From Croceicoccus estronivorus (lineage in GTDB: Bacteria > Pseudomonadota > Alphaproteobacteria > Sphingomonadales > Sphingomonadaceae), in NCBI RefSeq assembly GCF_001625325.1, contig NZ_JRQQ01000006.1, positions 62,001 through 126,000 on the forward strand: a stretch of 64,000 nt of DNA. The letters are read 5' to 3'. The notes below the pieces were generated by a model. That model was not told the origin of the DNA, did no database searches, and saw only the letters and a program-made list of their open reading frames with translations. Shown one piece after another: positions 1 through 64,000 of the stretch. Both the position numbers and the translations under genes were made by a program. Every line of letters starts with the position of its first letter. Within the stretch, counting starts at the first letter, position 1.

Positions 1-1601
1 TTGTAAGTTCCCGGCGGCAAAGTGCCACCACTACCGACGCCCGGCGCGCCACTGCGGATAAGCTCCGTTTCGCGCTTGTCATGCGTATAACGTCCACCCA
101 GCGAGAAATCGAGCTGATCGCTGATGTGCAAGGTTCCCTGCGCATAGCCCGCCAAGGAGCTGTTCCTCACGATCGTCTCGTTCACACCATTCCCGAAGAC
201 ACTGTCAAACGCGGGAATCGGCACGACAGTGCCATTAATGGTCGGCTGCATGACGCCGAGGATATTGAGCGCCGGCGAGCGTTCATGGAAATAGAAGCCG
301 CCGAAAGTCAAATCGAACGCGTCGCTCGAGTACACACCCTGCAGTTCCTGAGTGAACTGCTTCTGGGACGTGCTGCGCGCCGTCAGGAGCGTGTAGAAGC
401 GGTCATTGGGGCCAGCCGCATTGGCAGGATCCGTGACGCCAGCGATATCGCCTTGAAGCAGGGCGCCAAATTGCGCGGCAGAGAAACGAAGGCCACCGGT
501 ACCCGAAAGGTCGTAGCTGTTCGGCTTCTGCTTGAATTTGCGATAGCCGGTAATGCTCTTCACAGTGAATGCGTCGCTGGCCTGCCAGGTCAGCGTGAGA
601 TTATGCCCTTCCACTGTCAAAGGCTGGACAGAGGTCGAGTTGGCAACTTGCGACAGCGGCTTTTCGCCGAAGTTGGTAATCCCACCCGTCAACTGCTGAA
701 ACGCGAATACAGCCTTGGTCAACTGCGCCAGATCGCCCGTATGGCCAAGCACCTGCACCGGGCTGCCGACAGTCTTGCTGTCCGTGTAGTCAAAACGGTA
801 ATCGACCGTGAGATTACCGCCGAAATCGAGTCTGGCGGCTGCCTGAAACGCATCCACGTTGCGGGCGCCAAGACGATCCGCGTAGGTGATCTTGCCGAAT
901 GTCGGCTCACGAAGGCTGAGGTCGACCTGCTGCCCTCCGGCCAGATTCTTCATCCAGCCATGGGATTCGTCATGAAGATACGAAAACTTGACGGAAAGTG
1001 GGCCCATCTGCGGCAAGTTGACAGTGGTACGGAACCGCAATGAATCCTGATTGCCATAGGAAGCCATGGCCTTGACGCCGAATTCACCCGTGGGCGTGGC
1101 CGTAATCAGACTGATTGCACCACCGGTCGCGTTGCGGCCAAACAGTGTTCCCTGTGGCCCGCGCAGCACTTCCACACGCTCGATATCGGCAAGATCGAAA
1201 ATCGCGCCCACTGAACGGCCGATGTAAACGCCATCGAGATAGATGCCGACCTTCGGATCAACCGCATTGTCCGATGTACCCGACGTGATACCGCGAATAC
1301 TGATTGTCGGAATCGATTGAATACCCTGAGTGGTAATCGCAAGGTTTGGCGCCAACCCGGACAGGTTCTGCACGTCAGTGACGCGCAGGTTGTCCAGCGT
1401 CTCGCTGTTCAATGCGGTGACCGCGACCGGCACATCCTGCAGGCTTTCTTCTTTACGCTGGGCTGTGACGACGATTTCACCCAACCCTCCGCTGCGGACG
1501 CTCTGTTCCGCCGGCGCTTGCGCAAACGCCGCACCGGGAAATGCAGCCCCAGCCGCGATAGCAATGGCCGCAGTTTGCATCAGGAATTTTTTCTTAGACA
1601 T
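1..1601 (-). CDS. TonB-dependent receptor, N-terminal part (cut by window edge)
   Basis: Outer-membrane active-transport channel that takes up a large nutrient using TonB energy. About 533 residues are present; the last barrel strands lie beyond the left edge. The ATG at 1599-1601 follows a purine-rich GAGAGGGTGGGGG stretch. A signal peptide of roughly 27 residues ends in AFA before Q. The plug follows, with GEIVVTAQRKEESLQDVP, then VDPKVGIYLDGVYIGR and VEVLRGPQGTLFGRNATGG. It matches the receptor at 36692-39094 almost block for block, including YLHDE and DYRFDYTDS, so the two are close paralogues. The ligand cannot be read from sequence. Confidence 0.93.
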   Translation of the reverse strand, partial: MSKKKFLMQTAAIAIAAGAAFPGAAFAQAPAEQSVRSGGLGEIVVTAQRKEESLQDVPVAVTALNSETLDNLRVTDVQNLSGLAPNLAITTQGIQSIPTISIRGITSGTSDNAVDPKVGIYLDGVYIGRSVGAIFDLADIERVEVLRGPQGTLFGRNATGGAISLITATPTGEFGVKAMASYGNQDSLRFRTTVNLPQMGPLSVKFSYLHDESHGWMKNLAGGQQVDLSLREPTFGKITYADRLGARNVDAFQAAARLDFGGNLTVDYRFDYTDSKTVGSPVQVLGHTGDLAQLTKAVFAFQQLTGGITNFGEKPLSQVANSTSVQPLTVEGHNLTLTWQASDAFTVKSITGYRKFKQKPNSYDLSGTGGLRFSAAQFGALLQGDIAGVTDPANAAGPNDRFYTLLTARSTSQKQFTQELQGVYSSDAFDLTFGGFYFHERSPALNILGVMQPTINGTVVPIPAFDSVFGNGVNETIVRNSSLAGYAQGTLHISDQLDFSLGGRYTHDKRETELIRSGAPGVGSGGTLPPGTY

Positions 1602-2406
1602 CCCCCACCCTCTCTCAAAAATTATATATGACTTTGAGGTTCAGTTCTTCACACATAGTCAGGCCAAATTTAGGGGCGCTTGCGCCCCCTGTCCGCGCCT
1701 GAATTACTCGGACAAAGCGCCACAAGATGCTGCCTTTGGCAGCGTCCGGTAACATCCTGAGGAAGTTGGAAGCATTCGTGCGTGCTTCAAATGAAGCCAT
1801 TGGGCTGCGAACCTCTGCACCGAGTGGATCGGCAACAGATGGAACTGTGGTTATCAGCGCCGAACCGGGCACATCATTACCCGTTCGGCCAAATGGCCAG
1901 CCCTCACGAGCCCTCTCCCTGCTGTTCATTTTTATTACTTAACAGAGTGTATTGTTAACGTGGAATTCTGGATTCGCAAGATAGAAAACAGCAGCGCTAA
2001 ACACATAGCCCGACAGCCCGGGAATCCATAGAAATTCGTCCTGATCGAAAGGTCGGCGTCCCCGTCAGAAAGCTCGGCAAGCATCGTTTGCAGATGCAGA
2101 TTGCTGCAAAAATTGTGCGCAGCATTTGGCGCTCCTGCCTCGACCGAACACTGGGGCGTGCATCGCTCATCTCAGAGGATGATCTGGCCAGCATGTCATA
2201 CGCAAGCATGACGTTTCAAATATCTATACGGCTAAACTATAAAATCAAAAGCACTTCATATAATCAAAAAGACACCTGCCCGGGCAGATGGCACGGCAAA
2301 ACATTTCACAGGTCAATAGAATAGTGTTCTTCCCATTCCCTCATGACATTCACGAGGGACTCATATTGGAAGAAATATGGCTGGACCCTCAAAAGGGGAG
2401 GAAGCT
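1602..2406. other. Intergenic region between divergent genes
   Basis: About 800 bases separate the left receptor from the small secreted protein. It holds the two divergent promoters, which I cannot place exactly, and an AT-rich stretch at about 2215-2280. Short open frames occur on both strands (about 70-104 codons), but none has a clear ribosome site, signal sequence or recognisable motif. I see no RNA gene, transposase remnant or repeat. Confidence 0.5.
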
Positions 2407-2676
2407 TTGAAAAAGACAGACTATTCGATTCTCACCTTTATGGCAGCAGCACTATTCGGGGCCAGCAATGCCATAGCGCAGCCGTCACTATCCAACTCGG
2501 ACACCAGTGCAGCAGCAACTAGCCGCCAACAGGATGCTGCTGCTTCGACCGAAACTGGAAAGCCCCAACCAGGCCAGCAGCATCGAAAGAAAATGAAAAA
2601 GCTTGATGCCGCCGAAGCTGAACCACTTGAATTAATGGATGAAACAGATCCTTGTCCGACTTTGCCGTGTCCGTGA
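2407..2676 (+). CDS. Small exported protein of unknown function (TTG start)
   Basis: 89 residues if translation starts at TTG 2407, which sits right behind AAAAGGGGAGGAAGC, a strong ribosome site. An in-frame ATG at 2377 would add ten residues but place the ribosome site inside the gene. The N-terminus KKTDYSILTFMAAALFGASN followed by AIAQ is a signal peptide with an Ala-x-Ala cleavage site. The mature part is short, rich in Ser, Ala, Gln and Lys (HRKKMKK), and ends in an acidic tail with two cysteines (CPTLPCP). No family recognised. It faces away from the receptor at the left edge and may be periplasmic. Confidence 0.55.
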   Translation: MKKTDYSILTFMAAALFGASNAIAQPSLSNSDTSAAATSRQQDAAASTETGKPQPGQQHRKKMKKLDAAEAEPLELMDETDPCPTLPCP

Positions 2677-2739
2677 TCGAACGCCTGTCTATCCCACGCT
2701 GTTATTGCACGTGATAAAATGATGAGAATTGCATACCGT

Positions 2740-4092
2740 TCAGATGTTTGATTGCGCGGCGATTGCAGTTTCCTGATGAACGATCTCGCCCCCGACAACC
2801 GTCAGGTCGACCGCAACCGCGGCAGGATCACGGCCAGCCTTGTCCCAACCTCGATCGAGGAGACAGAGATCAGCTACCTCTCCCTCCTCGACCATTCTTG
2901 ATGCCCCCCCAGGATCATCGGGGTGTCCGGTCCACATTGCCAATGCCGCATCTGGCAAGAGCATTTCGTCATTCCCGAAGCCGTGAGGCCGATTGACGGC
3001 TGCTGCGACGGAAAGCCACGGATCAAGTCCGCCAAAGGGTGCATCGCTTCCTCCGGCCAGTGGAATGCCTTGGCGCATCAGCCCTCCCAGACGATAGAGC
3101 CGAGGATGATCGCCCGACGGAACATCCAGACGATAGGCATCGCCCCGTTCCGCCAGAAAGTGCGGTTGCGTGACGACCGTCAAACCCAGCCTGGCGATCC
3201 ACTCCGCGAAATGATCGTCGATGAGCGCACCGTGTTCGATACGGTCGCCGGCAAGAGCCCCTGCCTCCTCGATCGCACTCAGCGTCCAAGCCAGCTCCGC
3301 ATAAGTCACGCAGTGCGCCGCAACGACGCGTCCATCGTCATGCGCCACACCTACGGCACGTACGACATCTTCCAGTGGCGGCAGGTCGTGATCGTGGAAA
3401 TGAAGCTTGTGCGCCCCCACCCGTGCCCGGTGGAGCGGCCTTTGACCAGCCAAGCTCATTTGTCCCATAACAACAAGCCGCTGTGGCAGGCCCGCAGTCG
3501 CCAGTGTCTCGTATTCTTCCGGTCCGTTTCGCACCGTCGCATCGGTTATGCTGGTGACACCGCGAGCGGCCAGACGCCGTCCGACCTCCGCGAGATCCAA
3601 CGGTTGCTTACGCAGCCTGGCCTGCAGCCAGTCGTCCCGGTCAAGCAATCTGCCATCGGCCGGTGCCCTGTCCCCAAGGCAATCCAGAGCCGCACTGTTC
3701 AGAATCCACATTCGTCCACTGCGATGTTGAATGCGAACCGGCCGGCGCGGGCCATGGAGATCCAGCCATTGGCGATCGATCTCACCAGCGACGGATTCAT
3801 GATAACCGATGCCCCTCAACCACCCGCTTCCCGGCGTAGTAAGCAACGCTTCTGCCAATGATGGCCCATCCCGCACATCAGGCGGGCCGCAAGGGATCGA
3901 TTGCAGCGCGGCGGCAGTCGCCATCAAATGACAGTGATTATCGACAAGGCCGGGAAGTAATGCTCCACCTCCAGCATTCACAATCACTTCGGCGGCAAGC
4001 GGAGACAAGGCAGGGGCGATGCTGGCGATTTTTCCCGCTTCGATACGGACGTCCCGCCGGCAGCCCTTCACCTCTGCGTTGCGTATCAGCAT
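2740..4092 (-). CDS. Amidohydrolase family 3-like metal-dependent hydrolase
   Basis: 450-residue member of the amidohydrolase superfamily. The HxH metal motif is at residues 53-55 (LPGLVDNHCHL), with later histidines in VVAAHCVTYAEL and DRIEHGALI and the catalytic-type Asp in GGSDAPFGGLDPW. These support hydrolysis of a C-N or C-O bond; the substrate is unknown. Its start overlaps the end of the upstream CoA-transferase by 7 bases, so the two are translated together. The pairing hints that this enzyme acts on a compound in the same acyl-CoA route. Length is normal and no motif is missing. Confidence 0.85.
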   Translation of the reverse strand: MLIRNAEVKGCRRDVRIEAGKIASIAPALSPLAAEVIVNAGGGALLPGLVDNHCHLMATAAALQSIPCGPPDVRDGPSLAEALLTTPGSGWLRGIGYHESVAGEIDRQWLDLHGPRRPVRIQHRSGRMWILNSAALDCLGDRAPADGRLLDRDDWLQARLRKQPLDLAEVGRRLAARGVTSITDATVRNGPEEYETLATAGLPQRLVVMGQMSLAGQRPLHRARVGAHKLHFHDHDLPPLEDVVRAVGVAHDDGRVVAAHCVTYAELAWTLSAIEEAGALAGDRIEHGALIDDHFAEWIARLGLTVVTQPHFLAERGDAYRLDVPSGDHPRLYRLGGLMRQGIPLAGGSDAPFGGLDPWLSVAAAVNRPHGFGNDEMLLPDAALAMWTGHPDDPGGASRMVEEGEVADLCLLDRGWDKAGRDPAAVAVDLTVVGGEIVHQETAIAAQSNI

Positions 4093-5315
4093 GCTGGAAC
4101 ACTGTCGTTATCGGCCCCCAGAGCTCGCGCGGAAGGAGATGAGCGCATGGGATACATAGGTGCCGCATCATGTTGAGCCATGGCTTGCCAGTGCGGAAGC
4201 TCTTCTGCAGCGGCCGCATGATAATGCAGGGCGTGCCGCACCCCATCCGCCAAGGAGACGGAAATCAACCCACCGGAACCTTTGCTCCAACAAGTCCAGG
4301 CTGCCAATGCGGCATGCAGACCAGCCAAGGGGTCCGCAATCGCATCTCCCGCAAACATGGGAATGCCCCAATACGCCCCCATAAATGCGGAGATGCCTCC
4401 GGCAATCGCAGCATCGTCACCAAATCCGATCCGCTCGCCCGCCTTTCCGTAGCGACCGTGCGCGGTAATGGAGACCCAGATCATCCCCTGAGCCACCAGT
4501 TCTTCTGCATTGATCCCAAGATGCCTGAGTGCGCGTGGCCGCGATCCCTCGATAACGATATCGGCGCTGTCGATCAGATTGCGCAGTTGCCTGCGGCCTG
4601 ACACGGAGTCAAAGTCCAGCGCGACACTGGCCTTTTCAGCATTGAGCAGATCATAGAATTGCCGATTGCCTCGCCGCGCCCCATCCGGGCGCGCGATACT
4701 TTCAACCTTGATGACCTTTGCCCCCATCGCCCCCAGCAAGGACGCAGCCAGCGGCCCGGCCCAGAGAGAGGAGAGATCGACTACCAACGGCGTCGTTCTC
4801 CCGCGCGTCGTACCAGCTGAGCTGAACGTCCATGGTTCTGCGGCGTAAGGCATCCGCTCTGCCGCAATGGGCAAACCCAATTCCATTCCCCGCTCAACCA
4901 AGGCCGCCACAGAGCGTACATGAATGGCCGCTGCAAGCTTTTGCCAATTGTCCGGACATTCTCCATCGAGGAGGGCTGGAAGTAAGTCCCAATCATCCGC
5001 GCGCGCGAGGTTGAGCGCAATTCGCCCGTCATACGCATCGAGCAGACAGCAGGAACCGTTGGCGGACATCCGCCCACCTTTTTTGAGCCCGAGTAAACGT
5101 GACCTCTCGCCCAGGAGCAACGCACCGTTCGCCGGTAAACCTGATGGATCGCGAGCCAGCCTCTTCAAGCCATTCAAAGCATTGTTGGCCACTGTCGTAA
5201 TCGCGGCGGGATAGACCAGTTCATCTCCATCCGGGCGGCCAGTTATCGCCATCAGACCCGACCTTCGCCAGGCAAGAGCCGGATGATCGCCGTTTTGCTC
5301 CCCGAGTTTAGACAT
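4086..5315 (-). CDS. CaiB/BaiF (family III) CoA-transferase-like protein with permuted halves
   Basis: 409 residues. The family's hallmark N-terminus (VVDLSSLWAGPLAASLLGAMGAKVIKVE) appears only at about residue 178, followed by FYDLLNAEKASVALDFD and the putative catalytic Asp324 in FAGDAIADPLAGLHAALAA. Residues 1-165 instead resemble the small C-terminal domain of the family (LDAYDGRIALNLARADDWDLL, then MELGLPIAA). The order is therefore C-domain then N-domain, as if cut from the middle of a double CoA-transferase. Family enzymes move CoA between carboxylic acids. First gene of a two-gene operon with the amidohydrolase. Confidence 0.8.
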   Translation of the reverse strand: MSKLGEQNGDHPALAWRRSGLMAITGRPDGDELVYPAAITTVANNALNGLKRLARDPSGLPANGALLLGERSRLLGLKKGGRMSANGSCCLLDAYDGRIALNLARADDWDLLPALLDGECPDNWQKLAAAIHVRSVAALVERGMELGLPIAAERMPYAAEPWTFSSAGTTRGRTTPLVVDLSSLWAGPLAASLLGAMGAKVIKVESIARPDGARRGNRQFYDLLNAEKASVALDFDSVSGRRQLRNLIDSADIVIEGSRPRALRHLGINAEELVAQGMIWVSITAHGRYGKAGERIGFGDDAAIAGGISAFMGAYWGIPMFAGDAIADPLAGLHAALAAWTCWSKGSGGLISVSLADGVRHALHYHAAAAEELPHWQAMAQHDAAPMYPMRSSPSARALGADNDSVPAC

Positions 5316-5774
5316 GATCCGCCACGTCGAAGGCTAAAAACGCTCTGCCTATGATCCGTGCAGGGCCTTTCCCATTTCGCAACCTCTCACAACTGCACTC
5401 AAGCCAAGACATACGGCCACTGGTCCGTTTCTTACTCCGCTTCGTGACAAGATTTGAGAGGATCATTGACGGAAACCAACCCTTTTCTTTGGCGCAAAAC
5501 CAATCTAACGATCGTTTGATAAGCGAATATGTTCCAGTCAAGATGTGCGATCAGATATATGCCGCAGCCTTGCTGCGTTCCGCTCGTTTTTTATCGAGAG
5601 TTCACCGAACCGAATAACTCGCAGCGCTCAATATCATCAACTTGGCGAGCATCTGCGCGGTGGCACGTTCCGGCAACATCCCAGAGTGGCACGGTGATAT
5701 GAAACGACAGGGTAGGAGCGAATACTTAAACAAACACCAGTTTCACTGCTAATCAAATTACGAGAATTTTTATC
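5316..5774. other. Divergent promoter region with a palindromic operator candidate
   Basis: 460 bases between the leftward CoA-transferase operon and the rightward TetR gene. Short frames on both strands look spurious. The notable element is the palindrome at 5503-5520, listed separately. The 100 bases before the TetR start are AT-rich and probably hold its promoter. Confidence 0.5.
5503..5520. promoter_or_regulatory. Candidate TetR-type operator (AACGATCGTT core)
   Basis: ATCTAACGATCGTTTGAT is an 18-base palindrome with one mismatched pair around a perfect 10-base core. The same CTAACGATCGTTYG sequence recurs at 22641-22654 in front of the AraC-family gene. It lies about 190 bases upstream of the CoA-transferase start and 255 upstream of the TetR start. 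TetR proteins bind palindromes of this size; which protein binds it is inferred. Confidence 0.5.
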
Positions 5775-6395
5775 GTGAAGCCAAAAATCAAAGAAAATAC
5801 CCTTGTAAATAAACAAATAAAACCCCGTGCGCGTAACTTTGCCCGGCGTGAATATATAACGCAGGTGGCAAGCATCTTGTTCGCAACACGCGGGTATGAG
5901 GCCAGCTCGATGCGAGACATCGCGGCGGAGGTCGGGATCATGCCCGCGTCGCTATACCATCATTTCAGCTCCAAAGAGGACTTGCTCGTTTCCGTTGTCA
6001 GCGAGAGCGTCGCCAAGATCCAAAGGGCAGTCGATGCCGCAATCGAGGATATTGAAGAACCCTGGGTACGCTTCACCGCCGCAATATTGGCCCATGTCGA
6101 GGCATTGCTGGATCGGGAAGGTTTTCAGGTATTGGTCATGCTCACTCTCCCGCCAGAAATTAGCGACACCGCGCGCGCCTCACTGATTTCTCATCGCAAT
6201 GAATATGAGCGCCGCTTCACTTCACTGCTTTCCGCGTTCAACACACCCGACGGAACCGATCAGCGCGTCCTGGCAAATCTCATCCTGGGCATGCTCAACA
6301 GCATTCCGATCTGGTACAAAGTCGATGGCGGATCTTCACCGCGAGAAATTGGGCAAAACATCCTGTCCCTGGTGAAAGGAGCATTCGCCCAATAA
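5775..6395 (+). CDS. TetR/AcrR family transcriptional regulator
   Basis: 206 residues starting at GTG 5775, with only a weak ribosome site (GAGA about 10 bases upstream). The TetR DNA-binding domain spans about residues 24-75: ITQVASILFATRGYEASSMR, then DIAAEVGIMPASLYHHFSSKEDLL, a helix-turn-helix ending in the typical YHHF-KEDLL. The rest is a helical ligand-binding domain. It is divergent from the CoA-transferase/amidohydrolase operon and may control it through the palindrome at 5503. The effector is probably a pathway acyl-CoA or acid (inference). Confidence 0.9.
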   Translation: MKPKIKENTLVNKQIKPRARNFARREYITQVASILFATRGYEASSMRDIAAEVGIMPASLYHHFSSKEDLLVSVVSESVAKIQRAVDAAIEDIEEPWVRFTAAILAHVEALLDREGFQVLVMLTLPPEISDTARASLISHRNEYERRFTSLLSAFNTPDGTDQRVLANLILGMLNSIPIWYKVDGGSSPREIGQNILSLVKGAFAQ

Positions 6396-6438
6396 TCCCC
6401 GCGCATCGAATAAATCGCGCCCTCGCTACACCGAAAGG

Positions 6439-6471
6439 CCCATAAAGGGGCTTCATCAGTCCCTTTATGGG
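6439..6471. terminator. Hairpin between convergent genes
   Basis: CCCATAAAGGG and CCCTTTATGGG form a perfect 11-base-pair stem with an 11-base loop, midway between the TetR stop and the stop of the leftward small gene. No long T run follows on either strand. A bidirectional terminator is the likeliest role. Confidence 0.6.
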
Positions 6472-6492
6472 TAGCTTCAGCCGGCAAGTGCC

Positions 6493-6804
6493 TCAATCGG
6501 ACGATGGCAAAGCCTTTGGTAGTTTCACCGCCAACGCAACGCCATCCACACTGACGGTCCCCTGGCCGGCTTTGGTGCAGAGGAATTCCATCGTTTCGTC
6601 AGCATCGACATAACGCTTGCCGGCGAGCGTACCTTCCGCGAACTTTGGATCGAGCCCCGTGCTTTCGCCTTCTTCATCCGGCAATAGCGCTGGCGCGCCG
6701 CCGATCCGGATATCGATCTCGCGAGCCGGTGCTTTCAAGGTCATGATCTGGGTATCGCACACGGCACTGCGCAATTTCATTCCAGCCTTAACGTGTCTTG
6801 GCAT
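6493..6804 (-). CDS. Small conserved protein of acyl-CoA catabolic clusters, function unknown
   Basis: 103 residues, soluble, no signal peptide. It contains AVCDTQIMTLKAP, GGAPAL, GKRYVDADETMEFLCTKAGQ and a closing LPKALPSSD. I recall this pattern in short proteins often found beside CoA-transferases and thiolases, but know no function. AGGAG lies 6 bases before the ATG, and the start overlaps the end of the upstream alpha/beta hydrolase by 17 bases, so it is the last gene of the Rieske operon. The two cysteines (in AVCDT and FLCTK) may matter but form no known metal motif. Confidence 0.72.
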   Translation of the reverse strand: MPRHVKAGMKLRSAVCDTQIMTLKAPAREIDIRIGGAPALLPDEEGESTGLDPKFAEGTLAGKRYVDADETMEFLCTKAGQGTVSVDGVALAVKLPKALPSSD

Positions 6805-7723
6805 TCAATACTCCTGCTACTCCATCAAGCCAATGTGCCGTGCGCGTGAAGAATTGCGCTGCGGAGGAGGCTACGAACAAGTGGTGGCCTGATGTTTCAA
6901 GCACATACAACGTAAAATCATGCGCATTCTCATACCGCTGTGCGAGCAGATGCGGCGGCCCCGTCATATCGCGATCACCCACCGCGACCATCACCGGAAC
7001 GTCAATCGCGGCCAGTTCTTTACGCACATTACCGGGCAGGATCGCAAACTGCCCCAGATTGGCAACCAGCGTATCATGAACGGCAAGCAAGGCACGGGCG
7101 GCAGCCTTGTCACTATCGCGTGCGATCGTCGGAATATAACCGCTATCCGCGAAACGCGCACGCGCAAGCTCCACGACACGGCCAACCCCAAAATCAGGAT
7201 CGACGGCTGCAGCCTTCTCTACCTCGTTCAGAATCTCCGGCATACCTCCGTCACCGAAACAGAGCAGCAACAAGGCATCAAAAGATGCCCCGCGCGCTTG
7301 CGCCATGACAGTCAGAATCGCGCCTGCCGAATGTCCGACTCCCACCACCGGCAATTTCGCCAGATCGCTTCCGATTGCCTCGCCCCTGCGAAGGTGAGCA
7401 AGCAGCAAGCGGTTGGCATCAGCCATATCCGGCACACCAAGCGTGAAGCCGTCCTCCGGTCGTGTGCTCTCACCCACGCCAACCGGATCGAGCGCCAACA
7501 CGTAATGGCCTCCCTGCGTCATGGCCCGGGCGAAACTGAATTCCGTCCCGGGGCCACCATCGAGATCGTAATAGCCACGCCGCATCCCCCCGCCCGGCGT
7601 ACAAAACAGCATCAGAGGCTGTTTCGCTGGCCGGGTTGGAGAATGAAGTTCGAAGGCGATGGAAATCGTCTCTCCATCCGGACACAAGCGTCCAATCGTA
7701 ACCTCATGGCGCTCCGACGTCAT
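6788..7723 (-). CDS. Alpha/beta hydrolase
   Basis: 311 residues from ATG 7721-7723, preceded by GGAGG at good spacing. Typical fold markers are LALDPVGVGESTRP after strand 4, the nucleophile elbow VGVGHSAGA, an acidic region MVAVGDRDMTGPPHL and the catalytic His in ETSGHHLFV. All three triad members are therefore present. It should hydrolyse an ester, thioester or C-C bond; the substrate is unknown. It follows the Rieske oxygenase with a 25-base gap on the same strand, which suggests action on a product of that oxygenase. Confidence 0.85.
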   Translation of the reverse strand: MTSERHEVTIGRLCPDGETISIAFELHSPTRPAKQPLMLFCTPGGGMRRGYYDLDGGPGTEFSFARAMTQGGHYVLALDPVGVGESTRPEDGFTLGVPDMADANRLLLAHLRRGEAIGSDLAKLPVVGVGHSAGAILTVMAQARGASFDALLLLCFGDGGMPEILNEVEKAAAVDPDFGVGRVVELARARFADSGYIPTIARDSDKAAARALLAVHDTLVANLGQFAILPGNVRKELAAIDVPVMVAVGDRDMTGPPHLLAQRYENAHDFTLYVLETSGHHLFVASSAAQFFTRTAHWLDGVAGVLNAKTR

Positions 7724-7748
7724 GCAAGCGCCCTCCATCACAAGGCGG

Positions 7749-8753
7749 TCAGGCTGCTGCATTCTCGCTCGCATAGAATTGGGCGAACCATTCGCGCCAC
7801 ATCAGGATCGGGCCGTCACCGTCACACAGGAGAGGTTGCGGGCGATACTTCTTGTTATCCCACACGATCAAATCGACCGATTCAAAGCCAGCCGATTCCT
7901 CACCCTCAGCCGCACCGATCGAGTGAGCATAGAGATGTTCGGCGATGCCCCTTTCAGTACTCCCTTCCGCGTAATCGCGGAACGTGAACGCCATGCGTGA
8001 AAGTGTCATTTCCCGATCAACAGGCAGAGGGGTCGAGAACATCACCATGGTGACGCCATCTTTGTTGAACCGCATCACCTGGATGCCGGGCCCGTGATGC
8101 TCGCCCGTGATGAAGCCATCGCCGATATCGACGGAGAACTTGTAATCGTCAGCCTTTGCGACCCCCTCCGGAATGATCGGGGAACCATGGAGGAAGCGCA
8201 AATGCGCGTAATCGACACCGTTTTCGCCGATTTCCTGAATGGCCGTGCCGATGTTCCACTGCCCCCGCCTGGTTTCGATCCTGTCGTCAGCCTCGAATTC
8301 AGGAACGGTCGGCAGCGGGAAGAGGGGATCGACGCCATCGGGATGATACCAGGCGAAGATGGCGCCGTAACGTTCCTCTACCGGCAAAGTGCGCAGGACC
8401 GGCCGCTTCCGGGCGAGACCGGGCATGATTTTTGCGTAGGGAATGGCCTTGCACCAACCGTCTGCGTCGAATTCCCAGTGATGGAACGGGCAACGAATAT
8501 TGTCGCCGTCGACCACCCCGCCATGACCGAGATGTGCCCCGAGGTGCGGACAGAACGGGTCGCTCAGACCTACCTTGCCGCTCTCTCCGCGGAACAGCAC
8601 CCATTCCTGATCGAATGCCTGAATATTGCGGATCTCGCCAACCGGCAGCTTGGCCGACTCTTCGATCATGAACCAACCATAGGGAATCGGGAAAGGGCAA
8701 CGCTCCAGTTCCTTGCTGGTCTGGATGCGCTCAATTGTCATTACTTCATTCAT
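7749..8753 (-). CDS. Rieske non-heme iron oxygenase, KshA-like oxygenase subunit
   Basis: 334 residues; ATG 8751-8753 follows GAGAGG. An open frame continues far upstream, but that part is antisense to the thiolase and not coding. The Rieske 2Fe-2S motif is C68-x-H70 ... C88-x2-H91 (DPFCPHLGAHLG and IRCPFHHWEF). The mononuclear iron ligands are Asp181, His184 and His189 in NGVDYAHLRFLHG. The single-domain layout with FHHWEFDADG and PYAK resembles 3-ketosteroid 9-alpha-hydroxylase and DAF-36-type oxygenases. It hydroxylates a ring or alicyclic substrate with electrons from a ferredoxin, possibly the one at 10648-10965 on the divergent operon. No reductase gene is in the window. Confidence 0.88.
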   Translation of the reverse strand: MNEVMTIERIQTSKELERCPFPIPYGWFMIEESAKLPVGEIRNIQAFDQEWVLFRGESGKVGLSDPFCPHLGAHLGHGGVVDGDNIRCPFHHWEFDADGWCKAIPYAKIMPGLARKRPVLRTLPVEERYGAIFAWYHPDGVDPLFPLPTVPEFEADDRIETRRGQWNIGTAIQEIGENGVDYAHLRFLHGSPIIPEGVAKADDYKFSVDIGDGFITGEHHGPGIQVMRFNKDGVTMVMFSTPLPVDREMTLSRMAFTFRDYAEGSTERGIAEHLYAHSIGAAEGEESAGFESVDLIVWDNKKYRPQPLLCDGDGPILMWREWFAQFYASENAAA

Positions 8754-9026
8754 CGCGAACCTCTCAGGATGCCCATTCAGATTGGGCTTGCTCCCTTGGG
8801 GTAGGTACCTGCGAAATACCGGACAAGCCTCGGAAATAGCATTTGCACCCAGCCAGGGAGCCAATTTGTGACTCCCCCAAATACCTATCCCATTCAGCCG
8901 CCACTCAGGCGGACCAAAATCTTCCAAAGGTGGTACGGAAAGAGACTCCATGTCGTCATGGTCTTTCCTCCCGACACATCCGGAGCTTAACCAGCCCGCA
9001 CCATTGGAAGGAGGAGCGGACACCGC

Positions 9027-10178
9027 ATGCCTGAAGCTTATATCATCGACGCCGTACGTACGCCTTTGGGGCGCAAGAAGGGCTCGCTCTCCACAATGCA
9101 CCCTGCCGATCTGGGCGCCGTACCGCTTCGGGCGATCATCGAACGGACTGGAATCGACCCGGAGCAGGTCGACGACGTAATCTTCGGCGTGCTCGAGGCC
9201 ATCGGCCCGAACGCAGGCAACCTTGCGCGTACCTGCTGGCTCGCAGCCGGTCTGCCCGAGGCGATCCCTGCTGTCGCCATCGACCGGCAGTGCGGATCGG
9301 GGCAGCAGGCCGTCCACTTCGCCGCATTTGGCGTCATGAGCGGTCAGCAAGATCTCGTCATTGCAGGCGGGGTGCAACAGATGAATGCCATCCCGATTCT
9401 GGCATCGATGGCCGCAGGGAACGCATTCGGCTTCGACGATCCCTTTTCCGGATCGACGGGCTTCACAACGCGATATGGAGACGAGGAAGTGAACCAGTAT
9501 CGTTCTGCGGAGCTTATCGCGGAACGCTGGAATATCACGCGGGAAGAAATGGAACAGTTCGCACTGACCTCTCACCAGCGCGCCGATACGGCCATCCGTG
9601 AAGGCCGGTTCAAGAGTCAGATCACGCCAGTCGGTGATTTTACCCAGGATGAAACGGTACGACCGGATACCACCCTGGAAAAAATGGCCAGCCTCAAGAC
9701 TCTGCGCGAAGGGGGCCGCATTCATGCCGGCATCGCGAGCCAGAATGCGGACGCTTCTGCAGCAATGCTGATAGCGTCCGAAAAAGCCGTGCGCGAACAT
9801 GGTCTGAAACCCCGGGCGCGCATTCACTATATGACCGTGCGTGGTGACGATCCGGTATGGATGCTGACCGCACCGATTCCGGCAACACGCTATGCATTCG
9901 AAAAATCCGGCCTGACGGTGGACGACATCGACCTGTTCGAATGCAATGAAGCCTTCGCGAGTGTCCCCATGGCATGGATGCAGGAACTTGGCATCCCTCA
10001 CGAAAAGACCAACGTAAATGGTGGTGCAATCGCTCTCGGGCACCCGCTGGGGGCGACAGGCGTCCGGCTGATGACGACAATGCTGGCCGAACTGGAACGC
10101 ACAGGCGGGAAATATGGCCTGCAGACCATGTGCGAAGGCGGCGGCCTTGCCAATGTGACGATCATCGAGCGGCTGTGA
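9027..10178 (+). CDS. Acetyl-CoA acetyltransferase (thiolase)
   Basis: 383 residues; GGAAGGAGGAG precedes the ATG. Catalytic Cys89 is in AIDRQCGSGQQAV, His339 in AIALGHPLGATG and the second Cys369 in MCEGGGLANV, the full set for a thiolase that cleaves a 3-ketoacyl-CoA with free CoA. The length is normal. It is the first gene of a rightward operon with MaoC hydratase, ferredoxin and SDR, divergent from the Rieske oxygenase, consistent with a beta-oxidation cycle on a side chain or opened ring. Confidence 0.95.
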   Translation: MPEAYIIDAVRTPLGRKKGSLSTMHPADLGAVPLRAIIERTGIDPEQVDDVIFGVLEAIGPNAGNLARTCWLAAGLPEAIPAVAIDRQCGSGQQAVHFAAFGVMSGQQDLVIAGGVQQMNAIPILASMAAGNAFGFDDPFSGSTGFTTRYGDEEVNQYRSAELIAERWNITREEMEQFALTSHQRADTAIREGRFKSQITPVGDFTQDETVRPDTTLEKMASLKTLREGGRIHAGIASQNADASAAMLIASEKAVREHGLKPRARIHYMTVRGDDPVWMLTAPIPATRYAFEKSGLTVDDIDLFECNEAFASVPMAWMQELGIPHEKTNVNGGAIALGHPLGATGVRLMTTMLAELERTGGKYGLQTMCEGGGLANVTIIERL

Positions 10179-10645
10179 TGGACAATCCCACTGTTTTCGA
10201 GACACCGAATGCGCTGCTCGGGCAGGAAGGAACCGATCTTGGCGTAACTGAATGGTTCACGATCGGACAGGATCGGATCGACACCTTCGCCGAGGCGACC
10301 GAAGACCGGCAGTGGATTCATGTCGATGCCGAGCGCGCGGCATCGAGCGTCTTTGGCGGGACCATTGCCCACGGTTTCCTGACACTTGGCCTGTTCGCCT
10401 ACTTTATCCCGCAGCTGATCACGGTGAACGGGGCCGCCATGGGGATCAATGCCGGAGTCGACAGGGTGCGCTTTCTCACACCTGTCCGCGCCGGGTCACG
10501 CGTGCGTGCGCGAGGCGAGATATTTTCCGTCGAGGAAAAGAAAGGCGCGGTCCAGCTGATCCTGCGTCTGACGATCGAAATCGAAGGGAGCGACAAACCC
10601 GCCTGCGTGGGAGACTCCCTCGCCCGTTACGTTGTCGCCAGCTAA
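10178..10645 (+). CDS. MaoC-like (R)-specific enoyl-CoA hydratase
   Basis: 155 residues with a hot-dog fold. The start codon shares one base with the thiolase stop (TGATG), so the two are translationally coupled. The hydratase-2 motif is present: Asp43 and His48 in ATEDRQWIHVD, followed by GGTIAHGFLTLGL. Such enzymes add water to a trans-2-enoyl-CoA giving the (R)-3-hydroxyacyl-CoA. The downstream SDR could oxidise this to the keto ester cleaved by the thiolase, so the operon encodes three steps of one beta-oxidation turn. Confidence 0.92.
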   Translation: MDNPTVFETPNALLGQEGTDLGVTEWFTIGQDRIDTFAEATEDRQWIHVDAERAASSVFGGTIAHGFLTLGLFAYFIPQLITVNGAAMGINAGVDRVRFLTPVRAGSRVRARGEIFSVEEKKGAVQLILRLTIEIEGSDKPACVGDSLARYVVAS

Positions 10646-10647
10646 TT

Positions 10648-10965
10648 ATGCCAAAGATAGAAGTACAGGATCGCGACGGCGGCGTGCACACGCTGGAAGC
10701 CCCAGATGGAACAATGCTGATGCGCCTGCTGCGTGAGGAAGGGCTCGGTGTGGCCGGTACATGCGGGGGCATGTCATCGTGTGGCAGCTGCCACATCTAC
10801 GTGCGAAGCAATCACCCGCTCCCCGCGCCCAGTGAGGACGAGGCCGACATGATCGAAGCCCTGGGCGACATCGTCGAAGTCCGTCCGAATTCCCGTCTTT
10901 CCTGCCAGATCGTCCTGGGGCCAGAGACAGCCGGCCTCTCCATCGAAATCGGCCCGCAATTCTAA
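10648..10965 (+). CDS. 2Fe-2S ferredoxin, adrenodoxin type
   Basis: 105 residues. Cluster ligands are Cys39, Cys45, Cys48 and Cys86 (GTCGGMSSCGSCHIYV and RLSCQIVLG), spaced C-x5-C-x2-C-x37-C as in adrenodoxin-type ferredoxins of Rieske oxygenases and P450 systems. It starts two bases after the MaoC stop. The probable role is electron transfer to the divergently encoded Rieske oxygenase at 7749-8753; a reductase must come from elsewhere in the genome. Confidence 0.93.
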   Translation: MPKIEVQDRDGGVHTLEAPDGTMLMRLLREEGLGVAGTCGGMSSCGSCHIYVRSNHPLPAPSEDEADMIEALGDIVEVRPNSRLSCQIVLGPETAGLSIEIGPQF

Positions 10966-10980
10966 AATAGGGGTGTACCC

Positions 10981-11886
10981 ATGGATTTTACCGATCAGGT
11001 CGTGATTGTCACGGGCGGCGGACGCGGTCTCGGACGTTCTCACGCACTCGCTTTTTCCCGCGCGGGGGCCCGCGTCGTCGTCGTCGATTTGCCCGGCGAA
11101 AGCGACGATCCAGCCGCCGATGTCGTCGGAGAGATTCACGCTACGGGCGGGCAGGCTCTGGTCAACCACGCCTCGGTTACCGATCGCCCTGCAATCGACG
11201 CGACAGTAGCGGATGTGTTGTCCCGCTGGGGACGGATCGACGCTCTGGTCAATAATGCGGGCATCCTGCGGGACAGGAGTTTTGCCAAGCTTGGCCAGCA
11301 GGATTTCAGCGATGTCATCGATGTCCATCTGACCGGGGCTTTCAACTGCACTCAGGCTGTGTGGGATCCGATGCGAGAGCGCAATTATGGCCGCATCGTC
11401 ATGACCGGCTCTGCTTCCGGCCTGTTCGGTAACTTCGGCCAGTCCAATTATGGCGCCGCAAAGATGGCACAAATAGGCCTGATGCAGACGCTGGGTATCG
11501 AAGGGGCAAAGGCGGATATCCGCGTCAACAGCCTCGTACCGTCGGCCGCCACCCGTATGACCGCTGATATCCTTTCCCCGGATATGCTCGACGCACTCTC
11601 GCCGGACCTCGTCTCACCTGCGGCGCTGTTCCTTGCATCGCGTGATGCACCAAACCGCTGTATGCTCATCGCCGGCGCAGGCAGTTTCGAAGTGGCAACC
11701 ATTTCCATGTCTCGCGGGATCCACCTGACAGGCGATCCGTCCACCATGGCTGACCAGATATCGGCGCGCTTTGACGAGATATGCGACCCGACCGATGCCT
11801 TCATGCCATCAAATGCCATGGAGCCGCCAGAGTATCAGCTCGGCAAGCGGGCAAGCGCACTGAATCTAGGTTCCGGATCGCGATAA
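10981..11886 (+). CDS. Short-chain dehydrogenase (3-hydroxyacyl-CoA dehydrogenase-like SDR)
   Basis: 301 residues. The nucleotide-binding motif TGGGRGLGRS is at residues 11-20, NNAG at 91-94, and the active site has Ser in TGSASG, Tyr157 and Lys161 in SNYGAAKM. The RGLGRSHALAFSRAGARVVV opening and FGNFGQSNYGAAKMA block resemble the dehydrogenase domain of peroxisomal multifunctional enzyme 2. Oxidation of an (R)-3-hydroxyacyl-CoA made by the MaoC hydratase fits. It is the last gene of the thiolase operon, and its end overlaps the convergent TetR gene by 21 bases. Confidence 0.9.
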   Translation: MDFTDQVVIVTGGGRGLGRSHALAFSRAGARVVVVDLPGESDDPAADVVGEIHATGGQALVNHASVTDRPAIDATVADVLSRWGRIDALVNNAGILRDRSFAKLGQQDFSDVIDVHLTGAFNCTQAVWDPMRERNYGRIVMTGSASGLFGNFGQSNYGAAKMAQIGLMQTLGIEGAKADIRVNSLVPSAATRMTADILSPDMLDALSPDLVSPAALFLASRDAPNRCMLIAGAGSFEVATISMSRGIHLTGDPSTMADQISARFDEICDPTDAFMPSNAMEPPEYQLGKRASALNLGSGSR

Positions 11887-12528
11887 TCTGCCACGCTTTT
11901 TTGCAGTCTCGTCAACCAGCGGACGCAGCATTTCTTTCGCCAGATCGCCCAGCCCCTTCGTGTAAAGGTCTCGTTGCTCGGAAAGCAGCTCCAAGCCTTC
12001 CTCATCAATGCCGTCCAGGGCCTCGTTACCCCAATCCGTCTGGGTATTGTTCACCCGCCGGATACATACAGCGGCACCGACCGCGATATATCCAGCGGCA
12101 CGAGACAGTTTCACCGCTTCGGCAGGTGCAAACCCCCGCTTCACCAATGCCAGCATGAGGCGACCTGAAATTCTGGCCTCAGCCTCAAGACCGAACCCGC
12201 TGAAAACAAATTGCTCCAGCACTCCCGGATTGTCGACCATCAGGGTTTGCAGCGAACCGGCATAATCGAAGAGATAGTCTTCCCAGCCCTGTCCGCGATC
12301 AACTGCCAACGGCAGTGTCTCAACGCGCCGCGCGACCGCAAGCTGGACCAGCTCGCTCCGGCCTTGGACATAATCATAGAGCGTAGCAATTCCGACACCG
12401 AGCGCCTCCGCCACACGCTTCATACTGAGATCTTCGGGGGCTATGCCAGCTGCCACATCGACAATGCGATCAAGGGTAAGCAGTCTCGGGCGCCCAGGCG
12501 AACGGCTTGACCTGGTTTCATGGGTCAT
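11866..12528 (-). CDS. TetR family transcriptional regulator
   Basis: 220 residues. The helix-turn-helix lies at about 22-65 (DRIVDVAAGIAPEDLSMKRV, then ALGVGIATLYDYVQGRSELV), preceded by the basic arm SRSPGRPR. The C-terminal domain is helical and not assignable. It converges on the SDR gene with overlapping ends and probably regulates one of the neighbouring acyl-CoA operons. Confidence 0.88.
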   Translation of the reverse strand: MTHETRSSRSPGRPRLLTLDRIVDVAAGIAPEDLSMKRVAEALGVGIATLYDYVQGRSELVQLAVARRVETLPLAVDRGQGWEDYLFDYAGSLQTLMVDNPGVLEQFVFSGFGLEAEARISGRLMLALVKRGFAPAEAVKLSRAAGYIAVGAAVCIRRVNNTQTDWGNEALDGIDEEGLELLSEQRDLYTKGLGDLAKEMLRPLVDETAKKRGRLSRSGT

Positions 12529-12579
12529 TGGCGCGCTTTTTCAATCAACTGAACTGGATCGGGCCGTCATCGGGCCAAG

Positions 12580-12611
12580 CTTGCCCCCACCCATTGGCAG
12601 GCGGGGGCAAG
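12580..12611 (-). terminator. Hairpin after the amidohydrolase-2 gene
   Basis: CTTGCCCCC and GGGGGCAAG form a 9-base-pair stem with a 14-base loop, just downstream of the leftward stop at 12622. No T tract follows. It also lies upstream of the TetR gene, so it could serve as a boundary between the two units. Confidence 0.5.
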
Positions 12612-12621
12612 ACACCTTCTC

Positions 12622-13716
12622 TTACGCAAGAGCAAACATCTTGAGGCCGTTTTCGCAAGTGATCTTGCGGCGATCATCGTCAGAGACACCTGCGGCTGCG
12701 AATTGCTTTTCCATCAATTCGCGCGAGTTCGGCCATGACGTTGCCGGATGCGGGAAATCGGTGGACCAATACAAGCAATCCGGGCCAAAATATTCGTAAC
12801 AATATTTGAGGCCTAGCGGCTCGTACATGAACGTGGCGCCCATCTGCCGTTTGAAATATTCGCTGGGGAGCATTTTCAGAGCGGGGAACTTGTAATGTCC
12901 CTGCAGGATGCGCCCGTCCAGAATTGTGTCGAACAGGAACGGCAACCAACCAAGACCCGGCTCAACAAACAACACCTTGAGCTTCGGGAAACGTTCAAGA
13001 GTGCCCGACAAGATCCAGAAGCAGAGCGTTTCCGCAAGCTGGAAGCCCGGCAAACCAAGGGCAACGCCCTTCATCGGTGTTGGGTCCCGCTGTATCAACT
13101 CGTAGCTTTTGGCATTCTGATCGAGATGATTGAGTACCGTGATGCCGGTTTCAGACAGCACGCTCCACAGCGGATCATAGCGCGCATCGAAATAATCGGG
13201 CAGGCCAAGCTCCGTCGGGAACGGCGGCAACTGGACGCACCGCGCGCCGCGTTGGGCAACCCGCTCGACTTCCTTGACCGAACCTTCGATATCATGCGGC
13301 AGCAACTGATAGGCGCACATCAACCGTTCGGTATCGATTGAGGCAAAGTCAGCAATCGCATCATTGAAGCCTGACAGCATAGCCTGCCAGTCATCGCCCA
13401 TGATGTCGGGGCTACACATTTTAGCGCCGCCCACTTCGGGGAATATGACCTCTGCAAACACGCCATCGCGATCCATCGCTTTCAGCTTGGCATCCGGGGC
13501 ATAGTGGCCCGGATCGTTCCAGGCGATTGGATCCATGAGATCGTTGATGTCGGGAATGAAGCCCCCGCGGCGATCCAGTTCACGCTGCTCATGCAGTTTA
13601 CGGCCTTCGACCCAGCGCTCACGCAAACGCTCGGGCAGACGCTCGGTGACCCATTCATCGGTATAGTACACATGAGAATCAACCGAGATCAGTTTTTCGG
13701 CTGCGTTAGTTGCCAT
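12622..13716 (-). CDS. Amidohydrolase family 2 (ACMSD-like TIM-barrel hydrolase/decarboxylase)
   Basis: 364 residues; the ATG at 13714-13716 follows GGAGAGG. Family features are ISVDSHVYYTDEW near the N-terminus (reduced metal motif), a central LNHLDQ, LFVEPGLGWLPFLFDTILDG and the terminal STDFPHPATSWP with the metal-type Asp. Relatives decarboxylate or hydrolyse ring-cleavage products, commonly in aromatic or steroid degradation. It is divergent from the enoyl-CoA hydratase at 13896. Substrate unknown. Confidence 0.88.
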   Translation of the reverse strand: MATNAAEKLISVDSHVYYTDEWVTERLPERLRERWVEGRKLHEQRELDRRGGFIPDINDLMDPIAWNDPGHYAPDAKLKAMDRDGVFAEVIFPEVGGAKMCSPDIMGDDWQAMLSGFNDAIADFASIDTERLMCAYQLLPHDIEGSVKEVERVAQRGARCVQLPPFPTELGLPDYFDARYDPLWSVLSETGITVLNHLDQNAKSYELIQRDPTPMKGVALGLPGFQLAETLCFWILSGTLERFPKLKVLFVEPGLGWLPFLFDTILDGRILQGHYKFPALKMLPSEYFKRQMGATFMYEPLGLKYCYEYFGPDCLYWSTDFPHPATSWPNSRELMEKQFAAAGVSDDDRRKITCENGLKMFALA

Positions 13717-13895
13717 AATATCCTCTCCAAGACGCAGTACGTATTGCACTCTTCTTGTAATACTTACGAAGATCTCATCTCTGACGACATGGCAGAAGGT
13801 GACTGGGCTCGGGTAAAATTCTACACGCGCCATTCTGCTTTGATCTTCGCTCCACAACGCACGATCCTGGGAGCGGAAGATCAAGGAGATACGAT

Positions 13896-14741
13896 TTGGA
13901 AACTCATACAATCAGTTGCGCGGTCGATACGCATGTATTGACTATCACGCTCGATCGGCAGGAACGCCTGAACGCATATAACGCCGAAATGTTCGCCGAA
14001 CTGACGGCCGCGTTCGATATGGCAGATGCCGACCCAGACATTCGCGCAGTGATTGTCACCGGCGCCGGAAGGGCATTCTGTGCAGGGGCAGACATGGTCG
14101 AGGGAGGAACCGCCACTTTCGACTTCTGCGACCCGGACGACAAGGAAAAGGAACTTGCCTGGCGGGATGATGCCGGGCGTCTGTCCCTGCGTATTTATCG
14201 TTCATTGAAACCTGTCATTGCGGCAATCAACGGACCGGCGATCGGGGTCGGCATTACAATGACGTTGCCGATGGATATTCGCCTGATTGCAGACAACGCA
14301 CGTATCTGTTTCCCGTTTGCGCAGCGTGGCATCGTACCGGAAGCCGCATCGAGCTGGTTCCTGCCCCGCATCGTCGGCATATCGACCGCAATCGAATGGT
14401 GCGCCACGGGCCGAATGCTCTCCGCGCAAAGCGCCCACTCAGCCGGACTGGTTCGTTCGATTCATTCCACTGACGAGCTTCTGCCGGCTGCCCGAGACCT
14501 TGCCGGCGAAATCGCGGCCAGTTCCCCTGCTTGCGTCACGCTTTCACGCAGGATGCTGTGGGATGGCCTGACAACTCCTGAGCCCGAGATGGCCCATGCG
14601 CTGGAAAGCCGGACCATCTATCATCTTGGCCAAGCGCCCGACGCAGCAGAAGGCGTGACAAGCTTCTTCGAAAAACGTCCGCCCGTCTTCTCAAGCCAGG
14701 TCCCGAAGGACCTGCCACCCTTCTGGCAAGAACTCCTGTAA
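13896..14741 (+). CDS. Enoyl-CoA hydratase/isomerase (crotonase family), TTG start
   Basis: 281 residues. Translation appears to start at TTG 13896, because AAGGAG lies 7-8 bases upstream and the frame gives a normal crotonase N-terminus (VLTITLDRQERLNAYNAEM). The oxyanion-hole block GRAFCAGADM and the catalytic-Glu block GIVPEAASSWFLPRIVG are intact. It should hydrate or isomerise an enoyl-CoA. It stands alone rightward, between an amidohydrolase and a receptor that both read leftward. Confidence 0.92.
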   Translation: METHTISCAVDTHVLTITLDRQERLNAYNAEMFAELTAAFDMADADPDIRAVIVTGAGRAFCAGADMVEGGTATFDFCDPDDKEKELAWRDDAGRLSLRIYRSLKPVIAAINGPAIGVGITMTLPMDIRLIADNARICFPFAQRGIVPEAASSWFLPRIVGISTAIEWCATGRMLSAQSAHSAGLVRSIHSTDELLPAARDLAGEIAASSPACVTLSRRMLWDGLTTPEPEMAHALESRTIYHLGQAPDAAEGVTSFFEKRPPVFSSQVPKDLPPFWQELL

Positions 14742-14768
14742 TCACCGCCAGATTTTCACATCAAAAAA

Positions 14769-14798
14769 GGGAGGCAGGCGATGCGAAGCCTGCCCCCC
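14769..14798 (-). terminator. Rho-independent terminator of the receptor at 14824-17280
   Basis: On the minus strand a GC-rich stem (GGGGGGCAGGC and GCCTGCCTCCC, one mismatch) with an 8-base loop is followed by TTTTTT. This is a textbook intrinsic terminator 26 bases past the receptor stop. Confidence 0.85.
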
Positions 14799-14823
14799 AA
14801 TGGGAGATTGAGTTGGCTGGAGC

Positions 14824-17280
14824 TTATCGGTTCGCTGAAGTTCCGAACCGATAACGAAGCTGGGCACCGATCATCCGCGGCTCACCCCATGTATCCGCGA
14901 CCAGACCCAACGAGCTAAATGTCGTCAAACGGCCCTGGACATAGTTCTTGTTGGTGACATTCGTTGCGAAGATGGACGCATCGAAAGAGGAACCTGCGAT
15001 CCCGTTCCAATCAAGGCGGAGGTCCAAAGTGCCGAAGCCCGGCAGACGATTGTATGGCTCCAGCGGAAGGGGGCTGCCCCACATCCCGCTTTGATGAGAG
15101 TATGACAGGCTGGGTATGATCTTCCCGAGGCTTTCAGCCACCGGCAGTTCATATCTCATGGAGATATTGAACTTGTGCTTGGGCACATAGCCAAAAACCG
15201 TCGAGGAATCCTTCAGTTTCGCATCGGTGTAGCTGTAGAAGCCGGAAATGGACAAGCCAGGGGTCGGGACCAGAGTTGCTTCCAGCTCCGCGCCCTTGAT
15301 GTCGGCACTGCCACCGTTGATAAGAACCGTCAGGGCCTGGCCATTTATTGCGGTGCCAAAGCTCTGAATGATGTCGTTGTACCAGCTGCGATAGAGCGAG
15401 ATGTTGGTGCGTAATTCGGCATCACCACCGAGATACCAGTCAGCTTTCGTACCGAATTCCAGATCCGTAACTTTTTCAGGCCCATATGTGAGATATTCGG
15501 CAGATGGGACTGCGAAGTTGAACCCTCCTGGCTTGTAGCCCCGGCGCGATGCCAGATAGATCAATACGTTGTCGGATGCCTGATAGTCGAAAGACAGCGT
15601 CCAAGTAGGCTGCTTGAACTTGGCCGAGCGGTCGACGCGGCAGGTGGCATCGTCGAACGGCGTACCATTGCCCGGCGCTCCGCCCTGGCTGCATAGCCCT
15701 GAAACGGCGTTGAACTGCTGCGCCGTGCCCGACCGCTTGTCCCAAGTGTATCGGCCGCCGGCAGTGAACTTCAATCCTTCGACGAAAGAGTCGAGATTTA
15801 CCGTTGCCTGCGCGAACAAGGCGTAAGTATGGCCCCGCGCCCGCGGACGCACCAGATTTACGCCACCGATTGTTGCGGATCGCGTCTGGGAAAAACCAGC
15901 CGGACTGTTCCATTCGGCAAACGCACCAAGCACATAGTTCAGACCTGAAGTGCGCCCCTGGATCTGGAACTCATTGCTGATGTTCTCTTGCGAGAGAACC
16001 CGGCCATCGGCCTTGGTATTGGCGACCCCCAGAAAAGTCAGCGGCGTTCCGTCATAATCGAACGCGTAGCGCGTGTCCTGGCGATTGTATCCGAAGATGT
16101 TGCGCAATGTGATTCCGTCGGAAACATCCCAGTCGGTCAGGTTCGCGAAAATTTGCGTCCGCGCATGATAATTCTGCAGGAAACCCGTGAAGGTGCAACG
16201 TATGCCACAAGCCTGCTGCTGCGCCAGAACGGCTTCTAGCGTTGCATCCGAAAAGAAGCTGAAGCGTCCCGCGGCCTTGGCAGCAAGAATGGTATTGGTG
16301 AAATCGCTGGACAGACCCGCGGTCGACGGCCCACCCGCCAAAGTCAGCGGCAGGGGATTATTCAACCCGAACGCATCGATTGCCGACTGCGGGAGAACAC
16401 CCCGAAGATCGGCAGCGAACACCGCATCACGGTTAAATGCCCGCAGAACCGCGCCGTCACCATTCCGGTTCGTTTCGAAATAATTGTAGATGGTGGTATT
16501 GCGAAATTCCGGAACGGGCTCGAAGAGAACCGATATTCTCCCGCTCCAGTACTTTCGGTCATCCAGCTTCTGCGTACCGAGCGATGTGAACGTATTCGTC
16601 GCAGTATCGATCGCTTGCGCGTAGTTCTTCGTAAATCCGTCACGATGGTAAGCGGTACCGGCGACGCGCACTGCCAGCACATCCGGAACGATCGGTATGT
16701 TGAGCGCACCTTCGATCCCGTAGAGATCATGCGATCCCCCCTGAATCTGGAGATAGCCATCCAACTCATAGGTGGGCCGCCGTGTCTCGAACAGTACTGC
16801 ACCGCCAGTGGTATTACGCCCGAACAACGTACCCTGAGGCCCCTTAAGCACCTGTACGTTTTGCATGTCATAGTAACTGCCGACGCCTGACTGCCCCGGA
16901 ACCTCGTTAAAGTAGGTCTGAACCGAGTTCACCACCGTGCTGGCGACGGAAGCCCCCTGACTCGACCCCAGGCCACGCAACGAGAATGATTCACTGGTGC
17001 GGTTGATCGCCGTGGCGATGGTCAGCGATGGCACAATGCGCTGCAAATCGGAGGCGGTCTGAATATTCCGCTGACGGATTTCATCACTGCCCAGCGCAGT
17101 GATCGCAACAGGTACATCCTGCAGGCTTTCCTCGCGGCGGCGTGCCGTCACGACTATATCCTGAATAGCTGCGCCATCACGCACCGCCGTATCGGTTGTC
17201 TCCTGCGCAATAACAGGTGTTGCACTCATGAACGGCAAAATCGAGGCAGCCAACAGCAATACACGCCGATGTGTTTTCAT
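14824..17280 (-). CDS. TonB-dependent receptor
   Basis: 818 residues from the ATG at 17278-17280, behind GGGGAGGG; an ATG 18 bases upstream precedes the ribosome site and is less likely. The signal peptide ends in PVIAQ. The plug has IQDIVVTARRREESLQDVP, then VQVLKGPQGTLFGRNTTGG, and the barrel runs to a C-terminal LRYRFGTSANR. The sequence is clearly different from the other three receptors of the window, suggesting a different ligand. It flanks the aldolase/double CoA-transferase operon and has its own terminator. Confidence 0.94.
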   Translation of the reverse strand: MKTHRRVLLLAASILPFMSATPVIAQETTDTAVRDGAAIQDIVVTARRREESLQDVPVAITALGSDEIRQRNIQTASDLQRIVPSLTIATAINRTSESFSLRGLGSSQGASVASTVVNSVQTYFNEVPGQSGVGSYYDMQNVQVLKGPQGTLFGRNTTGGAVLFETRRPTYELDGYLQIQGGSHDLYGIEGALNIPIVPDVLAVRVAGTAYHRDGFTKNYAQAIDTATNTFTSLGTQKLDDRKYWSGRISVLFEPVPEFRNTTIYNYFETNRNGDGAVLRAFNRDAVFAADLRGVLPQSAIDAFGLNNPLPLTLAGGPSTAGLSSDFTNTILAAKAAGRFSFFSDATLEAVLAQQQACGIRCTFTGFLQNYHARTQIFANLTDWDVSDGITLRNIFGYNRQDTRYAFDYDGTPLTFLGVANTKADGRVLSQENISNEFQIQGRTSGLNYVLGAFAEWNSPAGFSQTRSATIGGVNLVRPRARGHTYALFAQATVNLDSFVEGLKFTAGGRYTWDKRSGTAQQFNAVSGLCSQGGAPGNGTPFDDATCRVDRSAKFKQPTWTLSFDYQASDNVLIYLASRRGYKPGGFNFAVPSAEYLTYGPEKVTDLEFGTKADWYLGGDAELRTNISLYRSWYNDIIQSFGTAINGQALTVLINGGSADIKGAELEATLVPTPGLSISGFYSYTDAKLKDSSTVFGYVPKHKFNISMRYELPVAESLGKIIPSLSYSHQSGMWGSPLPLEPYNRLPGFGTLDLRLDWNGIAGSSFDASIFATNVTNKNYVQGRLTTFSSLGLVADTWGEPRMIGAQLRYRFGTSANR

Positions 17281-17429
17281 TTCCCTCCCCTTTCTCATTC
17301 GCAGTATTTCTTTGTGGTGATTTTTCGCGATGCGAATACAATTTAGGTTACACGGCCAGGCCGGTTTGTCGCCGGATCGAAATACGACATCGTAGGAACA
17401 AAAAGGTCGATTTACCCTGAGAGTGATAT

Positions 17430-18581
17430 TTACAGGGGGCCGAGAATCATCCCGCTTCTGCTGGCGGAAACCAGCACATGCTTTGCATCCTTGATCTGGT
17501 TGGCCGCAGTTCCGCGTACCTGGCGGACGCCTTCCAGAATGTTGTTCATTCCGTGGATGTAGCCTTCTCCGAGAAGACCCCCGTTGGTGTTCACCGGCAA
17601 GGAGCCCGACAGGCCGATGTGGCCGTCCTTGATGAAATCCTTGGCTTCTCCTCGTTTACAGAAGCCATGCCCTTCGAGCGTCAGGAACACCACCGGGGAG
17701 AAATTCTCATAAATCATGGCGACGTCGATATCGTTCTGCGTCAGCCCGCTGTCTGCCCACAGCCGTTCTGTCATCGTCCGGGTTTCCTCGAACTCCGAGA
17801 GATCCTCGCGGTAATAGTCGAACATGATCAGGCCGCCCTTGCGATGCGACTGGGTGGCGGCAGCAACCCGGACACCGGGCTGGGCAAGGTCACGCGCACG
17901 GTCCGCGCTCGTAACGACCATTGCGACCCCACCATCGGATTCCTGGCAGCAGTCCAGCAAACGCAGCACCGGCTCGACGATCCACCGGCTTGTCTGGTGA
18001 TCTTCCAGAGTAATCGGCTTGCCATAATACCAGGCTGCCGGATTGGTAGCGGCATGTGCCCGCGCGGTAACGACGTAACGCCCGAGATCCTCGTTGGTCA
18101 CACCATATTTGAGCAGGTACCTTTGATACCACAGCGAATAGATTTTCGCAGGTGTATCCAGACCATAACTGAAGTGAAAATCCGGGCCTGCTGCCGTCGA
18201 TGTGTATCCGTTCGGATCGGGTTGGCCGAAACGACGGCCCGAACGCTCGTTGAATGCCCGGTACACCAGCACCGCCTTCGCAGCGCCGCTAGCCACCGCC
18301 GCTGCTGCAAGCTGGATTGTAGCCGCCGACGCACCACCCCCGAATGGACCACGTGCGGTCCAGTTCAGCTCGGTCATGCCCAGAGTACGCATCAGATCCA
18401 GCTCGTCGTTGCTGTCGAGCGTAAACGTCACCATGCCGTCGATGTCGTCAGGCGTAAGTCCTGCATCCTGAATGGCCGCCAAGCTTGCCTCGGCAGCGAG
18501 TTGCAATTCGCTGCGCCCGGAATTCTTGGAGAATTCAGTCTGCCCAATGCCGACAATGGCAGTATCGCTGATCTTGCTCAT
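17430..18581 (-). CDS. Ltp2-like thiolase-fold aldolase (lipid-transfer protein family)
   Basis: 383 residues. Thiolase fold, but the position of the nucleophilic Cys is occupied by FGGGASAATIQLA, so it is not a normal thiolase. VNTNGGLLGEGYIHGMNNI near the C-terminus matches Ltp2-type proteins, which with a DUF35 partner carry out retro-aldol cleavage of branched side-chain hydroxyacyl-CoAs in steroid catabolism. The DUF35 gene lies immediately upstream with a 4-base overlap, the usual arrangement. The retro-aldolase role is inferred from family and pairing. Confidence 0.88.
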   Translation of the reverse strand: MSKISDTAIVGIGQTEFSKNSGRSELQLAAEASLAAIQDAGLTPDDIDGMVTFTLDSNDELDLMRTLGMTELNWTARGPFGGGASAATIQLAAAAVASGAAKAVLVYRAFNERSGRRFGQPDPNGYTSTAAGPDFHFSYGLDTPAKIYSLWYQRYLLKYGVTNEDLGRYVVTARAHAATNPAAWYYGKPITLEDHQTSRWIVEPVLRLLDCCQESDGGVAMVVTSADRARDLAQPGVRVAAATQSHRKGGLIMFDYYREDLSEFEETRTMTERLWADSGLTQNDIDVAMIYENFSPVVFLTLEGHGFCKRGEAKDFIKDGHIGLSGSLPVNTNGGLLGEGYIHGMNNILEGVRQVRGTAANQIKDAKHVLVSASRSGMILGPL

Positions 18582-18958
18582 GCGCTGTCTCCCGTCATCC
18601 GGAACTGGGGCAGAATCTGTCCGTCCACTTCTACAAAAGTGACTGCCACAGGCGCCCCGGCCGTTACTTCGTCGATTTCCGTATCCAGCAGGTTGGATAC
18701 CAATCGGACACCTTCTTCGAGATCGACCAGCACGACGATCCGGCCTTTGTCATCAGCCTGATTGGGATGTTTCGAACAAAGCCACGCGTAAACTGTCCCT
18801 CGCCCGCTGGCCTCGACCGTACCCCATTCCAGACCATGGCAATGTGGGCACATCGGCAACGGTGGATGGGCGATTTCGCCACAGCTTGCGCAACTGCGCA
18901 GCAGCAGACGCCCTTCCTGCGCGCCTTCCCAAAAGAAGGCATCGTCTTTCGACATCAT
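18578..18958 (-). CDS. DUF35/OB-fold zinc-ribbon protein, partner of the Ltp2-like aldolase
   Basis: 126 residues. A zinc ribbon is formed by Cys23, Cys26, Cys37 and Cys40 (SCASCGEIAHPPLPMCPHC), followed by an OB-fold (GRGTVYAWLCSKHP, GRIVVLVDLEEGVRLVSNLL). In known pairs this subunit binds the acyl-CoA substrate and is needed for aldolase activity. The start overlaps the double CoA-transferase operon spacing by only 17 bases, and its stop overlaps the aldolase start. Confidence 0.9.
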   Translation of the reverse strand: MMSKDDAFFWEGAQEGRLLLRSCASCGEIAHPPLPMCPHCHGLEWGTVEASGRGTVYAWLCSKHPNQADDKGRIVVLVDLEEGVRLVSNLLDTEIDEVTAGAPVAVTFVEVDGQILPQFRMTGDSA

Positions 18959-18975
18959 CTGTCTCCTCTTAATCT

Positions 18976-21468
18976 TCAGGCTTCGGCGCCGGTGTCGCTG
19001 TTTTCAGGCAGCGATGCAGGCGGCTGAGCCCAACGGCTCGCGAATACCTTGTGCGTTTCTCCCGGCGCCCAGGCGAGCGCGGCATTGGTATCCAGCAGTT
19101 CCTGGATTTCCTCCTCACTCCTCCCGAGTTCGGCGAGAATGGCCCGGGTATCCTGCCCAACCACAAGCGGCGGCCCCTGAATCGCTCCCGGTGTTTCGGA
19201 AAATTCGAGAAGCAGACCGATCTGATCGATCCGTCCGACGAACGGATCCGGATAGGAAGCCGTCCACTGTCGCTTGGCGAGTTCGGGATCGTCATGCAAA
19301 CGGCGCGAGATTTCGGGGTCGGAAATTTCGCATGGAACACCCGCTGCATCGAGCGCATCCAACCATGCCTTCGCTGATTTCTCGCGGAATTTCGCTGCGA
19401 AAGCCGCGCGGGCCGCCTTGTCGTCGAGGCCACTTTTCACATTGGCAGCCTGTTCGAGAGCTCGGCGTGTTTCCGGCGTCAGCGCCGCCACGCAGAGCCA
19501 CCCGCCATCGCCGCCTTCATAGAGGCTATAGTAAGCGGACAGGCCCGTTTGCATCGCGTCGAGACGCGGCCGATCAATCGTCCCGCCATCGGCCTTGGCA
19601 ACGGCAAAGGAACAATTGAGTTGCTGCGCGTTGACGATCGAGGTGTCGACCCGCTGCCCCTTGCCGGTCAACTCCCGGTGCCTGAGCGCCTGACAGATGC
19701 CGATAGCCGAGAGGAAGCCATTGCCGGTGTCACCAAACGAAGTGAAGCTCCACATCGGCTTGCCGCCATTAGCCATGCCGCCATCTTCGTATTGAACGCC
19801 AGCAAGGCACCCGCCCGTCTGGTCATTGCCCGGCAAAGCCTGGCGCGGCCCGTGCTCGTGCCCACGCGTATGGCAATAGATCAGATCAGGCTTTAATTTC
19901 TTGAGGCTCTCATAATCGACGCCAAGCCGTTCGGCCGCATCGTAGCGCATGTTATGCTGCACCACATCGGCAGTGAGGACCAGTTCCTCCAATACCTTCC
20001 GTGCGCGCGGATCCTTGAGATCCAATGCGATCGAACGCTTACCGCGATTGGCCATGTAGGCGACGTGATTGCGATGCCAATACGTATCATAGAGCGCATT
20101 GATCTTGATGACCTCCGCCCCGAGGTCGGACAGCAACTGCGTTCCGAACGGCCCAGCAATGGCCAGCCCAAGGTCGAGGACCCGTACACCGGCAAGCGGC
20201 CCCTTGTTGCCAGCCTGTACTGCGTGCGGCTTTGCCTGTGCCGCCACAATCGCCGCTGCATCTGCACGCACTTCAGCGCCGTGCTGATCCAGCGATGGCG
20301 CAGGCCCGCCGGGCTCTCCAGGGCTATCAGTCAACGTGTAGCTGACACCGATCTGTCGCAATTTCCCCAGTTCGGGATCGTCAAGCTCGAACGAGCAGCG
20401 GTCCGCAATAAGCAGCGGGTCGTTCAAGGCAACTTCGGGCGAACGCGCCTCCTGCATCGTTACGCCTGCAATTGCCGCGGCATCGACCCACTCCTGAGCG
20501 GGGAAGCGCTTCATCGCTTCAGCCAGGATTGGCTGGTAATAAGACATGACGACGATTTCTTCCGGTCCTGTCCCGAACCGATCAGGGTCGTTCTGAACTG
20601 AAAGATCAGGCGTGGCGTTGAGCGTGTCCCCCTCGGAAGCCGTGAGAATGAAACGAGGGTTTGGCACCCAGTTGTGGATCCAGCGTCCATCGGAACATTC
20701 ATAGTGTCCCTTCGGCGCCTTCGAACTGAGTATCCAGGTATTGAACATTTCCGCGTCGATATCTTCGGCGCGCTGCCAAACGCCTGCAGCACCCGCGAGC
20801 GCACCCTGCATCAGGCTGGCTTTCACATGCTGGCCACGCCCGGTGTGTTCGCGCGCATAAAGCGCCGCCGCAATGCCAAGCGATGCGGAATAGGCTGCCC
20901 CCATGCTGGGATAGGGCACTGCAGAAAAGAGCGGTCCGTCGCGGTCAGGCCCCTGCGTCCATTCGCGCGGAATCTCCACCTCCTCGAAGGGATCGGCGCG
21001 TCCGGAAATGTGGTTTAGCGCACCTTCAGGCCAGCCGCGCTGTTCCCACTGCAGACCAACGCGCGCGGCAACGAGAGCGTCGTACGCTGGACGCCCCTGA
21101 TGCTCGGGCACGTCGCCATATCCGGTGATGGAACAATAGATGATGCGCGGGTTGAGTGCCGCAACGGTCTCGTAATCGATGCCGAGCTTTTTGGTCGTGC
21201 CGGGCGAAAAGCTCTCGACCAGCACATCTGCGTCCTGCGCCAGCTTGAGAAACAGCTCGCGGTCGGCATCGTCCTTCAGGTCGAAGACGGCATTACGCTT
21301 GCCTCGCTGCCACACCTTGTAGCCGACCTGATCGCGAAAGGGATCGCCACCGGGCGGTTCGATTCGAGTCACCTGGGCGCCGTGATCCACCATCAGCATG
21401 GTCACGATCGGGCCGGCCACCCCCCAAGACAAATCGAGCACCTTGAGACCGCTTAATACGCCAGCCAT
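18976..21468 (-). CDS. Fused double family III CoA-transferase
   Basis: 830 residues made of two CaiB/BaiF domains. Domain 1 starts with LSGLKVLDLSWGVAGPIVTM and domain 2, at about residue 423, with LAGVRVLDLGLAIAGPFGTQ. The catalytic-Asp block is present only in domain 2 (SFTSFGDTGNGFLSAIGI); domain 1 has YPSMGAAYSASLGI with no Asp there. A protein of this layout can form the family's interlocked dimer from one chain. It probably loads CoA onto a pathway acid ahead of the Ltp2/DUF35 step encoded just downstream. Substrate unknown. Confidence 0.92.
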   Translation of the reverse strand: MAGVLSGLKVLDLSWGVAGPIVTMLMVDHGAQVTRIEPPGGDPFRDQVGYKVWQRGKRNAVFDLKDDADRELFLKLAQDADVLVESFSPGTTKKLGIDYETVAALNPRIIYCSITGYGDVPEHQGRPAYDALVAARVGLQWEQRGWPEGALNHISGRADPFEEVEIPREWTQGPDRDGPLFSAVPYPSMGAAYSASLGIAAALYAREHTGRGQHVKASLMQGALAGAAGVWQRAEDIDAEMFNTWILSSKAPKGHYECSDGRWIHNWVPNPRFILTASEGDTLNATPDLSVQNDPDRFGTGPEEIVVMSYYQPILAEAMKRFPAQEWVDAAAIAGVTMQEARSPEVALNDPLLIADRCSFELDDPELGKLRQIGVSYTLTDSPGEPGGPAPSLDQHGAEVRADAAAIVAAQAKPHAVQAGNKGPLAGVRVLDLGLAIAGPFGTQLLSDLGAEVIKINALYDTYWHRNHVAYMANRGKRSIALDLKDPRARKVLEELVLTADVVQHNMRYDAAERLGVDYESLKKLKPDLIYCHTRGHEHGPRQALPGNDQTGGCLAGVQYEDGGMANGGKPMWSFTSFGDTGNGFLSAIGICQALRHRELTGKGQRVDTSIVNAQQLNCSFAVAKADGGTIDRPRLDAMQTGLSAYYSLYEGGDGGWLCVAALTPETRRALEQAANVKSGLDDKAARAAFAAKFREKSAKAWLDALDAAGVPCEISDPEISRRLHDDPELAKRQWTASYPDPFVGRIDQIGLLLEFSETPGAIQGPPLVVGQDTRAILAELGRSEEEIQELLDTNAALAWAPGETHKVFASRWAQPPASLPENSDTGAEA

Positions 21469-21570
21469 TCCAATATCCCCTCTTCGAGCCTTTTTTGACA
21501 GCGAGAGGATGTTACCCGGTGGGCGCCCGGCGAGACATGGCCAAAACTTACAGACAGTCGCGAAAAAACT

Positions 21571-22581
21571 CTATCCGCTGCCTGTCGACATCTGCCCGGA
21601 TGCAAGCATTGCCCGATACGAACTGGGGCTGACCCCAGTCCAGGAACGGATCGCACGTGAAAGGCCATTCGGCTCGGCGAAACCCGCCCGCTGCGAGACT
21701 TCCCTGATCGGCATGTCCCCGTCCTTGAGACAGCGCATGGCGACCTTGCGCCGCACTTCCGCCTTCAGCTCGCGATAACTCAAGCCCTTCGCCTCAAGCC
21801 GGCGACGCACGGTCTGACCACACATGCCGAATTCTTCCGCGAGCACTTCCAGCTTGGGCATCCGCTGATCCCGCTGCAGGTGGGCCTGCAATTTCACGCG
21901 GAGCGCTTCCGCCAGGCCGAGACGACCTTCGTTGGCAAGATCGACCGACGTAGGCGTCAGAAAAGTTTTGAGATCTTCGAGATCGCGCACCACCGGTCGA
22001 TCAAGCACCACCACCGGGAAACTCAACCGGATCTGGCGTGCGCCGAAGCGGATGCTGGACCCCATCACCTCGCAATAGGCACTGACATCGACTTCGGGCT
22101 GATGAGGAAATTCAATTTCCTCGATCACGACTTCCTCACCGGTGAGCCATTGGGAGAAGCGATGCCAGAACAGCAGCCACCATTCGCCCAGCACATGGTG
22201 CGGATCACTGCTGTCCGTTTCGATCGTCATCAGGATCGAAGCATCAACTCCCTCCGATTCCAGCCGGAACGACACATCACTGGTTACCACACTATAAAAG
22301 CGGAATGCCCGACACAGGGCATCCTCAAGCGTCGAACTGAGCGTCGCCATCTCGCACATCAATTCAAAGGAGCCCGCACGCACCGCGTTCGGAGTCAGGC
22401 CAGCGAATTCGTCCCCACTCACCAGCTTGGCCTTACGGGAAATCTCCGCCAGTTCCATTGGGCCATACCGGCCGCCCGGCACCACAGGGCGCGAACATAG
22501 AGCATCGCGACTGAGACCGTATTTTGCAGCACTTTCCAAGAATGCCCGCGCATACCGGTCGATGAGCAGTTCTGCCGCCAT
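21571..22581 (-). CDS. AraC family transcriptional regulator
   Basis: 336 residues from the ATG at 22579-22581, which follows GAGAGGAGG; a longer frame upstream lacks such a site. The C-terminal AraC DNA-binding domain has two helix-turn-helices: VLAEEFGMCGQTVRRRLEAK and MPIREVSQRAGFAEPNGLSR, closing with GVSPSSYR. The N-terminal 200 residues match the ligand-binding domain of OruR/ArgR-like members. It lies just upstream of the CoA-transferase/aldolase operon on the same strand and may activate it. A palindrome at 22640-22655 sits about 60 bases before its start. Confidence 0.92.
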   Translation of the reverse strand: MAAELLIDRYARAFLESAAKYGLSRDALCSRPVVPGGRYGPMELAEISRKAKLVSGDEFAGLTPNAVRAGSFELMCEMATLSSTLEDALCRAFRFYSVVTSDVSFRLESEGVDASILMTIETDSSDPHHVLGEWWLLFWHRFSQWLTGEEVVIEEIEFPHQPEVDVSAYCEVMGSSIRFGARQIRLSFPVVVLDRPVVRDLEDLKTFLTPTSVDLANEGRLGLAEALRVKLQAHLQRDQRMPKLEVLAEEFGMCGQTVRRRLEAKGLSYRELKAEVRRKVAMRCLKDGDMPIREVSQRAGFAEPNGLSRAIRSWTGVSPSSYRAMLASGQMSTGSG

Positions 22582-22639
22582 CTTTAATCTATCCTCCTCT
22601 CCCACACGGCGCTCTTTTGAGTCTGGCCGCAACCGATAG

Positions 22640-22655
22640 ACTAACGATCGTTCGT
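22640..22655. promoter_or_regulatory. Candidate TetR-type operator upstream of the AraC gene
   Basis: ACTAACGATCGTTCGT has the same perfect AACGATCGTT core and the same CT/YG flanks as the site at 5503-5520. It lies 59 bases upstream of the AraC ATG, where it would overlap the promoter. Confidence 0.5.
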
Positions 22656-22719
22656 GAATTTGCAAGGTGGAGAGAATGCTAAAGATGCAGCAACATTCCG
22701 ATATGGCGAAGAATTGTAA

Positions 22720-23535
22720 TCAGGCCGGCTGAAGGCGATAACCGCGCACAATCACGGACTGGCTTGCCGAAGCCATCAGGGTCCCGTCTTGCGCGTAAAG
22801 CAGCATCTGACCATGCGCAAAGCCGCTTGATGCCCCTTGCAGATGGATGTCGCACAGCACGTAGTCGGTTTCCGCAAGCGTGAGATAACGCACGCAATTG
22901 TCGAGACTGTTGACCGCCAGATCACCGCCCCCGTCACCCAGCGCATTACCAATCGATGCGGGAACGAAATCCCCCATCAGCGCCAGCATGGGCCGGTCGA
23001 TCGGATCACCTGCGGTAGGCCGCATCCACACGACCATATGCCCTGCATCGGGTGCGTCGGGGCGCGTATCCCACCCCTTGGCGATGCGCACCTCCATCCG
23101 CGAAAACAGCCCCCCTTCAGGCGATGCCCACCGCATCGGAAGCAACGCACAATCTTCCGGCGGCGGCACCGCACTTGGCCGAACCCACTGGCTGCGCGGC
23201 GCATTCGGCCGCGCGCCCAGTGACAGGCCGGCAACGATTATATCACGCTGGTCCTGACGCAGCGTGACGCGGGCCTGGGTTGTGAAACGCCCGCTAATCA
23301 ACGGCGCCACATCAATTGCAACCCGGCTGCCACGCGGGGCGAATGCCAGATACTGGGCAGTGGCCCAAACAGTCGCACGGCCCGTGTTATGTTCCGCCGC
23401 CGCCACTGCCGCACCCAGGCCTATCCCGCCAAACATGAAAGGATTGGCTTCCGGCCCCACCGACCGCAACGGCGCAACATCAAATGCGTAGCCTTCCCCG
23501 CCGGGGGCAAGGTCCATGTCAAAAAATCCAGCCAT
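22720..23535 (-). CDS. Acyl-CoA thioesterase, TesB-like double hot-dog
   Basis: 271 residues. The N-terminal half has MFGGIGLGAAVAAAEHNTGR and the C-terminal half VNSLDNCVRYLTLAETDYVL and GFAHGQMLLYAQDG, the layout of TesB-type thioesterases with two hot-dog domains. It would release free acid and CoA, relieving CoA trapping during catabolism. It is divergent from the DUF7065-like gene at 23683. A downstream ATG (23515-23517) is a possible alternative start. Confidence 0.82.
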   Translation of the reverse strand: MAGFFDMDLAPGGEGYAFDVAPLRSVGPEANPFMFGGIGLGAAVAAAEHNTGRATVWATAQYLAFAPRGSRVAIDVAPLISGRFTTQARVTLRQDQRDIIVAGLSLGARPNAPRSQWVRPSAVPPPEDCALLPMRWASPEGGLFSRMEVRIAKGWDTRPDAPDAGHMVVWMRPTAGDPIDRPMLALMGDFVPASIGNALGDGGGDLAVNSLDNCVRYLTLAETDYVLCDIHLQGASSGFAHGQMLLYAQDGTLMASASQSVIVRGYRLQPA

Positions 23536-23682
23536 GACCTCGCGTATGCGTTTAACAGCCGCAGGTCGTTAGACAAATTGCGACAGCCCCGGATTAAGCC
23601 TTTAACCACACCACAAAATGAACCATGTTCATTTGCACTGCCAAATCGCATAGCTGTGCGACCGAATTGACAAGGAGAGAGG

Positions 23683-24696
23683 ATGATGCGCGATTTCCGG
23701 CTCGACCCGATCGACGAATATACTCACGAACCGGGCCCCGAACCGAATTTCAGCGAAAGCGTGTATGTCAATGCCTTCGACGACCGTACCGGCGTTGGTG
23801 GATGGATGCGTCTGGGCAATCGCGTGAATGAAGGCCGGGCCGAGCTTTCGGTCTGCCTTTACCTGCCGGATGGCCGCATAGCTGCCTCCTTCCGGCGACC
23901 ACGCATTTCTTCCAACAGTGTGCTCGATGCCGGGGGACTCGGCTTTGATGTGGTCGAGCCGATGAAACGGATCACCGCCCGGTACGAAGGCGAGCTGATG
24001 ATTCTGGATGACCCCTCCGTGCTCCGCAATCCCGGTCCGGAGCTGCAGGCTGCGCCGCGTTTGCCCGGATCGCTCGAATGGACGCTCGATACCATCTCGC
24101 CCCAGCACGGTGGCGAGCCGACATCACCTGATCAGCCCACCATGTATGGCCGGGATTTCTCCCTCGGCCATTTCAATCAGCACATCCGGGCGACCGGGCA
24201 TATTCGCATTGGTGACGAAACCTGGACTCTCGATCCCGGCCACGGCTGGCGTGATCACAGCTGGGGACCGCGCTGGTGGACCAACATCGTATGGTATCGC
24301 CTGCTGCTCGCCGCCTTTCCGGACGGGCGTGGCTTCATGATTCACAAATTGGCTGACGAAACCAATCGTGCGCGCCGTTCAGGGGTGCTGATGCTCGACA
24401 ATGCGTATCACGAGATTGCCGATTTCGATCTCGTCACGGACTGGTCGCCGACGCGCGATCCCAGGAATGTCCTGGTCAATGTAATTACCGAGGACGGCAA
24501 ACGCGCCACCATCAAAGGAGAAATCCTCTCACTGGCCCCGCTACGCAACCGGCGTGAGGAAAACGGGCGCGAACTTCTCAGCCGCATTGCCGAAGGGCAT
24601 ACTCGCTGGGAGTGGGACGGCGTGATCGGATATGGCATGACCGAATATATCGAGCGTGTGGCGGAGGACGGAACACTTGCCGGCTATCCCCTCTGA
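23683..24696 (+). CDS. DUF7064/7065-like, CrtC/AttH-type lipocalin-fold protein
   Basis: 337 residues; AAGGAGAGAGG precedes the tandem ATGATG. Recognisable blocks are FSESVYVNAFDDRTGVGGWM at the start and GHGWRDHSWGPRWWTNIVWY near residue 185, with many Trp and His. This pattern is common in uncharacterised proteins next to phosphotransferase-type genes in acyl-CoA clusters; it is distantly like hydroxyneurosporene hydratase/AttH. Function unknown. The next gene begins inside its last 20 bases, so it leads a five-gene operon. Confidence 0.75.
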   Translation: MMRDFRLDPIDEYTHEPGPEPNFSESVYVNAFDDRTGVGGWMRLGNRVNEGRAELSVCLYLPDGRIAASFRRPRISSNSVLDAGGLGFDVVEPMKRITARYEGELMILDDPSVLRNPGPELQAAPRLPGSLEWTLDTISPQHGGEPTSPDQPTMYGRDFSLGHFNQHIRATGHIRIGDETWTLDPGHGWRDHSWGPRWWTNIVWYRLLLAAFPDGRGFMIHKLADETNRARRSGVLMLDNAYHEIADFDLVTDWSPTRDPRNVLVNVITEDGKRATIKGEILSLAPLRNRREENGRELLSRIAEGHTRWEWDGVIGYGMTEYIERVAEDGTLAGYPL

Positions 24697-25666
24697 TCCA
24701 CTTGCTGCGCTGACCGATGCCGTACGCCGTCGTTTCGGCGCACAAGCCCGCGTGGACAATCTCACTCAGGCGACGCTGGGCGGGTCGAACCGCACTCTGC
24801 TGTTCGATCTCGTCGAGCCTGCCGGGACCCGCCGTCTCGTGTCACGCGAGGAAACCTTCTCCGACAAGGCCAACCCCTTCCTCCCGCCGGACATGCAGTT
24901 CCGGATCATGACGACAGTCCATCGCTCGGGCATCCCCGTGCCCGAGCCGGTCTTTGCCTATGACGAACAGGATGCGCTTGGTCCCGGCTTCGTTACGGCA
25001 TTCGTTTCCGGCGAAACACTGCCCCGGCGCCTGCTTGCGGACACCACCAACCACTCTCGCATTCTGGCCCAGCTCGCAGACGCCCTTGTGCGCCTGCACG
25101 CATTGGATCTCGACGATTTCGCCTTTCTGCGCGAGATACCGGAGAGTGGAGATCCCGTTGCAGCACTGGCAATGCGTCTCGATTCGATCGCAGAACCCCA
25201 CCCCGCACTGGAACTTGGCCTCCGCTGGCTGGAAACGCATCGTCCGGATGCAGTCGCTCCTGCGATGGTCCATGGCGACTTCCGCAACGGGAACTTCATG
25301 ATCGGCCCCGAAGGCCTGGCCGCGCTGCTGGATTGGGAATGCAGTTTCATCGGCGATGGGGCCGCCGATCTCGGCTGGCTCTGCACGCGCTCATGGCGCT
25401 TCGGGGCAATCGACAGGCATGCCGGCGGCTTCGGAACACGCGATGACCTGATTGCAGCCTATCGCGCAGCTGGCGGACGCGCCATAACCCCTGAGGAAAT
25501 ACGCTGGTGGGAAGTACACGGCCTCATCCGCTGGGGTTTCTATAACGGCCTGCAGGGCCTTGGCCACGTCAACGGTCGGCGTTCGCCGGCCTATGCCGCT
25601 TGCGGCCGCAACGCTGCCTTGATGGAATACGATCTCCTGATGACACTTTCCGGGACATACGACTGA
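24677..25666 (+). CDS. Phosphotransferase family protein (APH/ACAD10-type kinase fold)
   Basis: About 329 residues from TTG 24677, which has GGAGG nine bases upstream; a GTG at 24656 is the alternative. The kinase-like fold shows the catalytic loop VHGDFRNGNFM and the metal-binding LLDWECSFIGDGAADLGWL. N-terminal LGGSNRTLLF and REETFSDKANPFLPPDM are typical of ACAD10/11-like phosphotransferases near acyl-CoA dehydrogenases. Such proteins phosphorylate 4- or 5-hydroxyacyl-CoAs in known cases. Here it is followed by the DUF6285 partner with a one-base stop/start overlap. Confidence 0.88.
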   Translation: MPAIPSDPLAALTDAVRRRFGAQARVDNLTQATLGGSNRTLLFDLVEPAGTRRLVSREETFSDKANPFLPPDMQFRIMTTVHRSGIPVPEPVFAYDEQDALGPGFVTAFVSGETLPRRLLADTTNHSRILAQLADALVRLHALDLDDFAFLREIPESGDPVAALAMRLDSIAEPHPALELGLRWLETHRPDAVAPAMVHGDFRNGNFMIGPEGLAALLDWECSFIGDGAADLGWLCTRSWRFGAIDRHAGGFGTRDDLIAAYRAAGGRAITPEEIRWWEVHGLIRWGFYNGLQGLGHVNGRRSPAYAACGRNAALMEYDLLMTLSGTYD

Positions 25667-25977
25667 TGCGCGACTATCGTCCGACCAGTGCCGATCTACT
25701 CGCCACGGTGGCTGATTTCCTTGGCCGGATCGGGCCGAAACTTGATTCCGGCGACCGGTACGAGGCGCTGGTCTGCAATCACCTGCTTGGCATGGTCCGC
25801 CGCGAGCTCGAAATGGGCCCGCTCGACGATGTCGACGAGCAGGCGCTAGCCCGGGCGATCCGGTCCGGCCAATGCGACGATGACTGGGACGCGACTTTCG
25901 CTACCGTCCTGGCCCGCACAATCGAACGCGTTCGGCGCGTCAAGCCCGATCATCTGCTGCCGGAGCATGCCCGATGA
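25666..25977 (+). CDS. DUF6285 family small protein
   Basis: 103 residues; its ATG overlaps the phosphotransferase stop (TGATG). Features are TSADLLATVADFLG near the start, YEALVCNHLLGMVRRELEMG in the middle and ATFATVLARTIERVRRVKPD at the end. Small helical proteins of this kind regularly follow the phosphotransferase, so it is probably its partner. No enzymatic motif seen. Confidence 0.82.
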   Translation: MRDYRPTSADLLATVADFLGRIGPKLDSGDRYEALVCNHLLGMVRRELEMGPLDDVDEQALARAIRSGQCDDDWDATFATVLARTIERVRRVKPDHLLPEHAR

Positions 25978-26735
25978 GCCTCCGCATTACCCTGTCGATC
26001 GCAGATGGCGTCGCCACGCTGACCCTTGCCAATCCGGAACGCCGCAACGCGGTCGATCTCCAGTTTACCAAGGATTTCGCGCTGGCAGCGCTCGATTGCG
26101 CCACTGATCCACGGGTTCGCGTCATTCTGCTACGCGCGGATGGACCGATGTTTTCAGTCGGAGGCGACCTTGCGGAGATGATCGCCGAGAAAGATCGTGC
26201 GGAACGCCACGTGCTCGAAATGGCCAGCCATTTCCATCTCGGAATTGAACGATTGCGCAACGCCCCGGCCCCGCTCGTTGTTGCCCTCAACGGGACAGCC
26301 GCCGGCGGGGGCTTCAGTCTGGTTCTCGGCGGCGATGTAGTAATCGCGGGCCAGTCGGCCAAGCTTGTTTCCGCCTACTCCAAGTCCGGCCTCACGCCAG
26401 ACGGCGGCGCGACCTGGCTGCTCCCGCGCCTGGTCGGTCGCAGTCGCGCCTTCACGATCCTGGCCCTTAACCCCGTGCTGACAGCGGAAGCAGCCGAACG
26501 GATCGGCCTCGTCTCCCAGATCGTGAAAGACGATGAGCTTGACCGCGAAGCCATGGCAGTCGCACGCAAACTCGCGGCACTGCCATCCGGCGCACTGGCA
26601 GTGCTCAAACGTCAACTCGATGAGAGTGCAGGCAACGGCTTTGCCGATCAACTGGCGCTGGAAGCAGAGTGGATCGCAAAGCGGGCCGCCGATCCTGAAA
26701 CGCAAGCCGCGCTCGACGCATTCTTCAAGCGATGA
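25974..26735 (+). CDS. Enoyl-CoA hydratase/isomerase (crotonase family)
   Basis: 253 residues; ATGA overlap with the DUF6285 gene. GVATLTLANPERRNAVD at the start, the oxyanion block GPMFSVGGDLAEM and the second block SGLTPDGGATWLLPR are intact. An Asp stands where hydratases have the second Glu (PDGGAT), as in many isomerase-type members such as PaaG. It may isomerise or hydrate an enoyl-CoA. Confidence 0.92.
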   Translation: MSLRITLSIADGVATLTLANPERRNAVDLQFTKDFALAALDCATDPRVRVILLRADGPMFSVGGDLAEMIAEKDRAERHVLEMASHFHLGIERLRNAPAPLVVALNGTAAGGGFSLVLGGDVVIAGQSAKLVSAYSKSGLTPDGGATWLLPRLVGRSRAFTILALNPVLTAEAAERIGLVSQIVKDDELDREAMAVARKLAALPSGALAVLKRQLDESAGNGFADQLALEAEWIAKRAADPETQAALDAFFKR

Positions 26736-27694
26736 TCCTGACCGAAGAGGATTTTGCGACTCTTGCCGAGATACGCGAGCCGCTTGACCGTTTCGGCCCT
26801 GAGACAGAGCGACCTTTCCTCGCAATCCGCGTAACCGATGGTGCTATCGCGCATGCCGAGTTTATCCGCATGCTGCCTTGCCCGGTTCTGGCCATCGGGC
26901 CCTCCGAAGCACCGCTGGTACAAGCCTGTGATGTCCAGCTGGACGATGAGAGCGCCCTGCCCGTAATCGCCCGAACGATCAGCCATGCCCCCATTGCCTC
27001 GACCATTCTCGTGCAGCACCTCCGCGCGAGCGAGCGACTACCCGTTCTTGAAGCACTGACTGCGGAAAGCCTCGCCTATGCTACGGTGCAACGCGGCCAG
27101 GACTTCCTGCGCTGGCGGGCGGAGGCACCGTGTAGTGTCCCCCCGGGGGGCATCGATCCGCTCGCGATCCTCCGCGATGGAGACATTCTCGACCTGCGCC
27201 TCGACAATCCGGCCGCGCGCAACGCCATCGATGCAACGATGCGTGACGCCTTGTGCGAAGCATTGGATCTGGCGCTCAGCGACGACACGATCGCACGGGT
27301 TCGATTGACCGCAACAGGTCAGTGCTTCTCGACCGGCGGTGAGGTATCCGAGTTCGGCCTGGTCGCCGATCCGGCCACCGCCCACTGGATCCGTAGCCTG
27401 CGGCTGCCTGCGACACGCGCCGCGCAACTGCGTGATCGTCTGGAAGCCCACATCGATGGTGCGGCGATCGGTGCCGGCATAGAGATTGCCGCCTTCGCCA
27501 GCCGCCTCACCGCCACCCGGCGCAGCTGGTTCCAGCTGCCCGAACTTGATTACGGACTCATACCCGGTGCTGGTGGAACCGTCAGCATGTCCCGCCGCAT
27601 GGGGCGGCAACGCACCGCCTGGCTTGCGCTGACGAAAAAGCGCCTTTCTGCCGCGAAAGCGCTGGAATGGGGCCTGATCGACGCAATCCTGTAA
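26732..27694 (+). CDS. Crotonase-family protein with an extra N-terminal region
   Basis: 320 residues; ATGA overlap with the preceding crotonase. Residues from about 145 onward form a crotonase core: DGDILDLRLDNPAARNAID, the oxyanion block GQCFSTGGEVSEFG and LDYGLIPGAGGTVSMSRRMG. Residues 1-140 are unusual: LAIRVTDGAIAHAEFIRMLP then CPVLAIGPSEAPLVQACDVQ, with no motif I recognise; they may be a decayed copy of the first half of the fold. It is probably an acyl-CoA-binding enzyme, possibly partnering the crotonase encoded just before. Confidence 0.8.
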   Translation: MILTEEDFATLAEIREPLDRFGPETERPFLAIRVTDGAIAHAEFIRMLPCPVLAIGPSEAPLVQACDVQLDDESALPVIARTISHAPIASTILVQHLRASERLPVLEALTAESLAYATVQRGQDFLRWRAEAPCSVPPGGIDPLAILRDGDILDLRLDNPAARNAIDATMRDALCEALDLALSDDTIARVRLTATGQCFSTGGEVSEFGLVADPATAHWIRSLRLPATRAAQLRDRLEAHIDGAAIGAGIEIAAFASRLTATRRSWFQLPELDYGLIPGAGGTVSMSRRMGRQRTAWLALTKKRLSAAKALEWGLIDAIL

Positions 27695-27730
27695 GATAGC
27701 GCCGATCAGCAAACCCGGCCGAGAGGTACC

Positions 27731-29221
27731 TTACACGGTCTCGGCAAAATCCTGTCGCACCATGCGCCGCAGCAGCTTCCCCGTCTCGTTATAGGGCAAG
27801 CTCTCGACGAAGCGGATGGCCTGCGGCACGCGACTGGACCGGAGAGCGCCGCGCACCATGGCCCGCAGATCATCCGCTTCCACATTGGCGCCAGGCTCGG
27901 TCACCACAGCCGCCGCAACAGCCTCTCCCCATTCGGCATCAGGGATCGCCACCACGGCCACTTCGGCCACGGCGGGGTGACCCAGGAGCACTTCCTCGAT
28001 CTCACCGGGAGAAATATTCTCACCTCCGCGCACGATCACGTCATCCGCACGGCCATCGAGAAAGAGGTAACCCTCTTCATCCAGCCAGCCGCGATCACGT
28101 GTGGGAAACCAGCCCTCGGCATCTATCTGGCTCCCGGCGCCATGGTATTCGCCCGCAACCTGTTCACCGCGGACAAACACCATCCCGGCTTCTCCCGGCC
28201 CCAGATCTCGTCCATCCTCGTCACGAACCACCAGTTCGACGGTCGGCAAGGCCTTGCCGACCGAAGCCAACCGACGCCTCACCCCCGGATCATCGGAAGC
28301 CGCCGCAGCACGATGCGTCTCTGGATCGAGCAGGCAAATCGTGCTGCTCGTTTCCGTCAGGCCATACGCATTCGTGAAATCGATGCCAGGGAACAATTCC
28401 ATTGCCCGTTCAATGACTTTCAGCGGCATTTTACCGCCACCATAGGCAATGGCGCGCAGCGCCGGCAGCGTGGGCGCCATCCCTTCCGTATCAATATGCT
28501 GCACCAACCGTTGCAGCATGGTCGGCACGAGAAAAGCGTTGGAAACGCCATGCGCGTGCGCCAGTCGCAGCCATTCGCCCGGTTCGAACGATGGCAATTG
28601 CACCATCCTGCGGCCCGCATAGACAGAGCTGAGCACCGCAGAAATCCCCGCGATGTGATAGGGTGGAACGGTGACGATCGTCGCATCGTCTTCGCTCGCG
28701 CCCATGAACTCCACGGTGCCGAGAATATACGCCATCAGATTATCGTGACGCAGAATGGCCGCCTTGGGCGCGCCAGTGGTGCCACTGGTGAACAATTCCA
28801 CTGCGATGCCCCGTTCCACGTCCGGCGCATCCCCCGGTTCCGGACTTGCCGCCAGTGCGGCGGCAAGAAACGCATCGGGCGAAAGGGTCGTTACGCCATA
28901 GGCATTGATCTCACGGCCGGTAATCAGCATGGCCGGAGTGACACGCTCCAGCAGAGCGGCAATTTCAGGTTCGGTCAGCCGATAGTTGATCGGAACGAAC
29001 GGTTTGCCTGCAAGGGCAGCCCCGAACAAGGCCACCGCACCTGCCGGATGCGTCACATCGAGATATGCGATGCGCTCTGCGTCCGAGGCACCGATTAATG
29101 TCGCGGCGCCCCGCACGGCCGCCATGAATTCATCATAGCGCAGCACCGTGTCGCCGTTCACCAGCGCCACGCGCTCCGGCATCGCGTCCGCCGCCATCTC
29201 CAGAAGTGTGAAAATATTCAT
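27731..29221 (-). CDS. Acyl-CoA synthetase (class I adenylate-forming)
   Basis: 496 residues. The P-loop LFTSGTTGAPKAAILRH, AYGLTETSS, DRGWLDEEGYLFLDGRADD with VIVRGGENISPGEIEE, and the terminal Lys motif PYNETGKLLRRM are all present. It activates a carboxylic acid with ATP and CoA. It is the last gene of a leftward operon after ACAD, alpha/beta hydrolase and MFS carrier, and converges on the crotonase operon. The acid is unknown; the nearby carrier suggests it is taken up by this operon. Confidence 0.93.
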   Translation of the reverse strand: MNIFTLLEMAADAMPERVALVNGDTVLRYDEFMAAVRGAATLIGASDAERIAYLDVTHPAGAVALFGAALAGKPFVPINYRLTEPEIAALLERVTPAMLITGREINAYGVTTLSPDAFLAAALAASPEPGDAPDVERGIAVELFTSGTTGAPKAAILRHDNLMAYILGTVEFMGASEDDATIVTVPPYHIAGISAVLSSVYAGRRMVQLPSFEPGEWLRLAHAHGVSNAFLVPTMLQRLVQHIDTEGMAPTLPALRAIAYGGGKMPLKVIERAMELFPGIDFTNAYGLTETSSTICLLDPETHRAAAASDDPGVRRRLASVGKALPTVELVVRDEDGRDLGPGEAGMVFVRGEQVAGEYHGAGSQIDAEGWFPTRDRGWLDEEGYLFLDGRADDVIVRGGENISPGEIEEVLLGHPAVAEVAVVAIPDAEWGEAVAAAVVTEPGANVEADDLRAMVRGALRSSRVPQAIRFVESLPYNETGKLLRRMVRQDFAETV

Positions 29222-29249
29222 GAGTAGAAAGCTGGTCCCTTAGGTGGAG

Positions 29250-30530
29250 TCATGCCGTCGCCGGCACCGGACGTGATCCGCCGGGTCCGGTCCGCACCAG
29301 ACTGACAAGAATGAAGGATATGATCGCACCTACCAGGAACACCCCGAAGGCACTTTCATAGCCGCCGGTCCGATCGTAAACTTCGCCGATAAAGCGCAGG
29401 CCTGCGATTGAGAAAATCGAGATGCCCAGCATCATCGTACCCTGAATCTGCCCGAAGTTGCGCGACCCGAAAGCGGCCGCCATGAGCACCATCCAGACCG
29501 GATACACGCCGCCGATAGCAACGCCGATCAACGCAACCGCCAACAGCATCGCCCAGTAGCCCGGCCAGAAGATGAACAGCAGCAGCATCGCGACGTGGGC
29601 CCCCGCAACCAGCCCGAACAGCCGTCGCATGTCGAACCGTTCCGCCAGAAAGCCGACCAGCAATTTGCCTGCCACTGCCGAAGCGGACTGGACCGCGAGC
29701 AGGATCGAAGCGGCCTCCATCCCCACACCTTTCCCAAGGTAGTAGGGTATCTGCGAGGCGATGACGGCCTGATCGCTCGTCAGCAACAGTGCGGTGCCCA
29801 GCATGATGAACCAGAAATTGGGCGTGCTGAGGAATTGCTTCAACGTCCAGACCGGCTCCTCCGCATCCAGCGAAGCATGCACAGTCGCGCCGCTATCCAG
29901 TTCCCCGGCAGCCCTCAGTGCTTGTTCTGTCGGCCGGTCACGCACGAAGAGCAGTGCTGACGTGACCATGATCACTGCAATACTGATGCCCAGAATGGTC
30001 AGGGCGTCCCGCCACCCGAACTGGCTGATCAAAACAGCCATGACCGGCGGCATGAGAAAACCGCCGCCGGATGTCGCCACCGCGATGATACCCATCGCGC
30101 GCCCGCGCCGCCTGCGAAACCAGCGCGAGGTAACCGTGTTGGCCGCCAGACTGCCACCCACCGTCGCCCCCAGCGCCACGAGCAGCACAGTGGCGGCCAG
30201 CATCACACCGACCGACTGGCTGCGCGAAATCACGACCAGCCCTGTGCCCAGCAGCAGCCCGCCTGCCGCCATCACCGCACGCGCCGGCAACCGGTCCAGC
30301 AGCCGCCCGAACAGCGCACCCCACAGGGCAAAGCCGATCAGCAACACGATCAAACCGGTATTCACATCCGCCCGCGAGAGGTTGAAATCGCTGGACAGCG
30401 GCAAGACCAGCAATCCGAAGATGTAAACCGTGCTGCCAATCGCGAGCAATGCGCAGGTGAAAGCCCCGCCCAGCACCTTCCACCCCTGGTAGGAGGAATT
30501 TCTTCCGCTTGAGTGATGAACCACGCTCAT
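29250..30530 (-). CDS. MFS transporter, monocarboxylate/OFA type
   Basis: 426 residues with about 12 membrane segments. The ATG at 30528-30530 overlaps the alpha/beta hydrolase stop (ATGA); a longer upstream frame is not needed. The N-terminus SSYQGWKVLGGAFTCALLAI and FGLLVLPLSSDFNLSRADVN with FGRLLDRLPARAVMAAGG is typical of monocarboxylate/oxalate-formate-like carriers. The large loop contains the acidic stretch around residue 205-225. Probable role: inner-membrane uptake of an organic acid for the acyl-CoA synthetase encoded next. Confidence 0.9.
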   Translation of the reverse strand: MSVVHHSSGRNSSYQGWKVLGGAFTCALLAIGSTVYIFGLLVLPLSSDFNLSRADVNTGLIVLLIGFALWGALFGRLLDRLPARAVMAAGGLLLGTGLVVISRSQSVGVMLAATVLLVALGATVGGSLAANTVTSRWFRRRRGRAMGIIAVATSGGGFLMPPVMAVLISQFGWRDALTILGISIAVIMVTSALLFVRDRPTEQALRAAGELDSGATVHASLDAEEPVWTLKQFLSTPNFWFIMLGTALLLTSDQAVIASQIPYYLGKGVGMEAASILLAVQSASAVAGKLLVGFLAERFDMRRLFGLVAGAHVAMLLLFIFWPGYWAMLLAVALIGVAIGGVYPVWMVLMAAAFGSRNFGQIQGTMMLGISIFSIAGLRFIGEVYDRTGGYESAFGVFLVGAIISFILVSLVRTGPGGSRPVPATA

Positions 30531-31477
30531 GTCACCTCGCCCATTGCCGCTTCGGCTGCTTGTTTCGTTTTCATGAAATCGAGGATCCTGGCCACGACCG
30601 CTTCGGCGCGATTGAGGTGGACCCAGTGCCCGGCATTCTCGATCACATTGACCGCGACATTGGAGAATGCCGCAAGGTCGTCTGCCACGGGCGGGTATGC
30701 CCAGCTCTGCGCTCCATAGATATGCAATACGGGGCAGGTGATGCGCCTGTAATATTCGCGCAATGTCTTGGACGGCTGGATGAATATCTGTTGGCGGACG
30801 AGCGGATCGAATTTCCATTCAAGGCCACCATCGGGCCTCACCCTGGTCCCTGTCTGCGCAAGATACATGGCCTGCTCTCGCGTCAGGCGCTTGTCACCAT
30901 CGCGAAGCAAGCGTTCGACCACCTGATCCACACTCGGGTACACACGGGGACGGACGTCGAACAGCGCATCACGTTCATCCAGCCAGGCTGCGATACGTTC
31001 GACTTCGCTGGTGTTGCGACCCAGTTCGCGCCGGGCAAGCCAGGCTTCCATCCGCGCGTCCGCCGCCGGACCGACCAACGCCGCAAGCCGCCCGCCTTCC
31101 ATCCCTTCCATAGCCACAAGCCGGGAAACGCAATGCGGCCGCGCCCCTGCCAGTAGGAGCGATATTCTTGCCCCCATGGAATGGCTGACGATATCGACCC
31201 GTCCCCCACATACGCGATCGATGAATACCGCCAGATCGGCAATGTAGGCCGACAGGGAATAGTCCCCGCCCGGGACATGCGCGCTGTCCCCGTGCCCCCG
31301 CAGATCGACGGCGATTACGCGCCGTTCAATCGCAAGCGCTTCTGCAATAGGTGCCCATGCGGCTGCATGATCGAGCCCGCCATGCACCAGAAGGAGAGGA
31401 GGTGAATCCTGCTCGCCCCAGGTCAGATAGGAATATTCCAGACCCGCGATCTCGCAACGATGGGAAGTTGGCGTCAT
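30527..31477 (-). CDS. Alpha/beta hydrolase
   Basis: 316 residues. Oxyanion HGG at 32-34, AVDLRGHGDS, nucleophile Ser100 in IVSHSMGARIS (SHSMG instead of the usual GHSxG) and catalytic His284 in NAGHWVHLNRAE. The Asp is expected after HIYGAQSW. An intact esterase/thioesterase-like enzyme of unknown substrate. Coupled by ATGA overlap to the MFS gene and 12 bases after the acyl-CoA dehydrogenase. Confidence 0.88.
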   Translation of the reverse strand: MTPTSHRCEIAGLEYSYLTWGEQDSPPLLLVHGGLDHAAAWAPIAEALAIERRVIAVDLRGHGDSAHVPGGDYSLSAYIADLAVFIDRVCGGRVDIVSHSMGARISLLLAGARPHCVSRLVAMEGMEGGRLAALVGPAADARMEAWLARRELGRNTSEVERIAAWLDERDALFDVRPRVYPSVDQVVERLLRDGDKRLTREQAMYLAQTGTRVRPDGGLEWKFDPLVRQQIFIQPSKTLREYYRRITCPVLHIYGAQSWAYPPVADDLAAFSNVAVNVIENAGHWVHLNRAEAVVARILDFMKTKQAAEAAMGEVT

Positions 31478-31489
31478 CGACGCGCGCTC

Positions 31490-32644
31490 TCAAGCGTCCG
31501 GGGCAATCGAGCGAGCGACCACCACCTTCATGATTTCGCTCGTACCGCCATAGATCCGCTGCACCCGCGCATCGCGCCACAGGCGCGCAATCGGATATTC
31601 GTTCATGTATCCGGCGCCTCCATGAAGCTGGAGGCAGGCATCGACCATCTTCCACTGCATCTCGGTATGCCACAGCTTCACGGCGGCACCCTGATATTGA
31701 TCGAGCTTGCCTTCGATATGACGTTGCAGCGCCCAGTCGATATGCGCCCAGCCCACTTGCAGCTCGGTCGCCAGTTCCGCGAGGACGAATTTGGTATTCT
31801 GGAAATCCGCCACAGTTCTGCCGAACGCCTTGCGCTCGAACACGAAGCTCACCGCCTCGTCAAACGCACGTTGCGCCCCCGCCTGGGCACCGATCGCAAC
31901 GCACAGCCGCTCTTGCGGCAGTTGGCTCATCAGATAACCGAACCCCTCTCCTTCGTTACCGATGAGATTGCCGACCGGTACACGGACACCTTCGAAAAAC
32001 AGTTCCGACGTATCGGCCGAATGCTGCCCAATCTTGTCGAGATTCCGCCCCCTGGCGAATCCCGGCCGGTCTGCTTCAACCAGGATCAGGCTGATGCCCT
32101 TGGCTCCGGCTGTCGCATCGGTCTTGGCAACAACGATAACGATGTCGGCATTCTGCCCGTTGGTAATATAGGTCTTGGAACCATTGAGAACATATTCGTC
32201 CCCGTCGCGGCGGGCAGTCGTCTTGATTCCCTGCAAATCGGAGCCCGCACCCGGCTCTGTCATCGCAATCGCGATGATAGCCTCACCCGTCACCATTTTC
32301 GGCAGCCATTTGTGCTTCATCTCTTCCGAGCCGTAAGCGATCAGATAGTCGACCGCCACATCGGTATGCAGCGGCAGCCCGGCCGTCGACCCGGCATACC
32401 AGAGCTCTTCATTGACAATGGCAGCATAGCTGTAATCGAGCCCAAGCCCGCCATATTGCTCCGGAACCTGTGGGCAGAGCAGCCCTTCCGCCCCGCAGGC
32501 AAGCCAGAAACTGCGATCGACCACTCCCGCATGTTCCCAGAGATCCAGATTGGGCAGAAGCTCCCGCGCGAACAGCTTGCGAACTGTCTCGCGAAACAGC
32601 TGGTGCTCCTCCCCATACGGAAGCCGGTCGTCAATCGGCAGCAT
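31490..32644 (-). CDS. Acyl-CoA dehydrogenase
   Basis: 384 residues; GGGGAAGAG precedes the ATG. The FAD/substrate signature AIAMTEPGAGSDLQGI, the middle beta domain YVLNGSKTYITNGQNADIVI, and the C-terminal GGAGYMNEYPIARLWRDARV followed by RIYGGTSEIM with the catalytic Glu are all intact. It oxidises an acyl-CoA to a 2-enoyl-CoA and needs an electron-transfer flavoprotein. First gene of a leftward operon of ACAD, hydrolase, carrier and synthetase. Confidence 0.95.
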   Translation of the reverse strand: MLPIDDRLPYGEEHQLFRETVRKLFARELLPNLDLWEHAGVVDRSFWLACGAEGLLCPQVPEQYGGLGLDYSYAAIVNEELWYAGSTAGLPLHTDVAVDYLIAYGSEEMKHKWLPKMVTGEAIIAIAMTEPGAGSDLQGIKTTARRDGDEYVLNGSKTYITNGQNADIVIVVAKTDATAGAKGISLILVEADRPGFARGRNLDKIGQHSADTSELFFEGVRVPVGNLIGNEGEGFGYLMSQLPQERLCVAIGAQAGAQRAFDEAVSFVFERKAFGRTVADFQNTKFVLAELATELQVGWAHIDWALQRHIEGKLDQYQGAAVKLWHTEMQWKMVDACLQLHGGAGYMNEYPIARLWRDARVQRIYGGTSEIMKVVVARSIAPDA

Positions 32645-32969
32645 TTCTCTTCCCCATCATCGTTTGGGGCGAGTTCAAGCCCGCCCGAAAGCACAATGCT
32701 TCGGGGATCAGGCGAAGAGCGGCAAGGCTACGAAATCTTCCAGAAAATGGGACAGAAACGATGATCGGCCCGTTTTCATGTCATCCACCCAACAAGGCCG
32801 ACATATCCGGTGAATGCCAGCCAGGGCCAATTGCCTCCTCCCACGGGAGCATACCTTCCGCAGGCAAGGCCATCCCCCAAGTGCGGGATGGCTGGCCCCT
32901 CCCCCATGCGGCATTGGAACAGCGCGAGAGGGACGGCTTTGCCCGATCCTTCAATTGTCGGGGTTAAAA
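32645..32969. other. Divergent promoter region between the ACAD operon and the exported-protein genes
   Basis: 325 bases of ordinary GC content between genes pointing away from each other. It must hold both promoters. I see no strong palindrome, RNA gene or coding frame with a good start. Confidence 0.45.
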
Positions 32970-33413
32970 ATGCGGTCAAACGGCATATTGGGTGCGGCAC
33001 TGCTCGCATGCATGGCAGGCGTGCCTGCTCATGCACAGGATGCGCAGCGATCCGTATCCTCAACCAATGCCGCGTTTGAGCAAGGGCAAGCCAGCGGCCT
33101 GTCTCCGCAGACGGCTTCGGAATATCTCCTGTGTCATGCCCTGTGGCAACGATGGGAGCTTGTCCTTGCAGGCATGGCCTCGCCGGGGTTTTCCAATGGC
33201 CTGCACTCCGCTCTGAATGATCCCCGAAAGGCGGCAAAAGCTGCGCGGTACTGGCTGAAACGCGCACGAACTTATGCAAGCGGCGAGGATATGGCCGCAG
33301 CGCAGGAAAAGGCCGATCGCGATTACGCCGCCTACATCCAGAACGATCCCGGCCGGGAAACAGCGCTGCCATGGAACTTGGGAACGTGCATTCCCGGGCA
33401 GGGGCGCAAATGA
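32970..33413 (+). CDS. Exported protein of unknown function
   Basis: 147 residues from the ATG at 32970. The N-terminus MRSNGILGAALLACMAGVPA followed by HAQ is a signal peptide. The mature part is mostly helical, with ASEYLLCHALWQRWELVLAG and RYWLKRARTYASGEDMAAAQ, and one more Cys near the end (LGTCIPGQG). No family recognised. First of five consecutive rightward genes that all encode exported proteins; its stop overlaps the next start (ATGA). Confidence 0.65.
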   Translation: MRSNGILGAALLACMAGVPAHAQDAQRSVSSTNAAFEQGQASGLSPQTASEYLLCHALWQRWELVLAGMASPGFSNGLHSALNDPRKAAKAARYWLKRARTYASGEDMAAAQEKADRDYAAYIQNDPGRETALPWNLGTCIPGQGRK

Positions 33414-34231
33414 TCCGCAGTGCCCTCACCCGCGTGGCAGTGGCGGCCATTGTCGCCGTGATACCACTGCAGGCGAGTGGCGAAATCCTGGCGGCAGAAG
33501 CGCATGCGAATTCAACGCGGCTCAAGGTCGCCAATGTGTGCCCCGATGGCCGGTACGAGGGCAATTGCAGTTCCACAGAGATATTGCAGGCCATTGCTTT
33601 CGCGCCTGATAAACTGCCAGCGCCAGAGCCGCGCTGCTTCTATCGCACGCAGGCTCGGTGCCATGTCATCGCAACCGGGCGCATCCAAGCCACCGCCATG
33701 ACAGTCGTCTGGCAACACATGACGCTGTCGCCTCCCGACGGCCCGATCATGGAAATGATGGTTCTGGGCGAACAAACGGAAACGCACGATGTGAAGCTGA
33801 TCGGCGCCAGCCAGGTCGATGGATATTTCTCGCCGCCCGATCTCGTTGCCGATGACGAAAACCTGCTCCTGATTCATGTGCCCGGCGTGCGTGCGGGAAG
33901 CGGCGCAGGTAACGCCGATCTCGTCCTCAAGTACACCGATGACGGATGGCAGGGCGTGGACCTGTCCTACTGGGCGGAGCAGGTGAACACGTTGCTGCCG
34001 CAAGGCTTGTCCATCCATAACAGCGCGCGTCTCGATCTGCGTGAAATGCATGCCAGTTCGCCGGTCTGGCGGGACAGTGACGGCAATTGCTGTGCCACAG
34101 GCGGAACCGTGCAGATCGACTTTACGCTGGATGGCAATGTGCTGATCGCCAGCCGGATCGCCCTGTCCGAAACCACGCCGACTGGCCCCACTCGCTATAT
34201 CGAAGCAAAACCCGGAGCCGACAGCCAATGA
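33410..34231 (+). CDS. Exported protein of unknown function
   Basis: 273 residues; signal peptide MIRSALTRVAVAAIVAVIPL then QASGEILAAEA. The mature chain has four early cysteines (VCPDGRYEGNCS, RCFYRTQARCHV) and later CCATGG, so disulfides in the periplasm are likely. LLLIHVPGVRAGSGAGNADL and VLKYTDDGWQGVDLSYWAEQ suggest a beta-rich fold. No family recognised. ATGA overlaps at both ends tie it to its neighbours. Confidence 0.68.
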   Translation: MIRSALTRVAVAAIVAVIPLQASGEILAAEAHANSTRLKVANVCPDGRYEGNCSSTEILQAIAFAPDKLPAPEPRCFYRTQARCHVIATGRIQATAMTVVWQHMTLSPPDGPIMEMMVLGEQTETHDVKLIGASQVDGYFSPPDLVADDENLLLIHVPGVRAGSGAGNADLVLKYTDDGWQGVDLSYWAEQVNTLLPQGLSIHNSARLDLREMHASSPVWRDSDGNCCATGGTVQIDFTLDGNVLIASRIALSETTPTGPTRYIEAKPGADSQ

Positions 34232-35325
34232 TCCGCGCTCTTCCCATGATCCTGGCGGCCCTGATCGGCCTGATTCCACTGCCCGCCATGGCACAGGAGG
34301 TTCCTGCCGATCCCTTCACCCTGCATGAAGCCAGTGTCGCGGCGCAGGATGCAGGCGATCTGGCTACCGCCCTGTCCGGTTTCTCCGATGCCTGTGAACT
34401 CGGACTGGCCCCATCCTGCACCATGGCCGGCCTGATAGAGATGGATCGGGCCGACAATGCACTGGCTTATGTCGATGCCGCCGGGCTTCTTGCCATCGGC
34501 TGCCTCGCAGGCAGTGACTTTTCCTGCGAACGTACCAGCTACGCCCTGGGGCGCTATTCCTCGTTCGCCAACGACGCAACCAGCGGCTACGTCGCCATCG
34601 CTCTCATGCAGATGGGCGAAGAATGCCGCAAGAAACCGGACGGACAGGCATGTTACGATGCTTCGGCCCTGCTGCAGGCGGAACGGATGGGCGGGGCCGA
34701 TATGGCTGTGATCGGCACTTATGCCGGACGCGCCTGCGCAAACGAGCGTCGACCCGGGTGTATGCTGGCAGCCGCGATGCCTGCCGCACCGGATGACGCG
34801 GACCCCATGGCTCTCGCCGGGACACGCTGCGACCAGGGACGTGCCGATGGCTGTATTGCCCTGCTGTCGGTGTTGATTCCCGCTCAGGAAGGCGCCGACA
34901 CTGCAGGCGCGATTGGGGCGTTGGAAAGGGCCTGTAACGCCAACGTCGGTATCGCCTGCGCCAATCTGGGGCTTTACCGTTCTTATGGACCGGAAGCCGC
35001 GCGCGATCTGATCGCCGGACGCCATTTCATGCGCGCGGGCTGCGACGGCGCAGTTGCGCAGGCCTGCTTCGCGCTGGCGGTGATGCACAAAAAAGGCATC
35101 GGCGGGCCGGTTGACCAGCGTCGATCGGAAGCACTGGTGCGCCATGCGTGCGATCTGGGTTGGGCGAAATCCTGCACAACCCTTGCTCGTATCACAGAGC
35201 TTGAGGAAGCCCTCTCAGACAGGCCCGATCCTGCCGTAATGCGCCAGCGTGCCTGCCGTTTCGGCGATCAGGAAGCATGTGCCCCGGCCACGCAATCGCC
35301 GCCCAATTCATCCAATACCCAGTGA
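34228..35325 (+). CDS. Exported Hcp-like cysteine-rich Sel1-repeat protein
   Basis: 365 residues with a signal peptide ending in AMA before Q. It has nine cysteine pairs: 56/64, 92/100, 133/142, 170/178, 201/209, 236/244, 272/280, 308/316 and 343/351. Eight have exactly seven residues between the cysteines. This spacing, with repeats of about 36 residues such as ERACNANVGIACANLGLY and FALAVMHKKGIGG, matches Sel1-like repeats of Helicobacter Hcp proteins, where each helix pair is locked by a disulfide. It probably acts as a periplasmic scaffold or cell-wall-binding protein. Third gene of the exported-protein row. Confidence 0.8.
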   Translation: MIRALPMILAALIGLIPLPAMAQEVPADPFTLHEASVAAQDAGDLATALSGFSDACELGLAPSCTMAGLIEMDRADNALAYVDAAGLLAIGCLAGSDFSCERTSYALGRYSSFANDATSGYVAIALMQMGEECRKKPDGQACYDASALLQAERMGGADMAVIGTYAGRACANERRPGCMLAAAMPAAPDDADPMALAGTRCDQGRADGCIALLSVLIPAQEGADTAGAIGALERACNANVGIACANLGLYRSYGPEAARDLIAGRHFMRAGCDGAVAQACFALAVMHKKGIGGPVDQRRSEALVRHACDLGWAKSCTTLARITELEEALSDRPDPAVMRQRACRFGDQEACAPATQSPPNSSNTQ

Positions 35326-35332
35326 GAATGCC

Positions 35333-35671
35333 ATGACTCGTTTGCAGAAAATCCTGTTGGCCGCATCGGCCGTTCCATTCGTGAGCGCCAGCCCCGCGAT
35401 GGCGGAGAGCGAAGAGGAAAAGATAATCCGCTTCGCTGCGGAATGTACCTATGTCACCAAGACCGTTGAGAAGGAGGGCATCGGCCTCAAGCACAGCGGC
35501 GACGAATGGCTCGGGATGCTCAGCCAGGTCGAGCAAAAGGCGGGGATCGACGCACTGCCTTACCTGAATCAAGCCAAGGCGAAATACAATCGCCACGCCA
35601 AGAAGATGGGTGCCGACTGGGCCTTCAAGCGCATGATCAGCCGCGCACGCGAATGCGACAAGCAACTCTAG
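35333..35671 (+). CDS. Small exported protein of unknown function
   Basis: 112 residues from ATG 35333 (AGTGAG upstream). Signal peptide MTRLQKILLAASAVPFVSAS then PAMA before E. The mature part is charged and helical with two cysteines (ECTYVTKTVEKEG and RARECDKQL at the very end), which could form one disulfide. No family recognised. It lies eight bases after the Sel1-type gene. Confidence 0.6.
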   Translation: MTRLQKILLAASAVPFVSASPAMAESEEEKIIRFAAECTYVTKTVEKEGIGLKHSGDEWLGMLSQVEQKAGIDALPYLNQAKAKYNRHAKKMGADWAFKRMISRARECDKQL

Positions 35672-35696
35672 TTCCGCAACAATCCGGAGAATGCCC

Positions 35697-36584
35697 ATGA
35701 TTACCGGGTCGCGCATCTTGGCGTGCATCGCCTTGCTCGCCACGCCGCACATCGCGCTTGCTGATACGTGGAAAGACGACAATCCCCAGGAAACGGCGGA
35801 TTACATCTACGAATGCGGCCTTGCGCTCGACTGGGGCGAACAGCATGCCCAGCAGAGCTATCGGGTCGACAGCGTATTTACGCAGAAGCATCTCGACAGC
35901 GTGATAAGCCGGAACAAGGGTGTCAGCGAAGACACCTCCGCCGCCAATATCAAGAAGTTGTGGAGCGACACGGCGAAAAGCGACGGCCAGGCGGGACTGC
36001 GCACTTACATCCTCGATACCGCCCGCGACTGTGAGCAGATCTATCTTGAACTGCTCGCTCAGGAACGAGGCGGCTCTGCACAGCCCGCACCGCAGCCGCC
36101 CGCAAATGAATCAACCCAGATTTCGCAGAATTTCACAGCCGCGGATCTGCGGAACTATGTCCGGCGCACAGGCAATCACGCCGCAGTGGCCGACTATATC
36201 GTGTACAAATATCCCAACGGCAAAGATCCGTTCGGCGACAGCCCCGAAGGCGAATTGCTGGGCGAACTGATCGTCGAGATTGGGGCGAAGGGAGTCATCC
36301 GGTTCAGCGATGCGGCCATTCTGGCTATCATCGGCAATCATTACTGGCAGTACAACCCACCAGCCTCCCGCATCGCAGAAGCGGAATACCAGCGCCGCTT
36401 GCGGGTGAGGAAGTATAACGCGGCCCAAAGCAGGAGCTGGGCCGAACGGGCCGCGGCCGACCGTGCACGGCAGGCGCGCGAAGCCAATGCCAAGCCAGTC
36501 GGCTCGCTCGGCCGCCATTGTGAAAAATACTACGATCCGGGTGGGCCCGGAGTGGGAGGAGCGTGGATCACGAAGTGCCGATAA
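35697..36584 (+). CDS. Exported protein of unknown function
   Basis: 295 residues from ATG 35697, better spaced from CCGGAG than the ATG at 35691. Signal peptide then ADTWKDDNPQETADYIYECG. An N-terminal helical domain has two cysteines (IYECGLALDWGEQ, RDCEQIYLELL), then a Pro/Gln linker (AQPAPQPPANES) at about 130, a second domain, and a basic helical stretch rich in Arg/Ala (SWAERAAADRARQAREA) before a C-terminal tail with two Cys. The N-domain Cys arrangement resembles the preceding 112-residue protein. Last gene of the row. Confidence 0.62.
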   Translation: MITGSRILACIALLATPHIALADTWKDDNPQETADYIYECGLALDWGEQHAQQSYRVDSVFTQKHLDSVISRNKGVSEDTSAANIKKLWSDTAKSDGQAGLRTYILDTARDCEQIYLELLAQERGGSAQPAPQPPANESTQISQNFTAADLRNYVRRTGNHAAVADYIVYKYPNGKDPFGDSPEGELLGELIVEIGAKGVIRFSDAAILAIIGNHYWQYNPPASRIAEAEYQRRLRVRKYNAAQSRSWAERAAADRARQAREANAKPVGSLGRHCEKYYDPGGPGVGGAWITKCR

Positions 36585-36655
36585 GCGCACGGATCACGAC
36601 GTCTTCGACATAATCAGGCCGCCAGGCGACCTTGCCTTGCGCGACACAAGTGTTG

Positions 36656-36682
36656 CCTGGCGCCGGAAGCTCCGGCGCCAGG
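36656..36682 (-). terminator. Hairpin downstream of the receptor at 36692
   Basis: CCTGGCGCCGGA and TCCGGCGCCAGG form a perfect 12-base-pair stem with a 3-base loop, ten bases after the receptor stop. No T tract follows on either strand. It also closes the rightward exported-protein row, so it may work for both. Confidence 0.65.
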
Positions 36683-36691
36683 GCACTATCC

Positions 36692-39094
36692 TCAGTACTC
36701 GAAAGAAATCTCCAGACCATATGTCCGGCCGCGTTCAATGCCGCGGATCATCTGTGCGACATTGGCGCCGTAGGCGGTGTAGTCCTTGTTGAAGATGTTC
36801 GCGCCATAGACCGAAACACTGATCTCGCCCCCTCCGGCACGAATACCGGCCAGACCGACACGCCCATCCACAGTTACGTAGCCCTTGGCCGAGTTGTATT
36901 TGTTGACCGGCGCAATATCGCCATTCTGATCCAGCACTGCCAGCGGGCCGAGCTGTACCTTGCTGCGATAGTTCGCATCGATGCGGGCGATCGGATAGGC
37001 GCCGCTTGTAAAATCGGCACCGCTATAGGCCACTGACACGCGACCGGTCCATTTCGACAGGAACGGCGGCCTGGCGATATCGGCCACATCCACGCCGCCA
37101 AGAATATATTGGCGGTACTGGAAATCGGTGTAGCTCATGTTGCCGCTGATGCTCAGGCCATCGACCGGGATCAGCTCAAGCTCGGTTTCGACACCCCGAA
37201 TGCGGGCCTTGCCGGCATTCGCAATCGTGCTGACGCCATTGGCGAAGACCTGGGTCTGCAGATCCTTGTAGTCGTTCCAGTAGAGCGCAACATTCGCCCG
37301 CAGCCGGTTGTTCAGCAGCGTGCTTTTCACGCCGATTTCATACGCGGTCAGATCTTCCGGATCGAAGCGTGTACCGGCGTAGATTCCGCCCGAAACATAG
37401 GCGGTCCCCACTTTTGCATAAGTCGTGATCTTGGCGGTCGGTCGCCATGTGGCAATCAGCTGATAGTTGACCCGGCTGAACGACGCCCGGAAATCGCCGA
37501 CACCGATCGAGCCGACCTGCGCGCCGGAAAGGGCGAAGATGTTGGTCCGCCGCTTGTCCTTCGAATAGCGTACGCCACCGGTCAGATCGAATTCCGGCGT
37601 CACATGATAAGTGCCCTGCGCATAGGCCGCGTAGGAATTGTTGTCAGTCGTCAACCGCGTCACTGGCGAACCGGGCAGCGCGGGCGTGAAAACGCCATCC
37701 GTGAACGTCGCCAGCGAAGCGATCATGTTCGTGGTCGGATTTTCCTCGTGGAAATAGAACGCGCCGGTGATCAGGTCGAATGCGTCTGTCTTGACGCTTG
37801 CCTGAACTTCCTGGCTCCACTGTTTCTGGTGATTTTCATACACGTTGAAGATCGAGAAAAAGTGGTCGCGCGGTCCAGGCTGATTGGCAGGATCGCTGAT
37901 CGCGTCCGGGTCTTTGGTCAGCAAACCGAGCAACTGGGCCTTGGTGAACAGCAATCCACCCGATCCCGCAAGGTCATAGGCCGATGGGGACTGATCCATC
38001 TTGCGGAAGGACGAGATGCTCTTCAGCGTCAACGCATTGCTGACATCATAGGTAAGCGTCAGGCTGTGGCCCTGAGTCTTGATGCGGTCCTCACTGGTTG
38101 CATTGGCCACGGCGTCCAGCGGTGTCGTGGAGATATTCGTGATGCCGCCATATTGCGGCTGCAAGGCGATAATGGGCGAAATGATCTGACCCAGAGTGTC
38201 TGCGGGAAGTACGCCATAGCTCTGCATGACGCGCCCGACGGAACGGGAATCCGTATAGTCGAAGCGGTAGTCAGCCCTCAGTGCGCCAAAGTCGCCACGC
38301 AGACTGACCAGCACGCCATCCACATTGCGGCCTCCGAGCTTGTTCGCCATGCGGATCGTGCCGAACTCGGGCACCGCACTCGATATGTCGAAAGTCTCTC
38401 CACCGATGAGATTGCGGACATCGCCGTTTATCTCATCGTGCAGATACGAGATGCGGGCTGAAATCGGCCCCATTGCAGGCAGGTCGACCGCGATCTTGGC
38501 GCGTTTCGCGCCATAGTTGCCGACCGACATGGTACCATGCACGCCGAACTCGCCCTTTGGCGCTGCGGTAACGATGCTGATGGCGCCACCTGTGGCATTA
38601 CGCCCGAAGAGGGTTCCTTGCGGGCCGCGCAGGACCTCAACCCGTTCGATATCGGCAACGTCGAAAACCGAACCCACGACACGCCCGATATAGATGCCAT
38701 CGACATACATGCCGATCTTCGGATCGACCGCCACGATCGTGCTGCCCGACGATATACCACGGATGTTGACCGTAGGCACGGTCTGCCGTCCCTGTGTATT
38801 GATCTGCAGGCCCGGCGCCACGGCCGAAAGATTGCTGATGTTGGTGATCCGCAGGTCTTCGAGCTGCTCAGACGTAACAGCCGTGACCGCGACCGGCACC
38901 CGCTGCAGGCTCTCTTCCCGTCGCTGCGCTGTCACGACAATGTCCTGAATGCCGGAACTGTGCGACTGGCCCTCTTGCTCAACAGCGGCACTATCCGCCG
39001 GAGCAGAGTTACGCGCGGTCTGCGCCGCGGCGGTCCCGCAATGAATCACTGAGCCGCTGACAAGCAATGTCGCGACAAACGCCTTCATCTTCAC
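36692..39094 (-). CDS. TonB-dependent receptor
   Basis: 800 residues. GTG 39092-39094 is six bases from GGGAGAG; an ATG two codons later is the alternative. Signal peptide ends near GTAAAQ. Plug IQDIVVTAQRREESLQRVP, VDPKIGMYVDGIYIGR and VEVLRGPQGTLFGRNATGG; C-terminus GLEISFEY. It is closely similar along its length to the receptor at the left edge. Its upstream region is extremely AT-rich and carries weak relatives of the operator found elsewhere in this half of the window. It opens the second catabolic island. Confidence 0.95.
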   Translation of the reverse strand: MKMKAFVATLLVSGSVIHCGTAAAQTARNSAPADSAAVEQEGQSHSSGIQDIVVTAQRREESLQRVPVAVTAVTSEQLEDLRITNISNLSAVAPGLQINTQGRQTVPTVNIRGISSGSTIVAVDPKIGMYVDGIYIGRVVGSVFDVADIERVEVLRGPQGTLFGRNATGGAISIVTAAPKGEFGVHGTMSVGNYGAKRAKIAVDLPAMGPISARISYLHDEINGDVRNLIGGETFDISSAVPEFGTIRMANKLGGRNVDGVLVSLRGDFGALRADYRFDYTDSRSVGRVMQSYGVLPADTLGQIISPIIALQPQYGGITNISTTPLDAVANATSEDRIKTQGHSLTLTYDVSNALTLKSISSFRKMDQSPSAYDLAGSGGLLFTKAQLLGLLTKDPDAISDPANQPGPRDHFFSIFNVYENHQKQWSQEVQASVKTDAFDLITGAFYFHEENPTTNMIASLATFTDGVFTPALPGSPVTRLTTDNNSYAAYAQGTYHVTPEFDLTGGVRYSKDKRRTNIFALSGAQVGSIGVGDFRASFSRVNYQLIATWRPTAKITTYAKVGTAYVSGGIYAGTRFDPEDLTAYEIGVKSTLLNNRLRANVALYWNDYKDLQTQVFANGVSTIANAGKARIRGVETELELIPVDGLSISGNMSYTDFQYRQYILGGVDVADIARPPFLSKWTGRVSVAYSGADFTSGAYPIARIDANYRSKVQLGPLAVLDQNGDIAPVNKYNSAKGYVTVDGRVGLAGIRAGGGEISVSVYGANIFNKDYTAYGANVAQMIRGIERGRTYGLEISFEY

Positions 39095-39602
39095 AATAAA
39101 CTCTCCCTACCACAATTTTCAACGTTGTCTATTATTTTTAAAAATAATGGATTTTCATATCTATGTACAAAAATATGAATGATATTCTTTTATGATATAT
39201 AAAAATATGTATTTTAGTTTATAATATATACGTACAATATACGTAAATTATTTATATTTTTGATATTTCATTTATACTCCACTGATAATGGAATATAATC
39301 TGCATAATTCTTGGATTTTGCTATGTACGATGTGTCACTACGGCAAGATTCGTAGTATATTTTCCGGGCATACGGATTGCGCATGATGCCGTTACAAATT
39401 TTCATCCGCTTTGCGCACATTTGCGCCGGTGGATTCGATCCCAATCCCGGCGTTTTCCAGCCGAAACGTTAGAGCCGGATGCAATGGGTCATTCTGGCCG
39501 GAAAGCGGCTGAAGGCATCGAATTCAATTCGATGAGAATTCATCATTCCTCATGGAACAGGAATGAAATTGATAATATGAATATCGTTCAAGAGAGGTGG
39601 AT
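39095..39602. promoter_or_regulatory. AT-rich divergent promoter region
   Basis: 508 bases between the receptor and the amidohydrolase. From about 39110 to 39340 the DNA is almost all A and T, in sharp contrast to the coding DNA. It contains a perfect 18-base palindrome, ATTATTTTTAAAAATAAT at 39131-39148, 37 bases before the receptor start, and TTTTCATATCTATGTACAAA at about 39152-39171, a degenerate form of the 20-bp operator with one extra base. The other end lies before the amidohydrolase with AGAGAGG at 39591-39597. No gene seen. Confidence 0.6.
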
Positions 39603-41357
39603 ATGAGCTACAATATACTTATCAAGGGCGGCCACGTTATTGATGGACAGAACAAAGCACCATTTAAAGCTGATGTGCGAGTTTCTGGCGGAAAGATCGT
39701 AAAAGTTGCCGAAAACCTCGAACGAGAGGGTGTCGAACGCGTCGTGGATGCGACGGACTGTTATGTAACGCCTGGATTTATTGAGACGCATAACCACTAC
39801 GATGCGCCAATGTGGTGGATGCCCAACATGTTCCCTCTGCCGGGTTACGGGATCACGACGACAATCAACGGCAATTGCGGCTTCGGCGCTGCCCCCGTTC
39901 ATGAAACCACGGAGGCGAAAAACGAAGCCATCAAGATCTTCTCCTTCTTCGAAGACATCCCGCTGGAACCTTTTCACACACAATTGCCCTGGGATTGGAA
40001 GACATGGGGTGACTATCGCGAATCCATGCAGCGCCATCTGAAAGTTCCGATCAACTTCGAATTCTTCTGCGGTCATCAAGCGCTCCGCCTTGCCGCGATG
40101 GGTATGGACGCAACCAAGCGCCCCGCCACGGACGAAGAGATCGCAACGATGAGCGATATGCTGCGCGAAGCGCTCCAGTCAGGGGCGATCGGCTTTTCCA
40201 GCAACACGCTGGACTATGACGCGGAAGGCAATCCGGTCCCTTCACTGTTGGCTGACGATCGTGAGTTTTCCGCGCTCTTCGACGTGCTGGACGAGTTTCC
40301 GGACAAGACCTTCGAGATCATCATCTCCACTTTCCAGCGCTTTACCGGTGTCGAAGATATGGAGCGGATGGTTCCCATGCTGAAAGACCGGAAGTTCAAG
40401 ACGCAGTGGGCCGGCGTGCCGTTCCTCAAATACCAGATGTCGCGTGGAATACGCCCGCTGATCGACGAGCATGAGCGCTACAAGCGAGAGGGCTGGCCGC
40501 TTTACACCGGCTTCACGCATGTTCCGCCAGCGACGATGATCAACTTCAACAGCCCGCTGGTGTTCGCCCAGAACAATCTGCTCGCCTGGGCCGAAATCGC
40601 CAAGGAAACGAACGTCACGAAGAAGCTCGAACTGCTCCAGAGCGAGGAATGGCGCGCCAGGGCCCGCGAGACGTGGGACGACATGTATCCGCAGGCATCG
40701 TTCCGGCGGCCGGAATCCATCATCATGCGCGACAGCCAGTATCGCGTTGGGCCCTATGGTTCCGATGTCACGTTCCAGGATGTGATCGACGCGCGCAGCG
40801 ACAACGCGCATCCGTCGGATGCACTGGCCGACTGGGTCCTCGAAAACGGGGTCGGCTCGACCCTAGGGTTCAACATGGAAATTGAATCGCTCCAACAGAT
40901 CATCGACCTGTTCAAGGATGAACATGCATTGGGCAATATCTCCGACTCGGGTGCGCATGCACAGATGCTGTGCGGCATCGGTGACCATATCGACATGATC
41001 AACACATTCGCCCGCGATAACGATTATCTCACTATCGAAGAGGCGATCTACAATCTGACCGGCAAGCTCGCGAACTTCTTCGGCCTTACCGACCGCGGAC
41101 ACATCGCCGAGGGCAAGACCGCCGACATTGCGATCTGGAACATCGACGAGATCGAACGGCGCCCGATGATCAAGGAATTCGACGTTCCTGATGGTTCAGG
41201 CGGTCGCGGCTATCGCTATACCCGCGACGCAGCACCGATGCGGATGACTCTGGTTCACGGCGAACCCGTTTTCGACGGCGGCACTTTCACCGGCTCCTAT
41301 CCCGGACGCATCGCTGGCTTTGAAACCCACGAAGCATTTGCTCAGGCAGCTGAGTAA
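39603..41357 (+). CDS. N-acyl-D-amino-acid deacylase-like amidohydrolase
   Basis: 584 residues from ATG 39603, six bases after AGAGAGG; a GTG at 39597 overlaps the ribosome site. Metal motif HxH at 63-65 (TPGFIETHNHYDAP), NGNCGFGAAP, FSSNTLDYDAEGNPVPS and SDSGAHAQM mark the D-aminoacylase branch of the amidohydrolase superfamily; the C-terminal part holds LTDRGHIAEGKTADIAIW. It hydrolyses an amide or cyclic amide. It fits a route for an N-containing compound together with the amidase operon at 44.8-48.3 kb, though the substrate is unknown. Confidence 0.88.
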   Translation: MSYNILIKGGHVIDGQNKAPFKADVRVSGGKIVKVAENLEREGVERVVDATDCYVTPGFIETHNHYDAPMWWMPNMFPLPGYGITTTINGNCGFGAAPVHETTEAKNEAIKIFSFFEDIPLEPFHTQLPWDWKTWGDYRESMQRHLKVPINFEFFCGHQALRLAAMGMDATKRPATDEEIATMSDMLREALQSGAIGFSSNTLDYDAEGNPVPSLLADDREFSALFDVLDEFPDKTFEIIISTFQRFTGVEDMERMVPMLKDRKFKTQWAGVPFLKYQMSRGIRPLIDEHERYKREGWPLYTGFTHVPPATMINFNSPLVFAQNNLLAWAEIAKETNVTKKLELLQSEEWRARARETWDDMYPQASFRRPESIIMRDSQYRVGPYGSDVTFQDVIDARSDNAHPSDALADWVLENGVGSTLGFNMEIESLQQIIDLFKDEHALGNISDSGAHAQMLCGIGDHIDMINTFARDNDYLTIEEAIYNLTGKLANFFGLTDRGHIAEGKTADIAIWNIDEIERRPMIKEFDVPDGSGGRGYRYTRDAAPMRMTLVHGEPVFDGGTFTGSYPGRIAGFETHEAFAQAAE

Positions 41358-41366
41358 TTGCAGGCC

Positions 41367-41404
41367 ATGGCGGGGTTCACGCAATGTATGCGCAGCCCCG
41401 CCAT
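41367..41404. terminator. Hairpin between convergent amidohydrolase and LeuD-like genes
   Basis: ATGGCGGGG and CCCCGCCAT form a perfect 9-base-pair stem around a 20-base loop, starting nine bases past the amidohydrolase stop. No T run. Probable terminator. Confidence 0.55.
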
Positions 41405-41511
41405 TACTGTCGAATAGCCCCAGCACTTTGTCCGCCCCTTGTGCCAAAGGGTAAGCGGTTCAATCCGCACCTGCTTGCGTCAGATCCACGCAGAAGGTGC
41501 GGATTCCTGAG

Positions 41512-42147
41512 TTAGGCTGACGGTGCATTCCTGAAATATATCCAGGGTCGTGCATCATGGTCAGTTGCCCTGAAATCCTGAATGCGCGAACGATATCTCA
41601 AGGTCAGGTCAATCGGATCGAGGCCCAGCATCAATGCCTCGCGCACTTCCGGTTCGATGTCGAATGACCATTGCTGCCCATCAGGCAACACGACCAGCTG
41701 TTGTTCGAGATCGACCGTCAATTCCGGCTGCCCGGCCGCTTCGAGTGCGGACGCGAGAGTGCTCACGGTTTCCATCGGCAACGAAACCGGCACGACACCG
41801 TTCGCAATGCAATTCCCGCGAAAAATCGGATTGAACGAGGGCGCGATCACAGCGCGAATGCCATATTGGGCCAGCGCCCAGACCGCGTGTTCCCGGCTCG
41901 AACCACAGCCAACATTGGCCCCTGTCAGCAATATTCTCGCACCGGCATAGACTGGCTGGTTGAGCACGAAATCAGGATTTGGATCCCGGCTGCCGATCGC
42001 CTTGTAACGCCAACCGGCAAACAGCCCTTCGGCCAATCCCTGGCCGGATGGGCTGCGCATCTCGCGTGAGGGAATGATCGCATCAGTGTCGATATCGTCG
42101 CGTAATAGCGGCGCGGCGGTAGCGGTGAGTGTGGTGAAAGGTTCCAT
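41512..42147 (-). CDS. leuD: LeuD-like small subunit of an aconitase-family hydro-lyase
   Basis: 211 residues. The swivel-domain signature GANVGCGSSREHAVWALAQY and APSFNPIFRGNCIANGVVPV are intact. It pairs with the large subunit directly upstream (stop and start share a base). The symbol is a family name only: no leuA or leuB gene is near, and the operon also holds a CoA-transferase. I therefore expect hydration or isomerisation of a substituted maleate/malate-type diacid rather than leucine synthesis. The C-terminal tail (ATDHDARPWIYFRNAPSA) matches LeuD. Confidence 0.85.
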   Translation of the reverse strand: MEPFTTLTATAAPLLRDDIDTDAIIPSREMRSPSGQGLAEGLFAGWRYKAIGSRDPNPDFVLNQPVYAGARILLTGANVGCGSSREHAVWALAQYGIRAVIAPSFNPIFRGNCIANGVVPVSLPMETVSTLASALEAAGQPELTVDLEQQLVVLPDGQQWSFDIEPEVREALMLGLDPIDLTLRYRSRIQDFRATDHDARPWIYFRNAPSA

Positions 42148-43553
42148 CAGGATGCGATCCTCCGAGGATCGGCAATCCGTCCGGCAATGGCGGATGCGGC
42201 CACAGTTTCCGGAGATGCCAGGTGTGTGCGTGTACCCGGCCCCTGCCTGCTTTCGAAATTGCGATTGGTGGACGACACTACCCGATCCTGTGGCCCGAAG
42301 CTCTCACCTCCGGCGAAGAAACACATCGAACAACCGGATTCCCGCCATTCGAAACCCGCCGCCTGAAATACTTCGTGCAGCCCTTCCGCCTCGGCCTGAC
42401 GTTTGACGCTTGTCGAACCGGGGACGCAAATTGCCTTGATTCCCGGCGCGACCTTGCGCCCTTGCAGCAGGCTGGCGGCACGGCGCAGATCCGAGATCCG
42501 GCTATTGGTGCAAGACCCGATGAAAGCGGCATCTATCGGCAGGCCAGCCAGCGGGGTCCCACTGTCCAGACCCATATATTCACGCGCCCGCGCCTGTGCC
42601 GATTCAGTGCCCTGCCCCGGCGCCTCGCCAACGGCAGGAACCGCAGCGTCGATCGGCACGACCTGTTGCGGGCTGGTACCCCACGTAATCATGGGGGCGA
42701 CATCACCCGCATCGAAGGAAAGCTCAACGTCGTATTCCGCGCCCTCATCGCTCGCCAGGGCAAGCCACTGTTCGGCGGCCTTTTCCCATTCCGCACCCGT
42801 TGGGGCGAAGCGGCGGCCTTTCACATACTCGAGCGTCTTCCCATCAGGCGCGATGATAGCCGTGAACGCGGCGAATTCGGTGCCCATATTGCAGAGCGTC
42901 AAACGGCCTTCCATCTCCAGCGCCCGCACCGCTTCCCCGGCGTATTCGACAACATAACCGGAACCACCGCCCACACCGAAACGACCCAGCAAGGCAAGAG
43001 CCAGATCCTTTGCCGTAACGCCTGGTGCCAGCGTGCCATCGACGGTCACTCTCATCGTTTTCGGGCGGCGAAGGCGCAGCGCCGAAGTCGCCAGGGCATG
43101 TTCGGCCTCGCTTGTCCCGATGCCCCACGCCAGCGCCCCGAGGGCCCCTTGGGAACACGTGTGGCTGTCAGGACAAATGAGCGTTGCGCCAGGCAACACG
43201 ATCCCAAGCTCCGGCGACATCACATGGACGATACCCTGAGCCGGATCGTCAAGGTCGAACAGACGGATTCCCGCCTCGCGCGCGGCATCGCGCGTCATCC
43301 TGATAAATTCCGTGCCGGTAGGCATGAGCGTCTTGTCGCTACGCCCGGGAAAGGTATCGACAATATGGTCCATGACCGCAAACGCCTGATCAGGCGCGAA
43401 GACGGGTTGGCCACGATCGAGCAGCCGCCGAAGCGCGATGCCTCCGGTCCGTTCATGAAGCAGAATACGGTCGATCAGGACGAGATCGACACCGCCGGGC
43501 AAAGCCTCGATCCGGTGCTGTTCCCATATCTTCTCGAATATCGTGCGTTTCAA
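42147..43553 (-). CDS. leuC: LeuC-like large subunit of an aconitase-family hydro-lyase
   Basis: 468 residues. The [4Fe-4S] ligands are in VPSH-type positions: Cys in CPDSHTCSQGALGAL region, IGSCTNSRISDLRRA and SGCSMCFFAGGESFG. Full length for the family. Its start overlaps the CoA-transferase stop by four bases and its end touches leuD, so the three are one operon. Candidate reactions by context: hydration of an alkylmaleate (for example citraconate to citramalate). The symbol denotes the family, not proven isopropylmalate activity. Confidence 0.87.
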   Translation of the reverse strand: MKRTIFEKIWEQHRIEALPGGVDLVLIDRILLHERTGGIALRRLLDRGQPVFAPDQAFAVMDHIVDTFPGRSDKTLMPTGTEFIRMTRDAAREAGIRLFDLDDPAQGIVHVMSPELGIVLPGATLICPDSHTCSQGALGALAWGIGTSEAEHALATSALRLRRPKTMRVTVDGTLAPGVTAKDLALALLGRFGVGGGSGYVVEYAGEAVRALEMEGRLTLCNMGTEFAAFTAIIAPDGKTLEYVKGRRFAPTGAEWEKAAEQWLALASDEGAEYDVELSFDAGDVAPMITWGTSPQQVVPIDAAVPAVGEAPGQGTESAQARAREYMGLDSGTPLAGLPIDAAFIGSCTNSRISDLRRAASLLQGRKVAPGIKAICVPGSTSVKRQAEAEGLHEVFQAAGFEWRESGCSMCFFAGGESFGPQDRVVSSTNRNFESRQGPGTRTHLASPETVAASAIAGRIADPRRIAS

Positions 43554-44695
43554 GAATCGGCCGCCTTGCTGTTACCGCCACCGAAAATTTCTTTTCCGTG
43601 TTCGCCGGGTTCCGGGAGATTATGCCGCACACCTGCGCGTTCCCCATCGATCTCGATCGGCAACGCGGGAAGACGCATTTGGGTACCGTCCGGGAGTGAG
43701 AGATCGACGAGGCCGCCACCCGCATTGAGATGGGGATCGTCGAAAAGTTCTTCCGGGCGCGTGATCGGAGCGGCAGGCAAGCCGATCGCTTCCAGTTTCC
43801 CGAGAAGCTCGGCCTTCTTCATGGAAGAGAACATCTCCCGAATAACCGGAAGGATCCGATCCCGGGCCAGAACGCGTTCGTTGTTCAGCTTGAGACTTTC
43901 ATCAGCCGCAAAGTCGTCGAGACCGAATGCCGCACAGAACAGCTCCCACTGGCTATCGCTGACAACACCGACAAAGACCTGTTCGCCATCGGCCACGTCG
44001 AACACATCGTAAATGGCCCAAGCGGAAATGCGCGCGGGCATCGGCGCGGCGGCCTTACCCGTGACTGCCTGCTGCGCCATATGCTGCCCGACAAGGAATG
44101 CCGTGGTTTCGAACAAGGAGCATTTCACTTCCGCACCCTCACCCGTCCGGTGGCGCCGTTCCAGCGCTGCCAGAATGCCAATAACGCCGAACATGCCGCC
44201 AGTGACGTCGATAACCGATGCCCCGGCGCGCAAGGGCCGTCCCGGAGGGCCCGTCATATAGGCGAGGCCGCCCATCATCTGGGCGACTTCGTCCAGCGCC
44301 GTACGCTGCTCATAAGGTCCGGCCAGGAAGCCCTTGGCCGAGCAAAAGATAAGCCGCGGATTACGTTTACGCAGATTCGCGGCACCCAGGCCCAGTTTCT
44401 CCAATGCTCCGGGACGGAAGTTCTCGATTACGATATCGGCGGAATCCGCCAGTTCAAGCGCCTGATCCATGCCCTCTGGCGTCTTGAGATTGATGCAGAC
44501 ACTTCGCTTGTTACGATTGTACATCGGGAAATAGCCCGCGCCCGACCCAAGCAGCCGGCGGGTGTGATCGCCCCCTTCGGGTTCGATCTTGATAACATCG
44601 GCCCCGAGATCCCCCAGAATCAGGCCGATGGACGGCCCCATCACCATGTGGGAAAATTCGACGACCCTTAAACCCTCAAGCGGAAGTGAACTCAT
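43550..44695 (-). CDS. CaiB/BaiF (family III) CoA-transferase
   Basis: 381 residues from ATG 44693-44695; another ATG 18 bases upstream is possible. A single complete domain: LEGLRVVEFSHMVMGPSIGL, YNRNKRSVCINLKTPEG, IVIENFRPGALEKLGLG, and catalytic Asp163 in ASVIDVTGGMFGVIGILAAL. It moves CoA onto a carboxylate. Lead gene of the operon with the LeuCD-like hydro-lyase, 54 bases from the shared operator at 44750-44769. The natural reading is that it makes a 3-hydroxyacyl-CoA that the divergent HMG-CoA-lyase-like enzyme cleaves. Confidence 0.92.
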   Translation of the reverse strand: MSSLPLEGLRVVEFSHMVMGPSIGLILGDLGADVIKIEPEGGDHTRRLLGSGAGYFPMYNRNKRSVCINLKTPEGMDQALELADSADIVIENFRPGALEKLGLGAANLRKRNPRLIFCSAKGFLAGPYEQRTALDEVAQMMGGLAYMTGPPGRPLRAGASVIDVTGGMFGVIGILAALERRHRTGEGAEVKCSLFETTAFLVGQHMAQQAVTGKAAAPMPARISAWAIYDVFDVADGEQVFVGVVSDSQWELFCAAFGLDDFAADESLKLNNERVLARDRILPVIREMFSSMKKAELLGKLEAIGLPAAPITRPEELFDDPHLNAGGGLVDLSLPDGTQMRLPALPIEIDGERAGVRHNLPEPGEHGKEIFGGGNSKAADS

Positions 44696-44749
44696 ATCCG
44701 CAACACTCTCCATCAACCGTAACGATGCTTCTCGACAAGCGACGATCAT

Positions 44750-44769
44750 TTGATATAGATATAAGACAA
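44750..44769. promoter_or_regulatory. Operator site a of the proposed GntR regulon
   Basis: On the minus strand this reads TTGTCTTATATCTATATCAA. It is 18/20 identical to the site at 50896-50915. It lies in the divergent promoter of the CoA-transferase/leuCD and lyase operons and ends 19 bases before the lyase ATG, where a bound protein would block transcription. Confidence 0.68.
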
Positions 44770-44788
44770 TAAAGCAAGAAGAGGTTTG

Positions 44789-45745
44789 ATGCATACCGAG
44801 ATTCTCGTCAGCGAAGTCGGCCCCCGCGATGGCCTCCAGAGCATTGGCCAGATCATGCCTACCGAACAGAAGAAGGCATGGATCGCGGCAGAGGCGGCTG
44901 CAGGCGTTCGAGAAATCGAGGTCGGCAGTTTCGTGCCTCCCAAGCTCTTGCCGCAAATGGCGGATACTAGCGAGATCGTTAGCTTCGCCCGCACCATTCC
45001 CGGCCTGACGGTGGCGGTTCTGGTTCCGAATCTGCGCGGCGCACAGGCCGCGATCGAGGCGGGCGCGCACAAGATCACTCTACCCCTCTCCGTTTCGGAG
45101 TCGCACAGCCTCGCCAACCTGCGGCGCACACATGACCAGATCATCGAGGAATCGCGCGCGATAGCCGCATTGATCGCAGAGCAGCCGGAGGATCAGCGCC
45201 CCCATTTCGAAGGCAGTCTTTCGACCGTGTTCGGTTGCACGTTGGAAGGCGCGATTCCCTTGCCCCAGATCCTGCGCTTGGCGGAACGGCTGATGGATGC
45301 GGGTTGTGACGAAGTCGGCCTGTCGGATACGACCGGCTATGCCGATCCACGCGCGGTAAGGGAAATGATCAAGGCGGTGCGAGGTGTCGTCGGAGAAGAC
45401 GCGCTGACAGGCATCCACCTGCACAATACGCGGGGGCTCGGCCTCGCCAATGTGCTTGCCGCGCTCGAAGAAGGGCTGAACACGGTCGATTCGTCACTCG
45501 GCGGAATCGGTGGGTGCCCATTCGCACCTGGCGCCAGCGGCAATATCGTGACGGAAGATCTTGTCTTCATGCTTCAGGCCATGGGGCTGAAAACCGGAAT
45601 CGATCTGCCCCGGCTGCTCGAGGTGCGCAAGATCATCGAACAGGCCCTGTCGGAAGAACCGCTCTACGGCTTCACACCCGATGCCGGGCTTCCGCTGGGC
45701 TTCACGCCCGAAACAGTGACATCAGCTAAGGAGGCTGCGGAATGA
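44789..45745 (+). CDS. HMG-CoA lyase-like acyl-CoA lyase
   Basis: 318 residues from the ATG at 44789, after AGAAGAGG. DRE-TIM family: Arg13 and Asp14 in VSEVGPRDGLQ, FVPPKLLPQMADTSEIV, GLSDTTGYADP, IHLHNTRGLGLAN with the metal His pair, and the signature DSSLGGIGGCPFAPGASGN with the active-site Cys. It cleaves a 3-hydroxy-3-substituted acyl-CoA into acetyl-CoA (or a homologue) and a keto compound. Beside the CoA-transferase and LeuCD pair, citramalyl-CoA or a similar ester is a plausible substrate (inference). First gene of a four-gene operon. Confidence 0.93.
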   Translation: MHTEILVSEVGPRDGLQSIGQIMPTEQKKAWIAAEAAAGVREIEVGSFVPPKLLPQMADTSEIVSFARTIPGLTVAVLVPNLRGAQAAIEAGAHKITLPLSVSESHSLANLRRTHDQIIEESRAIAALIAEQPEDQRPHFEGSLSTVFGCTLEGAIPLPQILRLAERLMDAGCDEVGLSDTTGYADPRAVREMIKAVRGVVGEDALTGIHLHNTRGLGLANVLAALEEGLNTVDSSLGGIGGCPFAPGASGNIVTEDLVFMLQAMGLKTGIDLPRLLEVRKIIEQALSEEPLYGFTPDAGLPLGFTPETVTSAKEAAE

Positions 45746-46422
45746 CGATTGGCACGCACATGGTGAAGGAGGACAAGACCGCCCGCCAGCTATTCGAGGA
45801 AGTGATGGCCAATCCCGCCCGCGCCAAATTCGGCTTTGGTGAGAAGCTTGCTATCGTCAACGTCGATTTCCAGAACGCCTATACCCGGATCGACGAATTC
45901 AAGACTGCCTACGAAACCGACCCACGCCAGATTGAATATGCCAACACGATTTCCCGTCTGGCACGTGAGAAGGGCATGCCGGTCATCTGGACGCATGTTG
46001 CCTACATGAAAGACGCCAGCGATGCGGGCGTATGGGGCACCCGCACCGACACACCCGACTCGCTTCAGAACATCAAATACGGCAGCCGCCGCCATGAGTT
46101 CGACGAGCGGTGCGAGATCGATTACGACAAGGACGCCGTTTACACCAAACGGATGCCTTCGGCCTTTTTCGAAACGCCGCTGCAAAGCCTGCTGGTGTGG
46201 CACAAGGTGGATACGCTGGTAATTACCGGCGGATCGACCTCCGGCTGCATACGCGCCACGGCAGTGGACAGCCTGAGCCGCGGCTATCGCACCATTGTCC
46301 CCATCGAAACCTGCGCGGACAAACATGAAAGCTATCACTTCGCGAACCTGACCGATCTCCAGCTGAAATATGCCGATGTGGAACCGGTGCAGACCGTGAT
46401 CGACTGGCTGGAGGCGCGGTAA
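45742..46422 (+). CDS. Isochorismatase-superfamily amidase (N-carbamoylsarcosine/maleamate amidohydrolase-like)
   Basis: 226 residues; ATGA overlap with the lyase. The Cys-hydrolase triad is Asp42 (NVDFQNAY), Lys136 (AVYTKRMPSAFF) and Cys169 (GGSTSGCIRATAVDS), with the cis-peptide block before the Cys. CADKHESYHFANLTDLQLKY and ADV resemble N-carbamoylsarcosine and maleamate amidohydrolases. It hydrolyses a primary amide, releasing ammonia, as expected for the half-amide formed when a cyclic imide is opened. The exact substrate is inferred from neighbours. Confidence 0.92.
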   Translation: MTIGTHMVKEDKTARQLFEEVMANPARAKFGFGEKLAIVNVDFQNAYTRIDEFKTAYETDPRQIEYANTISRLAREKGMPVIWTHVAYMKDASDAGVWGTRTDTPDSLQNIKYGSRRHEFDERCEIDYDKDAVYTKRMPSAFFETPLQSLLVWHKVDTLVITGGSTSGCIRATAVDSLSRGYRTIVPIETCADKHESYHFANLTDLQLKYADVEPVQTVIDWLEAR

Positions 46423-47357
46423 TGGACGAAGGCGCAAAGGACCCTGGGCTATACGATTTTCGCCCATATCGCGATCGGCCACGGTTGGAATGGCCCGATG
46501 GCAAGAGTGTCGCCGTATGGGTTTCCCCCAATCTGGAATTCTACGAAATCGATCCGCCGGCCAACCCGTTCCGCAAGAGCTGGACCAAGCCGCACCCCGA
46601 CATCGTACCTTATGGCCACCGGGACTACGCCAATCGCATTGGCCATTGGCGCATGGCCGAAGTCATGGAAAAGCACGGCTTCAAAGGCTCCGTCTCCCTG
46701 TCCGTTGCCCTGTGCCAGCATCACCCTGATGTCGTTGCCAATGCGAATGAACTGGGCTGGGAATTCTTCAGCCACGGCATCTACAACACCCGCTACAGCT
46801 ACGGCATGGACGAGGCGCAGGAACGCGCGATTATCGAGGATTCGATCAACACCGTCCGCGACGCCACCGGCCAGACGATCAAGGGCTGGCTCGCCCCTGC
46901 CCTGACGCACACACCACGCACGCTGGACCTGATCGCAGAATATGGGATGACCTACACCTGCGATCTCTATCACGACGATCAACCGGCGCCGGTGCATGTG
47001 AAGACCGGCAAGCTGATATCGATGCCCTACAGCATCGAGGTGAACGACCACTACGGCTTCTTCGTCTACAACATGTCACCGCGCGAATACGCTGACACCC
47101 TGATCCGGCAATACGAACGGCTCGCTGCCGAAGGGGAGCGGTCAGGCGGCACAGTAATGTGCATTCCGCTCCACAGCTACCTGATCGGGCAGCCCCACCG
47201 GATCGGCCCATTCGAGGAAGTCCTGCGCCACATAGCTGCCGATGATCGCGCGTGGATTACCCGCAGCGGAGACATTGCCGATCATTTCCTATCGAGCGGC
47301 CAATACGAAACCACCGCAGCCGATTGCGCTCGTTACAAGCAGGGAGACGCCGCATGA
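46422..47357 (+). CDS. Polysaccharide-deacetylase-fold (NodB/CE4) hydrolase, PuuE/imidase-like, copy 1
   Basis: 311 residues; TAATG overlap with the amidase. NodB-type fold: GHWRMAEVMEKHGFKGSVSL, WEFFSHGIYNTRYSYGMDEA, GWLAPALTHTPRTLDLIAEY, YTCDLYHDDQPAPVHV. The usual metal-binding TFDDG is replaced (WVSPNLEFYE), and the HxxxH motif is only SHGIYN. This resembles PuuE allantoinase and bacterial cyclic imide hydrolases, which as I recall belong to this fold. It would open a cyclic imide or ureide to a half-amide. No signal peptide, so cytoplasmic. Confidence 0.85.
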   Translation: MDEGAKDPGLYDFRPYRDRPRLEWPDGKSVAVWVSPNLEFYEIDPPANPFRKSWTKPHPDIVPYGHRDYANRIGHWRMAEVMEKHGFKGSVSLSVALCQHHPDVVANANELGWEFFSHGIYNTRYSYGMDEAQERAIIEDSINTVRDATGQTIKGWLAPALTHTPRTLDLIAEYGMTYTCDLYHDDQPAPVHVKTGKLISMPYSIEVNDHYGFFVYNMSPREYADTLIRQYERLAAEGERSGGTVMCIPLHSYLIGQPHRIGPFEEVLRHIAADDRAWITRSGDIADHFLSSGQYETTAADCARYKQGDAA

Positions 47358-48283
47358 GCCTGGATCCAGCCTATCTGACCTATCCCAAACGCCGGAAGGG
47401 AATGGACCAGAATCTCTACACACCTTCCCCCATGCCATCGCGCAAGCCGGTGACGTGGCCGGGCGGCAAACCGGTCGCCGTCACTTTGCTCGTCAATCTG
47501 GAATGGTTTCCGATCACGCCGGAAGACAAGCCGTTCCGCGCACCGGGTCATATGGTAACTCCCTATCCCGATTATCGTCATTATACGGCGCGCGAATACG
47601 GAACGCGGGTCGGCTTTTATCGCTTGCTCGATGCGTTCGAAAAGGCAGGCGTCAAGGCAACTGTGGCTGCGAATTCCGCCATTGCCGAACGCTATCCGTC
47701 GATCATCCAGGACATTCTTGCCGCAGGGCACGAGATTATCGCCCATTCCACGGACATGAACGGCACGATCGCGAGTTCTCTCACCGAAGAGGAGGAACGT
47801 GCGCTCATCACCACGGCCCGCGACACGTTGTCGGCGGCAATGGGCAAGGCCCCGCGCGGCTGGCAGTCCATCGCGCGATCACAGAGCTGGAATACGCCGA
47901 AGCTGCTCGTTGAAGAGGGTTTCGACTACATGTGCGACTGGGTAAACGACGACCTGCCCTACATCGCTGCCACCGAAGCCGGCACTATTGTTTCCGTGCC
48001 TTTCAACCACGAGCTGTCGGATCGGCAGATGATTGCCGTTCAGCAACAAAGCATGGATAGCGTCGCACAGCAGATGGAAGACGCACTTGCCTGGCTGAAG
48101 GCCGAGGCAGCACAATATGGCGCGGGACGTGTTCTGCCGTTCACCCTGACGCCCTACATTACGGGCCTGCCCTATCGCATGGATGCGTTCGAGGCTCTGC
48201 TGGCCCGTCTGGCTGGAGACGACGCCACCTGGTTCGCCACGACCGGCGAACTCGTGGACAGTTGGAAAAGCCAGATCTGCTAA
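47354..48283 (+). CDS. Polysaccharide-deacetylase-fold (NodB/CE4) hydrolase, copy 2
   Basis: 309 residues from ATG 47354, overlapping the previous stop (ATGA). Same fold and layout as copy 1: KPVAVTLLVNLEWFPITPED, TRVGFYRLLDAFEKAGVKAT, HEIIAHSTDMNGTIASSLTE, GWQSIARSQSWNTPKLLVEE, YMCDWVNDDLPY. The first metal Asp pair is missing here also (LVNLEW). It could form a complex with copy 1 or act on a second ring. Last gene of the lyase operon, followed by a strong hairpin. Confidence 0.85.
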   Translation: MSLDPAYLTYPKRRKGMDQNLYTPSPMPSRKPVTWPGGKPVAVTLLVNLEWFPITPEDKPFRAPGHMVTPYPDYRHYTAREYGTRVGFYRLLDAFEKAGVKATVAANSAIAERYPSIIQDILAAGHEIIAHSTDMNGTIASSLTEEEERALITTARDTLSAAMGKAPRGWQSIARSQSWNTPKLLVEEGFDYMCDWVNDDLPYIAATEAGTIVSVPFNHELSDRQMIAVQQQSMDSVAQQMEDALAWLKAEAAQYGAGRVLPFTLTPYITGLPYRMDAFEALLARLAGDDATWFATTGELVDSWKSQIC

Positions 48284-48294
48284 TGGAAATGGGC

Positions 48295-48325
48295 GACCGG
48301 TGGAGTGGAGGGCGCTCCACCGGTC
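48295..48325. terminator. Hairpin between convergent operons
   Basis: GACCGGTGGAG and CTCCACCGGTC form a perfect 11-base-pair stem with a 9-base loop, 12 bases after the stop of the deacetylase-fold gene and 26 before the stop of the leftward small gene. Probable bidirectional terminator. Confidence 0.7.
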
Positions 48326-48350
48326 ATAAGATAGTCAACCGATAGAGCAA

Positions 48351-48680
48351 TCAGTCTGCGGCTTTCTCCGTAACAGCCTCTTCACGTGGATCGAGCATGA
48401 TGCGCATTGCACGCATCAGCAAACCGTCCGTCGCCTGCTGCCGTTCCTCCGCGACATCCCCTTCATAGGTTATATCGCGCAACGCGGAGACATCTTCCCC
48501 GCGCAGTTGCGCCACCAGCCGTTCAAGCCGGTCGATGCGATCATTGGCGACCGCAAGTTCGATCAATGTCGCCAACGCGATGTTGAGAACCTCTTCCGTC
48601 TCCCGGTTGGCAAGGCTGGGCTTGCGCGCACCTCGCGCGGAAGAAATGAGTTCGATCAGGGCTTCGGCTTCACTTTTCAT
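48351..48680 (-). CDS. Small coiled-coil protein, paralogue of the one at 55111-55413
   Basis: 109 residues from the ATG at 48678-48680, which overlaps the methyltransferase stop (ATGA). Mostly helical: TEEVLNIALATLIELAVAND followed by RIDRLERLVAQLRGED, then RDITYEGDVAEERQQATDGL and RAMRIMLDP. The pattern RxDxxER ... xDI ... DVxEER ... RxMR is shared with the 100-residue protein at 55111. No enzyme motif. It is tied to the methyltransferase and is probably its partner or a small regulator of assembly (inference). Confidence 0.75.
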   Translation of the reverse strand: MKSEAEALIELISSARGARKPSLANRETEEVLNIALATLIELAVANDRIDRLERLVAQLRGEDVSALRDITYEGDVAEERQQATDGLLMRAMRIMLDPREEAVTEKAAD

Positions 48681-49822
48681 CCGTTGTTGTCCTGGCCCGG
48701 CTTGCGGCCGCTGATGGCATACCACCGGTTGTTCATCATGCCCGACAGGGCAGCAAGATCGTGTTCGATCACAGTGTCAGCGGGGAATCCTGCGGCGATC
48801 ATGTCGGCCTTGAGGTCCGCTGTCGCATAAGTGGCCCAGTGGACTTCCCCATTCCAGTGCGTGTCCCAGTCCCGTTCCACCTGATGCACCAGCGTCGGCG
48901 GGTTGCGGATGGCGACATCCTGATGAATCACCACCCCTCCGGGGCGCACCACGCGGAAGGATTCGCGGATCATCGCCTGCCGCTTTTCCTCGCCGATTTC
49001 GTGCATCAGGTTATGCGACACGACCAGATCGAAGCTGTCATCCTCGAATGTCAGGGAAGAGGCGTCCATCTGATGAAAATGAACCGCGACACCAAGCGAT
49101 TCCGCCCGCGCGTGAGCATAGCGAAGCATCCCGGCGCCCAGATCCAGCGCATGGACCTCCACATCTGGCCAGTGCGCGGCATAGGCAGCCGAAGCCGCCC
49201 CGGCCGAACAACCGATGTCGAGCATCCTTGCGGGCTTGAAGCCGGTAAATGCCTCTTCCAGCAGGCGAAGGATGACCCCGGCCTTGCTGTCGCCACGACC
49301 TATGCCCTGACCGAAGGAGAAGACATTGCCGCCCAATTCGTACAGCGCACCGGCAACGACATCGTTCTCGCCCCGGTCCATGCCGTAACCGCCAGGCTGG
49401 AGATGGATGTCCACGTCAGCGACTTCCGGTGAGGGATCATAGGACGGATCAAGCGTGAGACTGCCACGGCGGGCTGGCGAATGCATCAGTTCTTCAGTGA
49501 CCGCTTCCATACGGTCCAGATCGCGATAGATCGGCTGGCCTACCGAAACCCAGATCATTTCCTGAGCAGAACGATTGGCCGCGCTCCACAGCCGATAGCT
49601 GGGCGCCATCAGAAACGCCTCCCGGATCTCCTCCTCCGACTGGGGCCGGCGGCCATGGCGTTCGGCAAAGGCGGGGGCTGCTTCGCTGTCATAGATCTCG
49701 ACATTGCGCGGCCGGACCTTTGCATTGAGCAGGCGGCGAAGCGCAACAACCGCGCCCTGTCTGGAACGTTCCTCCACAGTGGTCTGCGGCAGGACCGCGT
49801 GCTGGACGTCACGAACCTTCAT
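48677..49822 (-). CDS. SAM-dependent methyltransferase with a novel N-terminal domain (copy A)
   Basis: 381 residues from ATG 49820-49822, preceded by AAGGAG. The C-terminal half is a class I methyltransferase: LDIGCSAG at 203-210, VHALDLGAGMLRYAHARAES, FDLVVSHNLMHEI, RVVRPGGVVIHQDVA. The first 170 residues are unusual and include RLWSAANRSAQEMIWVSVGQ, SLTLDP and DVDIHLQPGG. The same layout recurs at 62053-63258. The N-domain may bind the substrate or a cofactor. Operator-like site at 49886-49905, 63 bases upstream. Substrate unknown. Confidence 0.85.
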   Translation of the reverse strand: MKVRDVQHAVLPQTTVEERSRQGAVVALRRLLNAKVRPRNVEIYDSEAAPAFAERHGRRPQSEEEIREAFLMAPSYRLWSAANRSAQEMIWVSVGQPIYRDLDRMEAVTEELMHSPARRGSLTLDPSYDPSPEVADVDIHLQPGGYGMDRGENDVVAGALYELGGNVFSFGQGIGRGDSKAGVILRLLEEAFTGFKPARMLDIGCSAGAASAAYAAHWPDVEVHALDLGAGMLRYAHARAESLGVAVHFHQMDASSLTFEDDSFDLVVSHNLMHEIGEEKRQAMIRESFRVVRPGGVVIHQDVAIRNPPTLVHQVERDWDTHWNGEVHWATYATADLKADMIAAGFPADTVIEHDLAALSGMMNNRWYAISGRKPGQDNNG

Positions 49823-49885
49823 CACCTGCTCCTTCATTCGATCGTGCCCGTATGAAAGCACCCGGCGGGCATTGCTGCAACTCTT

Positions 49886-49905
49886 TTGTTCTATATATAG
49901 TACAA
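49886..49905. promoter_or_regulatory. Operator site e of the proposed GntR regulon
   Basis: TTGTTCTATATATAGTACAA is an almost perfect palindrome: nine of ten base pairs match. It is the most symmetrical copy of the motif. It lies 63 bases upstream of the methyltransferase A start and directly beyond the VOC gene stop. Confidence 0.7.
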
Positions 49906-49906
49906 A

Positions 49907-50839
49907 TTAATTGACTTCTATCAATTCCACCAATTCTCCAGCCGGGCCGATCAGGGTACAGCTGCGCCGCCCCCGGTAGATTGCTTCCTCACGCACCTGT
50001 GGCGCTGCAATCGCCTGGGAGATGAAGGGTTCGATGTCTTCCACTTCGAAACTGGCCAGCGCATTGCCCGGCGGCAGGTGCCCCGGCGCCCGGGGCCGCG
50101 GTCCGGCAATATAGCCTTCACCGTTGGGGTACCCGTCCAGTTCCAGCAGATTGCCACGCTGCCGCATCCCGATTGCGCTGAGGTCGATGGTATGTTCCAT
50201 ATCCAGACCCTGCGCATCCTGGATGACCCGCACCTTGCTTTGGCGCACAGGCCGCTCTCGCAAGGCAAAGTTGTCGACGTACCAGCGCAGCAGTGTCACG
50301 AACTCCGGACCGGCGGCCACCACAATGAATGGTCGGCCGATAAAGCCTGATGGAGGCGGCAGGATCGAGGTTTCCCGATCACCGCTCTCCATTGTGAAAT
50401 AGAGGCATTCGCCCGCCGGGCCAGCGACTTGCATGGCAATGATCGACGGCATGAATTGCAGCGGGCGCGGCTCTCCGATCACTGTGAAGGGCGAACCGGG
50501 AAAACGCCGGGCAAGCGTATGGACATCATCGACAATGATTTCCCACGCATTCCAGCCATAAGTGGTCAGTGGACGATAGCCCGGTGGCATAGGTGCCTCC
50601 ACAAACCGGAAGAGAACCTCATCCTCGCCATCGGACGCCATCGTAAGCATTGCCGAGTCGGCTGCCGCAGGCGTGCCCCAGGCCGCTGCCAGCGTTTCAC
50701 CCACTTGGCCGCGTTCGATGGTACGCAAGCCAAGATAGTCGGCATAGATCCGCTCTATCGCCGCAATATCGGGCGTCGCAGTGGTGACGGCGGCAATGCG
50801 CAGCAATGCCGGGTCCGTATCTGTCGTCCAATCGCTCAT
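49907..50839 (-). CDS. VOC-superfamily (glyoxalase/extradiol dioxygenase fold) protein
   Basis: 310 residues from ATG 50837-50839. Two VOC modules: ATPDIAAIERIYADYLGLRT with FRFVEAPMPPGYRPLTTYGW, and IVVAAGPEFVTLLRWYVDNF with the end VELIEVN. Metal ligands typical of extradiol dioxygenases are not obvious; a Glu at ELVELIEV fits the last ligand. It may be a dioxygenase, isomerase or a binding protein. Single gene with the operator at 50896-50915, downstream of the GntR gene. Confidence 0.78.
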   Translation of the reverse strand: MSDWTTDTDPALLRIAAVTTATPDIAAIERIYADYLGLRTIERGQVGETLAAAWGTPAAADSAMLTMASDGEDEVLFRFVEAPMPPGYRPLTTYGWNAWEIIVDDVHTLARRFPGSPFTVIGEPRPLQFMPSIIAMQVAGPAGECLYFTMESGDRETSILPPPSGFIGRPFIVVAAGPEFVTLLRWYVDNFALRERPVRQSKVRVIQDAQGLDMEHTIDLSAIGMRQRGNLLELDGYPNGEGYIAGPRPRAPGHLPPGNALASFEVEDIEPFISQAIAAPQVREEAIYRGRRSCTLIGPAGELVELIEVN

Positions 50840-50895
50840 GCCCAAGTACTCCCAGCCCGGCCTCTTTCAGGAACAGGGGACAAGTAGCCTTGCTT

Positions 50896-50915
50896 TTGTT
50901 ATATATCTATATCAA
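50896..50915. promoter_or_regulatory. Operator site b of the proposed GntR regulon
   Basis: TTGTTATATATCTATATCAA, 18/20 identical to site a (read on the opposite strand). It lies 56 bases upstream of the VOC start and 26 bases past the GntR stop, in the gap between these two leftward genes. Confidence 0.68.
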
Positions 50916-50941
50916 ATTGACCTGGGCCGCCAATATTTGGT

Positions 50942-51718
50942 TCACAGCAGTTGCATGTCGACGCCAGGAGAATTGAGATCGAGCCGGATCTGGTATTTGT
51001 CAGGGCGGAACTGGGCCAGGATGTGCTGCACCGGCCTGCCCTGCTTGTCTTCCACCGTCCGGCTGACGCGCAGGATCGGCGACCCGATATCCACCTGCAG
51101 CATGGACGAAAGCATTGCGTCGGCCAACGTGGCGGAAATCGTCTGATGCGCCGCGCCGATCTGCACGCCCGCTTCTTCGATCAGGGCAAGCATCGGCGTG
51201 GTTTTCAGCTTCGCACGGGTCATGTGACTGGCAATGTCCGCCGGAATGAAACTGACGAAGTGCCCCACCGGGGAATCGTCGAACCACCGCACGCGTACGA
51301 CCCGCAGCACATCCGTGTCGGGTTCGATGTTCAGCGCTTCATCAATCGGCGCACGGGCAGGCACATGTTCCACCTCCAGCAGCTTCACTTTGGTCGACCG
51401 GCCAAAGTTGAGCAGGGATTCGATTGCCTGATCGATATTGCCCTGAAACGGCTTGGCCGGCGAACGGAAGATGACTGTGGTGCCAACGCGGCGCTTGCGT
51501 TCGACGAAATGGTTTTCCGCCAGTTCGTCCAACGCGCGCCGCGCCGTTATGCGGGAAACGCCGAACTGGGCCGAAAGCCCTTCCTCGGTTGGCAAGCGGG
51601 AGCCGAAGGCCCGTTCACCGCTCGTAATTTCTTCCCGCAGTTGCAGGAAAATCTGATGATAAAGCGGTATCGCCTGCATGCGATCGACACCGGCGGTCTC
51701 TTCGCTTTTTACCGACAA
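50942..51718 (-). CDS. GntR family regulator, HutC subfamily (UTRA domain)
   Basis: 258 residues from TTG 51716-51718; ATG 51677-51679 (MQAIPLYHQIFLQLREEI) is a likely alternative. The winged helix lies at about 15-80: YHQIFLQLREEITSGERAFG, SRLPTEEGLSAQFGVSRITA, RRALDELAENHFVERKRRVG. The UTRA effector domain follows, with VLRVVRVRWFDDSPVGHFVS, FIPADIASHM and SPILRVSRTVEDKQGRPVQH. HutC-type members bind TTGT/ACAA-flanked palindromes, matching the six operator copies in this half. It has no copy in its own promoter. The effector is probably a pathway intermediate. Confidence 0.9.
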   Translation of the reverse strand: MSVKSEETAGVDRMQAIPLYHQIFLQLREEITSGERAFGSRLPTEEGLSAQFGVSRITARRALDELAENHFVERKRRVGTTVIFRSPAKPFQGNIDQAIESLLNFGRSTKVKLLEVEHVPARAPIDEALNIEPDTDVLRVVRVRWFDDSPVGHFVSFIPADIASHMTRAKLKTTPMLALIEEAGVQIGAAHQTISATLADAMLSSMLQVDIGSPILRVSRTVEDKQGRPVQHILAQFRPDKYQIRLDLNSPGVDMQLL

Positions 51719-51829
51719 ACAACTGCCCCCCGATACTCAATGCCGAAAGGGCAATATCGCAATAAACCGCCCGGCGCATCCCCATCATGCGCTCTCACCA
51801 TATCGTAAACTTTGATCAGGATCACTGCC

Positions 51830-52231
51830 ATGCAAACGAAACCTATCCTCTCGTCCGAAATTGCAAGGCGGCTGCTCGATGCCGCATTGGATGCGGCTCA
51901 GGCTGCCGGCTATACGATGAGCGTAGCCGTAGTGGACGACGGCGGCTACCCGCTCGCCCTGCAACGAATGGAGCGGGCCGGCAAGCTGACAGCGAAAGTC
52001 GCCATGGAGAAAGCACGCACCGCCGCGCTGATGCGCGGACCGAGTGGGGCTTTGCAATCCAGAGTCAAGGACGACCCAGCTCTCCTGCGCCTTACGGATT
52101 ATCTGCCCATGGCAGGCGGGTTCCCTGTAATGCATGAGGGCGAATGCGCGGGTGCCCTGGGCATATCGGGCGGGACGGCCGAACAGGACACCGAAATCGC
52201 AACTGCTGCATTGGCGATATTGGAGGGCTGA
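51830..52231 (+). CDS. GlcG/HbpS family (DUF336) protein
   Basis: 133 residues from ATG 51830 (CAGGA upstream). Family blocks: SVAVVDDGGYPLALQRMERA, TAALMRGPSG, AGGFPVMHEGECAGALGISG and GTAEQDTEIATAALA. Members bind small ligands; HbpS of Streptomyces binds haem, but the family is often found in catabolic clusters without a known role. It is divergent from the GntR gene, with 111 bases between the starts, and ends before the SDR of the opposite strand. Confidence 0.88.
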   Translation: MQTKPILSSEIARRLLDAALDAAQAAGYTMSVAVVDDGGYPLALQRMERAGKLTAKVAMEKARTAALMRGPSGALQSRVKDDPALLRLTDYLPMAGGFPVMHEGECAGALGISGGTAEQDTEIATAALAILEG

Positions 52232-52270
52232 GGAAGCCCCCCTCCAATGCGTTTCAGACCGGCGAGGGAA

Positions 52271-53122
52271 TCAATGCATTTCCTCGCCGCCAGAGACGTT
52301 CATCGCCTCGCCGGTGATGTAACGCGCCTGACCGGAACAGAGGAACGCACAGGCATTGGCGGTATCGTCCGGCGTACCCACCCGGCCCAACGGAATGCGG
52401 CCGCGCATGGCGGCAAGATATTCATCCACCGTTTGCCCGCGCGCCTTGGCCATGAATTCGTTCTGCCAGCTGCCGAGCCCGGTCGTCACATGATTGGGGC
52501 AGACCGCGTTGACGGTGATCTGTTCCGGCCCCAGTTCGATTGCCGCCGAACGCGTCAGCCCCACCAGACCATGCTTGGAGGCGATATAGGATGAGGTGAG
52601 CGCCGACCCGGACTTCGACCCGCGGCTGCCAATCGAAACCACGCGTCCCCGCCCCCAGTTCTCCTGTACCGGCTGCGAAAGCATCTGGCGCACGGCGTGC
52701 TTCATGGCGAAAAACGAACCACGCAGGTTCACGTTCAACACCGTGTCCCACATTTCCTGAGTGGCATCCACCAGCGGCCCGAACAGGTAACCGACACCGG
52801 CATTGTTCACGAGAATGTCCAGCCTGGCATACTTTTCAACCGCATGGGCAATCAGCGCCTGCACTTGCGCCTCTTCCCGCATGTCTGCCTGAAACGTACT
52901 GACATCCGGGTTAATCGCCCGAATATCGGCAGCCACTTCGGCCATTTCTTCCGAAGCGCCAACGCCATGCGCTGGCGCCATATCGCCCTGCGTTGACCCC
53001 AGATCATGAAGCACCAACTTCGCACCATCTTCTGCCAGCTTGCGCGCAATTGCTTCGCCGAGCCCCTTGCGCCGGCCCGCACCCGTGACGATCGCCACCT
53101 TGCCTTCAAGATCGGGATACAT
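52271..53122 (-). CDS. Short-chain dehydrogenase/reductase
   Basis: 283 residues. Nucleotide motif VTGAGRRKGLGEAIARKLAE, NNAGVGYLFGPL, Ser in VSIGSRGSKS, Tyr and Lys in SYIASKHGLVGL, all intact. The unusual RRKG insert in the glycine loop also occurs in other SDRs of acyl-CoA catabolism. It oxidises or reduces a hydroxy/keto group. Last gene of the operon with the dienoyl-CoA-reductase-type enzyme, 12 bases apart. Confidence 0.92.
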   Translation of the reverse strand: MYPDLEGKVAIVTGAGRRKGLGEAIARKLAEDGAKLVLHDLGSTQGDMAPAHGVGASEEMAEVAADIRAINPDVSTFQADMREEAQVQALIAHAVEKYARLDILVNNAGVGYLFGPLVDATQEMWDTVLNVNLRGSFFAMKHAVRQMLSQPVQENWGRGRVVSIGSRGSKSGSALTSSYIASKHGLVGLTRSAAIELGPEQITVNAVCPNHVTTGLGSWQNEFMAKARGQTVDEYLAAMRGRIPLGRVGTPDDTANACAFLCSGQARYITGEAMNVSGGEEMH

Positions 53123-53134
53123 TGTGGTTTTCTC

Positions 53135-55114
53135 CTAGATTTCCATGCCCGCGCGATAGCCTTCGGATGTGGCCGAAAGGGCGATGCGCGGCGCTCTGCA
53201 ATCGCCTACCAGGCGAATATCCATGCCACGGCCGCGCAAGGCGGCTGCCAGCGCATCGTCGGGAATCCGCGGCGTGGCATAAGTCAGAAAGGCGACATCG
53301 CGGAGCACACCTTCGGCCCCGCTAAAGATGTTGGCATAGGCGAGCTCGCCCTCCTCCAGCTTCGGCTCGGGCAATGGGCGAACCGAAGTGACGATCTCCA
53401 CGCCTTGCTCGTAGAGCCGCCGGTAAACACCCTGCCGCACGATCAGGGATTCATCGCTTGCGATGCGCTCACGCGGGGTGAGAATGGTCAGCTTTTCGAA
53501 CCGGGTGAGCAGGAACTCAGCCGCGTCATACGTGAATGCCGAGTGATCTTCATCCCAGATCACCGCCCTGCCTTCGGTAACGCTGGCATATGGCTGCAAC
53601 AGGGCCACAGCCTGGCGAATATCGGGCACCAGACCATCCTCGCGCCATTCCTCAGGCAGGAAATCCGGCCAGGTGCCATATGCCCCGGTGGCAAGCACAA
53701 CCACATCGGGGGCGAGGGCGAGAATCTCATCCACACCGGCCTGCATGCCCATATGCATGGTCACGCCGTATCGCCGGGCAGCGAGCTGCTGATAATCGTA
53801 GATGCTGCTCAGCCCTTCGCCTCCGGGCAAGTCAGCATGCAGGCGGGTTTTCCCGCCCGGCTCATCCGATCTGCCCAACACATGGACTTCGTGGCCGCGA
53901 GCGGCGGCGACCCAGGCCGCTTCCATTCCGGCTATTCCGCTACCGACTATAACCACGCGCCTGGGCTCCGCAGCCGGTTCTGGCCGCCAATCCGCTTCGT
54001 CAAGCGCACCGACGCGGGGGTTATTGTCGCACCGGAGCCCACGCCCGGAGGTAATCATGTGCCAGCAGGTGTTGCACGACACGCAATATCGAATTTCCGC
54101 CTCGCGGCCGTCCCGCGCCTTCACCGGCCATGCCGGGTCCGTCACCAGCGGGCGAGCGAGCATCACAAGATCCGCCATTCCGTCGCGAACCAGCCGCTCC
54201 CCTTCGTTGGGATCGGTAATCAGGCCCAGGGCACCGAGAGGGACATCGGGCGCAGCACCGCGCCCCAGCCGATGGATCGTGTCGACATACGGCATACGCG
54301 GCCCGTGGTTGTCGGGCAGATGGGTATAAAGGGTATCGGAGTGGCTACCCCAGCAATACGTCAGATAATCCATCATACCGGTGGCATGGAGGATCGTGGT
54401 GATCGCTTCCGCTTCGGCAAAGTCAATTCCATCCGGCATCCCGTCCCAGGCCGGGAGCTTGAGGCCGATCAGGAAGCCCGCCCCGCACTCCGACCGGATG
54501 CCGGACATCAGTTCTCGCAACAGCAAGGTCCGTCCGCCAAGATCGCCACCGAATTCATCCTCGCGGCGGTTGGAACGCCGCGCGAGAAACTGGTGAAACA
54601 GATGCCCATGTCCGGCCGAAATCTCCACACCGGCAAAACCCGCATCAGACAGCATGCGGCAGGATGTAACGAATTCATCGATCATCCGGCGAACCGCATT
54701 GGTTTCCATCGCATGAGGCACGGTCCAGCTCAGGTCATCCGGCAGTGCCGAAGCCCCCTGCGCCTCCAGGTTGCGATGTCCTGCCCTGAAACCCCGGCCA
54801 TTGTCCTGAACTTGCCCCAGCATCAGCCCGCCTGCGCGCTGCACAGCCTCTGCCCAATGCGCCAGCGCATCGGCATTGATTCCGGACAGGACATGAGGAC
54901 GAGTGGGAAGGACCTGGCTGCGGAGCATGGCCATCGGTTCACTGACCAGGAGCGACGCCCCGCCCTTAGCCCGATTGACGTAATAGCTGATAAGGCGTTC
55001 AGTCACTCGCCCGCGATCGGCAAAATGCGTCGAAGTCGATGCATGGACGATCCGGTTCTGCAACTGATGCGGCCCGACTTGGACCGGCGAAAACAGATTG
55101 GGATAGGAAGTCAC
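53135..55114 (-). CDS. 2,4-dienoyl-CoA reductase / 2-enoate reductase-type flavoenzyme (OYE family with 4Fe-4S and FAD)
   Basis: 659 residues. N-terminal FMN TIM barrel (LFSPVQVGPHQLQNRIVHAS, AGVEISAGHGHLFHQFLARR with SNRREDEFGG). The [4Fe-4S] ligands are Cys344, Cys347, Cys350 and Cys362. An FAD/NAD(P) domain starts at about 386 (RRVVIVGSGIAGMEAAWVAA). It reduces an activated C=C bond using NAD(P)H. Start overlaps the stop of the small coiled-coil gene (ATGA), which is therefore co-translated with it. Confidence 0.93.
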   Translation of the reverse strand: MTSYPNLFSPVQVGPHQLQNRIVHASTSTHFADRGRVTERLISYYVNRAKGGASLLVSEPMAMLRSQVLPTRPHVLSGINADALAHWAEAVQRAGGLMLGQVQDNGRGFRAGHRNLEAQGASALPDDLSWTVPHAMETNAVRRMIDEFVTSCRMLSDAGFAGVEISAGHGHLFHQFLARRSNRREDEFGGDLGGRTLLLRELMSGIRSECGAGFLIGLKLPAWDGMPDGIDFAEAEAITTILHATGMMDYLTYCWGSHSDTLYTHLPDNHGPRMPYVDTIHRLGRGAAPDVPLGALGLITDPNEGERLVRDGMADLVMLARPLVTDPAWPVKARDGREAEIRYCVSCNTCWHMITSGRGLRCDNNPRVGALDEADWRPEPAAEPRRVVIVGSGIAGMEAAWVAAARGHEVHVLGRSDEPGGKTRLHADLPGGEGLSSIYDYQQLAARRYGVTMHMGMQAGVDEILALAPDVVVLATGAYGTWPDFLPEEWREDGLVPDIRQAVALLQPYASVTEGRAVIWDEDHSAFTYDAAEFLLTRFEKLTILTPRERIASDESLIVRQGVYRRLYEQGVEIVTSVRPLPEPKLEEGELAYANIFSGAEGVLRDVAFLTYATPRIPDDALAAALRGRGMDIRLVGDCRAPRIALSATSEGYRAGMEI

Positions 55115-55413
55115 ACGTCCCGCGTTTCGTGCAGCCGCATGACGCGGCGAATAAAGCTGGCGTTCCAGGCCGATCGTTCGGCCTCGACTTCGGGCGTGGG
55201 CTGGAAATTTTCGATGTCGTCGCGGCTCACGCTGCCCTTTTGATCCAGCACGCGCTCGATCGTGTCCATACGTTCACGCAACGCGGCCGTTTCCGCCATC
55301 ACTTCAAGCAGGCACGTCATCAACTGGTCGACAGCAGGATCCTGATAGAATTGCGATCGCTTGCCCTTGCTGATCCGGGGCAGCTTCACACCGTCATTTT
55401 CACCTGCCGCCAT
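55111..55413 (-). CDS. Small coiled-coil protein, paralogue of the one at 48351-48680
   Basis: 100 residues. VDQLMTCLLEVMAETAALRE followed by RMDTIERVLDQKG forms a helical core, then SRDDIENFQPTPEVEAERSA and RRVMRLHE. It aligns with the 109-residue protein at 48351 over about 75 residues. No enzyme motif. First gene of the OYE-type operon. Its role may be as a partner of the enzyme encoded next, as for its paralogue with the methyltransferase. Confidence 0.75.
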   Translation of the reverse strand: MAAGENDGVKLPRISKGKRSQFYQDPAVDQLMTCLLEVMAETAALRERMDTIERVLDQKGSVSRDDIENFQPTPEVEAERSAWNASFIRRVMRLHETRDV

Positions 55414-55451
55414 GCTTCACCTCAATTCAAATAATAGGCGGGCCAATAATA

Positions 55452-55475
55452 AGCGGGGGGCCGAAGCCCCCCGCT
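55452..55475 (-). terminator. Rho-independent terminator of the receptor at 55494
   Basis: AGCGGGGGGC and GCCCCCCGCT form a perfect 10-base-pair stem with a 4-base loop (TTCG on the minus strand), 19 bases after the receptor stop and followed by TTATTATT. Clear intrinsic terminator. Confidence 0.82.
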
Positions 55476-55493
55476 CGCCATGCTACGGCCCAA

Positions 55494-57815
55494 TCAGAAA
55501 TCGTAGCGTGCGCGTACCATCCACGTACCGGGAGCATTGAGGTACGGGTAGATCAGATACGACGTCCGATAGGTCTTGTCGAAGCAGTTGCTGCATTCGG
55601 CCCCGATGGACCACCCGCTATCCGACTTCAGAGTGATACCGCCGTTAAACAGGCTGTAGCCCTTCTGATAGCCACGCACGTCATTGGACGTCGAAACCCA
55701 CGTCTCACTGGTATAGCGCCAGTTGACCGACGGGGTCAGCGTGAAGCCGCCGCCCAGTTCCGCTTCGTAGCTTGCGCCAAGAGTGGACGTGAAATCGGGC
55801 GCACGGGTCGGTGTGGCGATCTGGCCGTCCGGTGTCACGATACCGGCATTGCAGTTGTTCACCGTCACACCGTTCAGGCAGTTGTCGATCTGATCGAGGG
55901 TCGCCTGGTTGGGGTTCTTGTACTGGGCATGCTGCAGGCCGAAGCTCCAGTAGATGTTCAAACCCCGGGTCGGACGAACCGTGATTTCGGCTTCAAGACC
56001 ATAGTTCTCGAGATCGGCCACATTGCGGGTGAGATAAGTGATCGTGTTCGTCAAAGGATTCAGACCACCGCCCGGAAGCTGCTGATCGTAATCCATGAAA
56101 TAAAACCCGGTCAGGTTTACCCGGAGCTTGCGATCGAACCATTCGGAACGGATACCGCCTTCGTAGGACCAGATCGTTTCCGGATAGAACGCCACTGCGC
56201 CCTCGGCATAGTAAGCACGCGCATTCCAGCCGCCCGACTTGAAGCCGCGCGTCGCCGACGCGAAGATGTTCAGGTCCGGCGTGAATTCATACTGCAACGC
56301 GAAACGCGGCGTCCATTTCTTGGCATTCAGTTCCACCGGGATGCCGGCGTCGATCAGGTCCTGCGTATCAAACGGCTGGTTGATTGCCGAAGAACGCGGG
56401 AGCGGGTTGTCGTTCGGCTTGAAGCCGATCGTCTTGTGTTCGTCGGTATAGCGAATACCCGCCGTAAACGTCAGCTTGTCGGTGATGTGGAAATCGCCCT
56501 GCACATAACCTGCATAGGCTTCGGTATCGTTCGACATCACGCGATCGCCGCTGACGCTGGCCGGACCGCTTACCGGCAGCGAGATATTCGCGAAGTTCGA
56601 TTTATTGGTCTCATTGATGTAGTAGAAACCACCGACATAATCGAGAAAACCATTGAACGCGGAACCGGTGATCTTGATTTCCTGGCTGAACTGCTTGTGC
56701 CAGCTATCGTTGACCAGCGGAGTGGAAGTGCCGCGCGACGACGAAACATATTCAAGCCCGTCGAGCACCAGCGAAGAACTGCTCACACCGGCGAAGCTGT
56801 CCGTCATGTATTCCTGATAGAGGTGACGATAGCCGGTGATGAAATTGATCGTCGCATTGTCGAGACGCACCTCGAAATTGGAACTGATCGAATAGCTGTC
56901 AGCCGTATTGCCCAGTTCGTTATCGGCAAGCTGTTCGGACACCAGGTCGCTGCCGATCGGTGTATCGGTACGCAGCGGGGTGAAGCTGATGCGCTTGTCC
57001 CCATCCTTGAAGTTGGGGAAGTTCGCGACCGAGGAACTCACGTAGTCGGCCGAAACATCCCAGGTCACATCCGGGCTGATCAGCGCACGAACCGCACCGC
57101 GCAGCCCCCAGCTTTTCTCGCCATTGAGCTTCTGGCCGGTCGTCAGGTTGTCAACATAACCGTCCGCATTGACATAGTAGCCGGAAATCTTGGTCAGAAT
57201 TGACGAATTGATGGGAAGGTCGACCGACCCGCGCAGTTGCACGCGATTGTACCGGCCATAACCGGCGTCGAGATAGCCGGTGACTTCATCCGACGGCTTT
57301 TTCAGAATGACGTTGACTGCGCCACCGGTCGTGTTCCGACCGAACAGAGTGCCCTGCGGCCCGCGCAATACTTCGACGCGTTCGACATCGAAGAACGAGA
57401 AGTTGTTCGCACCCTGACGCGAAATGTAGATGTCATCGACGTAAGTCCCGACAGGCGGGTCGAAGGTCGAGATGGATTCCGTGTTCGCCAGACCACGCAG
57501 AGCGTAGGCGTTGGCCGTACCGACGGATGTATTGTTATGCCCGATCAGGTTCGGAACATAGTTCACCAGATCCAGCATGCTGTTGACCTGGCGGGTGGCC
57601 AGATCGTCCGCGCTCATCGCGCTGACCGCGATGGGAACATCCTGAAGACGTTCAGCACGACGCTGCGCAGTCACAATGATTTCACCCACCTGACCGGCAT
57701 TCGTGGAAGCGCCATTCTGCGCCTGGGCAGATGCAGCAGTCTGCGCATGTGCCGCTGTCGACGACAGCAGGACCGCCCCGACAAAATAGGAAAACTTACG
57801 TGTGTAGCTCATCAT
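55494..57815 (-). CDS. TonB-dependent receptor
   Basis: 773 residues from the tandem ATGATG at 57815. Signal peptide MMSYTRKFSYFVGAVLLSST then AAHAQ. Plug GEIIVTAQRRAERLQDVPIA, VEVLRGPQGTLFGRNTTGG; C-terminus MVRARYDF. It is distinct from the other receptors in the window. Site f of the operator lies 106 bases upstream, so its expression would be tied to the catabolic genes of this half. Probably imports the substrate of the island. Confidence 0.95.
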   Translation of the reverse strand: MMSYTRKFSYFVGAVLLSSTAAHAQTAASAQAQNGASTNAGQVGEIIVTAQRRAERLQDVPIAVSAMSADDLATRQVNSMLDLVNYVPNLIGHNNTSVGTANAYALRGLANTESISTFDPPVGTYVDDIYISRQGANNFSFFDVERVEVLRGPQGTLFGRNTTGGAVNVILKKPSDEVTGYLDAGYGRYNRVQLRGSVDLPINSSILTKISGYYVNADGYVDNLTTGQKLNGEKSWGLRGAVRALISPDVTWDVSADYVSSSVANFPNFKDGDKRISFTPLRTDTPIGSDLVSEQLADNELGNTADSYSISSNFEVRLDNATINFITGYRHLYQEYMTDSFAGVSSSSLVLDGLEYVSSSRGTSTPLVNDSWHKQFSQEIKITGSAFNGFLDYVGGFYYINETNKSNFANISLPVSGPASVSGDRVMSNDTEAYAGYVQGDFHITDKLTFTAGIRYTDEHKTIGFKPNDNPLPRSSAINQPFDTQDLIDAGIPVELNAKKWTPRFALQYEFTPDLNIFASATRGFKSGGWNARAYYAEGAVAFYPETIWSYEGGIRSEWFDRKLRVNLTGFYFMDYDQQLPGGGLNPLTNTITYLTRNVADLENYGLEAEITVRPTRGLNIYWSFGLQHAQYKNPNQATLDQIDNCLNGVTVNNCNAGIVTPDGQIATPTRAPDFTSTLGASYEAELGGGFTLTPSVNWRYTSETWVSTSNDVRGYQKGYSLFNGGITLKSDSGWSIGAECSNCFDKTYRTSYLIYPYLNAPGTWMVRARYDF

Positions 57816-57921
57816 AATGCGCCCCTTTTCCCTCACCTGGAAGACCTCGGAAATGTTCGTGTGATCGCGACGGATCGCGGCCACCTCCTGCACCGTTCGG
57901 TATGTCTCGCCCGACTCTTAA

Positions 57922-57941
57922 TTGTCATATAGTTATATCAT
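57922..57941. promoter_or_regulatory. Operator site f of the proposed GntR regulon
   Basis: TTGTCATATAGTTATATCAT shares 16 of 20 bases with site a. It lies 106 bases upstream of the receptor start, the largest distance of the set. Confidence 0.55.
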
Positions 57942-58056
57942 AATGAGCCGCTGTCCATAGATTTCTGCAACTTTTGCATTGCTGCTCGAAATCTTTTTTC
58001 TTTTATTTATCAATTATATATGGGTTGATAGCGTGATTTTTCGCATAGTGTGTGAT

Positions 58057-58872
58057 TTAGGTTACGCTGACCAATGGACCTCGTACCGCCGCCCACCATT
58101 CGTCGATTCGATCCAGCACCATGCCCGGCCCGCCGGGCAACTCCGCGTAGGCCCAATCCTGACGGTGCTCGGCCAGCTTCCTGACAAACGGGAATACGGG
58201 ATCCGTCCTGCTGGCAATGACCATGCCGGGGCATGAAATCCGGGGTACGTCACGTTCGAAATCGTAAAGCGGGATCACGCCGTGGCCGTGTTCCTTCCAC
58301 GGTCCGTGCAGGAAATATGTGATCACCGAGATATGGACCGTCTCGTCACTCCAGTCCGGATCGCCTTTTTCACGGACCCATGCCCAGCGATCGGTGATAT
58401 GGCTGCCATCGGGCGCAATATCCTGACGATCGGGAAACTTGCCGATCCGCGCCTGCCTGTCTGCCACCGTATAGAGCGGGGCATTGTCCAGGATAAGGAA
58501 CTTCACCAGTTCAGGCTCCTCCGCCGCCAGTCTTCCGGCAACCAGACCGCCACCGCGATGGCCGATCACGATAGCCGGCGTGGCATTCAGTTCGCGCAGC
58601 AGGGCGGCCAGACAATCAGCATAACATTCAATGCTGGGCTGCCGTGGCGGATCGGACATACCGTGCCCCGGCAGGTCGACCGCAATCGCCCTGAAGCCGG
58701 CGTCGGCAATGCGGGGCAATGCGTGACGAAACTGAAGCGATGACCAGGGGGCCTGATGGATCAGCAGGACCGGTACACCCTCCCCAAAACTGCGGTAATG
58801 CAGCTGGCCTTCCGGTCCGTCGACATAGCCGCGCCTTTCACCCGGCAGCGCCGTCATGATCGGTAAAATCAT
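58057..58872 (-). CDS. Alpha/beta-hydrolase-fold protein lacking the catalytic Ser and His
   Basis: 271 residues from ATG 58870-58872, overlapping the flavoprotein stop (ATGA). Clear fold: VLLIHQAPWSSLQFRHALPR, AIAVDLPGHGMSDPP, and ASRTDPVFPFV. The nucleophile elbow reads IGHRGGG, with Arg106 where Ser, Cys or Asp belongs, and the C-terminal GxGH is GPGM, so the His is lost as well. The DNA codon is CGC; AGC would encode Ser, one base away. It is probably a non-hydrolytic member or a binding protein working with the flavoprotein. Confidence 0.85.
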   Translation of the reverse strand: MILPIMTALPGERRGYVDGPEGQLHYRSFGEGVPVLLIHQAPWSSLQFRHALPRIADAGFRAIAVDLPGHGMSDPPRQPSIECYADCLAALLRELNATPAIVIGHRGGGLVAGRLAAEEPELVKFLILDNAPLYTVADRQARIGKFPDRQDIAPDGSHITDRWAWVREKGDPDWSDETVHISVITYFLHGPWKEHGHGVIPLYDFERDVPRISCPGMVIASRTDPVFPFVRKLAEHRQDWAYAELPGGPGMVLDRIDEWWAAVRGPLVSVT

Positions 58873-60380
58873 GCAGGTTCTCCGACTGGAACAAGCGACT
58901 GGCCGAGCAACCGGCCAAATGTCATGGCAGGCGTCACCATCATCCCTCCGCATGCAGCCTTGCCCATCGTCTGACTCGATCCGAGCACTTCGCCCGCTGC
59001 ATAGAGGTTGGTGATGGGCGATCCGTCTTCGCGGACAACTCTCAGCCGATCATCGACCGCCAGCCCGATGGAGCTGGAAATCGCGCTGGCCTGCATGCGG
59101 ATCGCGTAGAATGGTCCTTGGGCAATCGCCCGCGGCAGGTGCTGCCGACCGAAAAAATCGTTCCCGGTCTGAACCCCGTAGTTGTATCCGGATACCGCCG
59201 AAATGAGCCCGTTTTCGTCGATTCCCGCCTTTTGGGCGAGACCCTCCAGAGTATCGGCAGTAAGGAAGGCCGGGCCCGCGCGTTCGAACGCCTCGATCAT
59301 CTGTTCGCGCGTCCAGCCGACCACGATTGGCGGTGCATTTTGCAGGATCGCTTCGTCGAAGACGATCCAGTAGCGGTAGTCCGGCTGGTGCAGCAGGGCC
59401 ATTTCCCGCGCATCGACGCTTTCTATATCCTCGCGGACGAAGCGCTTGCCGTGCACATTGACGTAGATTTCCCAAGGTTTGCGCCGTTCGGGAAAATGTT
59501 CGATCCGGCCCGTGATCATTGCCGGAAAAGTGTCGGTATCGAACAGCGAACCGAAATTGACGAAGACATTTTCCTGCCCCCGCGCATACCCTCCTACCGA
59601 CAGGCCGAGCTTCAGCCCGTCACCGCGTGACCAGGGATAGGGGGCAGCATTGTATTGCGGGTAACCGTTGAGGCGTTCGAACATCTCGGGATTGCCGGCA
59701 TAGCCACCGCAAGCCAGGATTACCGCGCCAGCATGATAGGTATGCTCGATCCCGTCAGGCCCGTTTGCGGCCAGCCCGATGATCCCACCTTCATCGTCGG
59801 TCAGCAGCCGGGTTACATCGTGCCCGAGAGCAATCGTGATCAGGCCTTCGTCAGCCAGCTTCTCGACAATCGGGACCAGCACGTTCTTGACAGAAAGGCC
59901 CCCTTCAGCCCCCCAGTAGTAACGCTTTTCCCGATAGGGTTCATGGCCAAACCCCTTTACCGGGTGATCCGGCAACGGTTCAAAACCTGCGTCCATCAGC
60001 CAGTCGAAGGTGTCGGCAGCATTGTCCACCGCCAGACGCACCAGACCGGGATTGGCCGTTCCCCGGCTGATCCGCATCACGTCCTTGAAATGCAGATCGG
60101 GCGTATCGACGACGCCATGCTCGCGCTGCAAACGGGTGCCCGCGGCGCTCATCTGTCCTGTTGCGACCCACAACGACCCGCCAAGCTGTTGCGCATGGTC
60201 AAGAAGCAGTACCCTGGCCCCACGTCGGGCTGCGAAAATGGCCGCAGGCAGGCCTGCCGACCCCGCCCCCACCACAGCGATATCCCAGACCGTGGCCGTG
60301 CCCGATGCGGCCTGCGGCCGGTCGGTCCCATCCTGTGCTGCAGTCTTGTCCAGCATCGCACCGCCACTCGCAACGTCCAT
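58869..60380 (-). CDS. FAD-dependent flavoprotein of the fumarate reductase / 3-ketosteroid dehydrogenase family
   Basis: 503 residues. FAD-binding GAGSAG at 38-43 (WDIAVVGAGSAGLPAAIFAA), GGSLWVATGQMSAAGTRLQ, ILACGGYAGNPEMF, and the C-terminal ITNLYAAGEVLGSSQTMGKA followed by ACGGMM. This layout belongs to flavoproteins that dehydrogenate or reduce a C-C bond next to a carbonyl or carboxyl. AGAGG precedes the ATG. Operator site c ends 19 bases upstream. First gene of a two-gene operon with the catalytically altered alpha/beta protein. Confidence 0.9.
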   Translation of the reverse strand: MDVASGGAMLDKTAAQDGTDRPQAASGTATVWDIAVVGAGSAGLPAAIFAARRGARVLLLDHAQQLGGSLWVATGQMSAAGTRLQREHGVVDTPDLHFKDVMRISRGTANPGLVRLAVDNAADTFDWLMDAGFEPLPDHPVKGFGHEPYREKRYYWGAEGGLSVKNVLVPIVEKLADEGLITIALGHDVTRLLTDDEGGIIGLAANGPDGIEHTYHAGAVILACGGYAGNPEMFERLNGYPQYNAAPYPWSRGDGLKLGLSVGGYARGQENVFVNFGSLFDTDTFPAMITGRIEHFPERRKPWEIYVNVHGKRFVREDIESVDAREMALLHQPDYRYWIVFDEAILQNAPPIVVGWTREQMIEAFERAGPAFLTADTLEGLAQKAGIDENGLISAVSGYNYGVQTGNDFFGRQHLPRAIAQGPFYAIRMQASAISSSIGLAVDDRLRVVREDGSPITNLYAAGEVLGSSQTMGKAACGGMMVTPAMTFGRLLGQSLVPVGEPA

Positions 60381-60399
60381 TCAACCTCTGCTTCTCTAT

Positions 60400-60419
60400 A
60401 TGTACTATATTTATATCAA
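60400..60419. promoter_or_regulatory. Operator site c of the proposed GntR regulon
   Basis: ATGTACTATATTTATATCAA shares 16 of 20 bases with site a and is followed by the same A-T (TATCAAAT). It lies 19 bases upstream of the flavoprotein start, the same spacing as site a to its lyase gene. Confidence 0.63.
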
Positions 60420-60563
60420 ATCAGCAGTACTCGTGGAAATCAAGAGGCATTCGCGATTGCCTGGCCAAAACAGCAGAAACTGCGACACATTGCCCGCAAA
60501 GGCAGGCGCCGGATTATCCGCCAGGCCGCTTTTCCTGCGCGGCAGCTCTTCCCCATGCACAGT

Positions 60564-60601
60564 GTGGGGGCGGAGAGACTCGCCAAGCTCTCCGCCCCCA
60601 C
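60564..60601 (-). terminator. Hairpin after the MFS gene
   Basis: GTGGGGGCGGAGAG and CTCTCCGCCCCCAC form a perfect 14-base-pair stem with a 10-base loop, 36 bases past the MFS stop. No T tract follows. Probable terminator before the flavoprotein promoter. Confidence 0.72.
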
Positions 60602-60637
60602 GTGCGACCCTTCAGGGCTGATTGGACGAGGAATGAA

Positions 60638-61996
60638 TCAGGCCGTTGCCGGGGTGGTCTGCATGGCCACATCACCCTGTTCGGCACGGGCCCGCGTGAT
60701 TGCCGCCATGTCTTCCACCAGCGCGCGATAGTGGCGGAAGCCCAGCGCCATGAAGATCGCGGTCGGCAGACCGATCAGCAGAACGAAACCGCACAGGACG
60801 TATCCGATCGACGCCGGGTTACCCGACCAGTCGGTCGCCGCACCGATCAGCGGCGGCCCAAGCAAAGGCCCCACCAGAGTTATCACAGTGTTGAATATGG
60901 CCACCGACCGGCTCCGCATTTCGCCCGGAGTGATCATCTGCAGCGCAGCCGGACCACCGGCAGTCGCCGCCGACTTGCCGATGAAGGCAATGAACATCGC
61001 CACGATGGCAATTTCTGCCGTGGGCATCACAGGATACAACGCACTGGCCGGCACGGTAATGCAAAGGCCGAGGATCAGCGTGTACATGCCACCCAGTTCA
61101 TTGCCGTGTCCGAACCGCTTGCTGGCCCAGAAAGCCAGGGCAGTGCCGAGCGGCCCCGCCGTGAAATAGAAAATGCCGGTGACCGCGCCGATGGTCAGTA
61201 CGTCCCAGCCCCACACTCTCTGGAAGAGAGGCACATTCCAGAACGTCAAAGTGCTCATCGCGAAATTGCAGGTCGAACCGAGGAAGAGAACACCGAAGCC
61301 TTTCCAACGCTTCAGCATGTAGGCAACCGCGCTCATTTTCGCTTCATCGGCCGCATTGGCGCTGATCTTGTCAGTCTGCGGGGGTTCTTTGACTGTCAGC
61401 ATCAGCAATGCGAGCAATGCGCCCGGCAAACCCACCAGCAGGAACGTCGTCTGCCACGGCGCGAAGGAGCGGCCGAGAATGTCGACATGGCCGACATCGT
61501 GCAGTGCCGAAACAAGCAGACCGCCGCCTAGGAACGCCAGCCCGGCGCCGAGATAGGGGCCCGCCATGTAGATGCTGATCGCCCGAGCCCGCCCCTCGCG
61601 CTTGAAATAGTCGCTGATGATCGAAACCGAACAGGGGCTCACCACCGCTTCACCGAGGCCGAGACCCAGCCTGAAAATCAGGAGAGGCAGGAACGACATG
61701 GCGAAGCCGCTCATCACGGTCATCGTGCACCAGATGAAAATACCCGCGATCAGCAGCCATTTTCGGTTGGTCTTGTCGGCCAATAATCCCAGCGGGATAC
61801 TGACGGCCACATGGAACAGCGAGAACGCCGGGCCAAGCAACAATCCGATCTGGAAATCGCTGAGGCCCATCGACTGCTTTATCGGATCGACGATCAGCGA
61901 CAGGATATATCTGTCGAAGTATGACAGGATGAAAACCAGCAGCAGCAGGACGACGACATACCAACGATAGGCCGCACTGTCGGTGTCAATCTTCAC
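60638..61996 (-). CDS. MFS transporter, spinster-like
   Basis: 452 residues, 12 membrane segments expected, start at GTG 61994-61996. N-terminal FDRYILSLIVDPIKQSMGLS, FQIGLLLGPAFSLFHVAVSI and PLGLLADKTNRKW (MFS motif A) resemble spinster-type carriers common in sphingomonads next to TonB receptors. Probable inner-membrane carrier for the island's substrate. It has no operator copy in its short upstream gap. Confidence 0.92.
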   Translation of the reverse strand: MKIDTDSAAYRWYVVVLLLLVFILSYFDRYILSLIVDPIKQSMGLSDFQIGLLLGPAFSLFHVAVSIPLGLLADKTNRKWLLIAGIFIWCTMTVMSGFAMSFLPLLIFRLGLGLGEAVVSPCSVSIISDYFKREGRARAISIYMAGPYLGAGLAFLGGGLLVSALHDVGHVDILGRSFAPWQTTFLLVGLPGALLALLMLTVKEPPQTDKISANAADEAKMSAVAYMLKRWKGFGVLFLGSTCNFAMSTLTFWNVPLFQRVWGWDVLTIGAVTGIFYFTAGPLGTALAFWASKRFGHGNELGGMYTLILGLCITVPASALYPVMPTAEIAIVAMFIAFIGKSAATAGGPAALQMITPGEMRSRSVAIFNTVITLVGPLLGPPLIGAATDWSGNPASIGYVLCGFVLLIGLPTAIFMALGFRHYRALVEDMAAITRARAEQGDVAMQTTPATA

Positions 61997-62052
61997 ATAT
62001 TTTCCCCGTCAAGCCGGCCACGGCCGGAAATGTCCAATTCTGCACACTGGCT

Positions 62053-63258
62053 TCACTCTGCCAGACTGCTCCCGAATACGTACCAGCCACCCTTGCCGTG
62101 GCGCGGGCGCCCCGGCTCATCCCATGCGAAGGCGTCCCTGCGATCGGGATATGCGCCAAGATCCGGCAGGATATGGGCAAAGCTGCGATCCGCGGTGAAA
62201 CCGGCTTCCGCCATCAATTCAATCGGATCCTGTGCCCGAAACGCCGTATAAAACGGTTCGTTGTTGTGCTCCGTATCCCAGTTCCAGAAGAAATCTTCCC
62301 AGGCATCGACCAAATGGGTTGCCGGCAATTCCAGATGCACCATCAAGCCGCCAGGACGCAGCAACCGGCGGCATTCGCGCAAGGCGTTGCGCGTCGCCTT
62401 CACGGGAATTTCATGGAAGAAGAAACTGGAAACGATCATATCGAAATGCCCATCGGGGAAATCCATCGCCTCGGCATTCTGCTGACTGAAGTGAATCGGG
62501 GCCCCCTGATGTTCGGCAAGGGCATGACCATAGCGTAACAGCGGCGCGCCAATGTCGACCCCATGCGCTTCCACATCCGGAAACACCTCCAGATAGGGAA
62601 GCAGATTCTTGCCGGAGGACGTGCCGAGATCCAGCATCCGCTGCGGCTGAAAATCTGGATAGGCATGCCTGATCCAGCGGCTCATCACGCGTGCCGCGCC
62701 ACCCCAGCTGCGGTGGCTCATGCTGGCGGTGAAGACTCTTGCCCCAAGACTGACAACTGCGCCTTGCGCCACGTCGTCAGCCACCCATTCGTTATGGAAA
62801 CAGCCGGGGGTGAGATGCACGTCCAGCGCATCGAGGTAACGGGGGATCTCCAGCTCCGGGTCGAGCCGTAGCGAACCGCCCGCCGGATTCCGTTCGGCCG
62901 CATCACGCGCGACATCGATCATGTCAGGCAAGACCCGCTCAACCTCGTCCTGCACGGACAGGAAGCACATTTCCTGCGCGTTGTAGCGTAGACTGCTGTA
63001 GAGCTGGTAGATCGGCTCATCTTCCAAGGCGTGTTCGATTGCCCGCGCCGTGTCGAATTGCGTGCCGCGTGCCTCGCCGGCAGGTTTGACCCGTTGCTCG
63101 AAATCGCGGCGAACGGCTTCCGGCATATCCTGGATCGCAAAACGCCTGAGCGCACTGCAGAAGCGTTGCCGCCCCCGCTCGTCCAGCGTCGGGTGAGCGA
63201 GCGCTTCGATATCGGGGATCGCCGAATTCTTCCTGTCGTCGGTCGCATTCGCAGCCAT
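62053..63258 (-). CDS. SAM-dependent methyltransferase with a novel N-terminal domain (copy B)
   Basis: 401 residues from ATG 63256-63258, six bases after AAGGAGG. Methyltransferase motif I LDLGTSSGKN at about 209-218, VEAHGVDIGAPLLRYGHALA, FDMIVSSFFFHEIPV, RLLRPGGLMVHLELP. The first 180 residues match copy A: YQLYSSLRYNAQEMCFLSVQ, SLRLDP, LDVHLTPGCF, VVSLGARVFTAS. Closely related in the N-domain, so both probably act on similar substrates. It is divergent from the FAD monooxygenase with operator site d between them. Confidence 0.86.
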   Translation of the reverse strand: MAANATDDRKNSAIPDIEALAHPTLDERGRQRFCSALRRFAIQDMPEAVRRDFEQRVKPAGEARGTQFDTARAIEHALEDEPIYQLYSSLRYNAQEMCFLSVQDEVERVLPDMIDVARDAAERNPAGGSLRLDPELEIPRYLDALDVHLTPGCFHNEWVADDVAQGAVVSLGARVFTASMSHRSWGGAARVMSRWIRHAYPDFQPQRMLDLGTSSGKNLLPYLEVFPDVEAHGVDIGAPLLRYGHALAEHQGAPIHFSQQNAEAMDFPDGHFDMIVSSFFFHEIPVKATRNALRECRRLLRPGGLMVHLELPATHLVDAWEDFFWNWDTEHNNEPFYTAFRAQDPIELMAEAGFTADRSFAHILPDLGAYPDRRDAFAWDEPGRPRHGKGGWYVFGSSLAE

Positions 63259-63352
63259 GGATAACCTCCTTGGGCAAATTGCCCCAGCAGCCGTTCCGGC
63301 AAAATTTTTCCCTTGACCTGATGGGCCGTGAAAGGATTTACGCCAGACGAAT

Positions 63353-63372
63353 AGTCTTATATCTAATACAAA
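63353..63372. promoter_or_regulatory. Operator site d of the proposed GntR regulon
   Basis: TAGTCTTATATCTAATACAA shares 16 of 20 bases with site a and keeps the ACAA end of the palindrome. It lies 22 bases upstream of the monooxygenase start and 94 bases upstream of methyltransferase B. Confidence 0.63.
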
Positions 63373-63394
63373 TCGCAACACAAGGGGTCACGTG

Positions 63395-64000
63395 TGCCAA
63401 ATAGCCTGAAACCAGTCGTTATCGCAGGCGCAGGGCCGGTTGGCCTGACTGCCGCCCGCCTGCTGCAAGAGCGTGGGATCCCGTTTCTCGTCCTCGAATC
63501 GGAAGCCGAACTGCCGGACGACCTGCGCGCTTCCACTTTCCATCCGCCGACGCTGGACATGCTGGAAACACTCGGGGCAGCGGCTCCGCTCATTGCCAAA
63601 GGGCTAATCAGCCCCACCTGGCAGATTCGCATGCATCCCTCGGGGGACCGCGCGGTATTCGACCTTGCGGCGATCGCGAACGACACGGCCCACCCCTACC
63701 GACTCCAATGCACGCAATCGACATTGTGCCGCATTCTGCTGGCCCAGGTCGTCGAGCGCGGCGGCACAGTGCACATGGGCACCAAAGTCGAAGCGGTCGA
63801 ACAGAGCGATGACGGAGTCCGGGTCACTGCCACAACCGCGGATGGCGAAACCGAAGTGTTCGAGGGCAGCTTTCTGATCGGGGCGGACGGATCGCGCAGC
63901 GTGATCCGCGATACCGTGGCATCCTCTTTCGACGGCAAGACATACCCCGAAACGACGATTCTGGCGACGACCCGCTTCCCGTTCGAGGAACACCTGCCTG
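63395..64000 (+). CDS. FAD-dependent aromatic monooxygenase, N-terminal part (cut by window edge)
   Basis: 202 residues present; the gene runs past the right edge. GTG 63395 has AAGGGG about seven bases upstream. FAD motif GAGPVG at 12-17, the Arg-containing block LRASTFHPPTLDMLETLG, and the second FAD motif GADGSRSVIRD at 163-173. This is the class A flavin monooxygenase pattern (MhpA/PHBH-like), hydroxylating an aromatic or heteroaromatic ring with NAD(P)H. It is the probable first attack enzyme of the island (inference) and is controlled by the site just upstream. Confidence 0.9.

Follow-up and report, generated by a model that had tools for sequence, protein, structure and literature searches.

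An alpha/beta-hydrolase-fold protein with arginine at the nucleophile elbow, encoded in a conserved sphingomonad operon

Enzymology has studied few folds as intensively as the alpha/beta-hydrolase fold, and it is common to annotate its members as hydrolases. In fluoroacetate dehalogenase, Arg residues located just after the nucleophile bind the substrate carboxylate. Several families of this fold have lost the catalytic triad, and non-hydrolytic roles are known for the Ser-less lyases and CGI-58 (PMC11878206); the passages of that account dealing with triad loss make no mention of a basic elbow, either Arg or His. In the description of a cofactor-free oxygenase, His-251 is named as the base (PMC3961685).

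Here we analyze a 64,000-nucleotide stretch of DNA from Croceicoccus estronivorus (hereafter the window), in which an ORF at 58872-58057 on the minus strand encodes a 271-aa protein of this fold (P0001). An ATG further upstream, at 58953, would lengthen the reading frame, but the start was placed at 58872 because that start is common to near relatives (MxLPI...). P0001 passes Pfam PF00561 (Abhydrolase_1) with 65.7 bits against a cut-off of 25.8, while none of the 20 named NCBIfam families listed, BchO, PcaD and haloalkane dehalogenase among them, rises above its curated cut-off, the best match being TIGR03056 with 64.8 bits against 172.55. The hydrolase fold is seen in a predicted model computed from 17 sequences (pLDDT 84.9, pTM 0.85), which matches canonical alpha/beta hydrolases with a Z of about 27 over about 250 residues, its cap being of low confidence in parts (10-residue blocks of 54-79 across residues 141-200). 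The gene and its key residues are given below, with counts over the 58 rows of a wider group that is defined further on, 13 of them with Arg at the elbow and four with the elbow GHHGG.

58057..58872, minus strand: Arg-elbow alpha/beta-hydrolase-fold protein P0001, 271 aa
58753..58755, minus strand: Gln40 codon, HQ motif, putative functional residue; Gln in 51/58 group rows, Gly or Lys in canonical outgroup rows
58555..58557, minus strand: Arg106 codon CGC, nucleophile elbow; the 12 Arg relatives likewise use CGC or CGT, and the three GHHGG rows examined use CAT (His)
58399..58401, minus strand: His158 codon, cap, DGSH motif, candidate relocated base; His in 54/58 group rows
58282..58284, minus strand: His197 codon, cap; His in 13/13 Arg, 4/4 GHHGG and 28/41 other rows
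58201..58203, minus strand: Asp224 codon, usual acid, retained; Asp in 55/58 group rows
58120..58128, minus strand: P249-G250-M251, approximate place of the catalytic His; aligned positions 246-253 without His in 13/13 Arg and 4/4 GHHGG rows

Residues 104-109 of P0001 read GHRGGG, and phmmer against solved structures pairs them with GHDWGG, the elbow of soluble epoxide hydrolase, so that Arg106 is aligned with the nucleophile Asp of that enzyme and hence stands at the nucleophile position, where P0001 has none of Ser, Asp or Cys. The acid after strand 7 is present as Asp224 in the stretch RTDPVFP and is kept in all 13 Arg rows, and the loop after the last strand, GGPGMVLDR, is devoid of the catalytic His, which is absent from residues 246-255 of the predicted model. 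The first-pass annotation had described this very combination, an Arg (codon CGC) at the elbow, GPGM for the usual GxGH, and a retained fold and acid region, and translation, alignment and model bear it out in each part. It had further credited two other hydrolases of the window with intact triads; by eye this is right for 6788-7723 (GHSAG, GDRD, GHH) but not for 30527-31477, in which Ser (SHSMG) and His (GHW) are accompanied by no evident acid, the usual site after strand 7 reading GAQSWAYPP with neither Asp nor Glu. The acid of the latter protein may have moved.

Arg occupies position 106 in 13 of 17 aligned proteins, namely the window protein and 12 relatives of 68-82% identity, and His occupies it in the other four, whose identity to the window protein is 39-56% (53-56% for the three GHHGG rows examined). 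Duplicates L018, L026 and L027, from the same genomes as L009, L010 and L011, were left out of this alignment. As Arg is found in every one of these 12 relatives, its occurrence is not due to chance, and the notion that it is unique to the C. estronivorus genome was rejected; the codons listed above show that the Arg and His forms can be linked by one base change. The NG86 dN/dS within the Arg clade has a median of 0.20 and a maximum of 0.33 (72 usable of 78 pairs, the other six having no dS), which indicates purifying selection on the gene and sustains the earlier expectation of a useful, maintained protein. Taken together, P0001 is a maintained protein, probably re-purposed, that lacks the classical machinery.

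The distribution of such proteins is patchy. Matches at E 1e-40 were found in 9 of 397 genomes at the family level, 15 of 396 at the order level and 8 of 385 at the class level, and in 5 of 398 at the phylum level, searched with the other profile, the own genome being included each time. Scanning genome contigs yielded 11 loci, each from a sphingomonad according to its title, and plasmid records added loci from Novosphingobium and one from Streptomyces, all of these matches lying below 60% identity. The best matches in three genomes of the same genus (77-78 bits) are at the level of the ordinary hydrolases that the group profile detects in the own genome (73-76 bits), in which no second group member was found and the next matches of P0001 are weaker ordinary members with 36% identity over part of the length.

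These proteins belong to a wider His/Arg-elbow group that is defined in this analysis and not by a database. All loci together yielded 63 distinct rows of at least 60 bits; lower-scoring and near-identical rows were dropped, among them L028, also with Arg, so that a fourteenth Arg row is uncounted. The 58 rows of at least 130 bits form the group, four rows of 63-77 bits were placed in the outgroup (elbow Ser in L003, L005 and L066_12640, Asp in one), and L039_313 (71.7 bits, elbow unclear) was set aside. The elbow residue across the 58 rows is His in 41, Arg in 13, Ala in two (L052 and L085, GRATG), Asn in one (L038, GANTG) and Asp in one (L046, GVDTG), and Ser in none, a count to be read with the fact that the profiles were built from His and Arg proteins and the loci mostly fetched at E 1e-40 or better, so that lower-scoring Ser kin may be missed. 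Homologues that all carry Ser, which the first-pass annotation had named as the sign of a sequencing error or a decayed gene, are thus not what was found. P0001 shares with the group the His or Arg elbow together with Gln40, cap His158 and Asp224. His is missing from the aligned loop 246-253 in 45 of the 58 rows and present in 13. A match in L032 that contains one TGA was considered as a possible broken copy, a reading then rejected, since the open frame runs to base 1504 and the TGA is its natural end; L048, with one TAG inside the match, looks like the same case. In the PDB, the matches listed for either profile were ordinary hydrolases, and searches of mostly open-access literature for the motifs and for triad loss found no published account of this group among the papers listed.

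A tree was built from the 58 group rows and two Ser outgroup rows, with column 106 omitted and without the outgroup rows L005 and L002, which are partial. All 13 Arg rows fall in a single clade (support 100/95) that needs one change, and the four GHHGG rows are its sister, both together supported at 100/100; the deepest forks are unsure owing to long branches, L033_2280 and L057_2072 among them. On this tree, the Arg elbow is a trait that arose once, inside the His-elbow group. By our own criterion, 11 positions are fixed differently in the Arg and the GHHGG rows. They include 106 and 189 as well as 131 (Met to Ala) and 249 (Ala to Pro); the changes at these last two, of which 249 lies close to where the lost His would be, may accompany the bulkier Arg.

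The gene lies in an operon of the following order: methyltransferase, MFS transporter, flavoprotein (where present), the Arg gene or its GHHGG counterpart, a large receptor-like ORF, a small ORF, Old Yellow Enzyme and short-chain dehydrogenase. In the window its members are:

62053..63381, minus strand: methyltransferase-domain protein
60638..61996, minus strand: MFS transporter
58869..60380, minus strand: flavoprotein, FAD_binding_2, nearest solved structures flavocytochrome c fumarate reductase and urocanate reductase; 4-base overlap with the Arg gene
55494..57893, minus strand: large ORF, TonB-dependent receptor by eye, conserved neighbour of the Arg gene
55111..55413, minus strand: small ORF, no match in Pfam
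53135..55114, minus strand: Old Yellow Enzyme/FadH-type reductase
52271..53122, minus strand: short-chain dehydrogenase

Besides the window, 15 of the 16 longer Arg and GHHGG loci keep this order, the exception (L022) starting at a contig end, with no methyltransferase or MFS gene seen. A promoter scan found 0 sites and a terminator scan 3, against shuffle means of 0.9 and 2.1. The 4-base overlap with the upstream flavoprotein, reported in the first-pass annotation, is found as ATGA at 58872-58869. A flavoprotein adjoins the Arg gene in 11 of 13 Arg loci, the window counted, each time with a 4-base overlap, and adjoins the GHHGG gene in all four loci with an overlap of one base (TGATG). In L018, from Parasphingopyxis lamellibrachiae, and in L021, from Sphingorhabdus sp. 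109, the Arg gene and the rest of the operon are present, and the flavoprotein is missing between the MFS gene and the Arg gene. No flavoprotein match was found in either genome at E 1e-30, nor in that of L018 (G074) at E 1e-10, at which the positive controls G000, G296 and G368 matched; the absence from L021 rests on a single search of a genome of unstated completeness. Hence, the Arg protein appears to work without the flavoprotein.

A second His-elbow protein (GHHTG), which retains His in the usual loop and accounts for six of the 13 group rows that do so, adjoins the Arg gene in L017, L019 and L020 and, at three of the four GHHGG loci (L076, L078 and L079), the GHHGG gene. Its N-terminus is signal-peptide-like, by eye, in the two rows from L017 and L019. 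Its positions are:

L017:3381-4484, second His-elbow protein (GHHTG)
L019:3464-4468, the same
L020:3463-4440, the same
L076:8315-9277, the same
L078:6121-7257, the same
L079:6102-7232, the same

Several further gene sets were observed near members of the group. The window holds, at 41512-48283, a LeuC/LeuD-like dehydratase pair, a class III CoA-transferase, an isochorismatase-like amidase and two genes resembling allantoinase PuuE but below the PuuE cut-off; relatives of these genes recur beside remote His-elbow members in L065, L067 and L068, as does a gene of the PEP-mutase/methylisocitrate-lyase type in L062 and L065, and these neighbours might point to a route of the cyclic imide or maleamate type. 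The cluster L055:895-4822, oriented divergently to the operon, encodes an FAD_binding_3 monooxygenase, whose closest solved structure is 6-hydroxy-3-succinoylpyridine 3-monooxygenase (HspB-like), together with a relative of arylmalonate decarboxylase/maleate isomerase, an aldehyde dehydrogenase and a SnoaL-like protein. Two related methyltransferase-domain proteins occur at the window locus, one at 48677-49861 and the other being that of the operon, and genes related to them turn up again close to remote His-elbow members in L057, L059, L061, L062 and L068, and also near L066. As the pathway of the operon, a steroid or bile-acid route (compare PMC8399759) was considered as a further possibility.

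With regard to function, it seems to us about an even chance that P0001 is a working member of this nucleophile-less and so far unnamed group, catalyzing one step of the catabolic operon with its basic elbow holding an anion. The Arg forms and the nearest His forms lie in the same conserved operon, and the elbow therefore probably does a job open to both residues, such as anion holding; because the residue switches from His to Arg between neighbouring clades, it is unlikely to act as a nucleophile or as a base at neutral pH, and a cation or hydrogen-bond donor fits better. The simplest common role of the elbow would be that of a cation that binds an anion or pairs with Asp224. We propose that this basic residue (Arg in P0001, His in the majority of group members) holds a carboxylate, an enolate or a similar anion, that Asp224 probably acts together with this cation or balances its charge, and that acid-base chemistry, if any, would shift to residues kept in the group, foremost the cap His158, which is the best-conserved candidate for such work now that the usual catalytic His is gone, with Gln40 placed in the oxyanion region. 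A covalent acyl- or alkyl-enzyme would be impossible at such an elbow, and with no covalent intermediate the reactions to be expected are elimination, isomerization, decarboxylation, retro-aldol, hydration, or hydrolysis by directly activated water. We infer the anion anchoring, the role of His158, the status as an enzyme and the reaction from sequence comparison, and lyase or isomerase activity may reasonably be guessed at. Identity between the Arg and GHHGG clades is only about 53-56%, so that a common substrate is an assumption, drawn from synteny alone, and the Arg clade may have come later and made the positive charge permanent. Four of the 58 rows have no His158, and in four the elbow residue is Ala, Asn or Asp; neither residue is thus needed throughout the group.

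An alternative that we regard as unlikely, though deserving of serious attention, is that P0001 is a non-catalytic pseudoenzyme engaged in binding, sensing or substrate handing, possibly for the flavoprotein whose gene overlaps its own. Such a role is suggested by the loss of both classical catalytic residues, by the 4-base overlap in 11 of the 13 Arg loci, and by L061, in which a remote His-elbow member is likewise preceded by a flavoprotein (37% identity) that it overlaps by 4 bases, provided that the heuristic start is correct, gene calls around the remote His-elbow members being heuristic; low dN/dS and kept pocket residues are also compatible with a binding protein. Nevertheless, the L018 and L021 genomes keep the Arg gene with no flavoprotein match, which weakens in particular the earlier idea of a chaperone dedicated to the flavoprotein, and His158, Gln40 and Asp224 are retained in a group that is otherwise widely variable.

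That P0001 is a true hydrolase of unusual mechanism, in which water activated by His158 or another cap residue attacks an Arg-held ester, lactone or amide with no covalent intermediate, strikes us as slightly less likely still. The fold and the acid are retained, the nearest solved sequence relatives are hydrolases and dehalogenases, and 13 of the 58 group rows still have the usual-loop His; that His is however missing from all 13 Arg and all four GHHGG rows, and Gln40 takes the place of the usual small residue. As for a sequencing error or a decaying gene, the odd residue itself, and nothing more, speaks for it, while the 12 nearest relatives agree, the frames are open and dN/dS is low, leaving this explanation almost no credit.

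Judged by its sequence and that of its relatives, P0001 represents a re-wired version of a well-known fold that has been maintained; our searches found no description of the group to which it belongs. A group in which Ser is absent from the elbow in the 58 rows collected and the alternative residues are consistent would be mis-annotated, and its Arg and GHHGG clades are tied to a conserved catabolic operon. Moreover, because nature has exchanged His for Arg in syntenic proteins at the fold's best-known position, the function of a nucleophile-less elbow becomes directly testable.

Compared with known systems, P0001 has the core fold and the GHxxG elbow region in common with the soluble epoxide hydrolase/fluoroacetate dehalogenase group, among its best solved sequence matches, but differs in having Arg for the nucleophile and no catalytic His, the phmmer alignment covering only about residues 8-142. 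The fold of the model is shared with E-2-(acetamidomethylene)succinate hydrolase (3kxp, Z 27.3), by its name a hydrolase acting on a small carboxylated compound, the comparison with P0001 being one of fold and name. The base His-251 of the cofactor-free oxygenase is presumably the usual catalytic His that P0001 has lost. Cofactor-free oxygenases, as far as they are described in PMC10548524 and PMC3961685, re-use the alpha/beta fold for other chemistry, as is proposed for P0001. Finally, the Ser-less lyases and CGI-58, as presented in the passages on triad loss of PMC11878206, resemble P0001 in having lost the nucleophile within a kept fold, whereas the lyases keep an Asp/Glu-His dyad and P0001 has lost the His as well.
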